Assembly: GCF_036669915.1 (NCBI RefSeq)
Contig: NC_089318.1
Span: forward strand, 19,027,422 to 19,091,421
Length of the DNA: 64,000 bases
Direction of reading: 5' to 3'
Source: Pocillopora verrucosa
Lineage: Eukaryota; Cnidaria; Anthozoa; Scleractinia; Pocilloporidae
Shown: positions 1 through 64,000 of the stretch, in pieces
Numbering within the stretch: position 1 is the first letter of the stretch
How the letters are laid out: each line of letters opens with the position of its first letter
Translations under genes and position numbers: made by a program
The notes under the pieces: generated by a model
Told to the model about the DNA's origin: nothing
The model's database searches: none
What the model saw: the letters and a program-made list of their open reading frames with translations, nothing else

Positions 1-1140
1 GTGTAAAGGACTAGCATTGTTGAGATCAGTAGCTGAGAGGAAGCATTTATGTCTCTTCCTTTAACCCTTAAATACCCAAGATCTGATTGTCAATTCTCCC
101 TTCTAGTTGCTACACATTTACTTGTAAATAAGTTATGAGAATTTGATGCAAGATCAAGATAACCTTTGACTGATAAGTAAGTTTGGAGAAGTTACATGAA
201 TCAGTCACTTCTGTGAGTTTTTAAATTGTCTAATATTTTGGTCTGATTCTTTCAATGGTGTCTTGCCACCTAATAAATTACCATGAGTCATGAACTGAAA
301 TGGTTTTCAATGTATCACGAGCATAAGTTGTCCTGAGCCAGATGGGTAGGAAAATATTATGACATCTGTTAGTTACAGTTTTCCTCATGGGTTAATAGAA
401 GCAAGGGTTATAATCAAGTGGTTCTACAGGCTCTATTGTATACTTTCCCATAAGATAAAATGTACAAATGGCAAACTAAAAGACATCTTGGTGAACAAAA
501 TGGGAACAACTTTAACTGAAGAATATGGTACAACAACAAGTACCATATCAACAACAGCAGCAATTACAAATCTCCTCTACCTAGAAGGCTGCAGCCTTTG
601 CCTCGCTTTCTAAGCCATACTGAACAGCTTCTGTGGTACTTCCTGTAATGCGTTCCTCTCAACACGGGGTAATCGTAAAGCTGACTGAAATTCATCTCAG
701 GTAAATTACGGAGATTGCTCGCCCATCCAAGGGCTGAAATCCTTTCCATAGTTACTTCGTACCTGAAGTCGCTCTGGTTTTGGACATCTGTCCTGGACAT
801 CTGTAAGAAGTTCTAGGTTTTCTCCACTACTCGATGGAAGGACGTGTCACATCAGCAAAGCACTAAGTCGGCTCTAATTCAGCCCGTCGATTTTAAATTA
901 TACTTTAAAATCTCCCTGAGATCTTTTTCTTCGAGTTTCTGGATGTCATCTAATGACGAAATTTTCATATCGTTGTGTTAAAGAACTATTTTGAAGGGAG
1001 AAATCGCATTGAAAAGTGTATTAGATCGTGAAATGTCAACAGATCAGCTGTTTGAAAGAACCGCCGGGTCAACCCCAGCCTCGTTATCGTGTGTGCGCGG
1101 TTACTAATCCAATACGGCGCCGGGAACTGTAAAAAGGTCT
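1..1140. other. No supported gene; left flank of copy A
   Basis: I see no coding exon here. Short open frames on both strands have no recognisable domain, and none recurs upstream of the other copies. The first exon of the array gene, which should lie here for copy A, is absent. Homology with the other units begins at about 1145. Confidence 0.5.
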
Positions 1141-1144
1141 ATTA

Positions 1145-3989
1145 ATTCATAAAATAAATGTTGGCTGCCTTTTAGGTGTCTTCGATGGCATCACTGGAAG
1201 CGTATCCAACAGGGTCATCAAATGACATAATCTTTCTCGTTTACTTTGTTAAACATGAATCGACTTAAACTGATTTTAATTTTTCTTTTAAATGCAAATG
1301 TTAATTTTATGCAACAAGTCCACCATTATGGTTCCTCACGCAACAGGATATGGCTCAGCGATGCAAAACGCTTCGTAGTAAATAATAGTAAATAATACAC
1401 ACGATGAACGATTTTTTTAAAACCTTGTTTGTTTTCTGATTTTTTGTTTATCTGTTGTTGCAAATTTCCTTCTTTCTGAAGCCATTCTTCAAAATGTCCA
1501 GTTGACAGACAGCCTTTTTCACGTGACAAGGTAATTATAGCGCATAACTTCATACTTTTGGGTCACGCAAACTAGCGATTCCATGTTCTGCTCTCAGTGA
1601 ACAGATCGGTAGGCATTTTAACGCACAACTCGAAACGCAATTTCCTTCAAATGGGTGGCCCCTATTGCAAAATGAAGTCAAAACAAAACAGGCACAAGGG
1701 TAGAAAACATCGTTGCTCCTTCGTTTGTCACAAACACAGAAATTTGTTTTAATTTACATAGGATCCTCACCCTTCGACGTTCATTTTCATGTATATTTTT
1801 GTGTCTTTATAAAATAAGCGAGATTCTTCGAGGGCAAACCCACTGAAAATAAAAGTTTATTTTGAAGCAATATTTTGCATTTTCTATTGGTTTACCAGCT
1901 TAACAACTTACTCGGGATGTTGAAGGAACACCAGAAAAGTTTTTAAATCACGAGCTAGCGGAGACAAACGTTTCTCGGGTTCTTCCAACATCCTGGGGGG
2001 TTATTACGCCGGTAAGTCGATAGCAAGTGCGATCCATCGCTTAACTATCTTCTAGTCACCATTGTCTGTGATTGATCACGGTTCACTGAGAGAAATGCTG
2101 GAAAAGGAGAATTGTCTTTATTACAAGTAGAGTACAAAACTTATGCCATAGGTTTGAATAGCCATGGCTATTTGAACCTATGGCATATGGCATATAGTAT
2201 TTGTCCATGCCTGAGAATTTTGCGTAAAGGCTTGAGAATTCTGCGATCACGGATGACTCGTGAAACCTACCTTTTATTTTAATACAGTCAGCCATTTAAA
2301 TACTGCGCGTCCTTTTTGTGCTACAAGCAAAAACCGACGGCATTTCTTTTTTCTCGCTCAAGATCTCATTCTCTTTCTGTCTTATTCGATAGAAAATTAT
2401 TACACAGAAACATCTTATACAGTTGGGCTTAAATATTAGGTTCGAAAACTTTGATCCCTTACTGATAAAAATGTGAGTATTTTACTTCATAAACTTTGTT
2501 AGTACAACAGCATGTCTTTATTGGTCAATTTCAATAAGACGGAACAAATTTTGAAAGCATTTTAGTGATAAAAACTTCTTTTCGATTTTCTTCAGCGACA
2601 TCACAACGTCTGTCAAAAGTCTCCGGTTCAATGTACCAACAATTGTGGTCTGAGAAATATTCCACGAGAAAAGGTAACATTTAATATTCTCGGTGATTCT
2701 CAGTTATTCTAACGAGAGTTTAATTGAAAGTTCATGCACACAGCCCGCATGGGACATAGTGCTGCTTTATATGAAAGAACACAGGCTTAGAAAAACCCTA
2801 TGGAACTTCCTTAATAGAATTACGTTTTCTTTTGAGGAGGTGGGAGTGGGGGAAGGGGGTACGGTGTATAGATTCCCTATAAACTAATGTAACATAGAGC
2901 TAAGTCATTTGAACTCCGAGTAAGACTACTGGTTTATATTGGCCTTTGATGACCTCAAACATCAATGATGATCGTGGTGTGTTTAGTAGGATGGTTGTTT
3001 CAGTTATCTATTGTTTTTGTCATATATTACAGGTGATACTATGAAACAGGGCTTCAAGCCTAAATAAATCAATGATATTGATGTAGGTATGAAGGTATTT
3101 CTTAGATTGGGTGGGAAACGTCGAGGAACAGTCAAGTACGTCGGACCTTTATCAGGAAGTTCAGGTTGGCTCGGCGTAGAGTTAGATCCGAGTGAAGGTG
3201 AGTATTAATATATGAATATTGACATGTTCTTCTAAATTACGTGAGAGTTATTGCTCATGGTAAAAGTGAATAAGTTCGTGAACTTGAAACTTTTAAAAAG
3301 ACTGTACATCGACTGCTGTAAGTATCAAGTATCTTTCGTTCAGAAGAGCTATTTTATACGAACTGTCTAGGGAGCTGTCTTAAAGTATTAACATTGATAG
3401 ACATCGTGTAAATGTATTCTGAAGGTAGTAAAACGAGGGTACTCATTGAAGTTTAGCACCGAGATAATCCACCCCAAGATCGAAACGTTGTCCTTTCATG
3501 ATGAAGGTTTGTGGGAAAAGGTTCTCCCCTCATTCATAGTAAAACTAAACCTCATTCAGAGTAAAACAACTTGTTGGCGTGTTTTTCCGTAGTAGATGAG
3601 GCTCACTTTTTATATTGATTTTCTCTTACTTTGGATTACTGAAATTTGAAATTTTTTTCAGAGCGAGATTTACTGTGGTCTTTCGCTAGCCGTGACGGAG
3701 TACATATGGGAAAAAGATACTTTAGCTGGTGGGTAATGTTATGTCTCTCTCTTAAGATAATTTTTGTAACCCAGAAATTCTTGTTCGATGTGTACGCCGT
3801 TTGATATCGATGGCGTCAAATAAAGAGGGAATTAATTCTGTTACGTCTCCATCTACTCATGCACATCTGTTTTCGGTTGGTTTCATTAAAAATGACATAG
3901 GATCTTTTTTGTTTGTTTTATTAACCCTCAGTGCTCATGGTAGAGGCACCTTCGCCGCGTTTGTTAACGTTCTTGAGTGTTACAGATGA
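1145..3989 (+). pseudogene. TRAF/CAP-Gly gene copy A, decayed
   Basis: This is the most damaged 5' copy of the array gene. Visible relics are: exon 2 (RING second half, KCPVD-type) at about 1480-1530, with its acceptor changed from CAG to GAAG; exon 5 (zinc-finger segment) at 2596-2673; and the CAP-Gly exons 8 (3033-3197), 9 (3662-3728) and 10 (3932-3989). Exons 1, 3, 4, 6 and 7 are missing: sequence near 2140 jumps from intron 2 material to intron 4 material, and exon 5 is followed at once by intron 7 material. Exon 8 has a TAA at 3065-3067 where the other copies have TCA. The end of the CAP-Gly domain (GKRYFSC, then VLECYR and stop) is still readable, so the loss is fairly recent. It is non-functional as a full-length protein; use of the CAP-Gly exons alone cannot be excluded. 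Confidence 0.85.
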
Positions 3990-4077
3990 CGATAACAGTA
4001 ATGTGGCTCCTGTTTCTGGGCCCCCGGTGTGAAAGAACAGGAAAAATTAGAACAGTCTCTGTCTGCCATCTTGAGAT

Positions 4078-4868
4078 TTTGGCCAGAAGTTCATTTCAAA
4101 CCAATGACCAATCTGGAACTTTCAAATGCGCTCGCTCGTGGTGCAAAACTTGTCCTTTCATTCATAAGGTAGAGGAAATATCGGAACCCCAAGATATCCA
4201 ATAAAATTAATGATCACTTTACGTGTACCTCTGCTAATGTCATTTATTGCATAACTTGTACTTATTGGAATAAGTTATACGTTGGTGAAACAGGGAGACG
4301 ACTAAGTGACCGATTCCGGGAACACCTTCGCGACAAAGAAAGAAATGGCAAGGACGCATCCAAGCCAGTCGCTAGACACTTTAATCTCCCTATCATTCTA
4401 AACAACATATGGCAGTTAGCAGCCGTTCTTTACATCTAGGCAGTTCGCAAAGCCGCAAAACACTAGAACAAAAGTTTATCTTCCAAATCGGCACTCTTAA
4501 TCCCACGGAACTAACGAGCGCTTTTCATTCAAATAATTTATTCTTGATAATATAAATTTCTCACGACAAAATCACATCCAGTGACTTTTTCGTGAGATAG
4601 CAGAGCAAATTTATATTATCATCCAGCTCCACGATGAACAATACCCTATTTCCTAACATTTACTTATTCTTTTTTTCTCGTCAAAATATGCATATTCCCA
4701 CCAATAGCGTAGCTCCATTTTCTGCATATAAACCCACAAACCACCCACAGTTCCTGCAGTCGCTCTGACGAAGGGCTATCGCTCGAAAAGTCAGCTTTTT
4801 AACTCTTTAACTCTTCACGGTGGCCAATTTACGTTTTCAACTGAGTTGTTTACTATAAATTACCTACT
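4078..4868 (+). mobile_element. Penelope-like retroelement 3' part with GIY-YIG domain
   Basis: Inserted in the 3' flank of copy A and bounded by a 10-bp direct repeat ATCTTGAGAT (4068-4077 and 4869-4878), which fits a target-site duplication. The + strand reads a Cys-rich linker (KCARSWCKTCPFIH, near 4115-4160), broken by a stop, then a GIY-YIG nuclease core from 4236 (NVIYCITC, then KLYVGETGRRLSDRFREHL). Near 4395 a frameshift leads into HLGSSQSRKTLEQKFIFQIG. The last 120 bp carry the tail GACGAAGGGCTA...GGTGGCCAATTTACG, which recurs at 13.2, 28.6 and 39.3 kb and in antisense at the start of intron 7 in copies B-F. No reverse transcriptase is present, so it is a 5'-truncated, frameshifted, dead copy. 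Confidence 0.85.
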
Positions 4869-5214
4869 ATCTTGAGATGTTCGTTCATTGCTCAAAGAAG
4901 ATTTTGTCGACCAATTACAATAACTACTCCTTAGTCTACCGTCTGTTTGTAAATTCAATAGAAGTTAACAGGTTTGTTTTAAGGCTTGTAGAATTTCAAA
5001 GATTTTACAAACGTATGGTATTAAAGTAGATACCATAGATTCTTGATTTCCAGATGTCTCTTCATGAAAGCATTGAATAAACTTTTTGACTCTCGATAAT
5101 CTTTTAACCTTTTTCCTCCTTTCCGGTTTTTTTGTCTTTCAATTGTCATGCACGGAGAATTTTCTGAGGTTTTGAAATTTCAAAATTAAGGTCGATACTT
5201 TGTAAACGTGCAAT

Positions 5215-5650
5215 TTTGAAAAGCCAAGACCGCCACAAACTGGGCAAATTGGGAGAACTTTTACGAAGAATGGCGGTTAATCTTGGGGGTGCTTATTAAG
5301 TTTTTTTTCAACGAGCTGTAACTTTATTTTGGCTAAATCTTAAATAGAAAAAAAAAACAGAAGCTGCAAAATCCACGTAGACGTCAAGTCAGTATGGAGA
5401 TAGCAATAACCGGAAGCGGAAACTGTTCTCCTGTATTGATTCGGTTGTAATTGCTGCTTTAAATGTCATAAATAAAACTGGAATTAACAGGTTTTCCTTT
5501 TTTCCCTACTCATTAAGAAAGCGAGGGAAGACGCTGTTCTTTTTCGAGAGAGGCGCTTGTTTGATATTATGGCATCGGAGGCTCGGCTCGTACTTGGGGG
5601 AGGGCCCTTATTTGAGCACGGGAGCTCATCGGTAACTCCCCAGACTCCCC
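5215..5650. repeat. Dispersed repeat, copy 1 (GGCGCTTGTTTGATAT family)
   Basis: The same block occurs downstream of copies D (43490-43935) and E (50855-51240). The shared landmarks are GCTTATTAAGTTTT near the start, then AAGAAAGCGAGGGAAGA and GGCGCTTGTTTGATATTATGGCATCGG near the end. The start carries the complementary motif CTCGAATAGGCG in the other two copies, so the ends are partly inverted. No coding capacity is visible. It is probably a non-autonomous element already present in the ancestral unit, since the same flank (ACTGGCACAGACAAC and beyond) follows it in D. Confidence 0.6.
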
Positions 5651-6939
5651 TTTGAAAGAGATGTTAGCAGCTACTGGCACAGACAACCACGGAATTAAAA
5701 ACAGCGAAGAACGCAAACACTTAAGATTGACTAACAGCAACTGGCAAACAACAAATAACACAACGGCGGCTCACCAATCAGTTTCTACAAGCCAGAAATA
5801 TATATTTCAGGCAAACAACTCTTCCCTAAACTCTAATGGTGACTTTTGCTAGAAGTGGAGCGGTCAGTCTCTTTCAAAGAAAGCATCCTTCAAGATCTAA
5901 TCTCATTCAGACGACAGGATTTATTTTTCACTGCATGCTAGAAAATCAGTAACAGCGTAGTTTTGTGAAAAAAAAATTACAACAACAACAACAAAATCGA
6001 ATAGAAATGTAGACTTGAAACTAGAAGAACCGGTTCAAAAAAGAAAAAAAGAAGAAAACGTTTAGGCTTTATCATAAGACAAGCTCTAATACCTGGTAAT
6101 AAATAAGCGAGTAAATTATCACAAATCGTGAACGGTAATTGTAAGCGTATATGTCTGAAATCATGAGAAACCAGAACATTCTAGTCATTTGTAGCCAGCT
6201 AAGCAAAGTTTACCTGTCATCAGACAGCTGGAGATAAAGACTTCCATCGTTGAGAGTATTCTCGATCAAAATCAACATGGGATCACATGCAATTTGGCAG
6301 AAATAAAAGTCATTGTCGTCCTTGATATATTCCACTAACCGGTTAAAGCAAAACAGCTGGATTTCCTTTCATCTGTATTTTCTTAGAGAAATAAAAAACG
6401 CGCCGAGTGCATTTTTGAGTTATATAAGCAGGCGGGAATTTTTAAGAACACGAATATTTGTTTGACTTTCCATATGCAGGAATAACGACGAAATCAAACG
6501 AAAGCAACCGTGCTAGCTTTAATGACTTGCTTGTTGCCGTAGTACAGTGTACTGATGTTACTGAAGCCTTATTGTTTCGGATGTTAATTCCATACGCGGA
6601 TGAATCTGACTGTTTCTTGATAAAAGAGACAGAGACTTAAATAAGTTGTTTACTAATGCTTTCTCTCTACAGGTTTTACCACGCACGCATTTCAATACCG
6701 TTTACGGGCAAAGTGTTTCGCGTATTTCTTCCCTTCTTTAGTAAAATGTTCGTGGAAGACTCTTCTCAACAAAATGCTGATAGACAACGGCGAAATTGCA
6801 ATTTATCAATATTCGACCCAGGAAGAGAAAAAAAAATTAAATTAGACAATTGGAGTGAAACTGTGTTACTTACGTTTTTTTTCCCCTCAGCGGAAGGTAA
6901 TACAATACAAGACAAATTTCATTCACACAGTCGCGATAC
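5651..6939. other. Intergenic, no supported gene
   Basis: Open frames of 60-108 codons here show no domain I recognise. Part of the stretch (about 5985-6120) matches the sequence downstream of copy F (about 63300-63450), so it belongs to the ancestral spacer. The frame at 6656-6982 runs out of frame into the GPCR relic that follows. Confidence 0.5.
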
Positions 6940-7026
6940 AGGAAAGCAGTGGCAAGTGCACTGTGGCTGCAGTTGGCTTTAGTCGCTTGCCATATGCCTC
7001 ACGGCTTAGTGGAAGCTTTGTTTCTC
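6940..7026 (+). pseudogene. Class A GPCR relic, TM6 fragment
   Basis: A short frame reads RKAVASALWLQLALVACHMP followed by HGLVEALFL, the TM6 and extracellular-loop-3 segment of the GPCR seen more fully at 19180-19436 and 33147-33410. Immediately after it the sequence joins the pre-promoter region of copy B, as it does in the units upstream of C and D, so this is what remains of the GPCR of unit A. TM1-TM5 and TM7 are not found nearby. Confidence 0.65.
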
Positions 7027-7229
7027 AACCTCCCCAAATACTCTTAAGAATCATTTATGACGTACCCTGTTGGAGGGCGTGGGGGTCAGTTTCTCGCTCA
7101 GAGTTATACACACACAAGATAGAGTACTCCAGTGGATATTGCACACTTTGCTCCGGGGTTTTATTCTACCCCTGGCTTAGTAATCGATGTATTTCTTGAA
7201 ATCATTTTTTTAGAAAATTCTCCTTTTCT

Positions 7230-7502
7230 TGTTTCCCCCTCGACTCAGCACGCTGTGCAAGTTGGTACTCAGTACAAATTAGTTTTGTGCGGTGCTCCTC
7301 CATCCCCCGCTTCTGTTGTTGTTCTTTGATCTGTTAATGCGTGTTTTTTCCCACAACTATTGAATATGTGTGGGGATTTTTCTAGAGTCAGAGGGCCTAA
7401 TTTGAGTCTCAAAGAGTCTGGGAACTAGTTTTGTTTCCATGGAAGTCACACATGCGCACACCTAATTCTCTCTTCCGGCTTCGTTCTGAAACCCAAATCA
7501 CA
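7230..7502 (+). promoter_or_regulatory. Conserved upstream region of copy B
   Basis: About 270 bp before the start codon is shared in order with copies D (34160-34432), E (48130-48339) and F (55290-55493), and in its last part with C. It holds a CTCTTCCGGC motif 36 bp before the ATG, which resembles an ETS-type site near the start of TATA-less genes, and the start codon sits in ACAATGGCGGC, a YY1-like core. I see no TATA box. Promoter function is inferred from conservation and position. Confidence 0.4.
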
Positions 7503-10500
7503 ATGGCGGCTGGTCATAATATTCCAGAGCTTGGAGGCTATGATTTTGAGTTTACGAGAGTAGTTCCGGATGATTTTGAATGCCCTGTGTGTCAGTTAAC
7601 AATGAAAGATCCCATACAGATTGGAGGATGTGGCCATAGACTTTGTAACATATGCTTAGAGAGCTTGTTGAGGTAATGCTGAATCACTGCATGTCGAAAG
7701 AAGTGGCAACCGAAAACAATCAAGCTTACTTGGAAGTTGAATGACGATATTGACCAGTTGAATGACTTCCCAAGGGAATCATAGTGTGTCTCAGTTATAT
7801 ATAAGTAATTACTAGATAGCTTTATCCGGCACAAAACAATTCAAACAGGTTAGAGTTTGGTGTGAGTACTTAATGCGACGGAAAGCTATCAAATATTACA
7901 TGAAATAGTTGTTGGCTACCTTTTAGGTGTCTTCGACTGCTTCAGCACAAGTGCATCTAACAGAGTCATCGAATGATATGATCTTTCTCGTTTACTTTGT
8001 GAAATCAGTGTTCTCCTTTTCCGGCAGTAACCGGTAACATTCACCGCCTGTAGTAACTCTTATAACCGTCTAAAATTGCTTCAAATTCTTGAAAATTCAA
8101 CTTGTAAAAGGATTACTTTACCGGTTTGAAAATTAAATTTACCTGTCATGCTTAAAATAACGGAAAACACTGTAAATATGAATCGACTTAAACTAATTAT
8201 AATTTGTCTTGTAAATGCAAATGTTAATGACATGCAACAATTCCATCATGGTGGGTTCCTCACGCAACAGAATATGGCTCAGCGATGAAAAACGCTAAGA
8301 CTTTAAAGTAAATAATTACAGTACACATGATGAAAGATTGTTAATATTTTGTTTGTTTTATGATTTTTTTGTTTGTCTGCTGTTGCAAATTTCCTTCTTT
8401 CAGGAGGCATTCTCCAAAATGTCCAGTTGACAGACAGCCTCTTTCACGTGACAAGGTAATGATAACGCACAACTTCATACTTTTGGGTCACGCAAACTAG
8501 CGATTCCACGTTCTGCTCTCGGTGAACAGATCCTTAGGCATTTTAACGCACGACTCGAAACGCAGTTTCCTTCAAATGGGTGGCCCCTATTGCAAAATGA
8601 AGTCAAAACAAAACATGTCAGGCACAAGGGTAGAAAACATCGTTGCTCTTTCGTTTGTCACAAACGCAGAAATTTGTTTTAATTGATATAGGATCCTAAC
8701 TCTTCGACGTTCATGTTCATGTAAATGTTTGTGTCCTTATGAAATAAGCCAGATTCTTCCAGGGCAAACCCACTGAAAATTAAAGTTTATTTTGAAGCAA
8801 TAGTCTGCGTTTTCAATCGGTTTACCAGCTTAACAACCTGCTTGGAATGTCAAAACACGAGGAAAGTTTGTAAATCGTGAGCTGGCGGAGGCAAGTGATT
8901 GACAAACGTTTCTCGGGTTCTCCCAACATCTTGGGTGGGTTATTAAGCCGGTAAGTCGATACAAAGTGCGTTCCATTGCTTAATTATCTTTTTAAAATAA
9001 TTCAAATAGTACGCGTGCTCTGATTGGCCATAAAACCATTTTACATGAGCGTATGTGAACACGGTTTTCGTTCCTCTTTCATTAGCTATAAAAGAAATGT
9101 AAAATGGTTTCCATGTTTACATAGCCTGATGTAAACACGGAAACCAATTTACATTTCTTCATCTACTCACCAATGTCTGTGAATCATCATGGTTCACTGG
9201 GAGAAATGCTGGAAAAGGAGAATTGTCTTTATTACAAGTAGAGTACAAAACATATCCTTGTGTCTGGGTTATCAGATATTTCCAGATGTCGCTTGTCATC
9301 GCAGAATTCTGGATCTCGAAGTGAAATGTTCTTATGTTGGGTGTCCTTGGACTGGAGAACTCCGAGCTGTGCAGGTAATGTATCTACGTCATATTCACCG
9401 TAAAGGCGTTCTCTATCACTTCATTCGCCGTTGATCCCAAAAATTAAAAATCTCAAACATTTTAATTTGTCTCCTTCATAATAAGCAAGCATTGCACTTA
9501 TTCCTGCTACTCTTAACCATCGAGGCAGCAAGACATGATGTTATACGAAGCATATCAGGGTAACTTGTGGAGCTCAACTCAACAGTTTCTTGCACAATAG
9601 TAACTATATGGACTGAACAGCGGTGTTGTTCTGGTATTTGCAATCTGAGGTGTCATGGTCAGCAGTTTGCGCGCAACATGACAGATTTTCTTCCTGTCTG
9701 ATAATCTTTGATAGGTGCCTATTATACTAAACGTTTATTAAATATTTATCTCTAGTCTTAGGGATATCATTATTATCAACAAGTCACACGTAAATTTCAC
9801 ATTTCTTTTCGTAGATCCTAAACCATCAGTTAACCGATTGTTTCGCTGTCAATCAAGTCTCTCTTTTCTTTAGCCTGTTGTATGTCTTAGCAGATTGGAT
9901 CATGATTACATTACAGTTTATTATCGATAAATAATGATTTCAGAAACATCAGTCAGAATGCCTGTTCAATGCGGTGGAGTGTCCAAATGAAGGATGTAAA
10001 GAGAAGCTCACCATGCGAGATATGAACAATCACATGACAACGGAATGTGTCTGGAGGGAAGTTAGTTGTGAATATTGTCGAGGATCATTTATCGTGAAAA
10101 ACAAGCAGGTTTGTTAACAAAAATGTGTTTCTTATATAGCTTCTACAAGGGTAGCATCTTAAAGTGGTGACGAATTTCAATCTTTATTGAGTCAAGATTT
10201 TGTTAAGCTCTAGGTATCTTCTCTTATTTGATATAAAATTGTTACACGGAAACATCTTACTTAAATTGGGCTTAAATGTTGCGTTCGAAAACTTTGATCC
10301 CTTACTGATAAAAAAGTGGGTATTTTACTTCATAAATTTCGTTAGTACAACAACCTGTCTTTATTGGTCATAATTTTAATAAGACGGAGAGAATTTTGAA
10401 AGTACATTAGCTATAAAAACTTCTTTTCGATTTCTTCAGCAACATCACAACGTCTGTCAAATGTTTCCGGTTCAATGTGCCAACAATTGTGGTCTGAGTA

Positions 10501-13500
10501 ATATTCCACGAGAAAAGGTAACATTTAATATTGTTAGTGATTCTCAGTAATTCGAACGAGAGTTTAATTGAATGTTCATGCACACAGCCCGCATGGGACA
10601 TATTGCTGCTCTATCTGAAACGTCACAGGCTAAGTCTTGTTTTATGTGAGCAATTTGGAGACGTTCCGTGCTCAAATGGTCAAAGAACATGCACTATTGT
10701 TTTGAATATATTCCTGGCTTCAGTCAGAGGACATGAAGGTCGTCATTTTCTGCCTTAAATGGGCCTTCCAGAATTGAATCTAGGTAGCTCCATAATAGGG
10801 AAACAATCCATAACACCGTAACGATCCCTTCAAGGAAGTTTGCTCCGTTAAACTTTGCAGTAAAATGCCTTACACTACTAGGGAACATTTTTAAATTTTG
10901 TCTCTGAATTCAGTTCCCTGATTCATACATTACGAAATCTAAGGAGTAATTTTGAGACACCGAATGATTTTTTTTCGCTAAGCACGAGAGAGGATTCCTG
11001 TGGCTGCTCACAGAAGACTAAATCTTCTCTATCTTTTTGTTTTAGCTCTTGGCTCATATTCGTGATCACTGTCCTTTCACAGAAATTGATTGTAAATACA
11101 AGAACTTAGGATGCCAAAATGCGGTATGAAACAGCTTTCAGTTTATATTAAATTGCAGGTTTGGCGGGGAGGTCGTATGTTTGTATTGTATTTCCATATC
11201 ATGTTGTAAAATGAATTAAAATGGAATGTCAAATATGTAAAAAATTTTTCATTTTGTAGGGTTTAAAAAATTCCTAATAACCTGTGCGGCAGTTGAATCA
11301 AACTGTTTATTTCTGGAAGGAACAAGTAGATCAATAATTAACAAAAATTTAATGTTTGGATTGTATTAAAAGAGTTTAATGACCACATCGTCTTTTTTTC
11401 AGTTTCCAAGAAAAAGAACGAAATCTCACTTAGAATCACACATGGAAAGCCACTTGAACCTAGCTCTGTGCAGCCTTGAGATCACTCAGAATCAGGTTAA
11501 AGAACAGTCAAAGCAGATAGAAAGATTGGTGGCAAAAAATACAGAACAGTCACAGCAGATAGAAAGATTGGTGGCCAAAAATACAGAACAGTCACAGCAG
11601 TTGCATAATCAGTCACAACAGTTGAATGATCAGTCACAGCAGATCGAAAGATTGGTGGCCAAAAATACAGAACAGTCACAGCAGATAGCCATCTTAGAAC
11701 CTCTGAGAAGCCAGCCTCAATATCAAGCCGCAATGGTGGACCCAACCGCGACCAAACAAACGAAGGACCAAACAAACAAGATAGGGGCAACCAATGCCTA
11801 TGTTAAAGAGGGTAAGTTTCTATAGAAACTTTGGCGTTGCGTCGATGGGGGGTATAATAAGATATCTTGGTCAGTTTTATCAGCTGAGTTGATGACATAA
11901 ATTGGCCACCGTAAAGAATTTCTAAAGCTGACGTTTCGACCGGTAACCCTCCGTCAGAGTGAATAGAGAAATGGTTGCGTGCGTTTTATAGGTAGATAAA
12001 ATGGAAGTCTCACCGATAATCACACTCTAAAACATTATTACTCGCAAGGTAAAGCACGTAGGAAGCGGCTAAAGCACGAAAGAAATGTAGAGAGACACAC
12101 GAGACGCAGTCGAGCCGCTTCCCACTTGCCTTACGATAGAACAGAGCGGAGTCAAGGCTTCTCTATTTGTTTTATGATAAAGAATCCGTTAAATTCCCCA
12201 CTCATTGCTTTCTATTTTTTAAAACAAACTTTCTTTCCAAATCGATCAACAGTGTCGTCAGCATGCTCTATACTCTCTTAAAGGAAGCTACAATAAGCCA
12301 ATCAGAATCCTTGATAGAATGGTTCAATTAATCTGATTGGTTGAACAAGACTAAAGCTGTCAAAAATGTCAAACCATTAAAGTTCACAAACCATGAAAGT
12401 TTACAATCTTGAGTAGTTTACAAACTGAAATAGTTTGGCACGTCGAATCCAACACTGTTGCCTAAAGTAATTTAGTCTCTAATACAGAATCTGAAAGTGA
12501 AATGTTCGGTGAAATCCGGCCGAATTGTGGCTCATAAAAACACGCGAGTTTTTTCCATGATAGATAGAAAACATACTGCTCAAGGCGTATGTTTTATGAA
12601 TGAGCAACAACCGAAATCACAGGAATATAAAGATTGATCGGGATGACGGCGTCGTAAAACTCGGCTGCTTTGAGTGATGTAGCCTTCCACTGAACGCATC
12701 GGAAAGGATACCAGAGCAAGCTCTTATTTGTTCACTCGAAGGGCGGCCGATGTAATTTCTGAGGCTTGCTTCACCGCGATGACCGAAGATCGCCATTATG
12801 AGCCAGCCGTGTTGGACCTCAGCATAATTGCAGTCGCTCTGACACCGTCATGATTGATGAATTTTAACAGTTATGCCAGTTTGGCTATATTTTTTATCAT
12901 TCCCGTGTTGTTCTGTTTTGTTTTTGAACACGAAATTATATGTACTACACGAGTGTCAACTGTGTTTTTTTGATTTTTATTACCGTATGTAAGCTTGAAA
13001 TCTAACTGAGTGTGAAAACCTTCAAAACTCGGAATGTCAATTTCTTTTTCTTTGAGGATTTTCGTCTCTGCTTACGTTATAATCACGCCAATTACGGCGC
13101 TTGACATGTTGCAAACCTTTGTTTAGTCCTTCTATTTGCCGACTCACTTGTTCCGCCGGATTCAATCGCTCTGACGAAGGGCTAATGCTCGAAACGTCAG
13201 CCTTTTTACTCTTTAGGATGGCCCATTTTCGTTTTCAACTCAGTTGTTAACTCCAAATTACCTGTTATACTCTCCCACCAACGCAGCACCATAGTTTCTT
13301 TAGAAACTTACCCCTTTATTCATTTCTCTTGCTCTATGTTCTATACTCTGGTAGAACACGCTGTTTCAACCAATGACAGCGCGCGTTATCCCGGGCTTTA
13401 TTAAAATATTTGGTAAGATTATTTTTTTGAGGGGCGGAAGGGGGTACTGGTGTGTAGATTCGCTTATAAGCTAACGTTACGAAGAGCTGAGTCATTTGAA

Positions 13501-14602
13501 CTCCGAGTAAAACTACTGGGTTATGCTGGCCTCTATGACCTTAAATGAAGTCTAATTGATGATCGTGATGTATTTAGTATTGTGGTCGTTTTAATTATCT
13601 ATTGTTTTTGTTATTTATTACAGGTGATACTATGAAACAGGGCTTCAAGCCTAAATCAATCCATTATATTGAAGTAGGTATGAAGGTATTGTTTTATCAA
13701 AGGCTTGTGAGGAAACTTCGAGGAACAGTCAAGTACGTCGGACCTGGACTTACAAATTTCATCGGCGTAGAGTTAGATCCGTGGGAAGGTGAATATCGAC
13801 ATATGAATGTTGAAATGTACTGATAAAATTAAGAGGAAGTAATTGGTCACAGTAAAAGTGAGTAAGCTTGTGAACTTGAAACTTTTAAAAAGACTGTACA
13901 TTGACTGCTGTAAGTGTAAGTATCAAGTATCTTTCGTTCAGAAGAGCTATTTTATACGCTTTGGTCTAGGGAGCTGTCTTAATGCACTAACATTGATATA
14001 GGCATCATGAAATTGTATTCTGAAGGCAATAAAACAAGAGTACTCATGGAGATTTAATACCGAGATAACCCGCCCCAAGATCAAAATGTAGTCCTTTCAT
14101 GATGACGGTTTGTGGGAGAAGGTTCTCCCCTCATTCATAGTAAAACTAAACCTACATTTAGATTAAAACAACTGGTTAGTGTGTTTTTTGGTAGTAAATC
14201 AGATTCGCCTTTTGTAATGATTTTTTTTTACCTTAGATAACTGAAAGTTTTTTTTTCTTCTTTCAGAAGTACCGATATGGTTAGGTCACCGTGAGAGCAA
14301 CGGAACGTATGAGGGAAAAAGATACTTTAGCTGGTGGGTAATCTTATGTCTCCTGCTTAAGATAATTTTTTTAACCCAGAAATTCTTATTCGATTTATAC
14401 GTCACATGACATCCATGGCGTATGATATATTGATAAGGACAGAATTAATTTTGTAACGTCTCCATTTACTCATGCACATCTGTTTTCGGTTTGATTTATT
14501 AAAAATGACAAAAGATCTTTTTTGTTTTTTGTATTAACCTTCAGTGCGCCAGGTAGAGGCCTCTTCATTGAGTTTTGTGACGTCATTGAGTGTTACAGAT
14601 GA
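7503..14602 (+). CDS. TRAF-type RING/zinc-finger protein with C-terminal CAP-Gly domain, copy B (apparently intact)
   Basis: Ten coding exons: 7503-7672, 8404-8455, 9276-9374, 9944-10108, 10440-10517, 11046-11123, 11403-11811, 13624-13788, 14267-14333, 14545-14602. All use GT/AG and the phases agree; the product is about 446 aa. Residues 27-66 form a C3HC3D RING (C27, C30, C43, H45, C48, C51, C63, D66), as in TRAF E3 ligases. Residues 75-240 hold about five TRAF-type fingers (KCSYVGC, ECPNEGC, SCEYC, QCANNC, DCKYKNLGC with paired H/C ligands). Residues about 245-335 are a coiled coil built on a 14-residue repeat (LVAKNTEQSQQIER). Residues about 364-446 are a CAP-Gly domain: VGMKVLF, RGTVKYVGPG, GVELDP, NGTYEGKRYFSC, RGLFIEF. 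No MATH domain, signal peptide or membrane segment is seen. The likely role is a cytoplasmic adaptor or ubiquitin ligase; the CAP-Gly partner is unknown. The start was chosen by conservation between copies. Splicing is predicted only. Confidence 0.85.
9094..9157. repeat. Imperfect hairpin within a copy-B-specific insertion
   Basis: An insertion of about 170 bp (about 8992-9166) in intron 2 of copy B is absent from copy C, where the flanks are contiguous. Its core is an imperfect palindrome: GAAATGTAAAATGGTTTCC pairs with GGAAACCAATTTACATTTC around a short loop. This is typical of a MITE-like insertion after the B/C duplication. Confidence 0.6.
11499..11690 (+). repeat. In-frame heptad-coding repeat in exon 7 of copy B
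   Basis: The coding sequence repeats in units of 42 bp (two heptads, EQSQQIERLVAKNT) and 21 bp (one heptad, such as NQSQQLN or DQSQQIE). Unit lengths are multiples of seven codons, so changes in number keep the coiled-coil register. Copies C, D, E and F have different numbers of units at the same place. Confidence 0.8.
11812..13340. mobile_element. Inverted-repeat insertion in intron 7 of copy B, with Penelope-like ends
   Basis: The left 150 bp (from the splice donor GGTAAGTTTCT to about 11960) is the reverse complement of the Penelope-like terminus seen at 39339-39489. The right end (about 13163-13330) is the same terminus in sense orientation. About 1.2 kb of non-coding DNA lies between. 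Copies D, E and F keep only the left terminus, so the interior and right end were added in the ancestor of B and C. No transposase or reverse transcriptase frame is visible. Confidence 0.65.
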
Positions 14603-14839
14603 TGATAACAGTAATGTGGCTGCTGTTTCTTTGCTTCCAATGTGAAAGAACAAGAAAAGTCAGAACAGTCTCTGTCTACCACCTTGAGATGTTCGTTCAC
14701 TACTCATAGGGGATTTCGTCGACCAATCACAGCAACTACTCCTTGGTCCGTTTGTTTGTAAATTCAATAGAAGTTAACATAATTTAACATAGCTTATCAT
14801 AAGGCTCGTAGAATTTCAAAGATTTTACAAACGTATGGT

Positions 14840-14845
14840 ATTAAA
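14840..14845 (+). terminator. Candidate poly(A) signal of copy B
   Basis: ATTAAA occurs about 240 bp after the stop codon, in a segment (CGTATGGTATTAAAG) conserved after the other copies: 30319 (C), 43151 (D), 50528 (E), 62965 (F). The conserved position makes it the best candidate 3' end signal. Not proven. Confidence 0.4.
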
Positions 14846-15420
14846 GAATTGCATCTTACTCCTGTTGCAATCTCTTTTGATGCAGGTGTTCATTCGTCGG
14901 TCATCATAATTAGCTTGTAAGCTTATCCCGCCGTCAACAGCCTTTAAACATTTTTATGTGACTCAACGTCATGGTCTCTCGTTCACTTTCATCGAAAAGA
15001 CCTAGATCTGAAATTAACCAATTGCTACCCGGGTTTCGAGTCAAATAACCGTAACACACTTCAATATAAGAAATTTATGAAAAGTGCTGGTAGCCTTTGA
15101 GGACAACTGTTGATTTAGCGGAAAAATAGACGCGTGTTGATGACCAAGTGCAAATAAAAAGCACCACCACCCTAAAATAAGTCCGCAAAAAATTTAAGAT
15201 TAAGCTGTCTGGGACGAGTTTTCAATAACAGAGGAAAAATGATAACATCAACAAATGCTTTGTACATTAATTAACTGAAGATGACAGAAGTTTCAGTCGA
15301 AACATGTATTACAGACTCAAAAGTTTTGTCTCTTTCTTTAAATTCTTATCGATCAACAAAAATATAGTAAAACAAAAAACCGAAGAAGTTATATAAATTT
15401 CGTATCCGTCAATACCCATC
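14846..15420. other. Intergenic spacer shared with unit C
   Basis: Nearly identical to about 30325-30920, and in part to 45500-45940 of unit D. I see no gene. The stretch ends where a unit-B-specific insertion begins. Confidence 0.5.
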
Positions 15421-16800
15421 TTTATTGTTTTTTTAGAGGGCACGGTAACGAATCTTGCAATCTGATTGGTTCTTTACCCGGTCAGTATTTTCCTATCTCT
15501 GCCCACGGGCCACGGTAACGCTTTCGTGAGTCGCCGAGTACATCCCAACTTTCGTTGTCATTTTTCATAAATATACCTCGTTTTCCGGCTGGGCAGTATT
15601 TTTAAGCAAACACGTCGGTCACTACCTCAAGCCGATAAATAACTTATGAATCCTCTCTTTTCTCGCTATCAAATCACTTTGGTTGACAGAAAAATATTGG
15701 TTTCAGAATGAATTTGTATAAACAATAGTGTCATTACGTTGGTTGACAAGCGGCCTAAAAACCTTCTGCAATTAATTTTAATCGTTCACAAAAAGTACCC
15801 AGAAAGTTGGAACGTGAGGTATTTGGTTACAGTTAAACTGAACGATGGAACTTTCATTCATTTAATATCTGAATTTTCTCGAGCAATTTGTTCATAGTGA
15901 AAGAGCGAGCGAAGTTTTAATTTAAGTTCTACAACAAATATACGCTCCTGGTGAGTCTTTCCAATTCCGTTCAATTTGGACATTTGTACCTTAAATTGCA
16001 CAACAGAAATTGAAGGAATTTTTTGAGAAAAGGCCACATTACATTCCCTTGTGTCTCGTTGGAGTGTGCTGTTCGAATTTAGTTTTTGTGAAGGAAAGAT
16101 CAGAGTTAAACACGCCATTACAGCAAACAAACGAGCAAACTCTCACAACTTCAAAATAAAAAGATTGAATTTACTCACAATTAATTTCCTCGCCGTTTAC
16201 TTAATGAACAGAGGTAAATCTTCGTACATGAATGAATCGTCGATGAGAGTGAATAATACTTTCCGTTAGATCATTAACTGATTTTGAAGAAAACATTGTC
16301 GTGACAGTCCTTGCCAAACTAGTTCTATTGGTTTTCAAATGTTCCTTCGCTTTTCTTTTTCATGTGCGCTCTCTAATTGACAGGTGTCAGTTTGTGACAG
16401 ATACTTGTAAAAATAATGTTTCAAAGTTTGTTTGGAAGCCTTTTAAATCACCTTTATCGTTACGGAAATGAAAATGTTTCGCTGAGGCATCTCTCTTAAA
16501 TTTGTATCACCTCTATTTTAACTACCATTTACCCACTCAAAAATTGTTCAGTTTATGGAAGATCTTGCCGTATTTACGGCCATAAATCATTCGGGTTCTT
16601 TCGGAAAGAATTTCGTCAAGTTTAAAAACAATAAATATGTTATTTACCGGCTAAGGGTCGGTCCGTATGGTGAAAAACTGTGACCTCGGTCTTGAAAATG
16701 CTGCCCTCGGCCTACGGCCTCGGGCAGTATTTTCAAGACCTCGGTCACAGTTTTTCACCATACGGACCTCCCAGCCGGCAAATAACATATATGTATTTCT
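15421..16800. mobile_element. Unit-B-specific insertion ending in a palindromic MITE
   Basis: Unit C is continuous across this site (near 30920-30935), so about 1.4 kb was inserted in unit B. Two short antiparallel open frames (15858-16130 minus, 16051-16269 plus) have no recognisable domain. The last 160 bp is a near-perfect palindrome, listed separately. The rest may be one or more non-autonomous elements. Confidence 0.55.
16635..16790. repeat. Near-perfect palindromic MITE
   Basis: ATATGTTATTTACCGGCT at the left pairs with the complementary sequence at the right. The inner arms GTCCGTATGGTGAAAAACTG and CCTCGG pair through to a centre at CCTCGGCCTACGGCCTCGG. The arms are about 75 bp. It is non-coding and the single strand can form a long hairpin. 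Confidence 0.8.
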
Positions 16801-17382
16801 TTCATGCAAGTGAAGCCATTCGCTGCACAAAGCTCACCAGCTCAAAAAATGAGTAGATGAAGAAGTAAAGGAAGATTGAAAATAGCGTGTATTGCATTGG
16901 TAACATAAAAATAATTGGTGCTGGGCATCTTTGAATCGTGCATTCATGACAAAGCCGGAGAATTGATAATGGTGAACATTTGATTTTCCATGAATGTAAC
17001 AACCTGCCAGTTAAATCTATGAAAGCTCATAATTACTTTAATAAAAGGTATGTAGTCTTGGTTGTCAGTCTACAACAATACAAGTTGTCAATATGAAGGG
17101 TGAATACAGTTAATTAAATAACAAAATGAAAAGAGAAACCAAATGTATATCAATTTTTGGAAAACGTTACGCTCATCAATCATTGTCTTGACTCTGATTT
17201 TTCATACAATTTTCCAAGGCTCATGGTTTCTCTCCCCTTTCTGTCGTGCTTAACCAGAGTATTTAGTAGGATTTGGACGTGGGTGGTTTATTTTTTCAAT
17301 ATAAGTTTTCCCTTGCAAGTTATTTTGTTTTTTTGATTCAAATCACTTTTTGGATTAGGAAATGTTTTACACTAATCTAATT

Positions 17383-17658
17383 TCAGTGTGAACCCTTATA
17401 GTTAAGACCGTCTGCATAAACCTTAAGCTTAATGTACTCTGGAGATATTGTGGCGTCATTGCTGCAGTAGAATCTTACCATACGTGACATACTCAAATGA
17501 ACTAAGACAGTATCTGATACCTCATCGCAGCTGGGATCCAAACCGTTGATCACCTCCTTAACATCAGTTTTGTTGCATCCTGTTCGAGTTTCTTTAAGTT
17601 TATTATTCTTGTAAAAACAATGGTTTAATGGATAGAAGAGGGACCCTCCCGAAACCAC
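17383..17658 (-). other. Conserved unidentified open frame, unit B
   Basis: A 91-codon frame rich in Cys and Ser (TRTGCNKTDVKEVINGLD, then SRMVRFYCSNDATISPEY) has a nearly identical partner at 31550-31933, where it is longer (127 codons). It lies just past the end of a minus-strand LINE reverse-transcriptase relic, so it may be the element's 3' region or the tail of an unrelated decayed gene. I do not recognise a family. The segment is deleted in unit D. Confidence 0.3.
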
Positions 17659-17765
17659 GGGGCTTTTACGATGGAGGCCTCCTTGCTTAATAAAAAGAAA
17701 GATGTATTTGCGAGCGATACGCGTTCATTGGGATATTTCTGTTGCCAAACCATCAATCTTGATCA

Positions 17766-18044
17766 TCAGTATATCAATCGATTTAGCAAAGGACTTTGAA
17801 GATGTCTTTTTAAAGAAAAAAGAGTTTCAAAATGCCTAATGAGGTAAGGAATTCCAAATTTTGGTCCTTGAAAAAAACACAAAAAAAAATTTGACATTGG
17901 TTCGAAATTGATGATATCGGTAATCAATGCCTTTTCTGGTGAGATACGAATGTGCGAAGTTATTGGTGACAAATAGATTGAGAAATGAAGGCAGAAGTAA
18001 GCGGTTATGATAGAAAAAAAACAAATGACGTCATGGAACCACAA
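17766..18044 (-). mobile_element. LINE reverse-transcriptase C-terminal relic, unit B
   Basis: Two overlapping minus-strand frames together read YRYHQFRTNVKFFF, then RTKIWNSLPH, then FETLFSLKRHLQSPLL. This is the C-terminal signature of non-LTR retrotransposon reverse transcriptases (GPKIWNSLP followed by SLxxFKxxLKxxLL). A frameshift near the middle shows decay. The same relic sits at the same place in units C (31933-32217) and D (46517-46699), so it predates the duplications. Confidence 0.65.
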
Positions 18045-18599
18045 CCTTATCCCTTAAGTTCCAAAAAGGAATATTTCAAGCGGATGCCTTCTTCGCCGAA
18101 CTAAATTTTGTTAACATAAGAAGATGATTTCACTTTCGCCATATTGATTTAAGTTCCTATATTAAAAGCGTAGTCATTCAATGGAAATCCGGTTTTTTTT
18201 TTTAATTTTAAGAAAGAGAACCGTTACGGTGCTTCACATCTATAAAGTTGTTTACATGAATCGATAATTAAATGTAGTGAAGAAAAAACATCTTGCTTGG
18301 TAATAACAAAAACTGCCTGCTCCTCAAGAAATGATACCGGCAAACCGAGTGTAAACGATTTACTTATTAACCTGCTGAAGTCGTAAAGGAGAAGATCATG
18401 CATTATGCAAATCAATGGAAATCACGTATGAATGACTCTCATGCGTGTTTGACAACTCACGTGGAATTGGCTAATACGAATAGTTTATACCATGATTAGA
18501 ACAAAATGGAAACAAAAAACTACAGTTTCGGACAGGACAATAAAAAAGTACTGGACCTGTTCTACTCAGCAGATATCATTGGTGACTACACTAACATCT

Positions 18600-19436
18600 G
18601 ATATTTCTGTCGGTCTTCAACATTCTGTTGTCATTTAGTGCGACTCTATTGAACTCGCTGATCCTTGTCGCTCTCCTCAAAGAATCTTCCCTTCATCCGC
18701 CGTCCAAAATGCTGCTCTGTAGCCTCTCAGCAACTGATCTTTGCGTTGGACTGGTAGCACAACCTGTGGCTGTTTCTCAGTTTGTCGGCGGCATACGAAC
18801 AAAGGAACATTTGCCGCATCTCATTGATGTCAAGTTTCGTGGTAGGGTATAGTTTGAGCTCGGTGTCGCTTGTGACGATGATTGCAATCAGCGTGGACAG
18901 ACTTCTTGCCTTGTTATTTGGGATGAAATAAAAGCTAGTTGTCACTTCAAAGCGTACAGTTGTCGTTACAGTTATAACAGATTTGTGATGTATTTTTGGA
19001 ATTTTCCCATCTCATTATGGTGCAGCTATCTGGCGATTCCTCTTTGCGTATTGATATCCGTTTTCTAGAATACCTAGGCCTGGATCTTCTTCACTCTTCG
19101 TCATCATCACGCGCAGGTACAGACAATACTTTATCCAACATATGATCAATATAACCAAATAATTCCTCATGAAACTCCATTGAACACGTCGCGAAACAGG
19201 AAAGCAGTGGTAAGTGTGATTTGGCTGCAGTTGGGTTTAGTCGCTTGCTATCTGCCCCAAGGCCTAGTGGAGGCTTTGTGTACTCACAGCAGACAATCCT
19301 CATTAATTTTTTTTGTAAGGCAACTTACAGGGACTTACATTCATCCTCGAACCCGATTCTTTATTACTGGAAAATCACAGAAGTGAGACAAGCAGTGAAG
19401 AATACAACTAAAACTAAATGCTGTTTAAGAAAATAG
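18600..19436 (+). pseudogene. Class A GPCR pseudogene, unit B
   Basis: TM1-TM2 read ATLLNSLILVALLKESSL, then LHPPSKMLLCSLSATDLCVG (18628-18790). The TM3 end and DRY-like motif read MIAISVDRLLALL near 18878-18916, followed by a stop. The TM4-TM5 region is broken. ICL3, TM6 and TM7 read RNRKAVVSVIWLQLGLVACY, then, after a frameshift, [19 protein letters not shown] (19180-19430), a NPxxY-type TM7. Several stops and frameshifts make it non-functional. The receptor subclass cannot be fixed; it resembles the adenosine/amine/melanocortin side of class A, which is expanded in cnidarians. Confidence 0.75.
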
Positions 19437-20019
19437 TTCCTATTTAAAGCTGTCAGGTGCAAAAGTAAAGGAAAGGAAAATTTATAACAGCTCATACATT
19501 TCTTAACTTGCAATTCCCACCTAAAGTCGTATTCGAGGATTGCTTCAATTTTGTAGTTTGTTTAATGGTCACAGACTGAAATATAAATGAAGGTCACTGG
19601 CTTTCTTGTGCGCCTGTTCCAGTGGATGCTTATGTCAGAAACACAAAAATGTGTCTCATGCCTTAAAAGTCAGGTTATTGTATTATGATGCAGCTGCAAA
19701 TAATCGCTCCAAATTCAAGATAAGTACATGCGTATTGGACTTATTTATTCATAATGTTTGTGGCTACTTTTCTGCTTGGGAAGCAAGTATGATTCAAAGG
19801 GTGTTATTGATATATTTAGGAATTACACTGGAACCTGTCTTTCGAAAAATTAAGTCTACCCAATAGCTATTTATGACACTTCTCCTACTATCGAGTGTTT
19901 TCCTTGCGTGACATATTCGCTACCAGCAAATAATTTAACTCAAAGTTCTTTTCGTTTACATCTTTCATAATAGCAGTGCGTAAACAGACCTTAATGTATC
20001 CCTAAATACTCTTCAGAAT

Positions 20020-20284
20020 CTTTTATGATGTACCCTAAGGGAAGGCGTGGGGGCCAGTTTCTCGCTCAGAGTTATGCACACATCAGACAGAGCGCTCCAA
20101 TGGATATAACACACTTTGCTTCGGGGTTTTATTCAACCCCTGGCTTAGTATTCTATGTATTTCCTGAAATCATTTTTTTCAGAAAATTCTCATTTCCTTG
20201 TTTCCCCCTCGGTTTGTTTCTCGGAAGTCACACATGCGTACATCTAATTCTCTCTTCCGGCTTCGTTCTGAAACCCAGATCACA
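20020..20284 (+). promoter_or_regulatory. Upstream region of copy C
   Basis: The last 100 bp matches the pre-ATG segment of the other copies, including CTCTTCCGGC and the ACAATGGCGGC start context. It lacks about 120 bp present upstream of B, D, E and F (the segment with TCCATCCCCCGC and GTTAATGCGTG), so its promoter may differ. Regulatory role inferred. Confidence 0.35.
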
Positions 20285-23200
20285 ATGGCGGCGGGTCAGA
20301 ATATTCCAGAGCTTGGAGGCTATGATTTTGAGTTTACAAGTGTAGGTCCCGATGATTTTGAATGCCCTGTGTGTCAGTTAACAATGAAAGATCCCATACA
20401 GATTGGAGGATGTGGCCACAGACTTTGTAAAATATGCTCAGAGAGCTTGTTGAGGTAAGGGCGAATCATTGTATGTCGAAACAAGTTACAACTAAAAACA
20501 ATCAAGCTTACTTGAAAGTTGAATAACGATATTGACCGGTTGAGTCACTTCCCAAGGGTATCATAGTGTGTCTCAGCTATACATAAGTAACTGCTAGATA
20601 GCTTTATCCAGCATAAAACAATTCAAACAGGTTCGAGTTTGGTGTGAGTAATTATGAATGCGACGGAAAGCTATCAAATATTACATGAAATAGTTGTTGG
20701 CTGCCTTTTAGGTGTCTTCGATTGCTTCAGCACAAGCACATTTAAGAGAGTCATCGAATGATATGATATTTCTTGTTTACTTTGTTAAATATGAATCGAC
20801 TTAAACTAATTATAATTTGTCTTTTAAATGCAAATGTTAATTACATGCAGCAAGTCCACCATTATACTTCCTCACGCGACAGAATATGGCTGAGCGATGA
20901 AAAACGCCAAGACTTGAAAGTAAATGATTATAATACACATGATGAACGATTGTTAATATTTTGTTTGCTTTCTGAATTTTTTTTGCCTGCTGTTGCAAAT
21001 TTCCTTCTTTCAGGAGCCATTCTCCAAAATGTCCAGTTGACAGACAGCCTCTTTCACGTGACAAGGTAATGACAACGTACAACTTCCTACTTGTGGGTCA
21101 CGCAAACTAGCGATTCCACGTTCTGCTCTCAGTGAACAGATCCTTAGGCATTTTAACGCACAACTCGAAACGCAGTTTCCTTCAAATGGGTGGCCCCTAT
21201 TGCAAAATGAAGTCAAAACAAAACATGTCACTGAGGCACAAGGGTAGGAAACAACGTTGCTCTTTCGTTTGTCACAAACGCAGAAATTTGTTTTAATTTA
21301 CATAGGATCCTCACTCTTCGACGTTCATGTTCATGTAAATGTTTGTGTTTTTATAAAATAAGCCAGATTCTTCGAGGGCAAACCCACTGAAAATTAAAGT
21401 TTATTTTGAAGCAATAGTCTGCATTTTCTATTGGTTTACCAGCTTAATAACTTACCTGGGATTTTGAAGAACACAAGGAAAGTTTGTAAACCGCGAGTTG
21501 GCGGAGGCAAGTGGTTGACAAACGTTTCTCGGGTTCTCCCAACATCATGGGTGGGTTATTACGCCGGTAAGTCGATAGAAAGTGCGTTCCATCGCTTAAT
21601 TATCTTCTACTCACCAATGTCTGTGTTTGATCACGGTTTACTGGGAGAAATGCTGGAAAAGTAGAATTGTCTTTATTACAAATAGAGTAAAAAACATATC
21701 CCTGTGTCTGGGTTATCAGATATTTCCAGATGTCGCTTTTCATCGCAAAATTTTGGATCTCGAGGTGAAATGTTCTTATGTTGGGTGTCCTTGGACTGGA
21801 GAACTCCGAGCTGTGCAGGTAATTTTCTACGTCGTATCCACTGTAAGGGCGTTGTCTATCACTTCATTTGCAGTGAATCCCAAAAATTAAAAAATCTCAA
21901 ACATTTTAAGAGAGGATGTCAGCATCCATCGAACAAATTTGAAATATTGTGGCAAGTCGCCTAAAATTCGTTTTCTCTCCTACTTTCGTATTTTGTAGCC
22001 CAATATGTCCTAATAATTGTGGTGTAGTTTTTGTGTGAAAATATATTTTAGTTTTCGAAAAAATGATTTTTTTCGTTCGACCGCTCAAATATACACATTT
22101 TCACCCTGAATATTACCTGAGTTGTGTGACCTCATGTAGCGAATTTACTTGACTTCCGGTATTTCTGTCAACATAATCCTTTGATTTATTATCTAAACTT
22201 AATCCCCTGTCATTATTGAAGCTGGCAAAGAAATATTTATTTTTTGGTGAATATTTTTGTCCGACATACTTTTTCTATGTCGAAAAGTAGCATCAAAACA
22301 AAGACAGTTTTAACAGTGACCGGTTTGACAGAATCTACTGAGCTTCTAGTTTTTAAAAGAAAAAAGGATGGTTATAAAGTTACTGTAAAAATTTCTTTGT
22401 GTATTTGTGTCGTTCTATTGTGAGATGAACTCGAAGTCCGGCAAAATTTACTTGCTAGCGACTATGAAATATACATCTTGTGCCTATTTGTCGCCACCGT
22501 TTACTGACATAAATCAATACAATTTGTAAAAAAATCTAGCATAATACTCTTACCTCATTTATTTACGACTTTTATGACCTGTTTTGATGATCAAGTTATG
22601 CTCTACCACATTTTAGCCAGATTTAATTTGCAGTTTATAAAACTTCTCCACATTATTATATCAGTTGCATGACAAGCGTGACAAATAAATTCAAAGATGA
22701 ATCAACCTCCAAATTACCGATAGATGGGTTTTTTTTTTCCCTCTTTGCATATCTATAAAAACCTTCCAAGATTACTGTATTCAGAAAACTAAAATGTCCA
22801 GATGCATCACTGATTCCTTTGCCGGCGGAAGTCAAAGAATGTTCACAAAAGTTAATTCTATTGACAAGCTACATACTGATTTAGCTAATTGATATGTTGT
22901 ATAAGCGTTTCATCCTACATGCTAACAAGGAGATTTCCTGACAAAACTTTTTCTCTTCACCAAAAATCACACCAAAATTTGACCTTGCTAAAGTGTACTG
23001 CACGTGTCGACCCGCCACAGAAGTTAGTTTATATTGAAGTTTAGTTACATGATGAAGACTTGATTTGCGTTTGTTCTAATTGCGAATTATAAATGTACTT
23101 GTTTTTTAGATCGAATAATTATTAAAGCTTGGCTTGATATTATACGATTTGTGGTGGTCATTTGATTTATCCGGTTCCGAGTAAGGAAACAAAGTACAAA

Positions 23201-26200
23201 TTTAATGTTAATGCGAAATGACTGTAAATTCCGTGACTACAGCGCTCTTTACGTGACATGCTTTAAAATTGACATGACAAAACGTTCTTCAGACCACCAA
23301 TCAGATTCTTTGCTTCCCACGCATTGAAAGACGATTTCACTCAACTCGGCAAAACCTCTTCCCATTTCACATTACAATTGAAATATGGGGTCTCTCTGCT
23401 GTGAAAACCACTCCATCGCTTGCTCATCTAGTTCGGGACACTTGGGAGTGAAACGGCCCATTTTTGCACCTCTTGCAGACATCTTAAGCTTGCCAGAAAG
23501 AATAGTCGCTTGGTCTCGTCTCCAGCGTCGCACCATGGACTCGCTAAGTCCATAATCTCAAGCGATTTCCGAGCTGTTTTCTACAGCTTCAGCCTCCGCG
23601 TTAACTTTTATCCTGAAAGCCATAGTATACGAAGAGTGGCGTGCTTTTGGCATGATGAGAAAAATAACGGTGACGAAAGAGATACTCGATTGAAACGTTA
23701 GTCAGGCTAAAGTAACTGAGGGTATTGTTGTGTTTCTACAGTTGCGTAGTAGTATTTACATCTTCACTGATTCGCTTTTTTTTCTTTTGAGTTTATTCTC
23801 ATTCATTAGCTTTTGTGTTCATTGAGCCATTTCCCAATTTTTTTCCCTTGAGGTTCGCTCACTCAAATGGCCGGTTACAATCAAGAATTTCGCTCTCGGC
23901 TTATAGCCGATGGTTTTGCGTTTTCTTTTGGACGACACGAGTCTTTTGGACAACACGAGTTGTTGGAAGGTCTCTAACTTTTAGGGTCTCGGCTTATAGG
24001 TGAAGAAATACGGTAGTGACCACAAAAGTAACATATTGTAATATTGTCAATTCAACATAAACAAAAATCTTCATACAGGGTAAATACTCATTTGTGTTGG
24101 TATCAATTATTGCGTGACTAGCTTATGATATACATGGGGTAGGGGAAAACACTACGTAAAACCTGGGCCTCTGGCAAAAAGTAATACCCAAGCGTAATCT
24201 AATAACCGAAACAGCTTACTGTTCTTATAAAATCATACATAAACAAGGTAAGGGTGTTAGTTTTTTTTTAACAAATTGTAGTGATTTTTGCCAATAAACG
24301 GTGGCGACAAGTAAGTACACCATGTACATTTCATAGTCGCTAGCAAGTAAATTTTGCCGGACTTTAAATTCGTCTCACGATAGAACGACACAAATACACA
24401 AAGAAATTTTTACAGTAACTTTATAACCATCCTTTTTTCTTTTAAAAACTAGAAGCTCAGTAGATTCTGTCATATCGGTCATTGTTAAAACTGTCTTTGT
24501 TTTGATGCTACTTTTCGACATAGAAAAAGTATGTCGGACAAAAATATTCACCAAAAAATAAATATTTCTTTGCCAGCTTCAATAATGACAGGGGATTAAG
24601 TTTAGATAATAAAACAAAGGATTATGTTGACAGAAATACCGGAGGTCAAGTAAATTCGTTACATGATTTCACACAACTCGGGTAATATTCAGGGTGAAAA
24701 TTTGCATATTTGAGCGGTCGAACGAAAAAAATCATTTCTTGAAAACTAAAATATATTTTCACAAAAAAACTACACCACAATTATTAGGAAATATTGGGCT
24801 ACAAGATACGAAAGCAGGAGAGAAAACGAATTTTGGGGACTTGCCGCTGTTTGTCTGATGCATGTTGACACCGGCTCTTAAGTTGTCTCCTACATAATAA
24901 GCAAGCATGCATTGCACTTATTCCTGCTACTCTTAACCATCGAGGCAGCAAGACATGATGTTATACGAAGCAGATAAGGGTAACTTGAGGAGCTCAACTA
25001 AACAGTTTCTTGCACAATAGTAACTATCTGGACTGAATAGCGGTGTTGTTTTAGTATTTGCAATCTGAAGTGTCGTGGTCAGCAGTTTGCGTGCGACATG
25101 ACAGATTTTCTTCCTGTCTGATAATCTTTAATAGGTGCCTGTTATACTAAACGTTTATTTAATATTTATCACTAGTCTTAGGGATATCTTTTTTATCAAT
25201 AAGTCACACGTAACATTCACATTTCTTTTCTAAGATCCTAAACCGTCAGTTAATCGATTGTTTCGCTGTCAATCAAGTCTCTCTTTTCTTTAGCCTGTTG
25301 TATGTCTTAGCAGATTGGATCATGATTACAGTGCAGTTTATTATCGATAAATAATGATTTCAGAAACATCAGTCAGAATGTCTGTTCAAAGTGGTGGAGT
25401 GTCCAAATGAAGGATGTAAAGAGAAGCTCACCAGGCGAGATATGAACAATCACATGACAACGGAATGTGTCTGGAGGGAAGTTAGTTGTGAATATTGTCG
25501 AGGATCATTTATCGTGAAAAACAAGCAGGTTTGTTAACAAAAACGTATTTCTTATATAGCTTCTACAAGGGTAGCATCTGAAAGTGGTGACGAATTTCAA
25601 TCTTTATTAAGTCAAGATTTTGTTAAGCTCTAGGTATCTTCTCTTATTTGATATAAAATTGTTACACGGAAACATCTTACTTAAATTGGGCTTAAATGTT
25701 GCGTCCGAAAACTTTGATCCCTTACTGATAAAAAAGTGGGTATTTTACTTCATAAATTTCGTTAGTACAACAACCTGTCTTTATTGGTCATAATTTTAAT
25801 AAGACGGAGAAAATTTTGAAAGCACATTAGCTATAAAAACTTCTTTTCGATTTTCTTCAGCAACATCATAACGTCTGTCAAATGTTTCCGGTTCAATGTG
25901 CCAACAATTGTGGTCTGAGTAATATTCCACGAGAAAAGGTAAAATTTATATTCTCAGTGATTCTCAGTAATTCTAACGAGAGTTTAACTGAATGTTCATG
26001 CACACAGCCCGCATGGGACATATTGCTGCGCTATCTGAAACGCCACAGGCTAAGTCTTGTTTTATGTGAGCAATTTGGAGACGTTCCGTGCTCAAGTGGT
26101 CAAAGAACATGCAATCTTGTTTTGAATATATTCCTGGCTTCAGTCAGAAGACATGAAGATCATCTTTTTCTGCCTTAAATGGGCTGCCAGAATTTAATCT

Positions 26201-29200
26201 AGGTAGCTCTATGATAGGGAAACAATCCATAACACCGTAACGATTCCTTCAAGGAAGTTTGCTCCGTTAAACTTTGGAGAGGAAATGCCTTACACTACTA
26301 GGGAACATTTTTAAAATTTGTCTTTGAATTCAGTTTCCTGATTCATACATTACGAAATCTAAGGAGTAATTTTGAGACGCCGAATGATTTGTTTTCGCTA
26401 TGCACGAATGAAGATTCCTGTGGCTGCTCACATAAGACTAAATCTTCTTGGCTCATATTCGTGATGACTGTCCTTTAACAGAAATTGATTGTAAATACAA
26501 GAACATAGGATGCCAAAATGCGGTATGAAACGGCTTTCAGTTTATATTAAATTGCAGGTTTGGCGGGGAGGTCGTATATGTTTGTATTGTATTTCCATAT
26601 CATGTTGTAAAATGAATTAAAACGTAATGTCAAATATGTAAAAATTTTTCATTTTGTAGGGTTTAAAAAATTCCTAATAACCTGTGCGGCAGTTGAATCA
26701 AACTGTTTATTGCTGGAAGGAACAAGTAGATCAATAATTGACAAAAATTTAATGTTTGGATTGTATTAAAAGAGTTTAATGACTACATCGTCTTTTTTTC
26801 AGTTTCCAAGAGAAAGAACGAAATCTCACTTAGAATCACACATGGAAAGCCACTTGAACTTAGCTCTGTGCAGCCTTGAGACCACTCAGAATCTGGTTAA
26901 AGATCAGTCAAAGCAGATTGAGCAATTGACATCCATATTCAAGGATCAGTTACAGCAGTTGATAAATCAGTCACAACAGTTGAATGATCAGTCACAGCAT
27001 ATAGAAAGATTGGTGGCCAAAAGTACAGAGCAGTCACAGCAGATAGCCAGTTTGATGGCCAAAGATTTGAATCATGCTCAACAAAATGAGCGATTGATGT
27101 CCTCTCTGAATGACCAGTCACAGCAGATAGCCATCTTAACGTCCACTGTGCAAGGTCTGGTGCAGCAGGTGGAACTTCTGACAGGCCAGGATCGATATCA
27201 AGCTGCAATGGTGGACCAAACCGCAACCAAACAAACGAAGGACCAGACAAACAAGATAGGGGCAACCAATGTCAATGTTAAAAAGTGTAAGTCTCTATAG
27301 AAACTGTGGCGCTGCGTCGATGGAAGGTATAGTAAGATATCTTTTTTTATCAACTGAGTTGGTGATGTAAATTGGCCACTGTAAAGAATTTCTTAAGCTG
27401 ACGTTTCGACCGGCAGCCCTTCGTCAGAGTGAATAGAGAAATGATTGCGTGTGTTTTATAGGCAGATAAAATGGAAGTCTCACCAATAATCACACTCTCA
27501 CTCATATCTAACACATTATTACCTGCAAAGTAAAGCACGTAGGAAGCGGCTAAAGCACGAAAGAAGTGTAGGGGGAAACACGAGACGCAATCGAGCCGCT
27601 TCCCACGTGCCTTACGATAGAACAAAGCAGAGTCAAGGCTTCTCTATTTATTTTATAATAAAGAATCCGTTAAATTCCCTACTCATTGCTTTCTATTTTT
27701 CAAAACAAACTTTCTTTCCAAATCGATCAACAGTGTCGTCAGCATGCTCTATACTCTCATAAAGCAAGCTACAATAAGCCAATCAGAATCCTTGATAGAA
27801 TGGTTCAATTAATCTGATTGGTTGAACAAGACTAAAGCTGTCAAAAATGTCAAACCATTAAAGTTCACAAACCATGAAAGTTCACAATCTCGAGTAGTTT
27901 ACAAACTGAAATAGTTCGGCAAGTCGAATCTAACGCTGTTGCCTGAAGTAATTTAGTCGCTAATAAAAAATCTGAAAGTGAAATGTTCGGTGAAATCCGG
28001 CCGAATTGTGGCTCATAAAAACACGCGAGTTTTTTTCCATGATAGATAGAAAACGTACTGCTCAAGGCGTATGTTTTATGAATGAGCAACAACCGAATTC
28101 ACAGGAATATAAAGATTGATCGGGATGACAGCGCCGTAAAACTCAGCTGCTGTGACCGATGTTGCCTTCCACTCAACGCATCGGAAAGGATACCAGAGCA
28201 AGCCCTTATTTGTTCCCTCGAAGGGCGGCCGATGTGATTTCTGAGGCTTGCTTCACCGCGATTACCGAAGACCGCCATGATGAGCTAGCCGTGTTGGAAC
28301 TCAGCATAATTGCAGTCGCTCTGACACCGTCATGATTGATGAATTTTAACAGTTATGCCAGTTTGGCTATACTTTTCATCATTCCCGTGTTGTTCTGTTT
28401 TGTTTTTGAACACGAAATTATATGTACTACACGAGTGTCAGCTTTGTTTTGATTTTTATTACCGTATGTAAGCTTGCAATCTAACTGAGTGTGAAAACCT
28501 TCAAAACTCGGAATGTCGATTTCTTTCTCTTTGAGGATTTTCGTCTCTGTTTACGTTATAATTACGCCAATAACGGCGCTTGACATGTTGCATACCTTTG
28601 TATAGTCCTTTTATTTGCCGACTCACTAGTTCCGATTGAATCACTCTGACGAAGGGCTAATGCTCGAAACGTCAGCCTTTTAACTCTACGATGGCCAATT
28701 TTCGTTTTCAACACAGTTGTTAACACCAAATTACCTGTTATACTCTCCCACCGACGCAGCACCATAGTTTCTTCAGAAACTTACCCCCTTTATTCATTTT
28801 TCTTGCTCTATGTTCTATACACTGGTAGAACACGCTGTTTCAACTAATGACAGCGCGCGTTATACCCGGACTTTATTAAAATATTTAGTAGGATTATTTT
28901 TTTGAGGGGAGGAAGGGGGTACTGGTGTGTACACTCGCTCATAAGCTAATATTACGGAGAGCTAAGTCATTTGAACTCTGAGTAAAACTACTGGGTTATG
29001 CTGGCCTTTATGACCTTGAATGAAGTCTAATTGATGATTGTGATGTATTTAGTATTGTGGTCGTTTAATTATCTATTGTTTTTGTTATTTATTACAGGTG
29101 ATACTATTAAACAGGGCTTCAAGCCTAAATCAATCCACTATATTGAAGTAGGTATGAAGGTATTGTTTGTTCAAAGGGTAAGGAAACTTCGAGGAACAGT

Positions 29201-30081
29201 CAAGTTCGTCGGACCTGGACTTACAAATTTCATCGGCGTAGAGTTAGATCCGTGTGAAGGTGAATATCGACATATGAATGTTGAAATGTACTGATAAAAT
29301 TAAGAGGAAGTAATTGGTCACAGTAAAAGTGAGTAAGTTTGTGAACTTGAAACTTTTAAAAAGACTGTACATTGACTGCTGTAAGTGTAAGTATCAAGTA
29401 TCTTTCGTTCAGAAGAGCTATTTTATACGCTTTGGTCTAGGGAGCTGTCTTGAAGCACTAACATTGATAGGCATCATAAAATTGTATTCTGAAGGCAATA
29501 AAACAAGAGTACTCATGGAGATTTAATACCGAGATAACCCGCACCAAGATCAAAACGTAGTCCTTTCATGATGACGGTTTGTGGGAGAAGGTTTTCCCCT
29601 CATTCATAATAAAACTAAACCTACATTTAGATTAAAACAACTGGTTAGTGTGTTTTTTAGTGTGTTTTTTTCAGATTCGCCTTTTGTAATGATTTTTTTT
29701 TTACCTTAGATAACTGAAAGTTTTTTTTTCTTCTTTCAGAAGTACCGATATGGTTAGGTCACCGTGAGAGCAACGGAACGTATGAGGGAAAAAGATACTT
29801 TAGCTGGTGGGTAATCTTATGTCTCCTGCTTAAGATAATTTTTTTAACCCAGAAATTCTTATTCGATTTATACGTCACATGACATCCATGGCGCCGGCGT
29901 ATGATATATTGATAAGGACAGAATTAATTCTGTAACGTCTCCATTTACTCATGCACATCTGTTTTCGGTTTGATTTATTAAAAATGACAAAAGTTCTTTT
30001 TTGTTTTTTGTATTAACCTTCAGTGCGCCAGGTAGAGGCCTCTTCATTGAGTTTTGTGAAGTTATTGAGTGTTACAGATGA
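20285..30081 (+). CDS. TRAF-type RING/zinc-finger/CAP-Gly protein, copy C (exon 6 acceptor lost)
   Basis: Exons: 20285-20454, 21014-21065, 21720-21818, 25364-25528, 25861-25938, relic exon 6 ending at 26522, 26803-27286, 29098-29259, 29740-29806, 30024-30081. Layout is as in copy B: RING, TRAF fingers, coiled coil (161 codons, the longest of the array) and CAP-Gly ending CAPGRGLFIEF and VIECYR. A deletion has removed the pyrimidine tract and AG before exon 6 (copy B has TTTTTGTTTTAG; here AATCTTCTTGGC). Exons 5, 6 and 7 are all phase 0, so skipping exon 6 keeps the frame and gives about 444 aa. Other changes: VACH to VAFH in exon 3 (probably not a zinc ligand) and an exon 7 end that encodes Cys instead of Gly at the junction. 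A 3-kb transposon sits in intron 3. Either a functional variant or an early pseudogene. Confidence 0.7.
21910..24877. mobile_element. TTAA-flanked DNA element with about 650-bp inverted repeats
   Basis: Intron 3 of copy C is interrupted relative to copies B and D. The insertion is flanked by TTAA (21906-21909 and 24878-24881), starts GAG and ends CTC. The outer ~650 bp at each side are inverted copies of each other (for instance GTCGAACGAAAAAAATCATTT at the right matches the complement near 22065). TTAA target duplication fits piggyBac or Kolobok; the 5' GAG terminus fits Kolobok (5'-RRG). The interior (22560-24230) has only two short frames of about 62 codons and no visible transposase, so it is probably non-autonomous. 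Absent from B and D, hence young. Confidence 0.8.
26881..27170 (+). repeat. Heptad-coding repeat in exon 7 of copy C
   Basis: Heptad units such as DQSKQIE, NQSQQLN, DQSQHIE and EQSQQIA repeat in frame, giving a coiled coil 25 residues longer than in copy B. It includes extra units absent from B (LMAKDLNHAQQNERLMSSLN). Confidence 0.7.
27287..28800. mobile_element. Inverted-repeat insertion in intron 7 of copy C
   Basis: Same structure as in intron 7 of copy B: antisense Penelope-like terminus directly at the splice donor, 1.2 kb of non-coding interior, and a sense terminus at about 28630-28790 (TCTGACGAAGGGCTAATGCT ... GAAACTTACCCCC). Near-identity with copy B shows it was copied with the unit. 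Confidence 0.65.
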
Positions 30082-31549
30082 CGATAGCAGTAATGTGGCT
30101 GCTGTTTCTTTGCTTCCAATGTGAAAGAACAAGAAAAGTCAGAACAGTCTCTGTCTACCATCTTGAGATGTTCGTTCACTGCTCATAGGAGATTTCGTCG
30201 ACCAATCACAGCAACTACTCCTTGGTCCGTTTGTTTGTAAATTCAATAGAAGTTAACATAAGTTAACATAGCTCGTCAAAAGGCTCGTAGAATTTCAAAG
30301 ATTTTACAAACGTATGGTATTAAAGAATTGCATCTTACTCCTGTTGCAATCTCTTTTGATGCAGGTGTTCATTCGTCGGTCATCATAATTAGCTTGTAAG
30401 CTTATCCCGCCGTCAACATCCTTTAAACATTTTTATGTGACTCAACGTCATGGTCTCTCGTTCACTTTCATCGAAAAGGCCTAGATCTGAAATTAACCAA
30501 TTGCTACCCGAGTTTCGAGTCAAATAACTGTTACACACTTCAATATAAGAAATTTATGAAAAGCGCAGGTAGCCTTTGGTGACAACTGTTGACTTAGCGG
30601 AAAAATAGACGCGTGTTGATGACCAAGTGCAGATAAAAAGCAAAGCAAAAGTTCTTACTCTACCCAAAGGCACCTCCACCCTAAAATAAGTCCGCAAAAA
30701 ATTTAAGATTAAGCTGTCTGGGACAAGTTTTCAATAACAGAGGAAAAATGATAACATCAACAAACGCTTTGTACATTAATTAACTGAAGATGACAGAAGT
30801 TTCTGTCGAAACATGTATTACAGACTCAAAAGTTTTGCCTCTTTCTTTAAATTCTTATCGATCAACGACAATATAGCAAAACAAAAAAAATTATATAAAT
30901 TTCGTATCCGTCAATACCCATCTGAATTCTTAAATGCAAGTGAAGCCATTCGCTGTACAAAGCTCACCAGCTCAAAAAATGAGTAGATGAGGATGTAAAG
31001 GAAGATTGAAAATAGCGTGTATTGCATTGGTAGCATAACTGCAATATATGCTCACAAAAATAATTGGTGCTGGGCATCTTTGAATCGTGCATTCATGACA
31101 AAGCCGGAGAATTGATAATGGTGAATATTTAATTTTTCATGAATGTAACAACCTGCTCGTTAAATCTATGAAAGCTCATAATTACTTTAATAAAAGGTAC
31201 GTATTCTTGGTTGTCAGTCTACAACAACACAAGTTGCCAATATGAAGGATGAATACAGTAAATTAAATATTGAAAAGAAAAAAGAAACCAAATGTGTATT
31301 AATTTTTGAAAAACGTTAAACTCATCAATCTTCGTCTTGAAATAACAAGGATGCGTTTATTTCTCTGATTTTTTCATGCAATTTTCCAAGGCTCATGGTT
31401 TCTCTCCCCTTTCTGTCGTGTTTACTCAGAGTATTTAGTAGGATTTGCACGTGGTTTATTTTTTCAATATAAGTTTTCCCTTGCAAGTTATTTTGCTTTT
31501 TGATACAAATCACTTTTTGGATCAGGAAATGTTTTACACAAATCTAATT
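30082..31549. other. Intergenic spacer, unit C
   Basis: Matches the spacer of unit B without the 1.4-kb insertion at 15421-16800. A candidate ATTAAA poly(A) signal for copy C is at 30319. A minus-strand frame at 31325-31513 has no recognisable domain. No gene supported. Confidence 0.45.
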
Positions 31550-31933
31550 TCAGTGTGAACCCTTATAGTTGAGACCGTCTGTATAAACCTTAAGCTTAGT
31601 GTACTCTGGTGATATTGTGGCGTCATTGCTGCAGTAGAATCTTACCATACGTGACATACTCAAATGAACTAAGACAGTGTTTGATACCTCATCGCAGCTG
31701 GGATCCAAACCGTTGATCACCTCCTTAACATCAGTTTTGTTGCATCCTGTTCGAGTTTCTTTAAGTTTATGATTCTTGTGAAAACAATAGTTTAATGGAT
31801 GGAAGAGGGACCCTCCCGAAACCACGGGACTTTTACGAGGGAGGCCTCCTTGCTTAATAAAAAAAAGATGTATTTGCGAGCGATACGCGTTCATTGGGAA
31901 TATTTCTGTTGCCAAATCATCAATCTTGATCAT
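31550..31933 (-). other. Conserved unidentified open frame, unit C
   Basis: A 127-codon minus-strand frame, longer partner of 17383-17658; within the shared part the two differ at only a few residues (for example VSDT versus VSNT). It starts at the stop codon of the LINE relic upstream. Its N-terminal part (FPMNAYRSQIHLFF) also recurs at 54936-55205 as FPMNAYRLQTHFF. No family recognised; it may be LINE 3' sequence open by chance. Confidence 0.3.
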
Positions 31934-32217
31934 CAGTATATCAATCGATTTAGCAAAGGACTTTGAAGATGTCTTTTTAAAGAAAAAAGAGTTTCAAAAT
32001 GCCTAATGAGGCAAGGAATTCCAAATTTTGGTCCTTGAAAAAAACACAAAAAAATATTTGACATTGGTTCGAAATTGATGATATCGGTAATCAATGCCTT
32101 TTCTGGTGAGATACGAATGTGCGAAGTTATTGGTGACAAATAGATTGAGAAATGAAGGCAGAAGTAAGCGGTTATGATAGAAAAAAAATAAATGATGTTA
32201 TGGAACCACAACCTCAT
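31933..32217 (-). mobile_element. LINE reverse-transcriptase C-terminal relic, unit C
   Basis: Minus-strand frame reading ITDIINFEPMSNIFLCFFQG, PKFGIPCLIRHFETLFSLKR and HLQSPLLNRLIY. One frame shows the GPK segment and another the WNSLP-type residues, so it is frameshifted like its unit B partner. Non-functional. Confidence 0.6.
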
Positions 32218-32649
32218 CCCTTAAGTTCCAAAAAGGAATATTTCAAGCGGATGCCTTCTTCGCCCAACTAAATTTTGTTAACATAAGAAGATGATTTCAC
32301 TTTCGCCTTATTGATTTAAGTTCCTATATTAAAAGCGTAGTCATTCACTGGAAATCCGGTCTTTTTTTTAATTTTAAGAAAGAGAACCGTTACGGTGCTT
32401 CACATCTATAAAGTTGTTTACATGAATCGATAATTAAATGTAGTGAAGAAAAATCATCTTGCTTGGTAATAACAAAAACTGCCTGCTCGTCAAGAAATGA
32501 TGCCGGCAAACCGAGTGTAAACGATTTACTTATTAACCTGCTGAAGTCGTAAAGGAGAAGATCATGCATTATGCAGATCAATAGAAATCGCGTATGAATG
32601 ACTCTTATGCGTGTTTGACAACTCACGTGGAATTGGCTAATACGAATAG

Positions 32650-33412
32650 TTCGTCTTCAACATTCTGTTGTCATTTAGTGCAACTCTATTGAACTCGCTG
32701 ATCCTTGTCGCTCTCCTCAAAGAATCTTCCCTTCATCCGCCGTCCAAAATGCTGCTCTGTAGCCTCTCAGCAACTGATCTTTGCGTTGGACTGGTAGCAC
32801 AACCTGTGGCTGTTTCTTAGTGGTTGTCGGCGGTATACGAACAAAGGGACATTTGCCGCATCTCATTGATGTCAAGTTTCATGGTAGGGTATAGTTTGAG
32901 CAAGCAGCGTGGACAGACTTCAAAGCGTACAGTTGTCGCTACAGTTATAACAGATGTGCGATTTATTTTTGGAATTTTCTCATTTCCTTACGGTGCAGCT
33001 CTCTAGCGATTCCTCTTTGCTTATTGATATCCGTTTTCTAGAATACCTGGATCTTCTTCACTCTTCGTCACCATCACGCGTAGGTACCGACAATACTTTA
33101 TCCACCATATGATCAACGTAACCAAATAATTCCTCATGAAACTCCATTGAACACGTCGCGAAACAGGAAAGCAGTAGCAAGTGTACTGTGGCCGCAGTTG
33201 GCTTTAGTCGCTTGCTACCTGTCCCACGGCCTAGTGGAGGCTTTGTTTACTCATAGCAGACAATCCTCATTAATTTTTTTTGCAAGGCAACTTACAGGGA
33301 CATTGGTAAACTTACACTCATCCCCGAACACGATCCTTTATTGCTGGAAAATTAGAAAAGTGAGACAAGCAGTAAAGGACAGAATTAAAAAGAAATGCTG
33401 TTTAAGAAAATA
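32650..33412 (+). pseudogene. Class A GPCR pseudogene, unit C
   Basis: TM1-TM2 sequence as in unit B (SATLLNSLILVALLKESS ... LLCSLSATDLCVG), with a TAG just after AQPVAVS near 32818. The TM3/DRY segment is deleted. A TM4 relic (KQRGQTSKRTVVATVITDVR) lies near 32906-32960. ICL3 to TM7 is open at 33147-33410: RNRKAVASVLWPQLALVACY, then SSPNTILYCWKIRKVRQAV, where NPxxY has become NTILY. Clearly inactive. Confidence 0.75.
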
Positions 33413-33969
33413 GTTCCTATTTAAAGCTGTCAGGTGCAAGAGTAAAGGAAAGGAAAATTCATAACAGCTCATACGTGTCTTAACTTGCAAATCCCACCTA
33501 AAGTCGTATTCGAGGATTGCTTCAATGTTGTAGTTTGCTTAATTGTCACAGACTGAAATATAAATGAAGGTTACTGGCCTTCTTGTACGCCTCTTCCAGT
33601 GGATACTTATGTCAGAGACACAAAAATGTGTCTTATGACTTAAAGTTCAGGTTATTATATTATGATGCAGCTGGAAATAATCGCTACAAACTCAAGATAA
33701 GTACATACGTATTTGACTTATTCATTCATAATGTTTTTATGGCTACTTTTCTGCTTGGAAAGCAAGTATGATTCAAAGGGTATTATTGATGTACTTAGGA
33801 ATTACACTGGAACCTGTCTTTCGAAAAATAAAGTCCACCCAATAGCTATTTATGACACTTCTCCTACTATCGAGTGTTTTCCTTGCGTGACATATTCGCT
33901 ACCAGCAAATAATTCAACTAAAAAAGTTCTTTTCGTTTACATCTTTCAGATACCCCTAAATACTCTTTA

Positions 33970-34432
33970 GAATCTTTCATGACATACCCTGGGGAAGGGG
34001 TGGGGATGGAGGGGGGGGGGGGGTTAGTTACTCTCTCAGAGTTCTACACACATCAGACAGAGCACTCCTGTGGATATTGCACACTTTGCTCCGGGGTTTT
34101 ATTCTATCCCAGGCTTAGTATTCTATATATTTCTTAAATTTTTTTTTTAGAAAATTTCCCCCTCGACTTAGCACGGTGTGCCAGTTGGTGCTCAGTAAAG
34201 ATTAGTTTTGTGCGGTGCTCCTCCATCCCCCGCCTCTGTTGTTGTTCTTTGAGCTGTTAATGCGTGTTTTGTCTGACAAATATTGAATATGTGTTGGGAT
34301 TTTTCCCAGTTCTAGAGTCAGAGGGCCTAATTTGAGTCTCAGAGAGTCTGGGAACTAGGTTTGTTTCTATGGAAGTCACACATGCGCACATCTAATTCTC
34401 TCTTCCGGCTTAGTTCTGAAACCCAGATCACA
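33970..34432 (+). promoter_or_regulatory. Upstream region of copy D
   Basis: Shares the conserved upstream block with copy B, including TCCATCCCCCGCCTCTGTTG, TTAATGCGTG, GAGAGTCTGGGAACTAG, CTCTTCCGGC and the ACAATGGCGGC start context. A run of 14 G near 34008-34022 is specific to this copy. Regulatory role inferred from conservation. Confidence 0.4.
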
Positions 34433-37400
34433 ATGGCGGCTGGTCAGAATATTCCAGAGCTTGGAGGCTATGATTTTGAGTTTACAAGTGTAGTTCCCGA
34501 TGATTTTGAATGTCCTGTGTGTCAGCTAACAATGAAAGATCCCATACAGATCGGAGGATGTGGCCATAGGCTTTGTAACATATGCTTGGAGAGCTTGTTG
34601 AGGTAAGGGCGAATCATTGTATGTCGAACAAGCAAGAACTGAAAACAATCAAGGTTATCCGAAAGTTGAATTACGATATTGACCGGTTGAGTCACTTTCC
34701 AAGGGGTATCATAGTGTGCCTTAGCTATATAGAAATAACTGCTAGATAGCTTTATCCGGCATAAAACAATTCAAACAGGTTCGAGGTCGCTGTGAGTACT
34801 TGTGAATGCGACGGAAAGCTATCAAATATTTGATCAAATATTTGTTGGCTGCCTTTTAGGTGTCTTCGATTGCTTCAGCACCAGCGCATCTAAGAGAGTC
34901 ATCGAATGATTTGATCTTTCTCGTTTACTTTGCTAAACATGAATCGACTGAAACTAATTACAATTTGTCTCTTAAATGCAAATGTTAATTATATGCTATA
35001 AGTCTACATTATGGATTCCGCAACAAGATATGATGCCCAGTGATGACTTTATAATAAATAATACACGCGATAACCGATTTTTAAAGATTTTGTTTGTTGT
35101 CTGATTTTTTTGTTTGTCTGATGTTGCAAATTTCCTTCCCTCAGAGGCCATTCTCCGAAATGTCCAGTAGACAGACAGCCTCTTTCACGTGATAAGGTAA
35201 TGATATCCCATGTCTTCATATTTGCGGGTCACGCAAACTAGCGATTCCACGTTCTGCGCTCGGTGAACAGATCCTTAAGCATTTAACTTACAACTCGAAA
35301 CGCATTCTCCGTCAAATGGGTGCCTGTAAAATGCCGAAAAGAGCACAACGCATAAATTATGACTAACAATGCAATAGACGCCATGTGGTCACTCAGTATT
35401 CGTCACGCAAAATACGGTTTTGTCGAATTGCTCTCGCTTTAAAGGCTGACCTTTCGGTGACATACTTTGTTTGACGCTGAATTCTTGACTAATCTTTAGG
35501 CTACTCGTTTCACAAAGAGTCATAAAAGCCCACTAGACGCTTAGATCCCTCAGTGTAACGTTGCGTAAATTGAGTACCGCGGGTCTCGAATTTCTTACCC
35601 TGATTAACTAATATTCAAGTAGTGTTATTTAAATTTAGGTAGCGACAATTTTGCCAACAAAATAAGGACAACAACACGATCAATTAATGATAATGTTCTT
35701 TATTGTAACAAATGGCTATGAAATGTAATCGAAATAAATTTTCAAGGGAGAGATAATACAAATATTAGGAAAAGATAACATCGTAATATTCCCCAAAGTT
35801 AACAAACGTTTGAATTGGTAAAGAACGTGATAGCCGATAAAGAAATTACCCGCGAACCTAAAAGTACTCTGCCAACGATTTCGTTTTGTCTAATACCGTA
35901 CGTTATCAGGATTATAATGACTTTTCAACGCATCAACAATTCATATCTCTCCCCTTGTGGGACTGACTTGAGCTGTTTTTATCTATAGTAAGAATCCCGT
36001 CAGTTATTTGCGGGCGATCCTCTTCGCATATTTTTTGTCAAACGAGCTAAGAACTTATCAGGATGCCAGAAGAGTGCATGCATAATTAATATTAGTTTTC
36101 TGTTTTACTGCGAGTATCACCGTGACCATATCTTCAGAAGTACCATCGCTAGGTAAGCGACGTCATAATATCTTATTTTTCTAAGAGTTGTCTCCAAAAA
36201 TCTCTTTATTTGATATGAAATCGAATCTACCTCTCACTTCTTTAACTACCACAGATGGATGTTTTAATTTTGGAAGCAGCTCATTCTATTTTTTCGAAAG
36301 AAAACGGTGTTTAACGCCTTGTCCTCACGTAGTGCTTTACCCATAGGTATATCCTTGTCACAGCTTTCCCGTTCCATGAATAGGAACTTTATCACTTTCT
36401 CGGCGAGTACTTCCTAAATATATCTGTAAAATATCGCTTTAACTAAAATTTCGACTTCTCTCGAAACACACATGTTAAGTAAGATCGCCTCAGGTTTCGC
36501 ACACTATTTGGCACGCATATAAACATACTTGTCAAGCAAGATTGACTACAACACACGTACTCTATTCGGCACGCACGAAACGCACATGTCAAATGAGATT
36601 GACTACAAGTATCGTGTTCTATTCGGCACGCACACAAAACGTACATGTTAAGTAAGGCGGACTTACTGTTACTTACTCTGTTCGGCACGCACAGATACGC
36701 ACATTTCCAGTGAGATTGACCGCAACACTCGTACTCTATTCGGCACGCACAGAATTGCACATGTCAATTAACATTGAAAACGTCTCGCTCACTATTCGAG
36801 ACGCACAAAAACGCATATATAAAGCGAAATTGCCTCAAGTCTCGCACTCTATTCAGCACGCACAGAAAACGCACATGTCGGTGAGATTGTCTACAAACTC
36901 GTATTCTATTCGGCACGCTTAAAACGCACATGGTTAGTAAGATTAAATTCATGTCTCGCACTCTATTCGGCACGCACAGAAAACGCACATGTCGAGTGAG
37001 ATTGACTACAAGTCTTGTGCTTTATTCGACACGCGCAAAAACGCACATGTCAAGTAAGATTGCCTTAAGTTTCGCACATATTAAGTACGGCTGACGTCGA
37101 GGCCTCGTACTCTATTCGATACGCGAAACAACGCACATATCAAGAAAGATTGACTACGATACTCGCGCTCTATTCGACACGCACAGAAACGCACATGTCA
37201 AGTAAGATTGCCTTAAGTTTCGCACTATATTCAGCACACACAGGAAACGTACCCTATTCGGCACGCTCAGAAAACTCACATGTCAAGCAAGATTGACTAC
37301 AACACACGTACACACGTACTCTATTCGGCACGCACGAAACTGGCATGTCAAGTGTGAATGACTTCTTGCACTCTGTTCAGCGCGCTCAGAAAACGCATAT

Positions 37401-39454
37401 GTCAATTTAGGTTGACTACAAGTCTCACTCTCTATTCGGCACGCACAGAAAACGCACATATCTAGCTATAGTAAGATTGCATCAAGTCTCGTACTAATTT
37501 GGGCACGCACAGAAAGTGCACATGTTAATCAAGATTGAAATCAAGTCTCGCACTCTATTCGGACTCGATACAGACAGCTGATCTGTAGATTTCCTATCCT
37601 ATTTTAGAACTCTCTAGCTCTTTTCTTCGACAATCTGCTTCTGTTGTAATATTGTTATTGTTATTTGTCAGCCTGTTATTCTGACAGCTGGGAATAATGA
37701 AGCTTGCCTTACTTGACATAAAGTTACAAATTTTGGAGTTAATGGTTGAGCTCTTACATTGTATCTTATTTTAAGTTTTGACAAGTTTATATAGGGACAT
37801 AGCGAAGGATTTTGCAACTGAAGCAACAAGTTACGAATGGCTCTGTCTCGTAATTTGATATTTTTGTAAGCGCTTTTGATAATCAGCAATCGCAGATCGT
37901 TTTTATCAAAACCGAGGTTTTCGTAATTTTTGTTTGAATCACACACTACCACTGCTGTGTGATTACAACGTGGTAGTGATGGGTATTACGCATTCAATTT
38001 ACCTTCTATTTTCTCTTACCATTTTCACAACCTGGCATAATAATCATTGTAGGAGACCCGCAGTACTCAATTTAGGCAACGTTACATTTGGGGATGTTAG
38101 CGTTTGAGGGCTGTTTTGAATATTTGTGGAACGAGTAGCCTAAAGATTAGACAAGAATTCAGCATCAAACAAAGTATGTTACCAAAAGGACAGCCTTTGC
38201 AGCAAGAGCAACTCGACGAAGCCGCATCTTGCGTGAAAAATATCGAGTAACCGCATGGTTCCGATTGCATAATCAGCCTTAATTTAAGCGTCTTACTCTC
38301 TTCGGCATGGTGCTCAATTCGACGTTTTCCGAAGGGTAAAACCACAGAGAATTGAAGTTAATTTGGAAGCAACAGACTGCATTTCTATTAGTCTAACAGC
38401 TTAACAACTTACTCGGGATGTTGGAAGAACACGAGAAAAGTTTGTAAATCACAAGCTAGCGGAGGTTCTTCCTACATCCTGCGTGGGTTATTGCGCCGGT
38501 AAGCCGATAGAAAGTGCGTTTCCTTTCTTAATTATCTTCAAGGAGAGTACAGAACGTATGCCCTTGATTTGAATTGGAAAAAAAGCTCCCGCCATGTAAA
38601 TTCAGCCAGAAAATTTCGCGTAGAAGCTGGAGAATTGGGAAATCCATCTTGTAATAGTGCATTATAGTTTTATTTTAATACTGCCAGTCCATTTAAACAC
38701 TGCCCGTTCTTTTTATGCTACAAGCAAAAACTGACGGCATATTTTTCTTTTTCTTTTTTCTCGCTCAAGATCTCATTCTTTTTATATCTTCTTTCAAGTC
38801 CTCCACGCCTTTGTTGAAGAGTGAAAGATCGTAATTAAGCATTATCTTGTTGACATCAGTGTAACCTGATTAGAATGTATTGCCCATGAATATGCTTGTG
38901 TCTGGGTTGTCAGATATTTCCAGATGTCGCTTGTCATCGCAAAATTCTGGATCTCAAGGTGAAATGCCCTCATGTTGGGTGTCCTTGGAAGGGAGAACTC
39001 CGAGCTGTGCAGGTATTATATTTACGTCAAATCCACGTAAGGGCGTTCTCCATCACCTCATTTGCAGTTAATCCCAAAAATGTAAAAATCTCTTAAGCAC
39101 TGTAATTTGTCTCCTAAATAATAAGCAATAATAAGAAAGCGTTGCGCTTATTCCCGCTACTCTTAATCACTGAGGCAACAAGATAAGACTTCGAAAATTT
39201 CTTGCACAATAGTAAAGGTCTGGAGTGGACAGCGGTGTTGTTTTACCATTTTCAATCTGCGGTGTCATAGTCAGCAGTTTGCGCGTGACATGACAGATTT
39301 TCCTAATATCTACTATCTACCCTGATAGGTGCTTATCACTGACGAAGGGCTAACGCTCGAAACGTCAGCTTTTTACCCTTTACGGTGGCCAATTTACGTT
39401 TTCAACTCAGTTGTTAACACTAAATTACCTACTATACTCTCCCACCGACGCAGT

Positions 39455-39485
<31 letters not shown>

Positions 39486-42400
39486 ATTCGCTTATCATAT
39501 TAGACGTTTATTTAATATTTATCCCTAATTCTAGGGATATCATTATTATCAATAAGTCATACGTAAACCCCCCTTTTATTTTCTTAGATCCTAAACCGTC
39601 AGTTAACCGACTGTTTCACGTTCAATCAAGTCTCCCTTATTTTCTTTTGCCTGTTGTATGTCTTAGAAGATTGATTAATGATTACATTGGTGTTTATTCT
39701 TGATAAATTGTGATTTAAGGAACATCAGTCAGAATGCCTGTTCAAAGTGGTGGAGTGTCCAAATGAAGGATGTAAAGAGAAGCTCACCAGGCGAGATATG
39801 AACAATCACAAGATAACGGAATGTGTCTGGAGGGAAGTTAGTTGTGGATATTGTCGAAGATCATTTATCGTGAAAAACAAACAGGTTTGTTAACAAAACT
39901 ATGTTCCTTGTAAAGCTTCTACAAGGGCAGCATCTCAAACTTTTGCTTTTTACCCAAAGTGGAAAAGTGGTGACGACTTTCAGTCTTTATTAAGTCAAGA
40001 TTTTGTTGAGCTCTAGGTATCTTCTCTTATTCGATATAAAATTGTTACACAGAAACATCTTACTAAAGATGAGCTTAAATATCGGGTTCAAAAACTTTGA
40101 TCCCTCACTGATGAAAATATTCGTACAACAACCTATCTTTATTGGTCATAATTTTAATAAGACGGGGGAATTTTGAAAGTACTTTAGCTATAAAAACTTA
40201 TTTTCGATTTTCTTCAGCAACATCATAACGTCTGTCAAAAGTTTCCGGTTCAATGTACCAACATTTGTGGTCTGAGTAATATTCCACGAGAAAAGGTAAG
40301 ATGTAATATTCTCAGGGATTCTCAGTAATTCTCACGAGAGTTTAATTGAAAGTTCATGCACACAGCCCGCATGGGACATAGTGCTTAGTCCTGCTTTATG
40401 TGAGCAATTGAAGGCTTTCCGTGCTTTAGTGTTCAAAGAACGTGCAATACTGTTTTGAATACTTTCCTGGCTTCATCAGTCAGAGGGCATTAAGGTCGTT
40501 ATTTTCTGCCTTGAGTGTGCCCGCCAGAATTTAATCTTGATTGCTCCATGACAGGGAAGCAATCCATAACACCGTAACGATTCCTTCAAGGAAGTTTGCT
40601 CCGTTGAATTTTGTTGGGGAATGCCTTAGACTAATAGAGAAAATTTTTAAATTTTGTCTCTGAATTCAGTTTCCTGATTCATAAAATACGAAATCTAAGG
40701 AGTAATTTTGAGACGCTGAATGATTTCTTTTCGCTAGGCACGAGGGGGGATTTGTCTGGCTGCTCGCTCTAGACTAAATTTTTTTCATCTTTATGTTTTA
40801 GCTCGTGGCTCATATTCGTGATGACTGTCCTTTAACAGAAATTGATTGTAAATACAAGAACGTAGGATGCCAAAGTGCGGTATGAAACAGCTTTCAGTTT
40901 ATATTAACTTACAGGTTTGGAGGGGAGATCGTAACTTTGTATTGTATTTGCAAATCATGTTGTAAAATGAAGTAAAACGGATTCTCAAATATATATACAT
41001 TTTTCATTTTGTAGGGTTTAAAAAATTCCTACTTAGCAGTGTGGTAGTTGAATTAAACTGTGCACTGCTGGATGGAACAATTAGATAAAAAATCGACAAA
41101 AATTGAATGTTAGGATTGTTTTTAAAGATTTTACTAACCACATGGTCTTTTTTTTTCAGTTTCCAAGAACAAGAACAAAATCTCACTTAGAATCGCACAT
41201 GGAAAGCCACTTGCTCTTAGCTGTATGCAGCCTTGAGACCACTCAGAATCAGGTTAAAGACCAGTCAAAGCAGATAGAGCGATTGACATCTCTATTCAAT
41301 GATCAGTCACAGCAGATAAAAGGATTGGTGGCCAAGAATACAGAACAGTCACAGGAGATAACCAGTTTAACGTCCTCAATGCAGGGTCTGGTGCAGAAGG
41401 TAGAACGCCTCACAGACCAAGATCGACATCAAGCTGTGCTGGTGGACAAACCGACCAACCAAACCAAGGGCATGACAAACAAGATAGAGGCAAATATTGA
41501 CAAGGTTGAAGAGGGTAAGTTTCTGAAGAAACTGTGGCGCTGCGTCAATGGGGGGTATAGCAAGATATCTTGGTTTTATCAATTGAGTTGATGAAGTAAA
41601 TTGGCCACCGTAAAGAATTTCTAAAGCTGACGTTTTGACTGGCAGCCCTTCGTCAGAGTGAATAGTGAAATTTTGGGTTGCGTGTGTTTTATATGCAGAA
41701 AAATAGTAGTCTTACCAATAATCACACTCTTACTCGTATCTGACAAATTATTACCCACAAGTGAGTATTTGATAGGATTTTTTTGGGGGGGGAGGGGGAT
41801 TGGGGACGGGGGCACTGGTGTGTAGATTCGCTCATAAGCTCATGTTACGCAGAGCTAAGTCATTTGAACTCCGAGTAAAACTACTGGGTTATGTTGGCCT
41901 TTGGTGACCTAAAAAGATCAATGAATTCTAATTGATAATCGTGATGTATTTAGTTTGATTATCCTTTTGATTATCTATTGTTTTTGTTATTTATTACAGG
42001 TGATACAATGAAACTGGGCTTCAAGCCTAAATCAATTAATGATATTAAAGTAGGTATGAGGATATTGTTTGGATATGCGGGAAGGAAAGTTCGAGTAACA
42101 GTCAGGTACGTCGGATCTGTCTCTACAATTGGACATCAGCTCGGCGTAGAGTTAGATGAAGGTGAATATTGATATATGAATATTGCAATGTTTTGATAGA
42201 ACTAAGTATGAGTAAATGTAAAAGTGAATAAGTTCGTGGATTTGAAATTTTTAAAAAGACTGTACATCGATTGCTGTAATTATCAGGTATCTTTCGTTTC
42301 TATCTTGCTATTTTATATGCACTGTCTAGGGAGCTGTCCTGAATCACTAACATTGATAGGCATCATGGAAATGTATTCTGAAGGTAATAAAACGAGAGTA

Positions 42401-42921
42401 CTCATTGAGGTTTAGTACCGAGATAATCCGCCTCAAGATCGAAACGTTGTCCTTTCATGTTGAAGTTTTGTGGGAAAAGGTTCTCCCCTCATTCATAGTA
42501 AAACTAAACCTGCATTTATATTTAGTAAATAAGACTTGCCTTTTATATTGATTTTCTCTTACTTTGAATAACTGAAAGTTTTTTCTCTTCATTCAGGGGA
42601 ATATGTACCGTTGTTTTACCCTAGAAACAGCGGAGAATATGACGGAAAAAGATACTTTAGCTGGTAGGTAATGTCATGTCTTTCGCTTAAGATAATTGTT
42701 GTAACCCAGAAATTCTTATTCGATGTATACGCCATGTGACATTGATGGTGTCAAATAAGCAGGAGATTAATTCTGTAACGTTTTCATCTACTCATACACA
42801 TCTGTTTTCGGTGGGTTTCTTTAAAAATGATATAGGATCTTTTCTTTTTGTATTAACCCTCAGTGCAACTTATAGAGGCGCTTTCATCGGGTTTTCCGAC
42901 GTTATTGAGTGTTACAGATGA
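34433..42921 (+). CDS. TRAF-type RING/zinc-finger/CAP-Gly protein, copy D (apparently intact)
   Basis: Exons: 34433-34602, 35145-35196, 38914-39012, 39720-39884, 40218-40295, 40802-40879, 41160-41514, 42000-42161, 42597-42663, 42864-42921; about 427 aa with no internal stop. RING ligands are all present (ECPVC, GGCGHRLCNIC, KCPVD). The TRAF fingers keep their ligands with many substitutions (KCPHVGC, SCGYC, QCTNIC). The coiled coil is short (118-codon exon). In the CAP-Gly domain RGTV is RVTV and the ligand loop reads RNSGEYDGKRYFSC; the end reads RGAFIGF, VIECYR. The exon 4 acceptor is AAG instead of CAG. Intron 2 carries a 3-kb inverted-repeat element and intron 3 a 151-bp Penelope-like fragment. 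It is more diverged from B and C than they are from each other. Candidate poly(A) signal ATTAAA at 43151. Confidence 0.82.
35325..38325. mobile_element. Inverted-repeat element carrying a satellite, in intron 2 of copy D
   Basis: The left end (from ATGCCGAAAAGAGCACAACG near 35334) and the right end (complement ATGCCGAAGAGAGTAAGACG, near 38310) are inverted repeats of about 300 bp; both contain ATACTTTGTTTGA and TCTTTAGGCTACTCGTT. Compared with other copies, about 250 bp of intron 2 was lost at the insertion. The interior holds a 57-bp satellite and no transposase. Non-autonomous foldback-type DNA element, family not identified. Confidence 0.7.
36460..37570. repeat. 57-bp satellite array inside the intron 2 element
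   Basis: About 19 diverged units, each with TCTATTCGGCACGCACAGAA, AACGCACATGTCAAGTAAGA and TTGACTACAAGTCTCGTACT. The anchor GGCACGCAC recurs every 57-58 bp. A period divisible by three lets reverse-strand frames stay open as repeated peptides, but these are by-products and not genes. Confidence 0.85.
39339..39489 (+). mobile_element. Short Penelope-like 3' fragment with target duplication, intron 3 of copy D
   Basis: 151 bp flanked by the 8-bp direct repeat GCTTATCA (39331-39338 and 39490-39497). It starts CTGACGAAGGGCTAACGCTC, contains GGTGGCCAATTTACG and ends AGAAACTTACCCCCTTTATT. Copies B and C lack it. It shows the true end of the element family and is the reference for recognising the antisense terminus at the start of intron 7. 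Confidence 0.8.
41515..41760 (-). mobile_element. Antisense Penelope-like terminus at the intron 7 donor, copy D
   Basis: Beginning exactly at the splice donor GGTAAGTTTCT, the intron reads as the reverse complement of the 39339-39489 element (GAAACTGTGG, ATTGGCCACCGTAAAG, CTGACGTTTTGACTGGCAGC, CCTTCGTCAG). The same is true at 48907 (E) and 60956 (F), and at 11812 (B) and 27287 (C). It is therefore ancestral to these copies. Copy A has lost this part. Confidence 0.75.
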
Positions 42922-43489
42922 CGAAAACAGTAATGTGGCTCCTGATTCTTTGCTTCCAATGTGAAAGTAGAAGAAAATTCAGAACATTCTCTGTCTACCA
43001 TCTTGAGATGTTCGTCCACTGCTCGAAGGAGATTTCATCGACCAATCACAGCAACTACTCCTTGGTCTACCGTCTGTTTGTGAATTCAATAGAAGTTACC
43101 AGGCCCGTCTTAAGGCTCGAAGAATTTCAAAGATTTTACGAACGTATGATATTAAAGTAGAAATCAAAGATTCTTAATTTCTAGACGTTTCTTCAAGAAA
43201 GCATTGTGTAAACTTTCTCCGTAGTCAATAAGCTTTTAATCATTATTCACAGCTCTTTTGTTATTTGTTTTTTGTCTTTCAAGTGTCATTTACGGAGAAT
43301 AGGTAGATACTATGTAAATTAATTGCAACTTTATAAAGCCAGGACCGCCACAAACTGAGGAAACTGGAGGAAAATTTTAATCATCGGCCTCAACACATGC
43401 CTCAGTAAACGAGCATCACTTTGCATCACTTTCAGCAGCATTTCATGCTTGTACATCTTGTACTGACATCACAAGACATAATTTAGGTA
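42922..43489. other. 3' flank of copy D
   Basis: Conserved with the flanks of the other copies. An open frame through here (42909-43160) overlaps the true stop in another frame and is not supported as a gene. The rest is non-coding. Confidence 0.4.
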
Positions 43490-43935
43490 ATACCGTATTT
43501 CCTCGAATAGGCGTCCGGGCAGCGTATCTAAAATTACGGCAAAAGGAGAGGCACTTTTATACGAAGGATGGTGGTTAATCTAGGGCGTGCTTATTAAGTT
43601 TTCCTTTCAACGAATTGTCTCCTTATTTTGGCTATATCTTAAATAGAAAAAACAAAGCTGCAACATCCACGCAGACGTCAAGTCAGTATGGCGATAGCAA
43701 TAACTAGAAGCGAAACTATTCTCCTGTACTGATTCGGTTGTGGTTGGTCCTTAAAAAGTTACAAATAAAGCTGCAATAGAAACCGATTTTCCTTGTATCC
43801 CTACTCATTAAGAAAGCGAGGGAAGAGGCTGTGCTTATTCGAGGTGGGCGCTTGTTTGATATCATGGTATCGGGGGCTCGGCGCTTACTCGGGGGAGTAG
43901 AGCATGGGCGCTTATTGGTAAATTAGACTCGTCAT
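43490..43935. repeat. Dispersed repeat, copy 2 (GGCGCTTGTTTGATAT family)
   Basis: Starts ACCGTATTTCCTCGAATAGG and ends near GGCGCTTGTTTGATATCATG and GCTCGGCGCTTACTCGGGGG, with partly inverted ends. Same family as 5215-5650 and 50855-51240. Non-coding. Confidence 0.6.
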
Positions 43936-44284
43936 TGTAAGAGCTGTAAGCAGCTACTGGCACAGACAACTCATTCACGACATTGACAACAGCGAAGAAC
44001 GCAAACACCGAGGACTGAATAACAGCACTCACAAGCAACAAATAACATCACAGCGGCTGACCAATCAGTTTCCACGAGCCAGAAGTATATATTTCAGGCA
44101 ACTAACTGTTTCCTGGACTCTGCAGATGACTTTTGCTGTAAGTGGATTGGTCAGCCTCTTTCAAAGAAAGCAGTTCTTCCAGATCTACTCTCATTCAGAC
44201 GATAGGATTTATGTTTTATCGTACACTAGAAAATCAGTAACTGCGTAGTTTCGTGAAAAAACAACAACAACAATAAATGTGGAA

Positions 44285-44640
44285 GAACTGGAGATGATGA
44301 TGGCAGATTCTTCGTACTGCGAAGATCAGCGGCATGCCCTCTGATGACTGATGAGTCCAATTCGGGATTTACATATTCTTGAGCAGGTGGAGTAGGGTAA
44401 GGTCTGATTGCTGCAAGACGTTGCTTGATTGGCCGACTCCTTTCGATGCTTGCGTTTCTCCTTAGCAGTGTTCACTCTAGAGTCCTCGAACTGCTGAGCT
44501 ACGCGTTTGTTAGCTGACCTCCATTTGACCCTGTCTGATGCGAGCGTCTGCCAGGCTTTGTGATCAACACCAGCCTGAGCCAGTTGTCGTTTCAGTTGGT
44601 CCTTGTAGCGCCTGCATTGTCATGCTTGCCTTTGCTGAGT
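44285..44640 (-). mobile_element. LINE 3' end with C2H2-type tail
   Basis: On the minus strand the translation reads RYKDQLKRQLAQAGVDHKAW, then TLASDRVKWRSANKRVAQQF, and ends CSRICKSRIGLISHQRAC with a stop. This is the usual C-terminus after the reverse transcriptase in one class of animal non-LTR retrotransposons. An A-run at 44646-44663 lies at its upstream (minus strand) side. Only the last 110 residues are present, so it is truncated and dead. Confidence 0.75.
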
Positions 44641-44939
44641 TCGCCGAAAAAAAAAAAAAAAAGCTCTAGGCGTCCTAGTGAACATGGCGTATGAGGACAC
44701 GGCGCATAGGATGTTTGTTTTGGTTTCCACCACGAGACTATAATTATGCAGATTTATTGGAAATGATTTTCCCGGAAGACTTAAGGTCAAATGTATTTCT
44801 TTAGTTTGCAAGAATGTATTTTAACTCTGATTTGCTGGTTCCCCCATGATGTAAATTTTCTCGTTAGGAAGCGAGTAGCCGTTTGGGGAGCATTTAAGTT
44901 TATTTGTAATTAACCCTATGTAAGTTAGATCGGGAAACT

Positions 44940-45505
44940 CGTGTGCTGGGGACTGAAAAATCAAACGTGATGCACTGTGTGGCTCACGTGATTCAAGTTA
45001 AAGTCGTGATCAATACGCTATATGGGCTCACATGATTTAAAGAGGAAACCGTTATGCCTTGTGTGGGCCTATGCGATTCAACGAAACAAAAGTAAACGTG
45101 ATACGCTGTGTAGGCTCACCTGATTAAAAAAAGAGAAGAATCCTTATGCCTTGTGCGGATAACAAAAGAAAAGGATCGTGAGGCGCTGGATGAATCCACG
45201 TGAGTGAAAGAGGACAATCGTTATGCCCTGTGTGGCTAACAAAAGATACGTAATCGTGATTCACTGTGTGGGCTCACGTGATTGAAAGAGGAGAATCGTT
45301 ATGCCCTGTTTGGGTAACAAAAGAATGGTAATCGTGATGCGCTGTGTGGGCTCACGTGATTGAAAGAGGAGAATCGTTATGTCCTGTGTGGGTAACAAAA
45401 GAATGGTAATCGTTATGCCCTGTGTGGGTAACAAAAGAATGGTAATCGTTATGCCCTGTGTGGGTAACAAAAGAAAAGTAATCGTGATGCGCTGTGTGGA
45501 CTCAA
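44940..45505. repeat. Minisatellite with two interleaved unit types
   Basis: Units of about 76 bp combine AATCGTGATGCGCTGTGTGG / GCTCACGTGATTGAAAGAGG with AGAATCGTTATGCCCTGTGT / GGGTAACAAAAGAATGGTA. Near 45390-45480 the second half alone repeats with a period of about 36 bp. The left part is the most diverged and the right part the most regular, suggesting ongoing expansion at the right end. Non-coding. Confidence 0.8.
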
Positions 45506-46516
45506 CTTCATAGTCTCTCGTTCACTTTCATGAAAAAGGTCTGAAAGTTACCAGTTACTGCCCGGGTTCCGAGTCAAATAACCGTAACCCACTTCGTTAC
45601 GTTTCAACAAATGCCATTTTCGTTGTACATGTAATATGAGAAATTTATGAAAAATGCCGGTAGCTGTTGATGTTGCTGTCGAAAAATGCCTCAGAAGACA
45701 TTTGTTATTTTAGCATAAAATAGACGAGTGATGATGATAAAAAGTGAATAAAAAGCAAAGTAAAAGTTCTACTCTGCCCAAATGCAATTTCATTCCAAAA
45801 TAAGTCCGTACAAAAAAATTAACGATTAAGCTGTCAGGGACGAGTTTTCAACAATAAAGGAAAAAATGATAATATCAACAAAAGTAAAGTACAAAAAAAA
45901 AACTGTTAAATTATCTAAATTTCATATCCGTCAACAACCATCAACATTTCTTACATGCAGGTGAAACAATTTGCTGCACAAAGCTCATATTTTTTTTTAC
46001 ACTCCTTTATTCTCCATGGAAGACTAATGGACCAGCTCAAAAAAACGAGTAGATGAAGGGATAAAGGAAGATTGAAAATAACGCGTATAACGTTACGGTG
46101 AATTGCACTGGTAGCATAACTGTAATATATGCTCACACAAATAATTGGTGCTAGGCATCTTTGAACCGTACATTCATAACAAAGCCGGGGAATTGATAAT
46201 GGTGAATATTTGATATGCCATAAATGTAACAACCTGCCTGTTAAATCTATGAAAGCTTATAATTATTTCCATAAAAGGTACGTATTCTCGGTTGTGAGTC
46301 TATAACAATTATACAAGTTGTCAGTATGAAGGATGTATACAGTTAATTAAATAGCGAAATGAAAAAAGAAACCAAATGTATATCAAATTTTTGAAAAAAG
46401 TTAAACTCGTTAATCATTGGCTTGATGTTGCAACCACCCGGTTATTTCTCTGATTTTTTCATACAATTTTTCAAGGCTCATAGTTTCTTTCCCCTTTCGT
46501 TTTTACCCAGAGCAGG
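45506..46516. other. Intergenic spacer, unit D
   Basis: Matches parts of the unit B and C spacers (for example CTCTCGTTCACTTTCAT at 45515). A minus-strand frame at 45951-46232 corresponds to a shorter frame at 16802-17002 but is broken in unit C, so I do not call it a gene. Confidence 0.45.
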
Positions 46517-46699
46517 TTAGGAATTCCAAATTTTTGGTCCTTGAAAAAACACAAAAAAATATTTAACATTGGTTCGAAATTGATGATATCGGTAGTCAGT
46601 GCCTTTTCGAATGTATGTGTTATGCGAATATATGCTGTTATTGGTGACAGATAGATTGAGAAATGAAGGCGGAAGTAAGCGGTTATGATAGGAAAACAT
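46517..46699 (-). mobile_element. LINE reverse-transcriptase C-terminal relic, unit D
   Basis: Minus-strand frame reading HNRLLPPSFLNLSVTNNSIY, then KGTDYRYHQFRTNVKYFFVF and FQGPKIWNS. This is the best-preserved version of the relic in units B and C, cut off just after the GPKIWNS motif by a deletion that also removed the unidentified frame present in those units. Confidence 0.7.
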
Positions 46700-47189
46700 A
46701 AATGACGTTATGAACTACAACCTCATCCCTCAAGTTCCAAAAATGAATATTTCAAGCGGATGCCTTCTTCGCCGAAGTAAATTTTTTTACATAAGAAGAT
46801 AATTTCACTTTCGCCTTATCGATTTAAGTTCCTATGTTAAAAGCGTAGTCAACCATCTCGGATATACAGACTCTTTTTTTTTTTTTTTAAACATAGAACC
46901 GTGACGGTGCTTCACATTGATAAAATTGTTTACATGAATCGATAATTAACATACTTAAGAAACATCATCTTTAGGCAAAAGGAAGCCACCTTGGCTAGGC
47001 GATTACCCCACTTTGAGACGTTTACATGGCAAATTGTTATCCCGGCTGACAGGGTTACCCTACTCAGCAGACCGGGCAACCCATCTGGACGGGTCACCCC
47101 ACCTATTATGTATACGTGATTAAGATAAAACAAGAGATTATATGAACAGGCGGGTCACCTCACCTACCTGAGCCTCCACCTCTATGTAA

Positions 47190-47677
47190 ATAGGCCCTAA
47201 AGCATACAGTTGTCGCTACATCTATAATTTAGTTCGTATGCTTTCTTAATGGTGCGATGTAGTTTTGGAATTCTCTCATCGCAGTATGGTGCAGCAGTGT
47301 AGCGATTCCTCTTTGCCTATTAATATCCTTCTTCAATTATACTTGGATCTTCTTCACTCATTTTCATCATCAAACGCAGGTACAGACAGTACTTCATCCA
47401 CAGTATGATCAACAAAACCAAACAATTTCTCATGAATTCCACTGAACATGTCTCGATGCAGGAAAGTAGTGGCAAGTGCTATCTGCCTCACGGTGTAGTG
47501 GAGGTTTTATTTACTCATAGCGAACGGCCTTCATTAATTTTCTTTGTTAGGCAACTTACAGGGACATTGGTAAACTAACACTCGTCCATGAATCCGATTC
47601 TTTATTGTTGGAAAATCACAGAAGTGAGACAAGCAGTGAAGAATACAATTAAAACTAAATGCTGTTTAAGAAAATAG
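47190..47677 (+). pseudogene. Class A GPCR pseudogene, unit D
   Basis: Only the TM4-TM7 part remains, and it is heavily broken. ICL3 is readable (CAGGTACAGACAGTACTTCA, as in units B and C), TM6 has an internal deletion, and TM7 is relic sequence ending in the shared stop after TGCTGTTTAAGAAAA. TM1-TM3 are absent. Confidence 0.65.
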
Positions 47678-48339
47678 TTCCTATTTAAAGCTGTCAGGTG
47701 CAAAAGTAAAGGAAAGGAAAATTTATAACAGCTCATACATGTCTTAACTTGCAAATCCCACTTAAAGTCGTATTCGAGGATTGCTTCAATGTTGTAGTTT
47801 GTTTAATTGTCACAGACTGAAATATAAATGAAGGTCACCGGCCTTCTTGTACGCCTGTTCCAGTGGATACTTATGTCAGAAACACAAAAATGTGTCTTAT
47901 GACTTGAAAGTCAAGTTATTATATTATGATGCAGCTGGAAATAATCGCTACAAACTCAAGATATATACATGTGTATTTGACTTATTTATTCATAATGTTT
48001 GTGGCAACTTTTCTGTCCGGGAAGCAAGTATCATTTAAAGACTGTTACTGATGTATTTAGGAATTGAATTGGAACCTGACTTTGGAAAAATTAACTCCAC
48101 TCAATAGCTATTTATGACAGTTCTCCATCTTCTCTTCCATCCCCCGCCTCTGTTGTTATACACTTATTTGTTAATGCGTGTTTTGCCTTACAACATTTTC
48201 TATATGTTAAGACTTTTCCCAGTTCTTGAATCAGAGGGCTTAGTTTGAGTCTTAGAGAGTCTGGGAATTAGGCTTGTTTCACTAGTCGTCACGCAAGACG
48301 GATTATCTCTTCCGGTTTCGGTCAGAAATCGAACTCACA

Positions 48340-50314
48340 ATGGTGGCTGGCAAGAATATTCCAGAGCTTGGCGGCTATGATTTTGAGTTTACAAGTGTAG
48401 TTCCCAAAGCCACTTGAACTTAGCTCTGTGCAGCCTTGAAACCACTCAGAATCTGGTTAAAGATCAGTCAAAGCAGATTGAGCAATTGACATCCATATTC
48501 AAGGATCAGTTACAGCAGTTGAATGATCCATCACAGAAGTTGAATAATCAGTCACAGCAGTTGAATGATCCATCACAGAAGTTGAATAATCAGTCTCAAC
48601 AGTTGAATGATCAGTCACAGCAGATAGAAAGATTGGTGGCCAAGAATACAGAACAGTCACAGCAGATAGCCAGATTGATGCCCAAAGATATGAATTATTC
48701 TCAAAAAAATGAGCGATTAATCTCCTCTCTGAATGACCAGTCACAGTAGATAGCCAGTTTAACATCCACTGTGCAGGGTCTGGTGCAGGAGGTAGAACGC
48801 CTGACAGGCCAGGATCGATATCAAGCTGTGCTGATGGACAAAACGACCGACCAAACCAAGGACCAGACAAACGTGAAAGGGACAACCCATGCCAATGTTA
48901 AAGAGGGTATGTTTTTATAGAAACTGTGGTGCTGCGTCGATGGGGGGTATAATAAGATAACTTGGTTTTATCAACTGAGTTGATGATGTAAATTGTTCAC
49001 CGTAAAGAATTGCTAAAGCTGACGTTTCGACCGGCAGCCCTTCGTTAGAGCGAACATAGAAATTTTGGGTTTGCGTGTTTTATATGCAGAAAAATAGTAG
49101 TCTTACCAATAATCACACTCTTACTCGTATCTGACACATCATTTCCCGCAAGTTATTATTGAATAGGAATCTCTTTTTTTTAAGGGAGGGGGGGGGGGCG
49201 GAGGGGACGGGGATACTGGTGTATTGATAAGCCTATGTTACGCAGAGCTAGGTTCTTTTCTGTTCTAAAAACATCAATGAAGTCTGATTGATGATCGTAA
49301 TGTATTTAGTATGATGGTCGTCTTAATTATCTACTGTTTTTTATTTATTACAGGTGGTACTATGAAACAGGGCTTCAAGCCTAAATTAATCAATGATATT
49401 GAAGTAGGCATGAAGGTCTTGTTTAGTCTTTTTGGGAAACGTCGAGGAACAGTCAAGTACGTTGGACCTGTTGCTGGCCATGGATCTAAAGATTGGCTCG
49501 GCGTAGAGTTAGATCCAGATCAAGGTAATATGATGATTAAAATGAAATAATAAAATTACGTGAGAGTAATTGCTCAAGGTAAAAGTGAATAAGTTCGTGA
49601 ACTTGAAACTTTTAAAAAGACTGTACATCCACTGCTGCAAGTGTAAGTATCTTTCGTTCAGAAGAAATATTTTATACGCACTGTCTAGGGAGCTGTCCTA
49701 AAGCACTAACATTGATAGGCATCATGGAAATGTATTATGAAGGTAATAAAACGAGGGTACTCATTGAAATTTAATACCGAGATAATCCGCCCCAAGACCG
49801 AAACGTTGTCCTTTCATGTTGTTTCATGCTTTGTGGGAAAAGGTTCTCCCCTCATTCATAGTAAAACTAAACCTTCATTTAGATTAAAACAACTTTTCAC
49901 GTGTTATTTAGCAATAAATCAGGCTCGCCTTTATATTAATTTTCTCGTACTTTAGATGGCTGAATTTTTTTATGTAGAGCGATCGTTACCGGACTTTTAC
50001 CGGCGGCACAACGGGACATTTGACGGAAAAAGAATCTTTACCTGGTAGGTAATGTTATGTCTCCCGCTTAAGATAATTTTTTCAACCCAGAAATTCTTAT
50101 TCGATGTATACGTCGCTTGACATCGATGGCGTTTGACATATAGACAATGACGGAATTAATTCTGTAACGTCTCCATTTACTCATGCACCTCTGTTTTCGG
50201 CTGGTTACGTTAAAAATGACAAAGGATCTTTTTTTGCTTGTTGTATTAACCCTCAGTGCACCTCGTAGAGGCTGCTTCACCACGTTTGGTAACGTTATTG
50301 AGTGTTACAGATGA
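48340..50314 (+). pseudogene. TRAF/CAP-Gly gene copy E, internal deletion
   Basis: The ATG at 48340 opens exon 1 (MVAGKNIPELGGYDFEF, then TSVVP), but at about 48407 the sequence jumps directly into the middle of exon 7 (AAGCCACTTGAACTTAGC), removing the RING and all zinc fingers and ending the frame at once. The coiled-coil frame continues to a TAG near 48748. CAP-Gly exons 8 (49354-49524), 9 (49978-50044) and 10 (50257-50314) are open: RRGTVKYVGP, WLGVELDP, RHNGTFDGKRIFTC, CAPRRGCFTTF, VIECYR. This is the most consensus-like CAP-Gly of the array together with F. As a whole the copy cannot make the normal protein. Candidate poly(A) signal ATTAAA at 50528. Confidence 0.85.
48485..48680 (+). 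repeat. Seven-residue repeat in relic exon 7 of copy E
   Basis: Alternating heptads LNDPSQK and LNNQSQQ repeat with a 42-bp period (TTGAATGATCCATCACAGAA / GTTGAATAATCAGTCACAGC). The register is kept even though the copy is dead, so the expansion probably preceded or occurred independently of selection. Confidence 0.7.
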
Positions 50315-50854
50315 CGTTAACAGTTATGTGGCACCTATTTCTTTGCTTCCAATGTGAAAGAACAAGAAAAGTCAGAACAGTCTCTGGTTACCATCTTGAG
50401 ATGATCGTCCACTGCTCAGAGAAGATTTCGTCGACCAATCACAGTAACGACTTCTTGGTCTACCGTCTGTTTGTAAGTTAACAGGCTTGTTTTAAGGCTG
50501 GTTGAATTTCAAATATTTTACAAGCATATTAAAGTAGATAACATAGATTCTTAATTTCCAGAGGTTTCTTCAAGAAATTATTGAGTAAACTTTCTCACCA
50601 ATCGATAATCTTTTAGTCATTTTTCTCTTTCCTCGTTTTTTTGTCTTTTCAAGTGTCCTGTACGGAGAATTTTTTGAGTTTTTGAAATCACAAAATTAAG
50701 ATACTGTGTAAACTAATTGCAATTTTGAAAGGCCAGGACCACCAAAAACTTGGCAAACTGGGTAGAATTTTAATGCTCGGCCTCAACACATGCCTCAGTT
50801 GACGAGCGTCACCTTGCATCACTTCCAGCATTCCATGACATCATTCAAGTAATA

Positions 50855-51240
50855 CCGTATTTCCTCGAATAGGCGCCCGGGCAGCTTATTTAAAATTAAG
50901 GCAAAAGAAGGGGCGCTTATATGGAGGGTGGCGGTTAACCTAGGAAGGTGTTTATTAAGTTTTCCTTTCAACGAAGTGTAACTTTATTTTTTCTATATCT
51001 TAAATAGAAAAAACAAAAGCTAAAGCATCCACGTAGACGTCAAGAGATAGCACGGGGATAGCGATGACTGGAAGCGAGACTTCTCCTTTACTGATTCGCT
51101 TGTAGTAGTTGCTTAAAAATTTATAAATAAAGCTACAATACAAACAGGTTTTCCTTGTATCCCTACTCATTAAGAAAGTGAGGGAAGAGGCTGTGCTTAT
51201 TCAAGATAGGTGCCTGTTTGATATTATGGCATCGGGGGCC
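50855..51240. repeat. Dispersed repeat, copy 3 (GGCGCTTGTTTGATAT family)
   Basis: Starts ACCGTATTTCCTCGAATAGG and ends TTGATATTATGGCATCGGGG. It is followed directly by a minisatellite that replaces the sequence found after the other two copies. Confidence 0.6.
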
Positions 51241-51345
51241 AAGATAGAAAGATATCAGAAAATAGATCGAAAGATACTGAAAGATATCAAAAGATATATC
51301 GAAAGATTCTGAAAGATATCAAAAGATTGATCGAAAGATACTGAA
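51241..51345. repeat. Short minisatellite, AAAGATATC type
   Basis: About three units of a 32-bp repeat (GATCGAAAGATACTGAAAG, ATATCAAAAGAT). It is a short version of the array at 63475-63795, and both are followed by the same flank (CTGAATCAATAGCAT). Confidence 0.8.
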
Positions 51346-51607
51346 TCAATAGCATGGATATTGTTTTGGTTTCCACTACTAAGGAGGGTAATACTGTTTG
51401 TGTTTCTGTCAATTTGATAATATTATGAATTCAATAAAATGTCCTAGGACGCTGAAATTACGCCTAATTACGACAAATAAGCTGGTGTTTGATCAATACA
51501 AAAACAACTTCTGATATATTTACAGTTGATGGTTCGCTCCTTCCTCAAGATAGACGTCACAATTAAATATTCCATAAATAATTAAGTCAGTTGCATTTAA
51601 ATGAAGA

Positions 51608-51952
51608 GATCACAGACTCCATCGCCAGGAAATCCAGGTACGCGGCAACATCATTCAGCGAGAGCAATCTAGCAACTCGAGTTCCACTCCACCGAACATA
51701 ACTCAGTATAGAAAAGGAGTGTCCAGTGTAATTTGGTCGCAGGTGGCAGTTGCTGTTTGTTATCTTCCACATGGTATAATCACAGCTTTGTGGACCAATA
51801 GTGGACAGTCGTCGGCTATTATTGTGCTCAGACAATTTACAATAACTCTAGTTTACTTTAATTCGTCACTAAACCCTTTGCTTTACTGCTGGAAGATTAG
51901 CGAGGTGAGGCGATCGGTGAAGGAATTACTCAGACGAACACTTTGCAGCTAA
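51608..51952 (+). pseudogene. Class A GPCR, 3' half (ICL3 to C-terminus), unit E
   Basis: Open from the third intracellular loop (QVRGNIIQREQSSNSSS) through TM6 (VIWSQVAVAVCYLPHGIITA) and TM7 (FTITLVYFNSSLNPLLYCWK, an intact NPxxY-type motif) to a basic C-tail (EVRRSVKELLRRTLCS) and stop. TM1-TM5 are missing: the sequence before about 51608 is non-coding flank also found at the end of the window. This is the least damaged GPCR C-terminus here, but it lacks the binding half, so it is a truncated pseudogene unless joined to an exon outside. Confidence 0.75.
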
Positions 51953-53640
51953 TTAATTAAAAGGCTAGAAAATGATCCTTAAAGTGCTTATAACCACTTT
52001 ATAGAATCGATGAAGGTTTAAGCTTTAGTTAGAACTTATATAACTGACCTACAATTCTTTTTAATAACAATTTTTGAGACTCAAGCCGTCAGTCATTTGT
52101 AGATGACATTGCTAAACAATCTTAATTTCCTTCATCAATATGACGAATAAGAGCTAGATGTAAATTTTAAAAAAAAGCAGCTGTTCTTTCCCATATATAA
52201 TTGACACTGCTAATTTAAATATATACTTAGCTGATGGAAAAAAGGGCATATTACGTGCAGTGCTTGGATTTGAAATTCAACCTTCTCACGAGTGAGTAAA
52301 GAGAACTAATCATATCTATCATCAACGGGACAGGATAATTTCTTATCCAAATGCAGACCTGTAAAGTTCTGTTTATTTTATAGCTATTATATTTAGATAA
52401 AATACCACTTTAAAACACATCTTAACAACGCTGAATAAAGAGATCAGCTGCAAGAAAACTGCTTTAATTTCTGACACGAAAACAAAACAATTGCTTGTAA
52501 AAAAGATGTCTTGCTATTAAAAGAGTTGAATTCAATCTTAGTAACATTGGTAAATTGAAAAAAGGAAATCGTCGTGGATAGTTTCACCGCCATATTGATA
52601 AACACAGTCACCATAATAACACTGATATCTTCTCAGGTAACGCTATAAAGATACGCCAACTGCACCAGGGGGAGTTGTTATGATTTTGAAGCAGGACAAA
52701 TACTGTTATTTCATCAATCCCTGTATGATAGATTACGCTAGTATTTGCATTTTGCTCAACTGTGGTCTCGTCTAATATCAGAATGTTTTTCGCTAATTTG
52801 TGTGAAAAGTTTTTCTGCCTCGAATATATTACGGGGCAAGGGGAATTGCTTTTCTTGACTTTCTTTAAAGCAATGTTCTCTGGTTTTAAAAAGAATGTCC
52901 ACTGTTTGAATACACTCTACCATCTAGAAAACAAGATTTCGGTGTCACACGCAATATTTTCACCAAGTATAATTGCTCTTGTGATTGTGGAAATTCTGAT
53001 ACTCAGATTGGTCGAGGGTTGCATCGTACTTAGCTATAATAGCAGGAGCGCTAAATTTTGAAATAGCTGCCACGCGTTTTTAAATGCAATTAAGGGAAAT
53101 GGTCGTAAGAAGACCCAAGGGTTTTTATCTTATAGATTAAAATCCTAGTCAAAATTATAAGCATACAGCAACATTGGGAGATACGTTCACCACACTTTTT
53201 GCAAGAGGTGTGGTTTTGTGGGTTTTACAATTCAAGTTTTGTGGAGACAAACTGAGTTTATCACCAAAATAAGCAAAAAAATAAAAAAAGGGAATTGTGG
53301 TTGGCAGAGACCACACTTAAAAAAAAACACTGAACTATTAGCCGTTTATTATAATATATTAGTATATCGAAATTATAATTGTCTATTTTTTCATACGGCA
53401 CCTGTTCTTTTTGACAGTCACTGCTTGCGCAAGTCAAATTGATGCCGGAAATTAATATTGTTTCACACTGTTATCTTCGAATGACGGCTGCTTCAATCGT
53501 AGTAAGAAGGCATCGAAAGAACGGGAAATTTTACAGAAGGAAGAATCTCTTTTACCGAAAGTGCGCCGAGCTCTAAGAAAAGCTTAAGCCATCATCAATT
53601 CTATAAGCTAACTACAAGCTCTTCAAGGCTCCAGCCTTGT
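51953..53640. other. Unique intergenic DNA, no supported gene
   Basis: Not repeated elsewhere in the window as far as I can see. The largest frames (52762-53061 and 53218-53442, plus) have no recognisable domain or start context. Strongly AT-rich. Confidence 0.45.
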
Positions 53641-53649
53641 AACTTATGG

Positions 53650-54566
53650 GCAGCAAAGTGTTTCTCTGATTATTTCTTTAACCGATTGTCTCACTTCTCT
53701 GATCTTTCAGCAGTAAAGCAACGGGTTTAGTGTTGAATTTACGTAAACTAGAGTTACTGTAAATTGTTTGAGCACAGTAACAGACGATGGCGTCCACTAC
53801 CATGTGGAAGATAACAAACAGCAACTGCTAACTGCAGACACATTACACTGGACACTCTTTTCCTACATCGAGAAATGTTTAGTGACCCTGAACTTGAGTT
53901 GTTTGATCGCTCAGGTTGGAGAATGTTGCCACGTACCTGAAATTCATGGCGGTGGAATTTCAAAAAATCGTCGTGTAAGACAAAACTGAGGTTACAAAAC
54001 AAACAGGTATCGTTATGTGGGTGTACCATGTTGTTATACGAGAATCATGCGCATGCATCACGGACCACACAGTACAAAAAATTCAGAATACAAGAACGAT
54101 TGCTCGTGCCCTATTCAGAGTCACATTTTATATATATCTTACCCTTAATGACAAAGCAAGAAGTCTGTCCACGCTTATTGCAGTCATTGTTAACAAAGAG
54201 ATTCCCACAGAGGAGATACCCCGCAATGATACTGGTGGACAACGTGTTATAACATTCATCCCATCTTTTTCTCATCACTGAAATCCAGTAGGTGATGGTT
54301 AGAGGCTCAGAAATGACACCAACGAGGAGATCAGTTGTAGTCAGGAATCGGAGAAACAGTTTGGACGGCGCGTGAAGAGATGTCTCTTTATGATGGGCAA
54401 TCAGGATCAGAATATTACCCAGAAATGAACAAATGGCCAGCAAGAAATTGAACACCGAAAGAAATGTCAAATAGCCCTGTATTCCTGTAGTTAATTCCTG
54501 AGAGCAAAACAACTGCTCGTAAGTTTTCTCCTTGCCATCTCCAGAAATGTTTCGGTAAATCGTCAT
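53650..54566 (-). pseudogene. Class A GPCR pseudogene in inverted orientation
   Basis: The minus strand reads an N-terminus with a NIS glycosylation site, TM1 (LAICSFLGNILILIAHHKE), TM2 (SKLFLRFLTTTDLLVGVISE) and the TM3 start (STSIIAGYLLCG). A one-base shift follows; the other frame then gives ISLLTMTAISVDRLLALSLR, the DRY-like motif. TM4-TM5 are poor. ICL3 and TM6 are readable (HEFQVRGNILQPERSNNSSS, then VSSVMCLQLAVAVCYLPHG). In TM7 a one-base change makes the Trp after LLYC a stop. Best evidence in the window for the full receptor, about 330 aa when intact. Inactive. Confidence 0.8.
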
Positions 54567-54779
54567 GATTTAAGCAACAGAAATGACTTAATTTGGAGTT
54601 ATATATCATTGTGAGCTATCTACTTCTTGGTCTTTGCACAATATTTTACGCTCAAACATATCATTATCTGATTGTTTATCTAAGGGCAGGTGAATTTGAG
54701 AAACTCTACTCTTAACGGAATTTTATAATTAAAGATATCTTTTTTGACGAAGCAACATGAATTGAGTATACTCACTTTT

Positions 54780-54965
54780 AACCACTTTAGATTATTCCTC
54801 TCGGAACCACCGTTGGGTATGTCAGTAAACAGCACAAATCGGAGACTTCATTTGCATCATTCGTCGAAATTAGGCGTAATTTTAGCGTCTTAAAACATTT
54901 CTTTGAATTAACAAGAATGCAGACAGTATTAGCTTTCATGGCAGTGGAAACCAAAGCAAATATCC
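54780..54965 (-). repeat. Inverted copy of the GPCR upstream flank
   Basis: On the minus strand this matches 51350-51480 (TTTTGGTTTCCAC, then the AGACGCTGAAATTACGCC-type block and TTGTATTGATCAAACACC region). It shows that the GPCR at 53650-54566 and its upstream flank were duplicated together in reverse. Confidence 0.6.
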
Positions 54966-55289
54966 TATGATATTCGATTCATATTTTGGAACAGAATCAA
55001 ACAATCGCGGAACCCCCTGGAGACAAACATTTCTCATCCATTTTATTCCCAAGCACATGCCAATCTGTATATTGGGAATGCCTAACCAGTATTTTTCATT
55101 TTTTTTTTCTAGCCAACCCCGATATAGTTTTAAGACCTCCATAATTATGGGGAAAAAATGTGTTTGCAAGCGATACGCGTTCATTGGAAACATTTCGTTT
55201 ACCAAACCATCAATCTTGGCTATACCAGTATATTGAACGATTTAGTAAAAAACTTTGAAAACATCTTTTTAAAGATTGGTATTTTGCGG

Positions 55290-55493
55290 TGCTCTTCCTT
55301 CCCCCGCCTCGATTGTTTTACTCTGATTTGTAAATGCGTGTTTTGCAGTACAACATTGTATGTATGTTCAGGTTTTTCCAAGTTCTTGAATCAGAGGGCT
55401 TAGTTTAAGTCTTAGAGAGTCTGGGAACTAGATTCCTAAGTCTTCACGCAAGACTGATTATCTCTTCCAGTTTCGTTCTAATCCGAACTCACA
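55290..55493 (+). promoter_or_regulatory. Upstream region of copy F
   Basis: Same conserved block as in copies B, D and E: CCCCCGCCTCGATTG, AAATGCGTGTTTTGCAGTAC, GAGAGTCTGGGAACTAG, CTCTTCCAG (here the ETS-like GGAA core is changed from CTTCCGG to CTTCCAG) and ACAATGGCGGC at the start. Function inferred. Confidence 0.35.
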
Positions 55494-56789
55494 ATGGCGG
55501 CTGACCAGAAAATTCCAGAACTTGGCGGCTATGATTTTGAGTTTATAAGTGTAGTTCCCGATGATTTTGAATGCCCTGTGTGTCATTTAACAATGAAAGA
55601 TCCCATACAGATTGGAGGATGCGGCCATAGATTTTGTAACACCTGCTTGGGGAGCTTGTTGAGGTAGGGGGGCGCATCACGGTACGCTGTATCAAGTTAC
55701 AACTGAAAACAATCATCTTACGTGACAATCACCTAAGTTGAACGACGATATCGACCGGTTGAGTCACTTTCCAAGGGAATTATTGTGTGTCTCAGTTATA
55801 CATAAGTAACAGCTAAATAGCTTTATCCGGTACAAAACAATTCAAACAGGTTCGAGGTCGCCGTGAGTACTTATGAATGCGACTGAAAGCTATCAAATAT
55901 TTCACCAAATAGTTACTTGTTGCCTTTTAGGTGTCTTCGATCGCTTTAGTACAAGCGCATCTAACTGATTCATCGAATGATATGATCTTTCAATTTAACT
56001 TTGATCTTTCACTTTGATCTTTCGTTTACTTTGTTAAAAAAGGAATCGACTTAAACTAATTATAATTTGTCTTTCGGATGCAAATGTTAATTATATGCAA
56101 CAAGTCCACCATTGTGGATTCTTTATGCAGCAGCGTATGGTCCAGCGATGAAAAACGCCAAGACTTGATAGTAAAATAATATACAAGATGACCAATTTCT
56201 AAATGTTTGTTTTCTGACTTTTTTTTTCTGTTGTTGCAAATTTCCTTCCTTCAGGGGCCATTCTCCAAAATGTCCAGTAGACAGAGAGCCTCTTTCACGT
56301 GATAAGGTAATGATATCGCACGGCAAACTAGCGATTCCACGCTCTACTCTCGGTTAACAGATCCTTAGGCATTTTAACTTACAACTCGAAACGCCGTATC
56401 CTTCAAATGGGTGGCCCCTATTGCAAAGTTAAGTCAAAACAAAACATGTCTAGCACAAGGGTAGAAATCATCGTTACTCTTTCGTTTCAGTGTCACAAAC
56501 GCAGAAATTTTGTTTTGAAATAGGATCCTCACTTTAAGTTATTCGTGTGTGTGTACATGTTTGTGTCTTCATTAATTACGCGAAATTCTCCGAGGGTAAA
56601 ACCATAGAAAATTGAAATATATTTTAAAGCGATAGACTGCGTTTTTATCGGTTTACCAGCTTAAAAACAAGTTTGTAAATCACGAGCTAGCAGAGGCAAG
56701 TGATTGACAAACGATTCTCGGGTTCTCCCAACATCCTGCGTGGGTTATTACGCGGGTAGGCCGATAGAAAGTGAGTTCCATCGCTTAGT

Positions 56790-57500
56790 TATCACCAACT
56801 GCATTATTTCCCGGAGGTGGTGGATGCGATTTTGCGGCAGTGTAGCGCATGAGGGAATTTAGGATTCTGGTCTTGTTCGAGAGCGGTGAACAGCTTACAA
56901 AATTCTTCTGCTGTTTTGCGGCGTATTTTAAACGACGAAAGTACCCACGCTCCAGCTGCGAGGTGATCATCTTGCGTCATGGCGAAAATATAAGAGTTCG
57001 TATGGGAATATTAATGATCTCCTTGAGGAAGTAAAAATAGAGTCAAATTGTCATTAAAAAATACCTCACCTAACTTCCACAGTGCATTGCTTGTTGTCTG
57101 AAAGCTTACTTTGTTGAAACGAGGCCATTTCAGGGAGTAATTCATTTTTAGGTTTCCTACTCTTGGGAGAAGGACAAGGCTGCTCACTCATTTTCCGAAG
57201 GCGCAAAATCCCACAGGCGACCCAAGCTCCAGCTTCTCTTATGAGTAAGTAACTAGAAATGGATTAGTCGCTAAAATGGCCTCGTTTCAACACAGTAAGC
57301 GTTCAGACAAGACGCGATGCACTTGGAATTATGGTGAGGTATTTTTTTTTATCGAGAATTTAACTGTATTTTTACCTCCAAAGAGCAGTTGTAAATATTC
57401 CCATACAAACTCTTATATTTTCGCCATGACGCTTCTTACGCAATAAGATCATCTCACAGCTAGAGCTTGGGCCGACTGTGTGACAACAGGCACTTGGAGG
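56790..57500. mobile_element. Foldback element in intron 2 of copy F
   Basis: Two inverted arms, about 56930-57145 and 57260-57490, share TGGCGAAAATATAAGAGTT / CGTATGGGAATATT and GTTGAAACGAGGCCATTT with their complements, around a unique centre near 57150-57250. The other copies lack it. No coding capacity. The extent of the insertion beyond the arms (to about 58150) is unclear. Confidence 0.65.
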
Positions 57501-58566
57501 ATTTGCTTCCCTTAATCTGCCAATAAATGAATCTGTTTGAGGACGCCATCTCGTTGTTCATCTCAAGAATTCTAGACGACACGATCACTTAGGTCATTTT
57601 CCGCGATTTGAAACATTTTTCTGGATTTCCAAGGAATCTTGGATCGCAAATTATTTTTGGGTTTTAAATAAGTCATTTTTGGAAAAAGTGATCCTATCAA
57701 GAATTTGTAATTGTTTTTTAGATTTACAATAACTTTTCAATACGGATTTATTTTTAAAATTATTATTCAAAATATGTTTGATTGCAAGAAAGTGAGCAAG
57801 ATTTGATTGATTTATCTTTGCTAAACAAGTGGGAGACTGGTTCAAGTTAAAATCAATAAAAAATCGATACTAGCACTAACGATTAATGTTTTGCGGCGGC
57901 GATTTCAACTTTTCACAAACGATCGGTGGCAACGTTGATTGACATGGTTAAGATTTCACAAGCCGTAAAGGCTTCACTTTATCGATTGATACTAAAACCT
58001 GTGATTGATATTTAGCGCTATCGATCAGCCTCAGAACACCGGCGATTCATAATTCATAAGCGCTTTTACTTGCAGTCTTACAGTGGCGTTCACATATAAC
58101 GCCGTTATCTGTATTCCCATTTACAATTATGATATGTTGCTAGCGATTGAGTTTTATCACTAGCGATTGAAAATTTTGGCATAAATGGCTCACCATGGTA
58201 ATACTGCATTATAATTTTATTTTATAATACTGCCAGTCCATTTCAACACTGCCCGTTCAGTTTATGCTACAAGCAAAAACTGACGGTATTTTTTTGTTTT
58301 GTTTTTTCTTGCTCAAGATATCATTCTCTTTCTATCATATTTCAAGTCCTCCACGCCGTCATTAAAGTGCGCAAAGATTGTAATTGAGCGTAATTATGTT
58401 GACATTGGTGTAACCTGATACCTGGTTAGAATGTATTGACCATGAATGTGTCTGGGTTGTCAGATATTTCCAGATGTTGCTTGTCATCGCAAAATTCTGG
58501 ATCTCAAGGTGAAATGTTCTTATGTTGGGTGTCCTTGGACTGGAGAACTCCGAGCTGTGCAGGTAA

Positions 58567-58734
58567 TTTTTTTCACTCCTGATGAAGGCGCTAGACAGGA
58601 GTGTCGAAACGTTGGGTCTATGAATCGTAACTTCTTCGGTTACATTCATTAAATCTGTAAACCAGAGTAGCATCAAACCATGTTTGATTGTCCACCTGGT
58701 TGCCGTGTGAACTTTAATAGATTTTATTTGCGAG
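58567..58734 (+). mobile_element. Short retroelement tail in intron 3 of copy F
   Basis: Inserted just after the exon 3 donor: GTAAT is found on both sides, and copy B is contiguous here. It starts TCACTCCTGATGAAGGCGCT and reads GARQECRNVGSMNRNFFGYI followed by H and stop. This resembles the C-terminal end of a Penelope-like or related element distinct from the GACGAAGGGCTA family. 168 bp, non-functional. Confidence 0.55.
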
Positions 58735-61700
58735 GTAATATATCTACGGCGCATCCACAGTCAGTCCCAAAACTTTAAAAGTCTCTCAAACATTGTCATT
58801 TGTCTCCTAAATCATAAGCAAGCATTGTGCATATTCTTGCTACTCTTGAGCATCGTTGCAACAAGATAAGATGTTATACGAAGCAGATAAGGATAACTTG
58901 TGGAGCTCAACTCAATAGTTTCTTGTACAATAGTAACGGTCTGGACTGAACAGCGGTGTTGTTTTAGTATTTGCCATCTACGGTGTCATGGACAGCAGTT
59001 TGCGTGCGTGCATGCTTATTTTATTACACGTTTATTTAATATTTATCACCGGTCTTAGAGATATCATTATTATCAACAAGTCACACGTAAATTTCACATT
59101 TCTTTTCTTAGATCCTAAACCGTCAGTTAACCGATTGTTTTCCTGTCAATCAAGTCTCTCTTTTCTTTAGCCTGTTTTATGTCTTAGCAGATTGGATCAT
59201 GATTACATTGCAGTTTATTATCGATAAATTATGATTTCAGAAACATCAGTCAGAATGCCTGTTCAACGCGGTGGAGTGTCCAAATGAAGGATGTAAAGAG
59301 AAGCTCATCAGGCGAGATATGAACAATCACAAGATAACGGAATGTGTCTGGAGGGAAGTTAGTTGTAAATATTGTCGAAGATCGTTTATCGTGAAAAACA
59401 AGCAGGTTTGTTAACAAAAACATATTCTTTATATAGCTTCTACAAAGGCAGTATCTCAAACTTTTGCTTTTTATCCAAAGTGGAAAAGTGGTGACGACTA
59501 TCAATCTTTATTAAGTCAAGATTTTGTTGAGCTCTCGATATCTTCTCTTATTCGATATAAAATTGTTACACAGAAACATCTTAGTAAAGTTGGGCTTTAA
59601 TGTTGGATTCGAGAACTTTGGTCCTCTACTGATAAGAAAGTGGGTATTTTACTCTATAAATTTCGTTAGTACAACAGCCTGTCTTTATTAGTCATAATTT
59701 TTATAAGACGGAGAGAATTTTGAAATTTTAAAAAACTTATTTTCGATTTTCTTCAGCAACATCATAAAGTCTATCAAAAGTTTCCGGTTCAATGTCCCAA
59801 CAATTGTGGTCTGAGAAATATTCCACGAGAAAAGGTAACATTTAATATTCTCACTGATTCTCAGTAATTCCAACGAGTGTTTAATTGAAAGTTCATGCAC
59901 ACAGCCCGCATCCGGACATAGTGCTACTTTATATGAAAGAACACATGCTTAGTCCTGTTTTATGTGAGCAATTGGAGGAGTTCTGTGTTCTCGTGTTTAG
60001 AGAACGTGTAATACTGTTGGAAATGTTTTTCTGGCTTCAGTCAGAGGATATAAAGGTCGTTATTTTCTGCTATGAGTGAGCCTGCCAGAATTTAATCTAG
60101 GTAGCTCCACGATAGGGAAACAATCCTTAACACCGTTACGATCCCTTCTAGGAGGTTTTCTCCGTTAAACTTCGCAGGGGAAATGCGAAAGACTAATAAG
60201 GAATATTTTTAAATTTCAATTTCCTGATTCATAAATTACGAAATCTTAGGAGTAATTTTGAGACTCCGAATGATTTGCTTTCGCTACGCACGAGGGAGGA
60301 TTTCTCTGGCTGCTCATTCAAGACTAAATCTTTTTCATCTTTTTGTTGTAGCTCTTGGCTCATATTCGTGATAACTGTCCTTTAGCAGAAATTGAATGCA
60401 AATACAAGAACTTAGGATGCCAAAATGCGGTATGAAACAGCTTTCAGTTGATATCCAATTGTAGGTTTTGCGGAGAGGTCGTGCGTTTGTATTGTATAAC
60501 CATATCATAAAACGAATTATGACGAATTGTCAAATGAATATACATTTTCTCATTTTGTAGGGTTTAAAAAATTCCTACTGACCAGTGTGGCAGTTGAATA
60601 AAAGAGGTTACTAACCTCATCGTCTTTTTTTAGTTTCAAAGAACAAGGACCAAATCTCACTTAGAATCGCACATGGAAAGCCACTTGAACTTAGCTGTAT
60701 TCAGCCTTGAGACCACTCAGAATCAGGTTAAAGATCAGTCAAAGCAGATTGAGCGATTGACATTTATATTCAATGATAAGTCACAACAGTTGAATGATCA
60801 GTAATAGCAGATAGACAGTTTAACGTCCACTGTGCAGGGTCTGGTGCAGCAGGTAGAAAGCCTGACAGGCCAAGCTGTGCTGATGGACACAACGACCAAC
60901 CAAACCAATGACGAGACAAACAAGATAGGGGCAACTAATGACAAGATTGAAGAGGGTAAGTTTCTTTGAAGAAACTGTGACGCTACGTCGATGGGGGTAT
61001 AATAAGATAACTTGGTTTTATCAACTGAGTTGATGATGTAAATTGGTCACCGTAAAGAATTTCTAAAGCTGACGTTTCGACCGGCAGCTCTTCGAATAGA
61101 GAAAATTTTGAGAAATTTTGGGTTGCGTGTGCTTTATATCCAGAAAAATAGAAGTCTCACCGATAATCACACTCTTACCCGTATCTGACACATTATTACC
61201 AGCAAGTTAGTATTTGATATTTAATTTTTCTTTTTTTTTTTTTTGGGGGGGGGGGTGTGTGGGGAAGGGGTTCACTTGTGTGTAGATTTGCTGATAAGCT
61301 AATGTAACGCAGGGCTAAGTCATTTGAACTCCGGTCCAAGTAAAACTACTGGGTTATGTGGGCCTTTAATGACCTAAAACATCAATGAGGTCTAATTGAT
61401 GATCGTGATGTAAATAGTACGATGGTCGTTTTAATTATATGTTGTTTTTGTTATTTATTACAGGTGATACTATGAAACAGGGCTTCAAGCCTGAATCAAT
61501 CAGCGACATTGAAGTCGGTATGAAGGTATTGTTTAGTTGGTTTGGGAAACTTCGAGGAACGGTCAAGTACGTTGGACCTGTATGTGGACTAGGTTTGGTC
61601 GTCGGCATAGTGTTAGATCCAGGTGAAGGTAATAATGATGATTAAAATGTTCTAATAAAAATAGGTGAGATTTATTGCTCATGGTAAAAGTGAAAAAGTT

Positions 61701-61756
61701 CGTGAACTTGAAACTTTTAAAAAGACGGTACATCGACTGCTGTAAGTATCAATTAA

Positions 61757-61942
61757 CAATTGGTTCATACGTCAGCGTGCGTTCATCGAGATATGAAGCA
61801 CGCGGGAAGTTTGGAGAGCACGAAAGATGCGTAAGAGTTGCTCAAGGCATGGCCGAGAGCAACTCTAGCTTCTTGAGTGCTCTCTAAACTTCCCAAGTGC
61901 TTCATATCTCGATGAACGCACCGCTGACGTATGAACCAATTG
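61757..61942. repeat. Palindromic MITE in intron 8 of copy F
   Basis: The left arm CAATTGGTTCATACGTCAGC, then GTTCATCGAGATATGAAGCA, pairs with the right arm ending TGACGTATGAACCAATTG. The inner arms GAAGTTTGGAGAGCAC pair too. The other copies lack it. About 160 bp of further insertion-specific DNA follows (to about 62095). Confidence 0.8.
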
Positions 61943-62735
61943 TTTTATAACATTTTCAACCCGATGGAAAATTTTTTTCTCGAGGGATATGTTTGCTGAC
62001 GTCATGAGCGTGCACAATAGGAATACGAAGCACGCTCGCGCAATTGAATTTGATTAGACAAATTTACTAGCTATGTTATAACTATATTTTGTTCAGAAGA
62101 GTTATTTTATACGCACTGTCTAGGGAGCTGTCCTGCAGCACTAACATTGATAGGCATCATGGAAATGTATTCTGAAGGTAATAAAACGAGGATACTCATT
62201 GAAGTTTAGTGTCGAGATAATCCGCCCCCAGATCGCAACGTTGTCCTTTCATGTTGAAGTTTTGTGGGAAAAGGTTCTCCCCTCATTCATAGTAAAACTA
62301 ACCTGCATTTAGATTAAAACAACTTGTTGGCGAGTTTGAGGCTCGCCTTTTATCTTGATTTTCTCTTACTTTAGATAACTGAAAATTTTTTCTTTATTCA
62401 GAAGAACCGGTTTGGTTAGGTTACCGTGAGTGCAACGGAACGTATGAGGGAAAAAGATACTTTAGCTGGTGGGTAATGTTATGTCTCCCGCTTAAGATAA
62501 TTTTTGAAACCCAGAAATTCTTATTCGATGTACACGTCACTTGACATCGATGGCATATGACATATTAATGAGGACGGAATTAATTCTGTAACGTCTCCAT
62601 TTACTCATGCGCATCTATTTTCGGTTGGTGTCATTAAAATGACAAAGTATATTTTTGTTTGTTGTATTAACCCTCAGTGCACCTGGTAGAGGCTGCTTCA
62701 CCACGTTTGATAACGTTCTTAAGTGTCACAGATGA

Positions 62736-63474
62736 CGATATCAGTAATGTGGCTGCTGTTTCTTTGCTTCCAATCCGAAAGAACAAGAAAAGTCAGAACA
62801 GTCTCTGTCTACCATCTTGAGATGTTCGCCCACTGTTCAAAAGAGATTTCGTCGACCAGTCACAGCAACTACTCCTTGGTCTACCGTCTGTTTGTAAATT
62901 CAATAGAAGTTAACAGGCTTGTCATAAGGCTCATAGAATTTCAAATATTTTACAAACGTATGGTATTAAATTAGATACCATAGATTCTTAATTCCCAGAT
63001 GTTTCTTCAAGAAATTATTAAGTAAACTTTCTTGCTAATCCATAATCTTTAAATCATTTTTCTCTTTCCTCATTTTTTTGTCTTTCAAGTGTCATGTACG
63101 GAGAATGTTTTCTGATTTGTTAAGGTAGATACTATGCAAACTAATTGCAATTTTGAAAGGCAGGACCGCCACAAACTTGGCAAACTGGGAGGAATTTTAA
63201 TTCTCGGCCTCAACACATGCCTCAGTTGGCGAGCGTCACCTTCCATCACTTTCAGCATTCCATGCTTGAACTGAGTTTATAACAGCTGCTCAGGACTGAA
63301 AACACGATGAAATAAAAAACATAACAAAACAAAACAAATCGAAAAAAATGTAGACTTGAAACTAAAAGAACTGGTGCAAAAATTGAATAAAAGGAAAAGG
63401 GCCAAGCTTTGTCTTAAGACAAGCTCTATTATCTAGTAATAAATAGGCGAATTAATTATAGTCCTGAAAGACCC
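62736..63474. other. 3' flank and spacer of copy F
   Basis: Conserved 3' flank to about 63250, then sequence matching the unit A spacer near 5985-6120. The open frame at 62723-62974 overlaps the stop of the CAP-Gly gene in another frame and is not supported. Confidence 0.45.
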
Positions 63475-63795
63475 GTGATTCTGAAAAATAGATCAAAAAA
63501 TACTGAGAGATATCAGAGGATGGATCAAAAGATACTGAAAGATATCAGAAGATGGATCGAAAGATACTGAAAGACATCAAAAGATTGATCGAAAGATACT
63601 GAAAGATATCAAAAGATGGATCGAAAGATACTGAAAGATATCAAAAGATTGATCAAAGGTTATGAAAGATGTCAAAAGATGGATCGAAAGATACTGAAAG
63701 ATATCAGAAGATGAATCGAAAGATACTGAAAGATATCAAAAGATTGATCAAAGGTTATGAAAGATATCAAAAGATGGATCGAAAGATACTGAATC
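63475..63795. repeat. 32-bp minisatellite, AAAGATATC type
   Basis: About ten units of GATGGATCGAAAGATACTG / AAAGATATCAAAA with a 32-bp period and a variant unit with GGTTATGAAAGAT. Same family as 51241-51345, where only about three units remain. Confidence 0.85.
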
Positions 63796-64000
63796 AATAG
63801 CATAGATATTGTTTTGGTTTCCACTAGTAGGGAGGCTAATAGTCTTTGTGTTCTGTCAATTTGATAATATTATGAATTCAGCGAAATGTCCTAGGACGCT
63901 GAAATTACGCCTACTTACGATAAATAAGCTGGTGTTTTATCAATACAAAAACAACTTCCGATATGTTTACAGTTGATGGTTCGCTCCTTCCTCAAGATAG
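63796..64000 (+). repeat. Second copy of the GPCR upstream flank, cut by the window edge
   Basis: Matches 51346-51553 almost base for base (TTGTTTTGGTTTCCACTA, GTCCTAGGACGCTGAAATTA, GGTTCGCTCCTTCCTCAAGA). In unit E the GPCR 3' half begins about 55 bp further on, so another GPCR copy is expected just beyond the window. Confidence 0.7.

What the first reader, a model, noticed from the sequence alone, without database searches (positions are those of the whole stretch)
7503..14602. TRAF-like RING and zinc fingers joined to a CAP-Gly domain
Seen: ten exons with matching phases encode a C3HC3D RING, about five TRAF-type fingers, a coiled coil and, in place of the MATH domain, a CAP-Gly domain (RGTVKYVGP, GVELDP, GKRYFSC). 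The same order recurs in copies C and D. Known: TRAFs end in MATH; CAP-Gly occurs in CLIP, dynactin p150, tubulin-folding cofactors and CYLD, the last acting on TRAF pathways. Inference: an undescribed class of adaptor or E3 ligase coupling ubiquitin signalling to a CAP-Gly ligand.
Basis: partly seen in the sequence, partly recalled or inferred. Interest (0 to 1): 0.88.

Follow-up and report, generated by a model that had tools for sequence, protein, structure and literature searches.

The report
Coral TRAFs with swapped-in CAP-Gly tail
A reef coral carries a tandem array of TRAF-like immune-signalling genes whose usual receptor-binding end has been replaced by a CAP-Gly domain, apparently captured from another gene, which shows how a signalling protein can be rewired in one coral family.

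Summary
Ten exons at 7503-14602 splice in frame to 446 aa, identical to NCBI's 'TNF receptor-associated factor 4-like' of Pocillopora verrucosa. Pfam finds RING, zf-TRAF (92 bits) and CAP_GLY (44 bits, cut-off 26.5). At least twelve copies of the first CAP-Gly exon lie in one ~165-kb tandem array; some are broken, and copy D has stops in exon 7. In the four MATH-bearing paralogues I read, coiled coil and MATH share one terminal exon. The array genes instead splice exon 7 to three exons whose intron positions, phases and 58-nt last exon match an unrelated coiled-coil/CAP-Gly gene on contig C9, the likely donor or its relative. In two protein searches such fusions came only from Pocillopora and Stylophora. 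The RING is conserved (dN/dS 0.18) but the CAP-Gly drifts (0.81; loops 1.09), and no aligned Pocillopora copy keeps an intact tubulin-tail motif GKNDG (0 of 8). So 'TRAF-like RING protein with a CAP-Gly tail' is right; the ligand is open. No description turned up in my text searches. Transcripts and function are untested.

The parts
7503..7672 (+). Copy A exon 1: start and most of the C3HC3D RING
   Evidence: 100% identical to NCBI protein P0001
8404..8455 (+). Copy A exon 2: end of RING (CPVD)
9276..9374 (+). Copy A exon 3: TRAF-type finger
   Evidence: aligned to TRAF6 structures
9944..10108 (+). Copy A exon 4: TRAF-type fingers
10440..10517 (+). Copy A exon 5: zf-TRAF
11046..11123 (+). Copy A exon 6: zf-TRAF
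11403..11811 (+). Copy A exon 7: presumed coiled coil with repeated units; ends with a phase-1 donor where the MATH paralogues read on into MATH
13624..13788 (+). Copy A exon 8: first CAP-Gly exon, phase-1 acceptor
14267..14333 (+). Copy A exon 9: CAP-Gly loop that normally holds GKNDG
14545..14602 (+). Copy A exon 10: end of CAP-Gly and stop; 58 nt as in the C9 gene
20285..30081 (+). Copy B, all ten exons, open frame, but no acceptor at exon 6 (26445)
34433..42921 (+). Copy C, all ten exons, open frame, Pfam RING + zf-TRAF + CAP_GLY (40.5 bits); exon 4 acceptor is AAG
55494..62735 (+). Copy D, all ten exons but two stop codons in exon 7 (60802-60807)
48340..50314 (+). Partial unit C2: fragment of exon 1, then exons 7-10 (exon 7 with a stop in the frame read)
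1483..3989 (+). Partial unit A0: exons 2, 5, 8-10 detected, stop in exon 8

Best explanation
It is a family of TRAF-like RING proteins of pocilloporid corals in which the receptor-binding MATH domain was replaced by a CAP-Gly domain. SHOWN: the frame, the domains, the tandem array, no detectable MATH in the window, and the matching intron positions, phases and last-exon length between the CAP-Gly exons and a coiled-coil/CAP-Gly gene on contig C9. INFERRED (strongly): an ancestral TRAF gene, whose terminal exon coded for coiled coil plus MATH, lost the MATH part, gained a phase-1 donor site and took up the last three exons of that gene or a close relative; the new gene was then amplified in tandem. 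INFERRED (weakly): the RING and fingers act as a K63-type ubiquitin ligase/adaptor as in TRAF6, oligomerise through the coiled coil, and are aimed by the CAP-Gly domain instead of by a receptor tail. The first CAP-Gly kept a tubulin-tail (EEY/F) site, as Stylophora P0007 may still do; in the Pocillopora array the site diverged, so its members now mostly bind other, copy-specific partners or compete with ordinary TRAFs.
For: Splice model 100% identical to NCBI protein P0001. RING, zf-TRAF and CAP_GLY over cut-off in copies A and C and in P0002, P0003, P0006, P0007. Best solved relative TRAF6, residues 11-170, E 1.6e-33. At least 12 copies of exon 8 in C7:19.018-19.182 Mb, at least 10 RING exon-1 and 9 finger exon-4 copies in the same array (lower bounds, 150 of 267 candidates scored). 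Coiled coil + MATH in one exon in 4 of 4 MATH paralogues read, of 51 MATH matches. No MATH in the window with 4 MATH queries. C9 gene: phase-1 acceptor, phase-1 and phase-2 introns and a 58-nt last exon as in exons 8-10; array CAP-Gly 38% identical to its relative P0121. Exon 7 is 1 mod 3 in 5 of 5. Copy H open in exons 2-10 with all splice sites. RING dN/dS 0.18, exons 1-6 0.42 (4 copies). N-terminal tree: the five CAP-Gly-bearing TRAFs in it and four relatives without annotated tail form one clade, 100/98, against 17 others (26 rows).
Against: No transcript was examined. CAP-Gly dN/dS is 0.81 overall and the core 0.61 (bootstrap 0.35-1.15), so selection to keep it is not proven; D and partial C2 were among the 8 copies. 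NCBI's P0005 is a copy-C-like TRAF read through exon 7 without CAP-Gly, and copy C has the same read-through frame, so the CAP-Gly tail may be optional. The single-clade result came after I dropped four long rows (P0027, P0032, P0123, P0126); with them the origin was unresolved (44% of bootstrap trees). In the CAP-Gly tree P0007 sits with the donor family (98/100), and a single capture is neither shown nor rejected (p-AU 0.102). The C9 exon end is one nucleotide out of frame for my reading in this assembly. 3 of 9 TRAF6 residues reported to touch Ubc13 differ.
Confidence: 0.55

Rival explanations
1. The CAP-Gly tail is decaying: the working unit is RING + fingers + coiled coil, a MATH-less TRAF that competes with or dampens ordinary TRAFs.
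For: CAP-Gly dN/dS 0.81, loops 1.09 against RING 0.18; GKNDG intact in 0 of 8; exon 8 broken in 3 of 12 copies (A0 by a stop; the copies at C7:19119012 and C7:19181710 by a frame break) and exon 9 not detected in a fourth; NCBI P0005 ends at exon 7.
Against: Core residues stay, 79% identity in the core against 41% in the loops of 8 copies; the exon-8 acceptor is kept in 12 of 12 copies and exon-9 phases in the copies read; the tail is found in both Pocillopora and Stylophora.
Confidence: 0.25
2. The CAP-Gly tail binds ubiquitin or NEMO-like partners, as CAP-Gly domains of CYLD do, making a self-reinforcing ubiquitin ligase.
For: CYLD CAP-Gly 2 and 3 bind ubiquitin, and CAP-Gly3 also NEMO through a separate surface (PMC8511506, passages read); CYLD CAP-Gly domains are among the weak sequence matches.
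Against: CYLD matches rank below dynactin, KIF13B and CLIP4; the exons match the C9 gene; the same paper says ubiquitin binding seems restricted to CYLD.
Confidence: 0.1
3. Members of the array are still microtubule or plus-end targeted ligases that bind EEY/F tails.
For: Stylophora P0007 keeps GKHDG and scores 66 bits to CAP_GLY; GKNDG and its groove bind EEY/F (PMC9062740, passages read). Copy C keeps the N, copies C2 and I have H as in GKHDG, and C and C2 have Arg for the Lys (read).
Against: 0 of 8 aligned Pocillopora copies keep both the K and the N of GKNDG, the two residues reported to facilitate EEY/F binding; A, B, D, F and H keep neither.
Confidence: 0.08
4. Gene-prediction artefact: a MATH-less TRAF gene and a separate small CAP-Gly gene lie next to each other.
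For: No transcript seen; exon 8 has an ATG near its start in 7 of 8 aligned copies.
Against: That ATG is ATT in copy B and absent in Stylophora P0022 and P0040; exon-7 donor kept in 6 of 6 and exon-8 acceptor in 12 of 12 copies looked at; annotations of two genera join the same exons.
Confidence: 0.04

Closest known systems
TRAF6 / TRAF family (RING, TRAF fingers, coiled coil, MATH)
   Same: C3HC3D RING and fingers align over residues 11-170 to TRAF6 structures, E 1.6e-33; the exons of the N-terminal part line up with those of another TRAF gene on contig C8
   Different: No MATH domain; a CAP-Gly domain takes its place, in separate exons
TRAF7 (recalled, no call): RING, TRAF finger, coiled coil, WD40 instead of MATH
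   Same: Precedent for a TRAF-like protein with another C-terminal domain
   Different: WD40 repeats, not CAP-Gly; not a coral tandem array
CYLD (three CAP-Gly domains and a USP deubiquitinase)
   Same: CAP-Gly used in ubiquitin signalling
   Different: Not a RING/TRAF-finger protein; removes rather than builds chains; its CAP-Gly is not the best match of these exons
P0121 / contig C9 gene: uncharacterised coiled-coil protein with C-terminal CAP-Gly
   Same: Same intron positions, phases and last-exon length in the CAP-Gly (C9 gene); similarity extends upstream of the Pfam domain into the F(K/A)P stretch
   Different: No RING or zinc fingers in P0121; keeps GKHDG
P0129 of Oculina patagonica: RING + B-box + CAP-Gly (TRIM-like)
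   Same: A RING protein carrying the same C9-type CAP-Gly
   Different: TRIM-type N-terminus; a separate event, or a prediction that merged two genes

Membership tests
TRAF family | RING finger of TRAF type (C3HC3D) | tested here: met
   zf-C3HC4_2 33 bits over cut-off 27; TRAF6 best solved match
TRAF family | TRAF-type zinc fingers | tested here: met
   zf-TRAF 92.2 bits, cut-off 27
TRAF family | Coiled coil (TRAF-N) | tested here: inconclusive
   Heptad-like repeats of exon 7 read by eye; no coiled-coil predictor run
TRAF family | MATH (TRAF-C) domain | tested here: not met
   No MATH in Pfam scans of copies A and C or by tblastn of 4 MATH queries in the window
TRAF family | Ubiquitin ligase activity with Ubc13 | not testable with these tools
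   4 of 9 contact residues named in PMC5346735 (passages) identical, 2 similar, 3 different, mapped by eye on the TRAF6 alignment
CAP-Gly domain proteins | CAP_GLY over Pfam cut-off | tested here: met
   44.3 bits in A, 40.5 in C, 47.7 in the D piece, 55.6 in the C2 piece; cut-off 26.5
CAP-Gly domain proteins | GKNDG tubulin/EB tail motif | tested here: not met
   Intact in 0 of 8 array copies aligned; N kept in C, H in C2 and I; GKHDG in Stylophora P0007
CYLD | Three CAP-Gly domains plus USP domain | tested here: not met
   One CAP-Gly, no USP in Pfam scan of copy A

The most novel reading that the evidence does not exclude
The array is a rapidly diversifying set of ligand-aimed ubiquitin ligases: one conserved RING/finger engine joined to CAP-Gly tails whose ligand loops change from copy to copy under diversifying selection, so that each member recognises a different host or microbial C-terminal tail, a coral counterpart of expanded TRIM-type immune ligases; capture of this same CAP-Gly module by RING proteins happened more than once (TRAF in pocilloporids, TRIM in Oculina).
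Probability: 0.12. Interest if true: 0.82.

Novelty: new variant of a known kind. Interest (0 to 1): 0.58.

Why it matters
TRAF proteins are generally defined by the MATH domain that docks them to receptors (recalled). Here an animal lineage seems to have swapped that dock for a domain from the cytoskeletal toolkit, with the donor-type gene, the exon layout before the swap (in MATH paralogues) and the products all in one genome. That makes the steps of a domain swap readable, and it gives a natural test of what a TRAF RING does when aimed elsewhere. It may also bear on how pocilloporid corals differ from others in innate immunity; TRAF3 expansion in Stylophora was already noted in print (PMC5730576, passages read), without this architecture in the passages I saw.

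Tried and rejected
Rejected: CYLD as the source of the CAP-Gly exons (CYLD matches rank low; the C9 gene matches in introns and sequence). Rejected: a hidden MATH exon in the window (4 queries). Rejected: a separate small CAP-Gly gene starting in exon 8 (ATG lost in copy B). Set aside as a fusion form: P0019, which joins a CAP-Gly end to the next TRAF start and looks like merged neighbours.

Led nowhere: structure prediction (tool switched off), so no fold search was made. Of the text searches aimed at the architecture, searches gave 6, 1, 0 and 1 papers; for these I saw titles and abstract starts only, except passages of PMC10404244, so PMC8195603 and PMC2837644 were not opened. The lists were capped (20 of 30, 15 of 59, 10 of 24, 10 of 2475). 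The search for P0007-type CAP-Gly exons in the own genome did not complete, so whether Pocillopora also has a GKHDG-type fusion is not settled.

Limits: protein searches reach only relatives that share exact words; the corals named among the hits were Pocillopora, Stylophora, Oculina, Porites, Desmophyllum and Acropora, so absence elsewhere is weak evidence. One search listed 120 of 125 hits. In the selection test A0, G (19107960), J (19119012) and K (19181710) of the 12 exon-8 copies were left out; of the 8 used, D and C2 are broken or partial elsewhere, B lacks an acceptor, and F and I were not read outside exons 8-10. Shared ancestry and gene conversion were not corrected for.

Full report
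WHAT IS THERE. Ten exons at 7503-14602 join in frame with GT-AG borders into 446 amino acids. Pfam finds RING, zf-TRAF (92.2 bits) and CAP_GLY (44.3 bits, cut-off 26.5) and no MATH. The protein is 100% identical to P0001, 'TNF receptor-associated factor 4-like [Pocillopora verrucosa]', whose contig length equals that of the window's contig C7. So the window is from Pocillopora verrucosa, and NCBI's records already contain this model under a plain TRAF name.

COPIES. Copies B, C and D have the same exon lengths, exons 7 and 8 apart. A and C are open; B lacks the exon-6 acceptor; D has two stops in exon 7. Outside the window the array continues: at least 12 copies of exon 8 between C7:19018273 and C7:19181862, at least 10 of exon 1 and 9 of exon 4, all on the plus strand. 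Copy H (exons 2-10, C7:19139008-19145674) is open with all its splice sites, and an exon 1 lies upstream at C7:19130860. Of the 12 exon-8 copies three are broken (a stop in A0; frame breaks at 19119012 and 19181710), and at 19107960 exon 9 was not detected.

IS THE JOIN REAL? No transcript was available. For it: the exon-7 donor is kept in 6 of 6 copies looked at and the exon-8 acceptor in 12 of 12; exon 7 varies in length but is 1 mod 3 in 5 of 5; annotated proteins of P. meandrina and Stylophora pistillata join the same exons (P0003, P0006, P0015, P0022, P0040). Against it: NCBI's P0005 reads through exon 7 and stops without CAP-Gly, and copy C has that frame too. The tail may therefore be optional in some copies.

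WHERE THE CAP-GLY CAME FROM. A region search with the Stylophora CAP-Gly (P0007) found one other protein, P0121, a coiled-coil protein with a C-terminal CAP-Gly, 66% identical over the region. Its relative lies at C9:18262037-18265186 (L057). There the CAP-Gly is cut by introns at the same two places in the same phases (1, then 2 inside a Cys codon), its first exon has a phase-1 acceptor, and the last exon is 58 nt including the stop, as in the array (my reading; array lengths). One nucleotide is missing for that reading at the end of the first CAP-Gly exon in this assembly, so the C9 gene itself may be broken or mis-assembled. The array CAP-Gly is 38% identical to P0121.

WHAT IT REPLACED. 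Of 51 MATH matches in the genome I read four, on C7:12.55-12.58 Mb and C8:11.906 Mb: coiled coil and MATH lie in one terminal exon homologous to exon 7 in 4 of 4, though L063 has a stop near the start of that exon. No MATH is detectable in the window. The simplest history is loss of the MATH part of exon 7, a new donor site, and uptake of three foreign exons.

HOW OLD AND HOW OFTEN. In two protein searches with the fusion, RING/zf-TRAF + CAP_GLY proteins came only from Pocillopora and Stylophora; TRAFs of Oculina, Porites, Desmophyllum and Acropora carried MATH or no annotated tail. A tree of the first 240 residues puts the five CAP-Gly-bearing TRAFs in it, with P0005, P0018, P0020 and P0029, in one clade (100/98, 26 rows), after four long rows were dropped; with those rows it was unresolved. 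In the CAP-Gly tree P0007 groups with the donor family (98/100) and a single capture is not rejected (p-AU 0.102). One or two captures remain possible. Oculina P0129, RING + B-box with a C9-type CAP-Gly, suggests that the module can join other RING proteins, unless two genes were merged in that prediction.

HOW IT MAY WORK. The RING and fingers match TRAF6 over residues 11-170. Of nine TRAF6 residues reported to touch Ubc13 (PMC5346735, passages read), four are identical, two similar, three different by my reading; Asp57 is kept and Ile72 is Val. Selection on the RING is strong (dN/dS 0.18; exons 1-6 0.42; 4 copies). The CAP-Gly is 0.81 over 8 copies; its core 0.61 (bootstrap 0.35-1.15) and its loops 1.09 (0.70-1.72), so neither constraint on the core nor diversification of the loops is proven. 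GKNDG, reported to bind EEY/F tails (PMC9062740, passages read), is intact in 0 of 8 copies; C keeps the N, C2 and I have H, and Stylophora P0007 has GKHDG. I conclude that a TRAF-type ligase is aimed by a CAP-Gly domain, first perhaps to tubulin or EB tails, and in most of the Pocillopora array to something else or to nothing. CYLD shows that CAP-Gly can bind ubiquitin and NEMO (PMC8511506, passages read), but that is analogy.

IS IT KNOWN? In ten text searches (several lists capped) no title or abstract start describes this architecture; four were aimed at it (6, 42, 43, 92). Two listed papers that hold the terms were not opened. Most subscription papers are not in that library. The nearest precedent, TRAF7 with WD40 in place of MATH, is recalled. 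I file it as a new variant of the TRAF kind, not as a TRAF proper, because the MATH test failed.

Noticed in passing
window 18595-18852, with repeats near 19333, 33310 and 47574: A rhodopsin-like receptor fragment (7tm_1, 29.0 bits, just under its 30.5 cut-off) lies between TRAF copies, next to a repeat found three times at about 14-kb steps; the tandem unit may carry a receptor gene too.
   Followed up: partly
window 4173-4436: GIY-YIG domain ORF (26.3 bits, cut-off 22.6), of the kind seen in Penelope-like retroelements (recalled).
   Followed up: partly
G000:C3:21.90-22.15 Mb (9 matches; L016, L019, L021, L023, L024, L027, L028 read): A second tandem cluster of CAP-Gly half-exons, apparently with several CAP-Gly domains per gene; one piece best matches CYLD CAP-Gly1 (E 7.7e-5, almost tied with RIKEN 1700024K14, a CLIP-type protein), another piece matched nothing. 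Possibly an expansion of CYLD-like genes in the same coral.
   Followed up: partly
G000:C3:21570443 (L025): A CAP-Gly half-exon near a frame that reads like a coiled coil running into a kinase start (by eye).
   Followed up: no
G000:C8:16.31-16.98 Mb (L004-L006): Long single-frame proteins (open frames 827, 828 and 957 aa) with an N-terminal CAP-Gly followed by what looks like a transglutaminase-like region (by eye).
   Followed up: no
P0129, Oculina patagonica: RING + B-box protein with a C-terminal CAP-Gly of the same C9 type: a second RING family with this module, or two merged genes.
   Followed up: partly
window 11498-11691 and counterparts in the other units: Coiled-coil exon built of repeated units that differ in number between copies (family D4), so oligomer length may vary.
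   Followed up: no
P0022, Stylophora pistillata: Predicted protein that joins a reverse transcriptase (PF00078) to a TRAF-CAP-Gly gene; probably a retroelement merged by the predictor.
   Followed up: no
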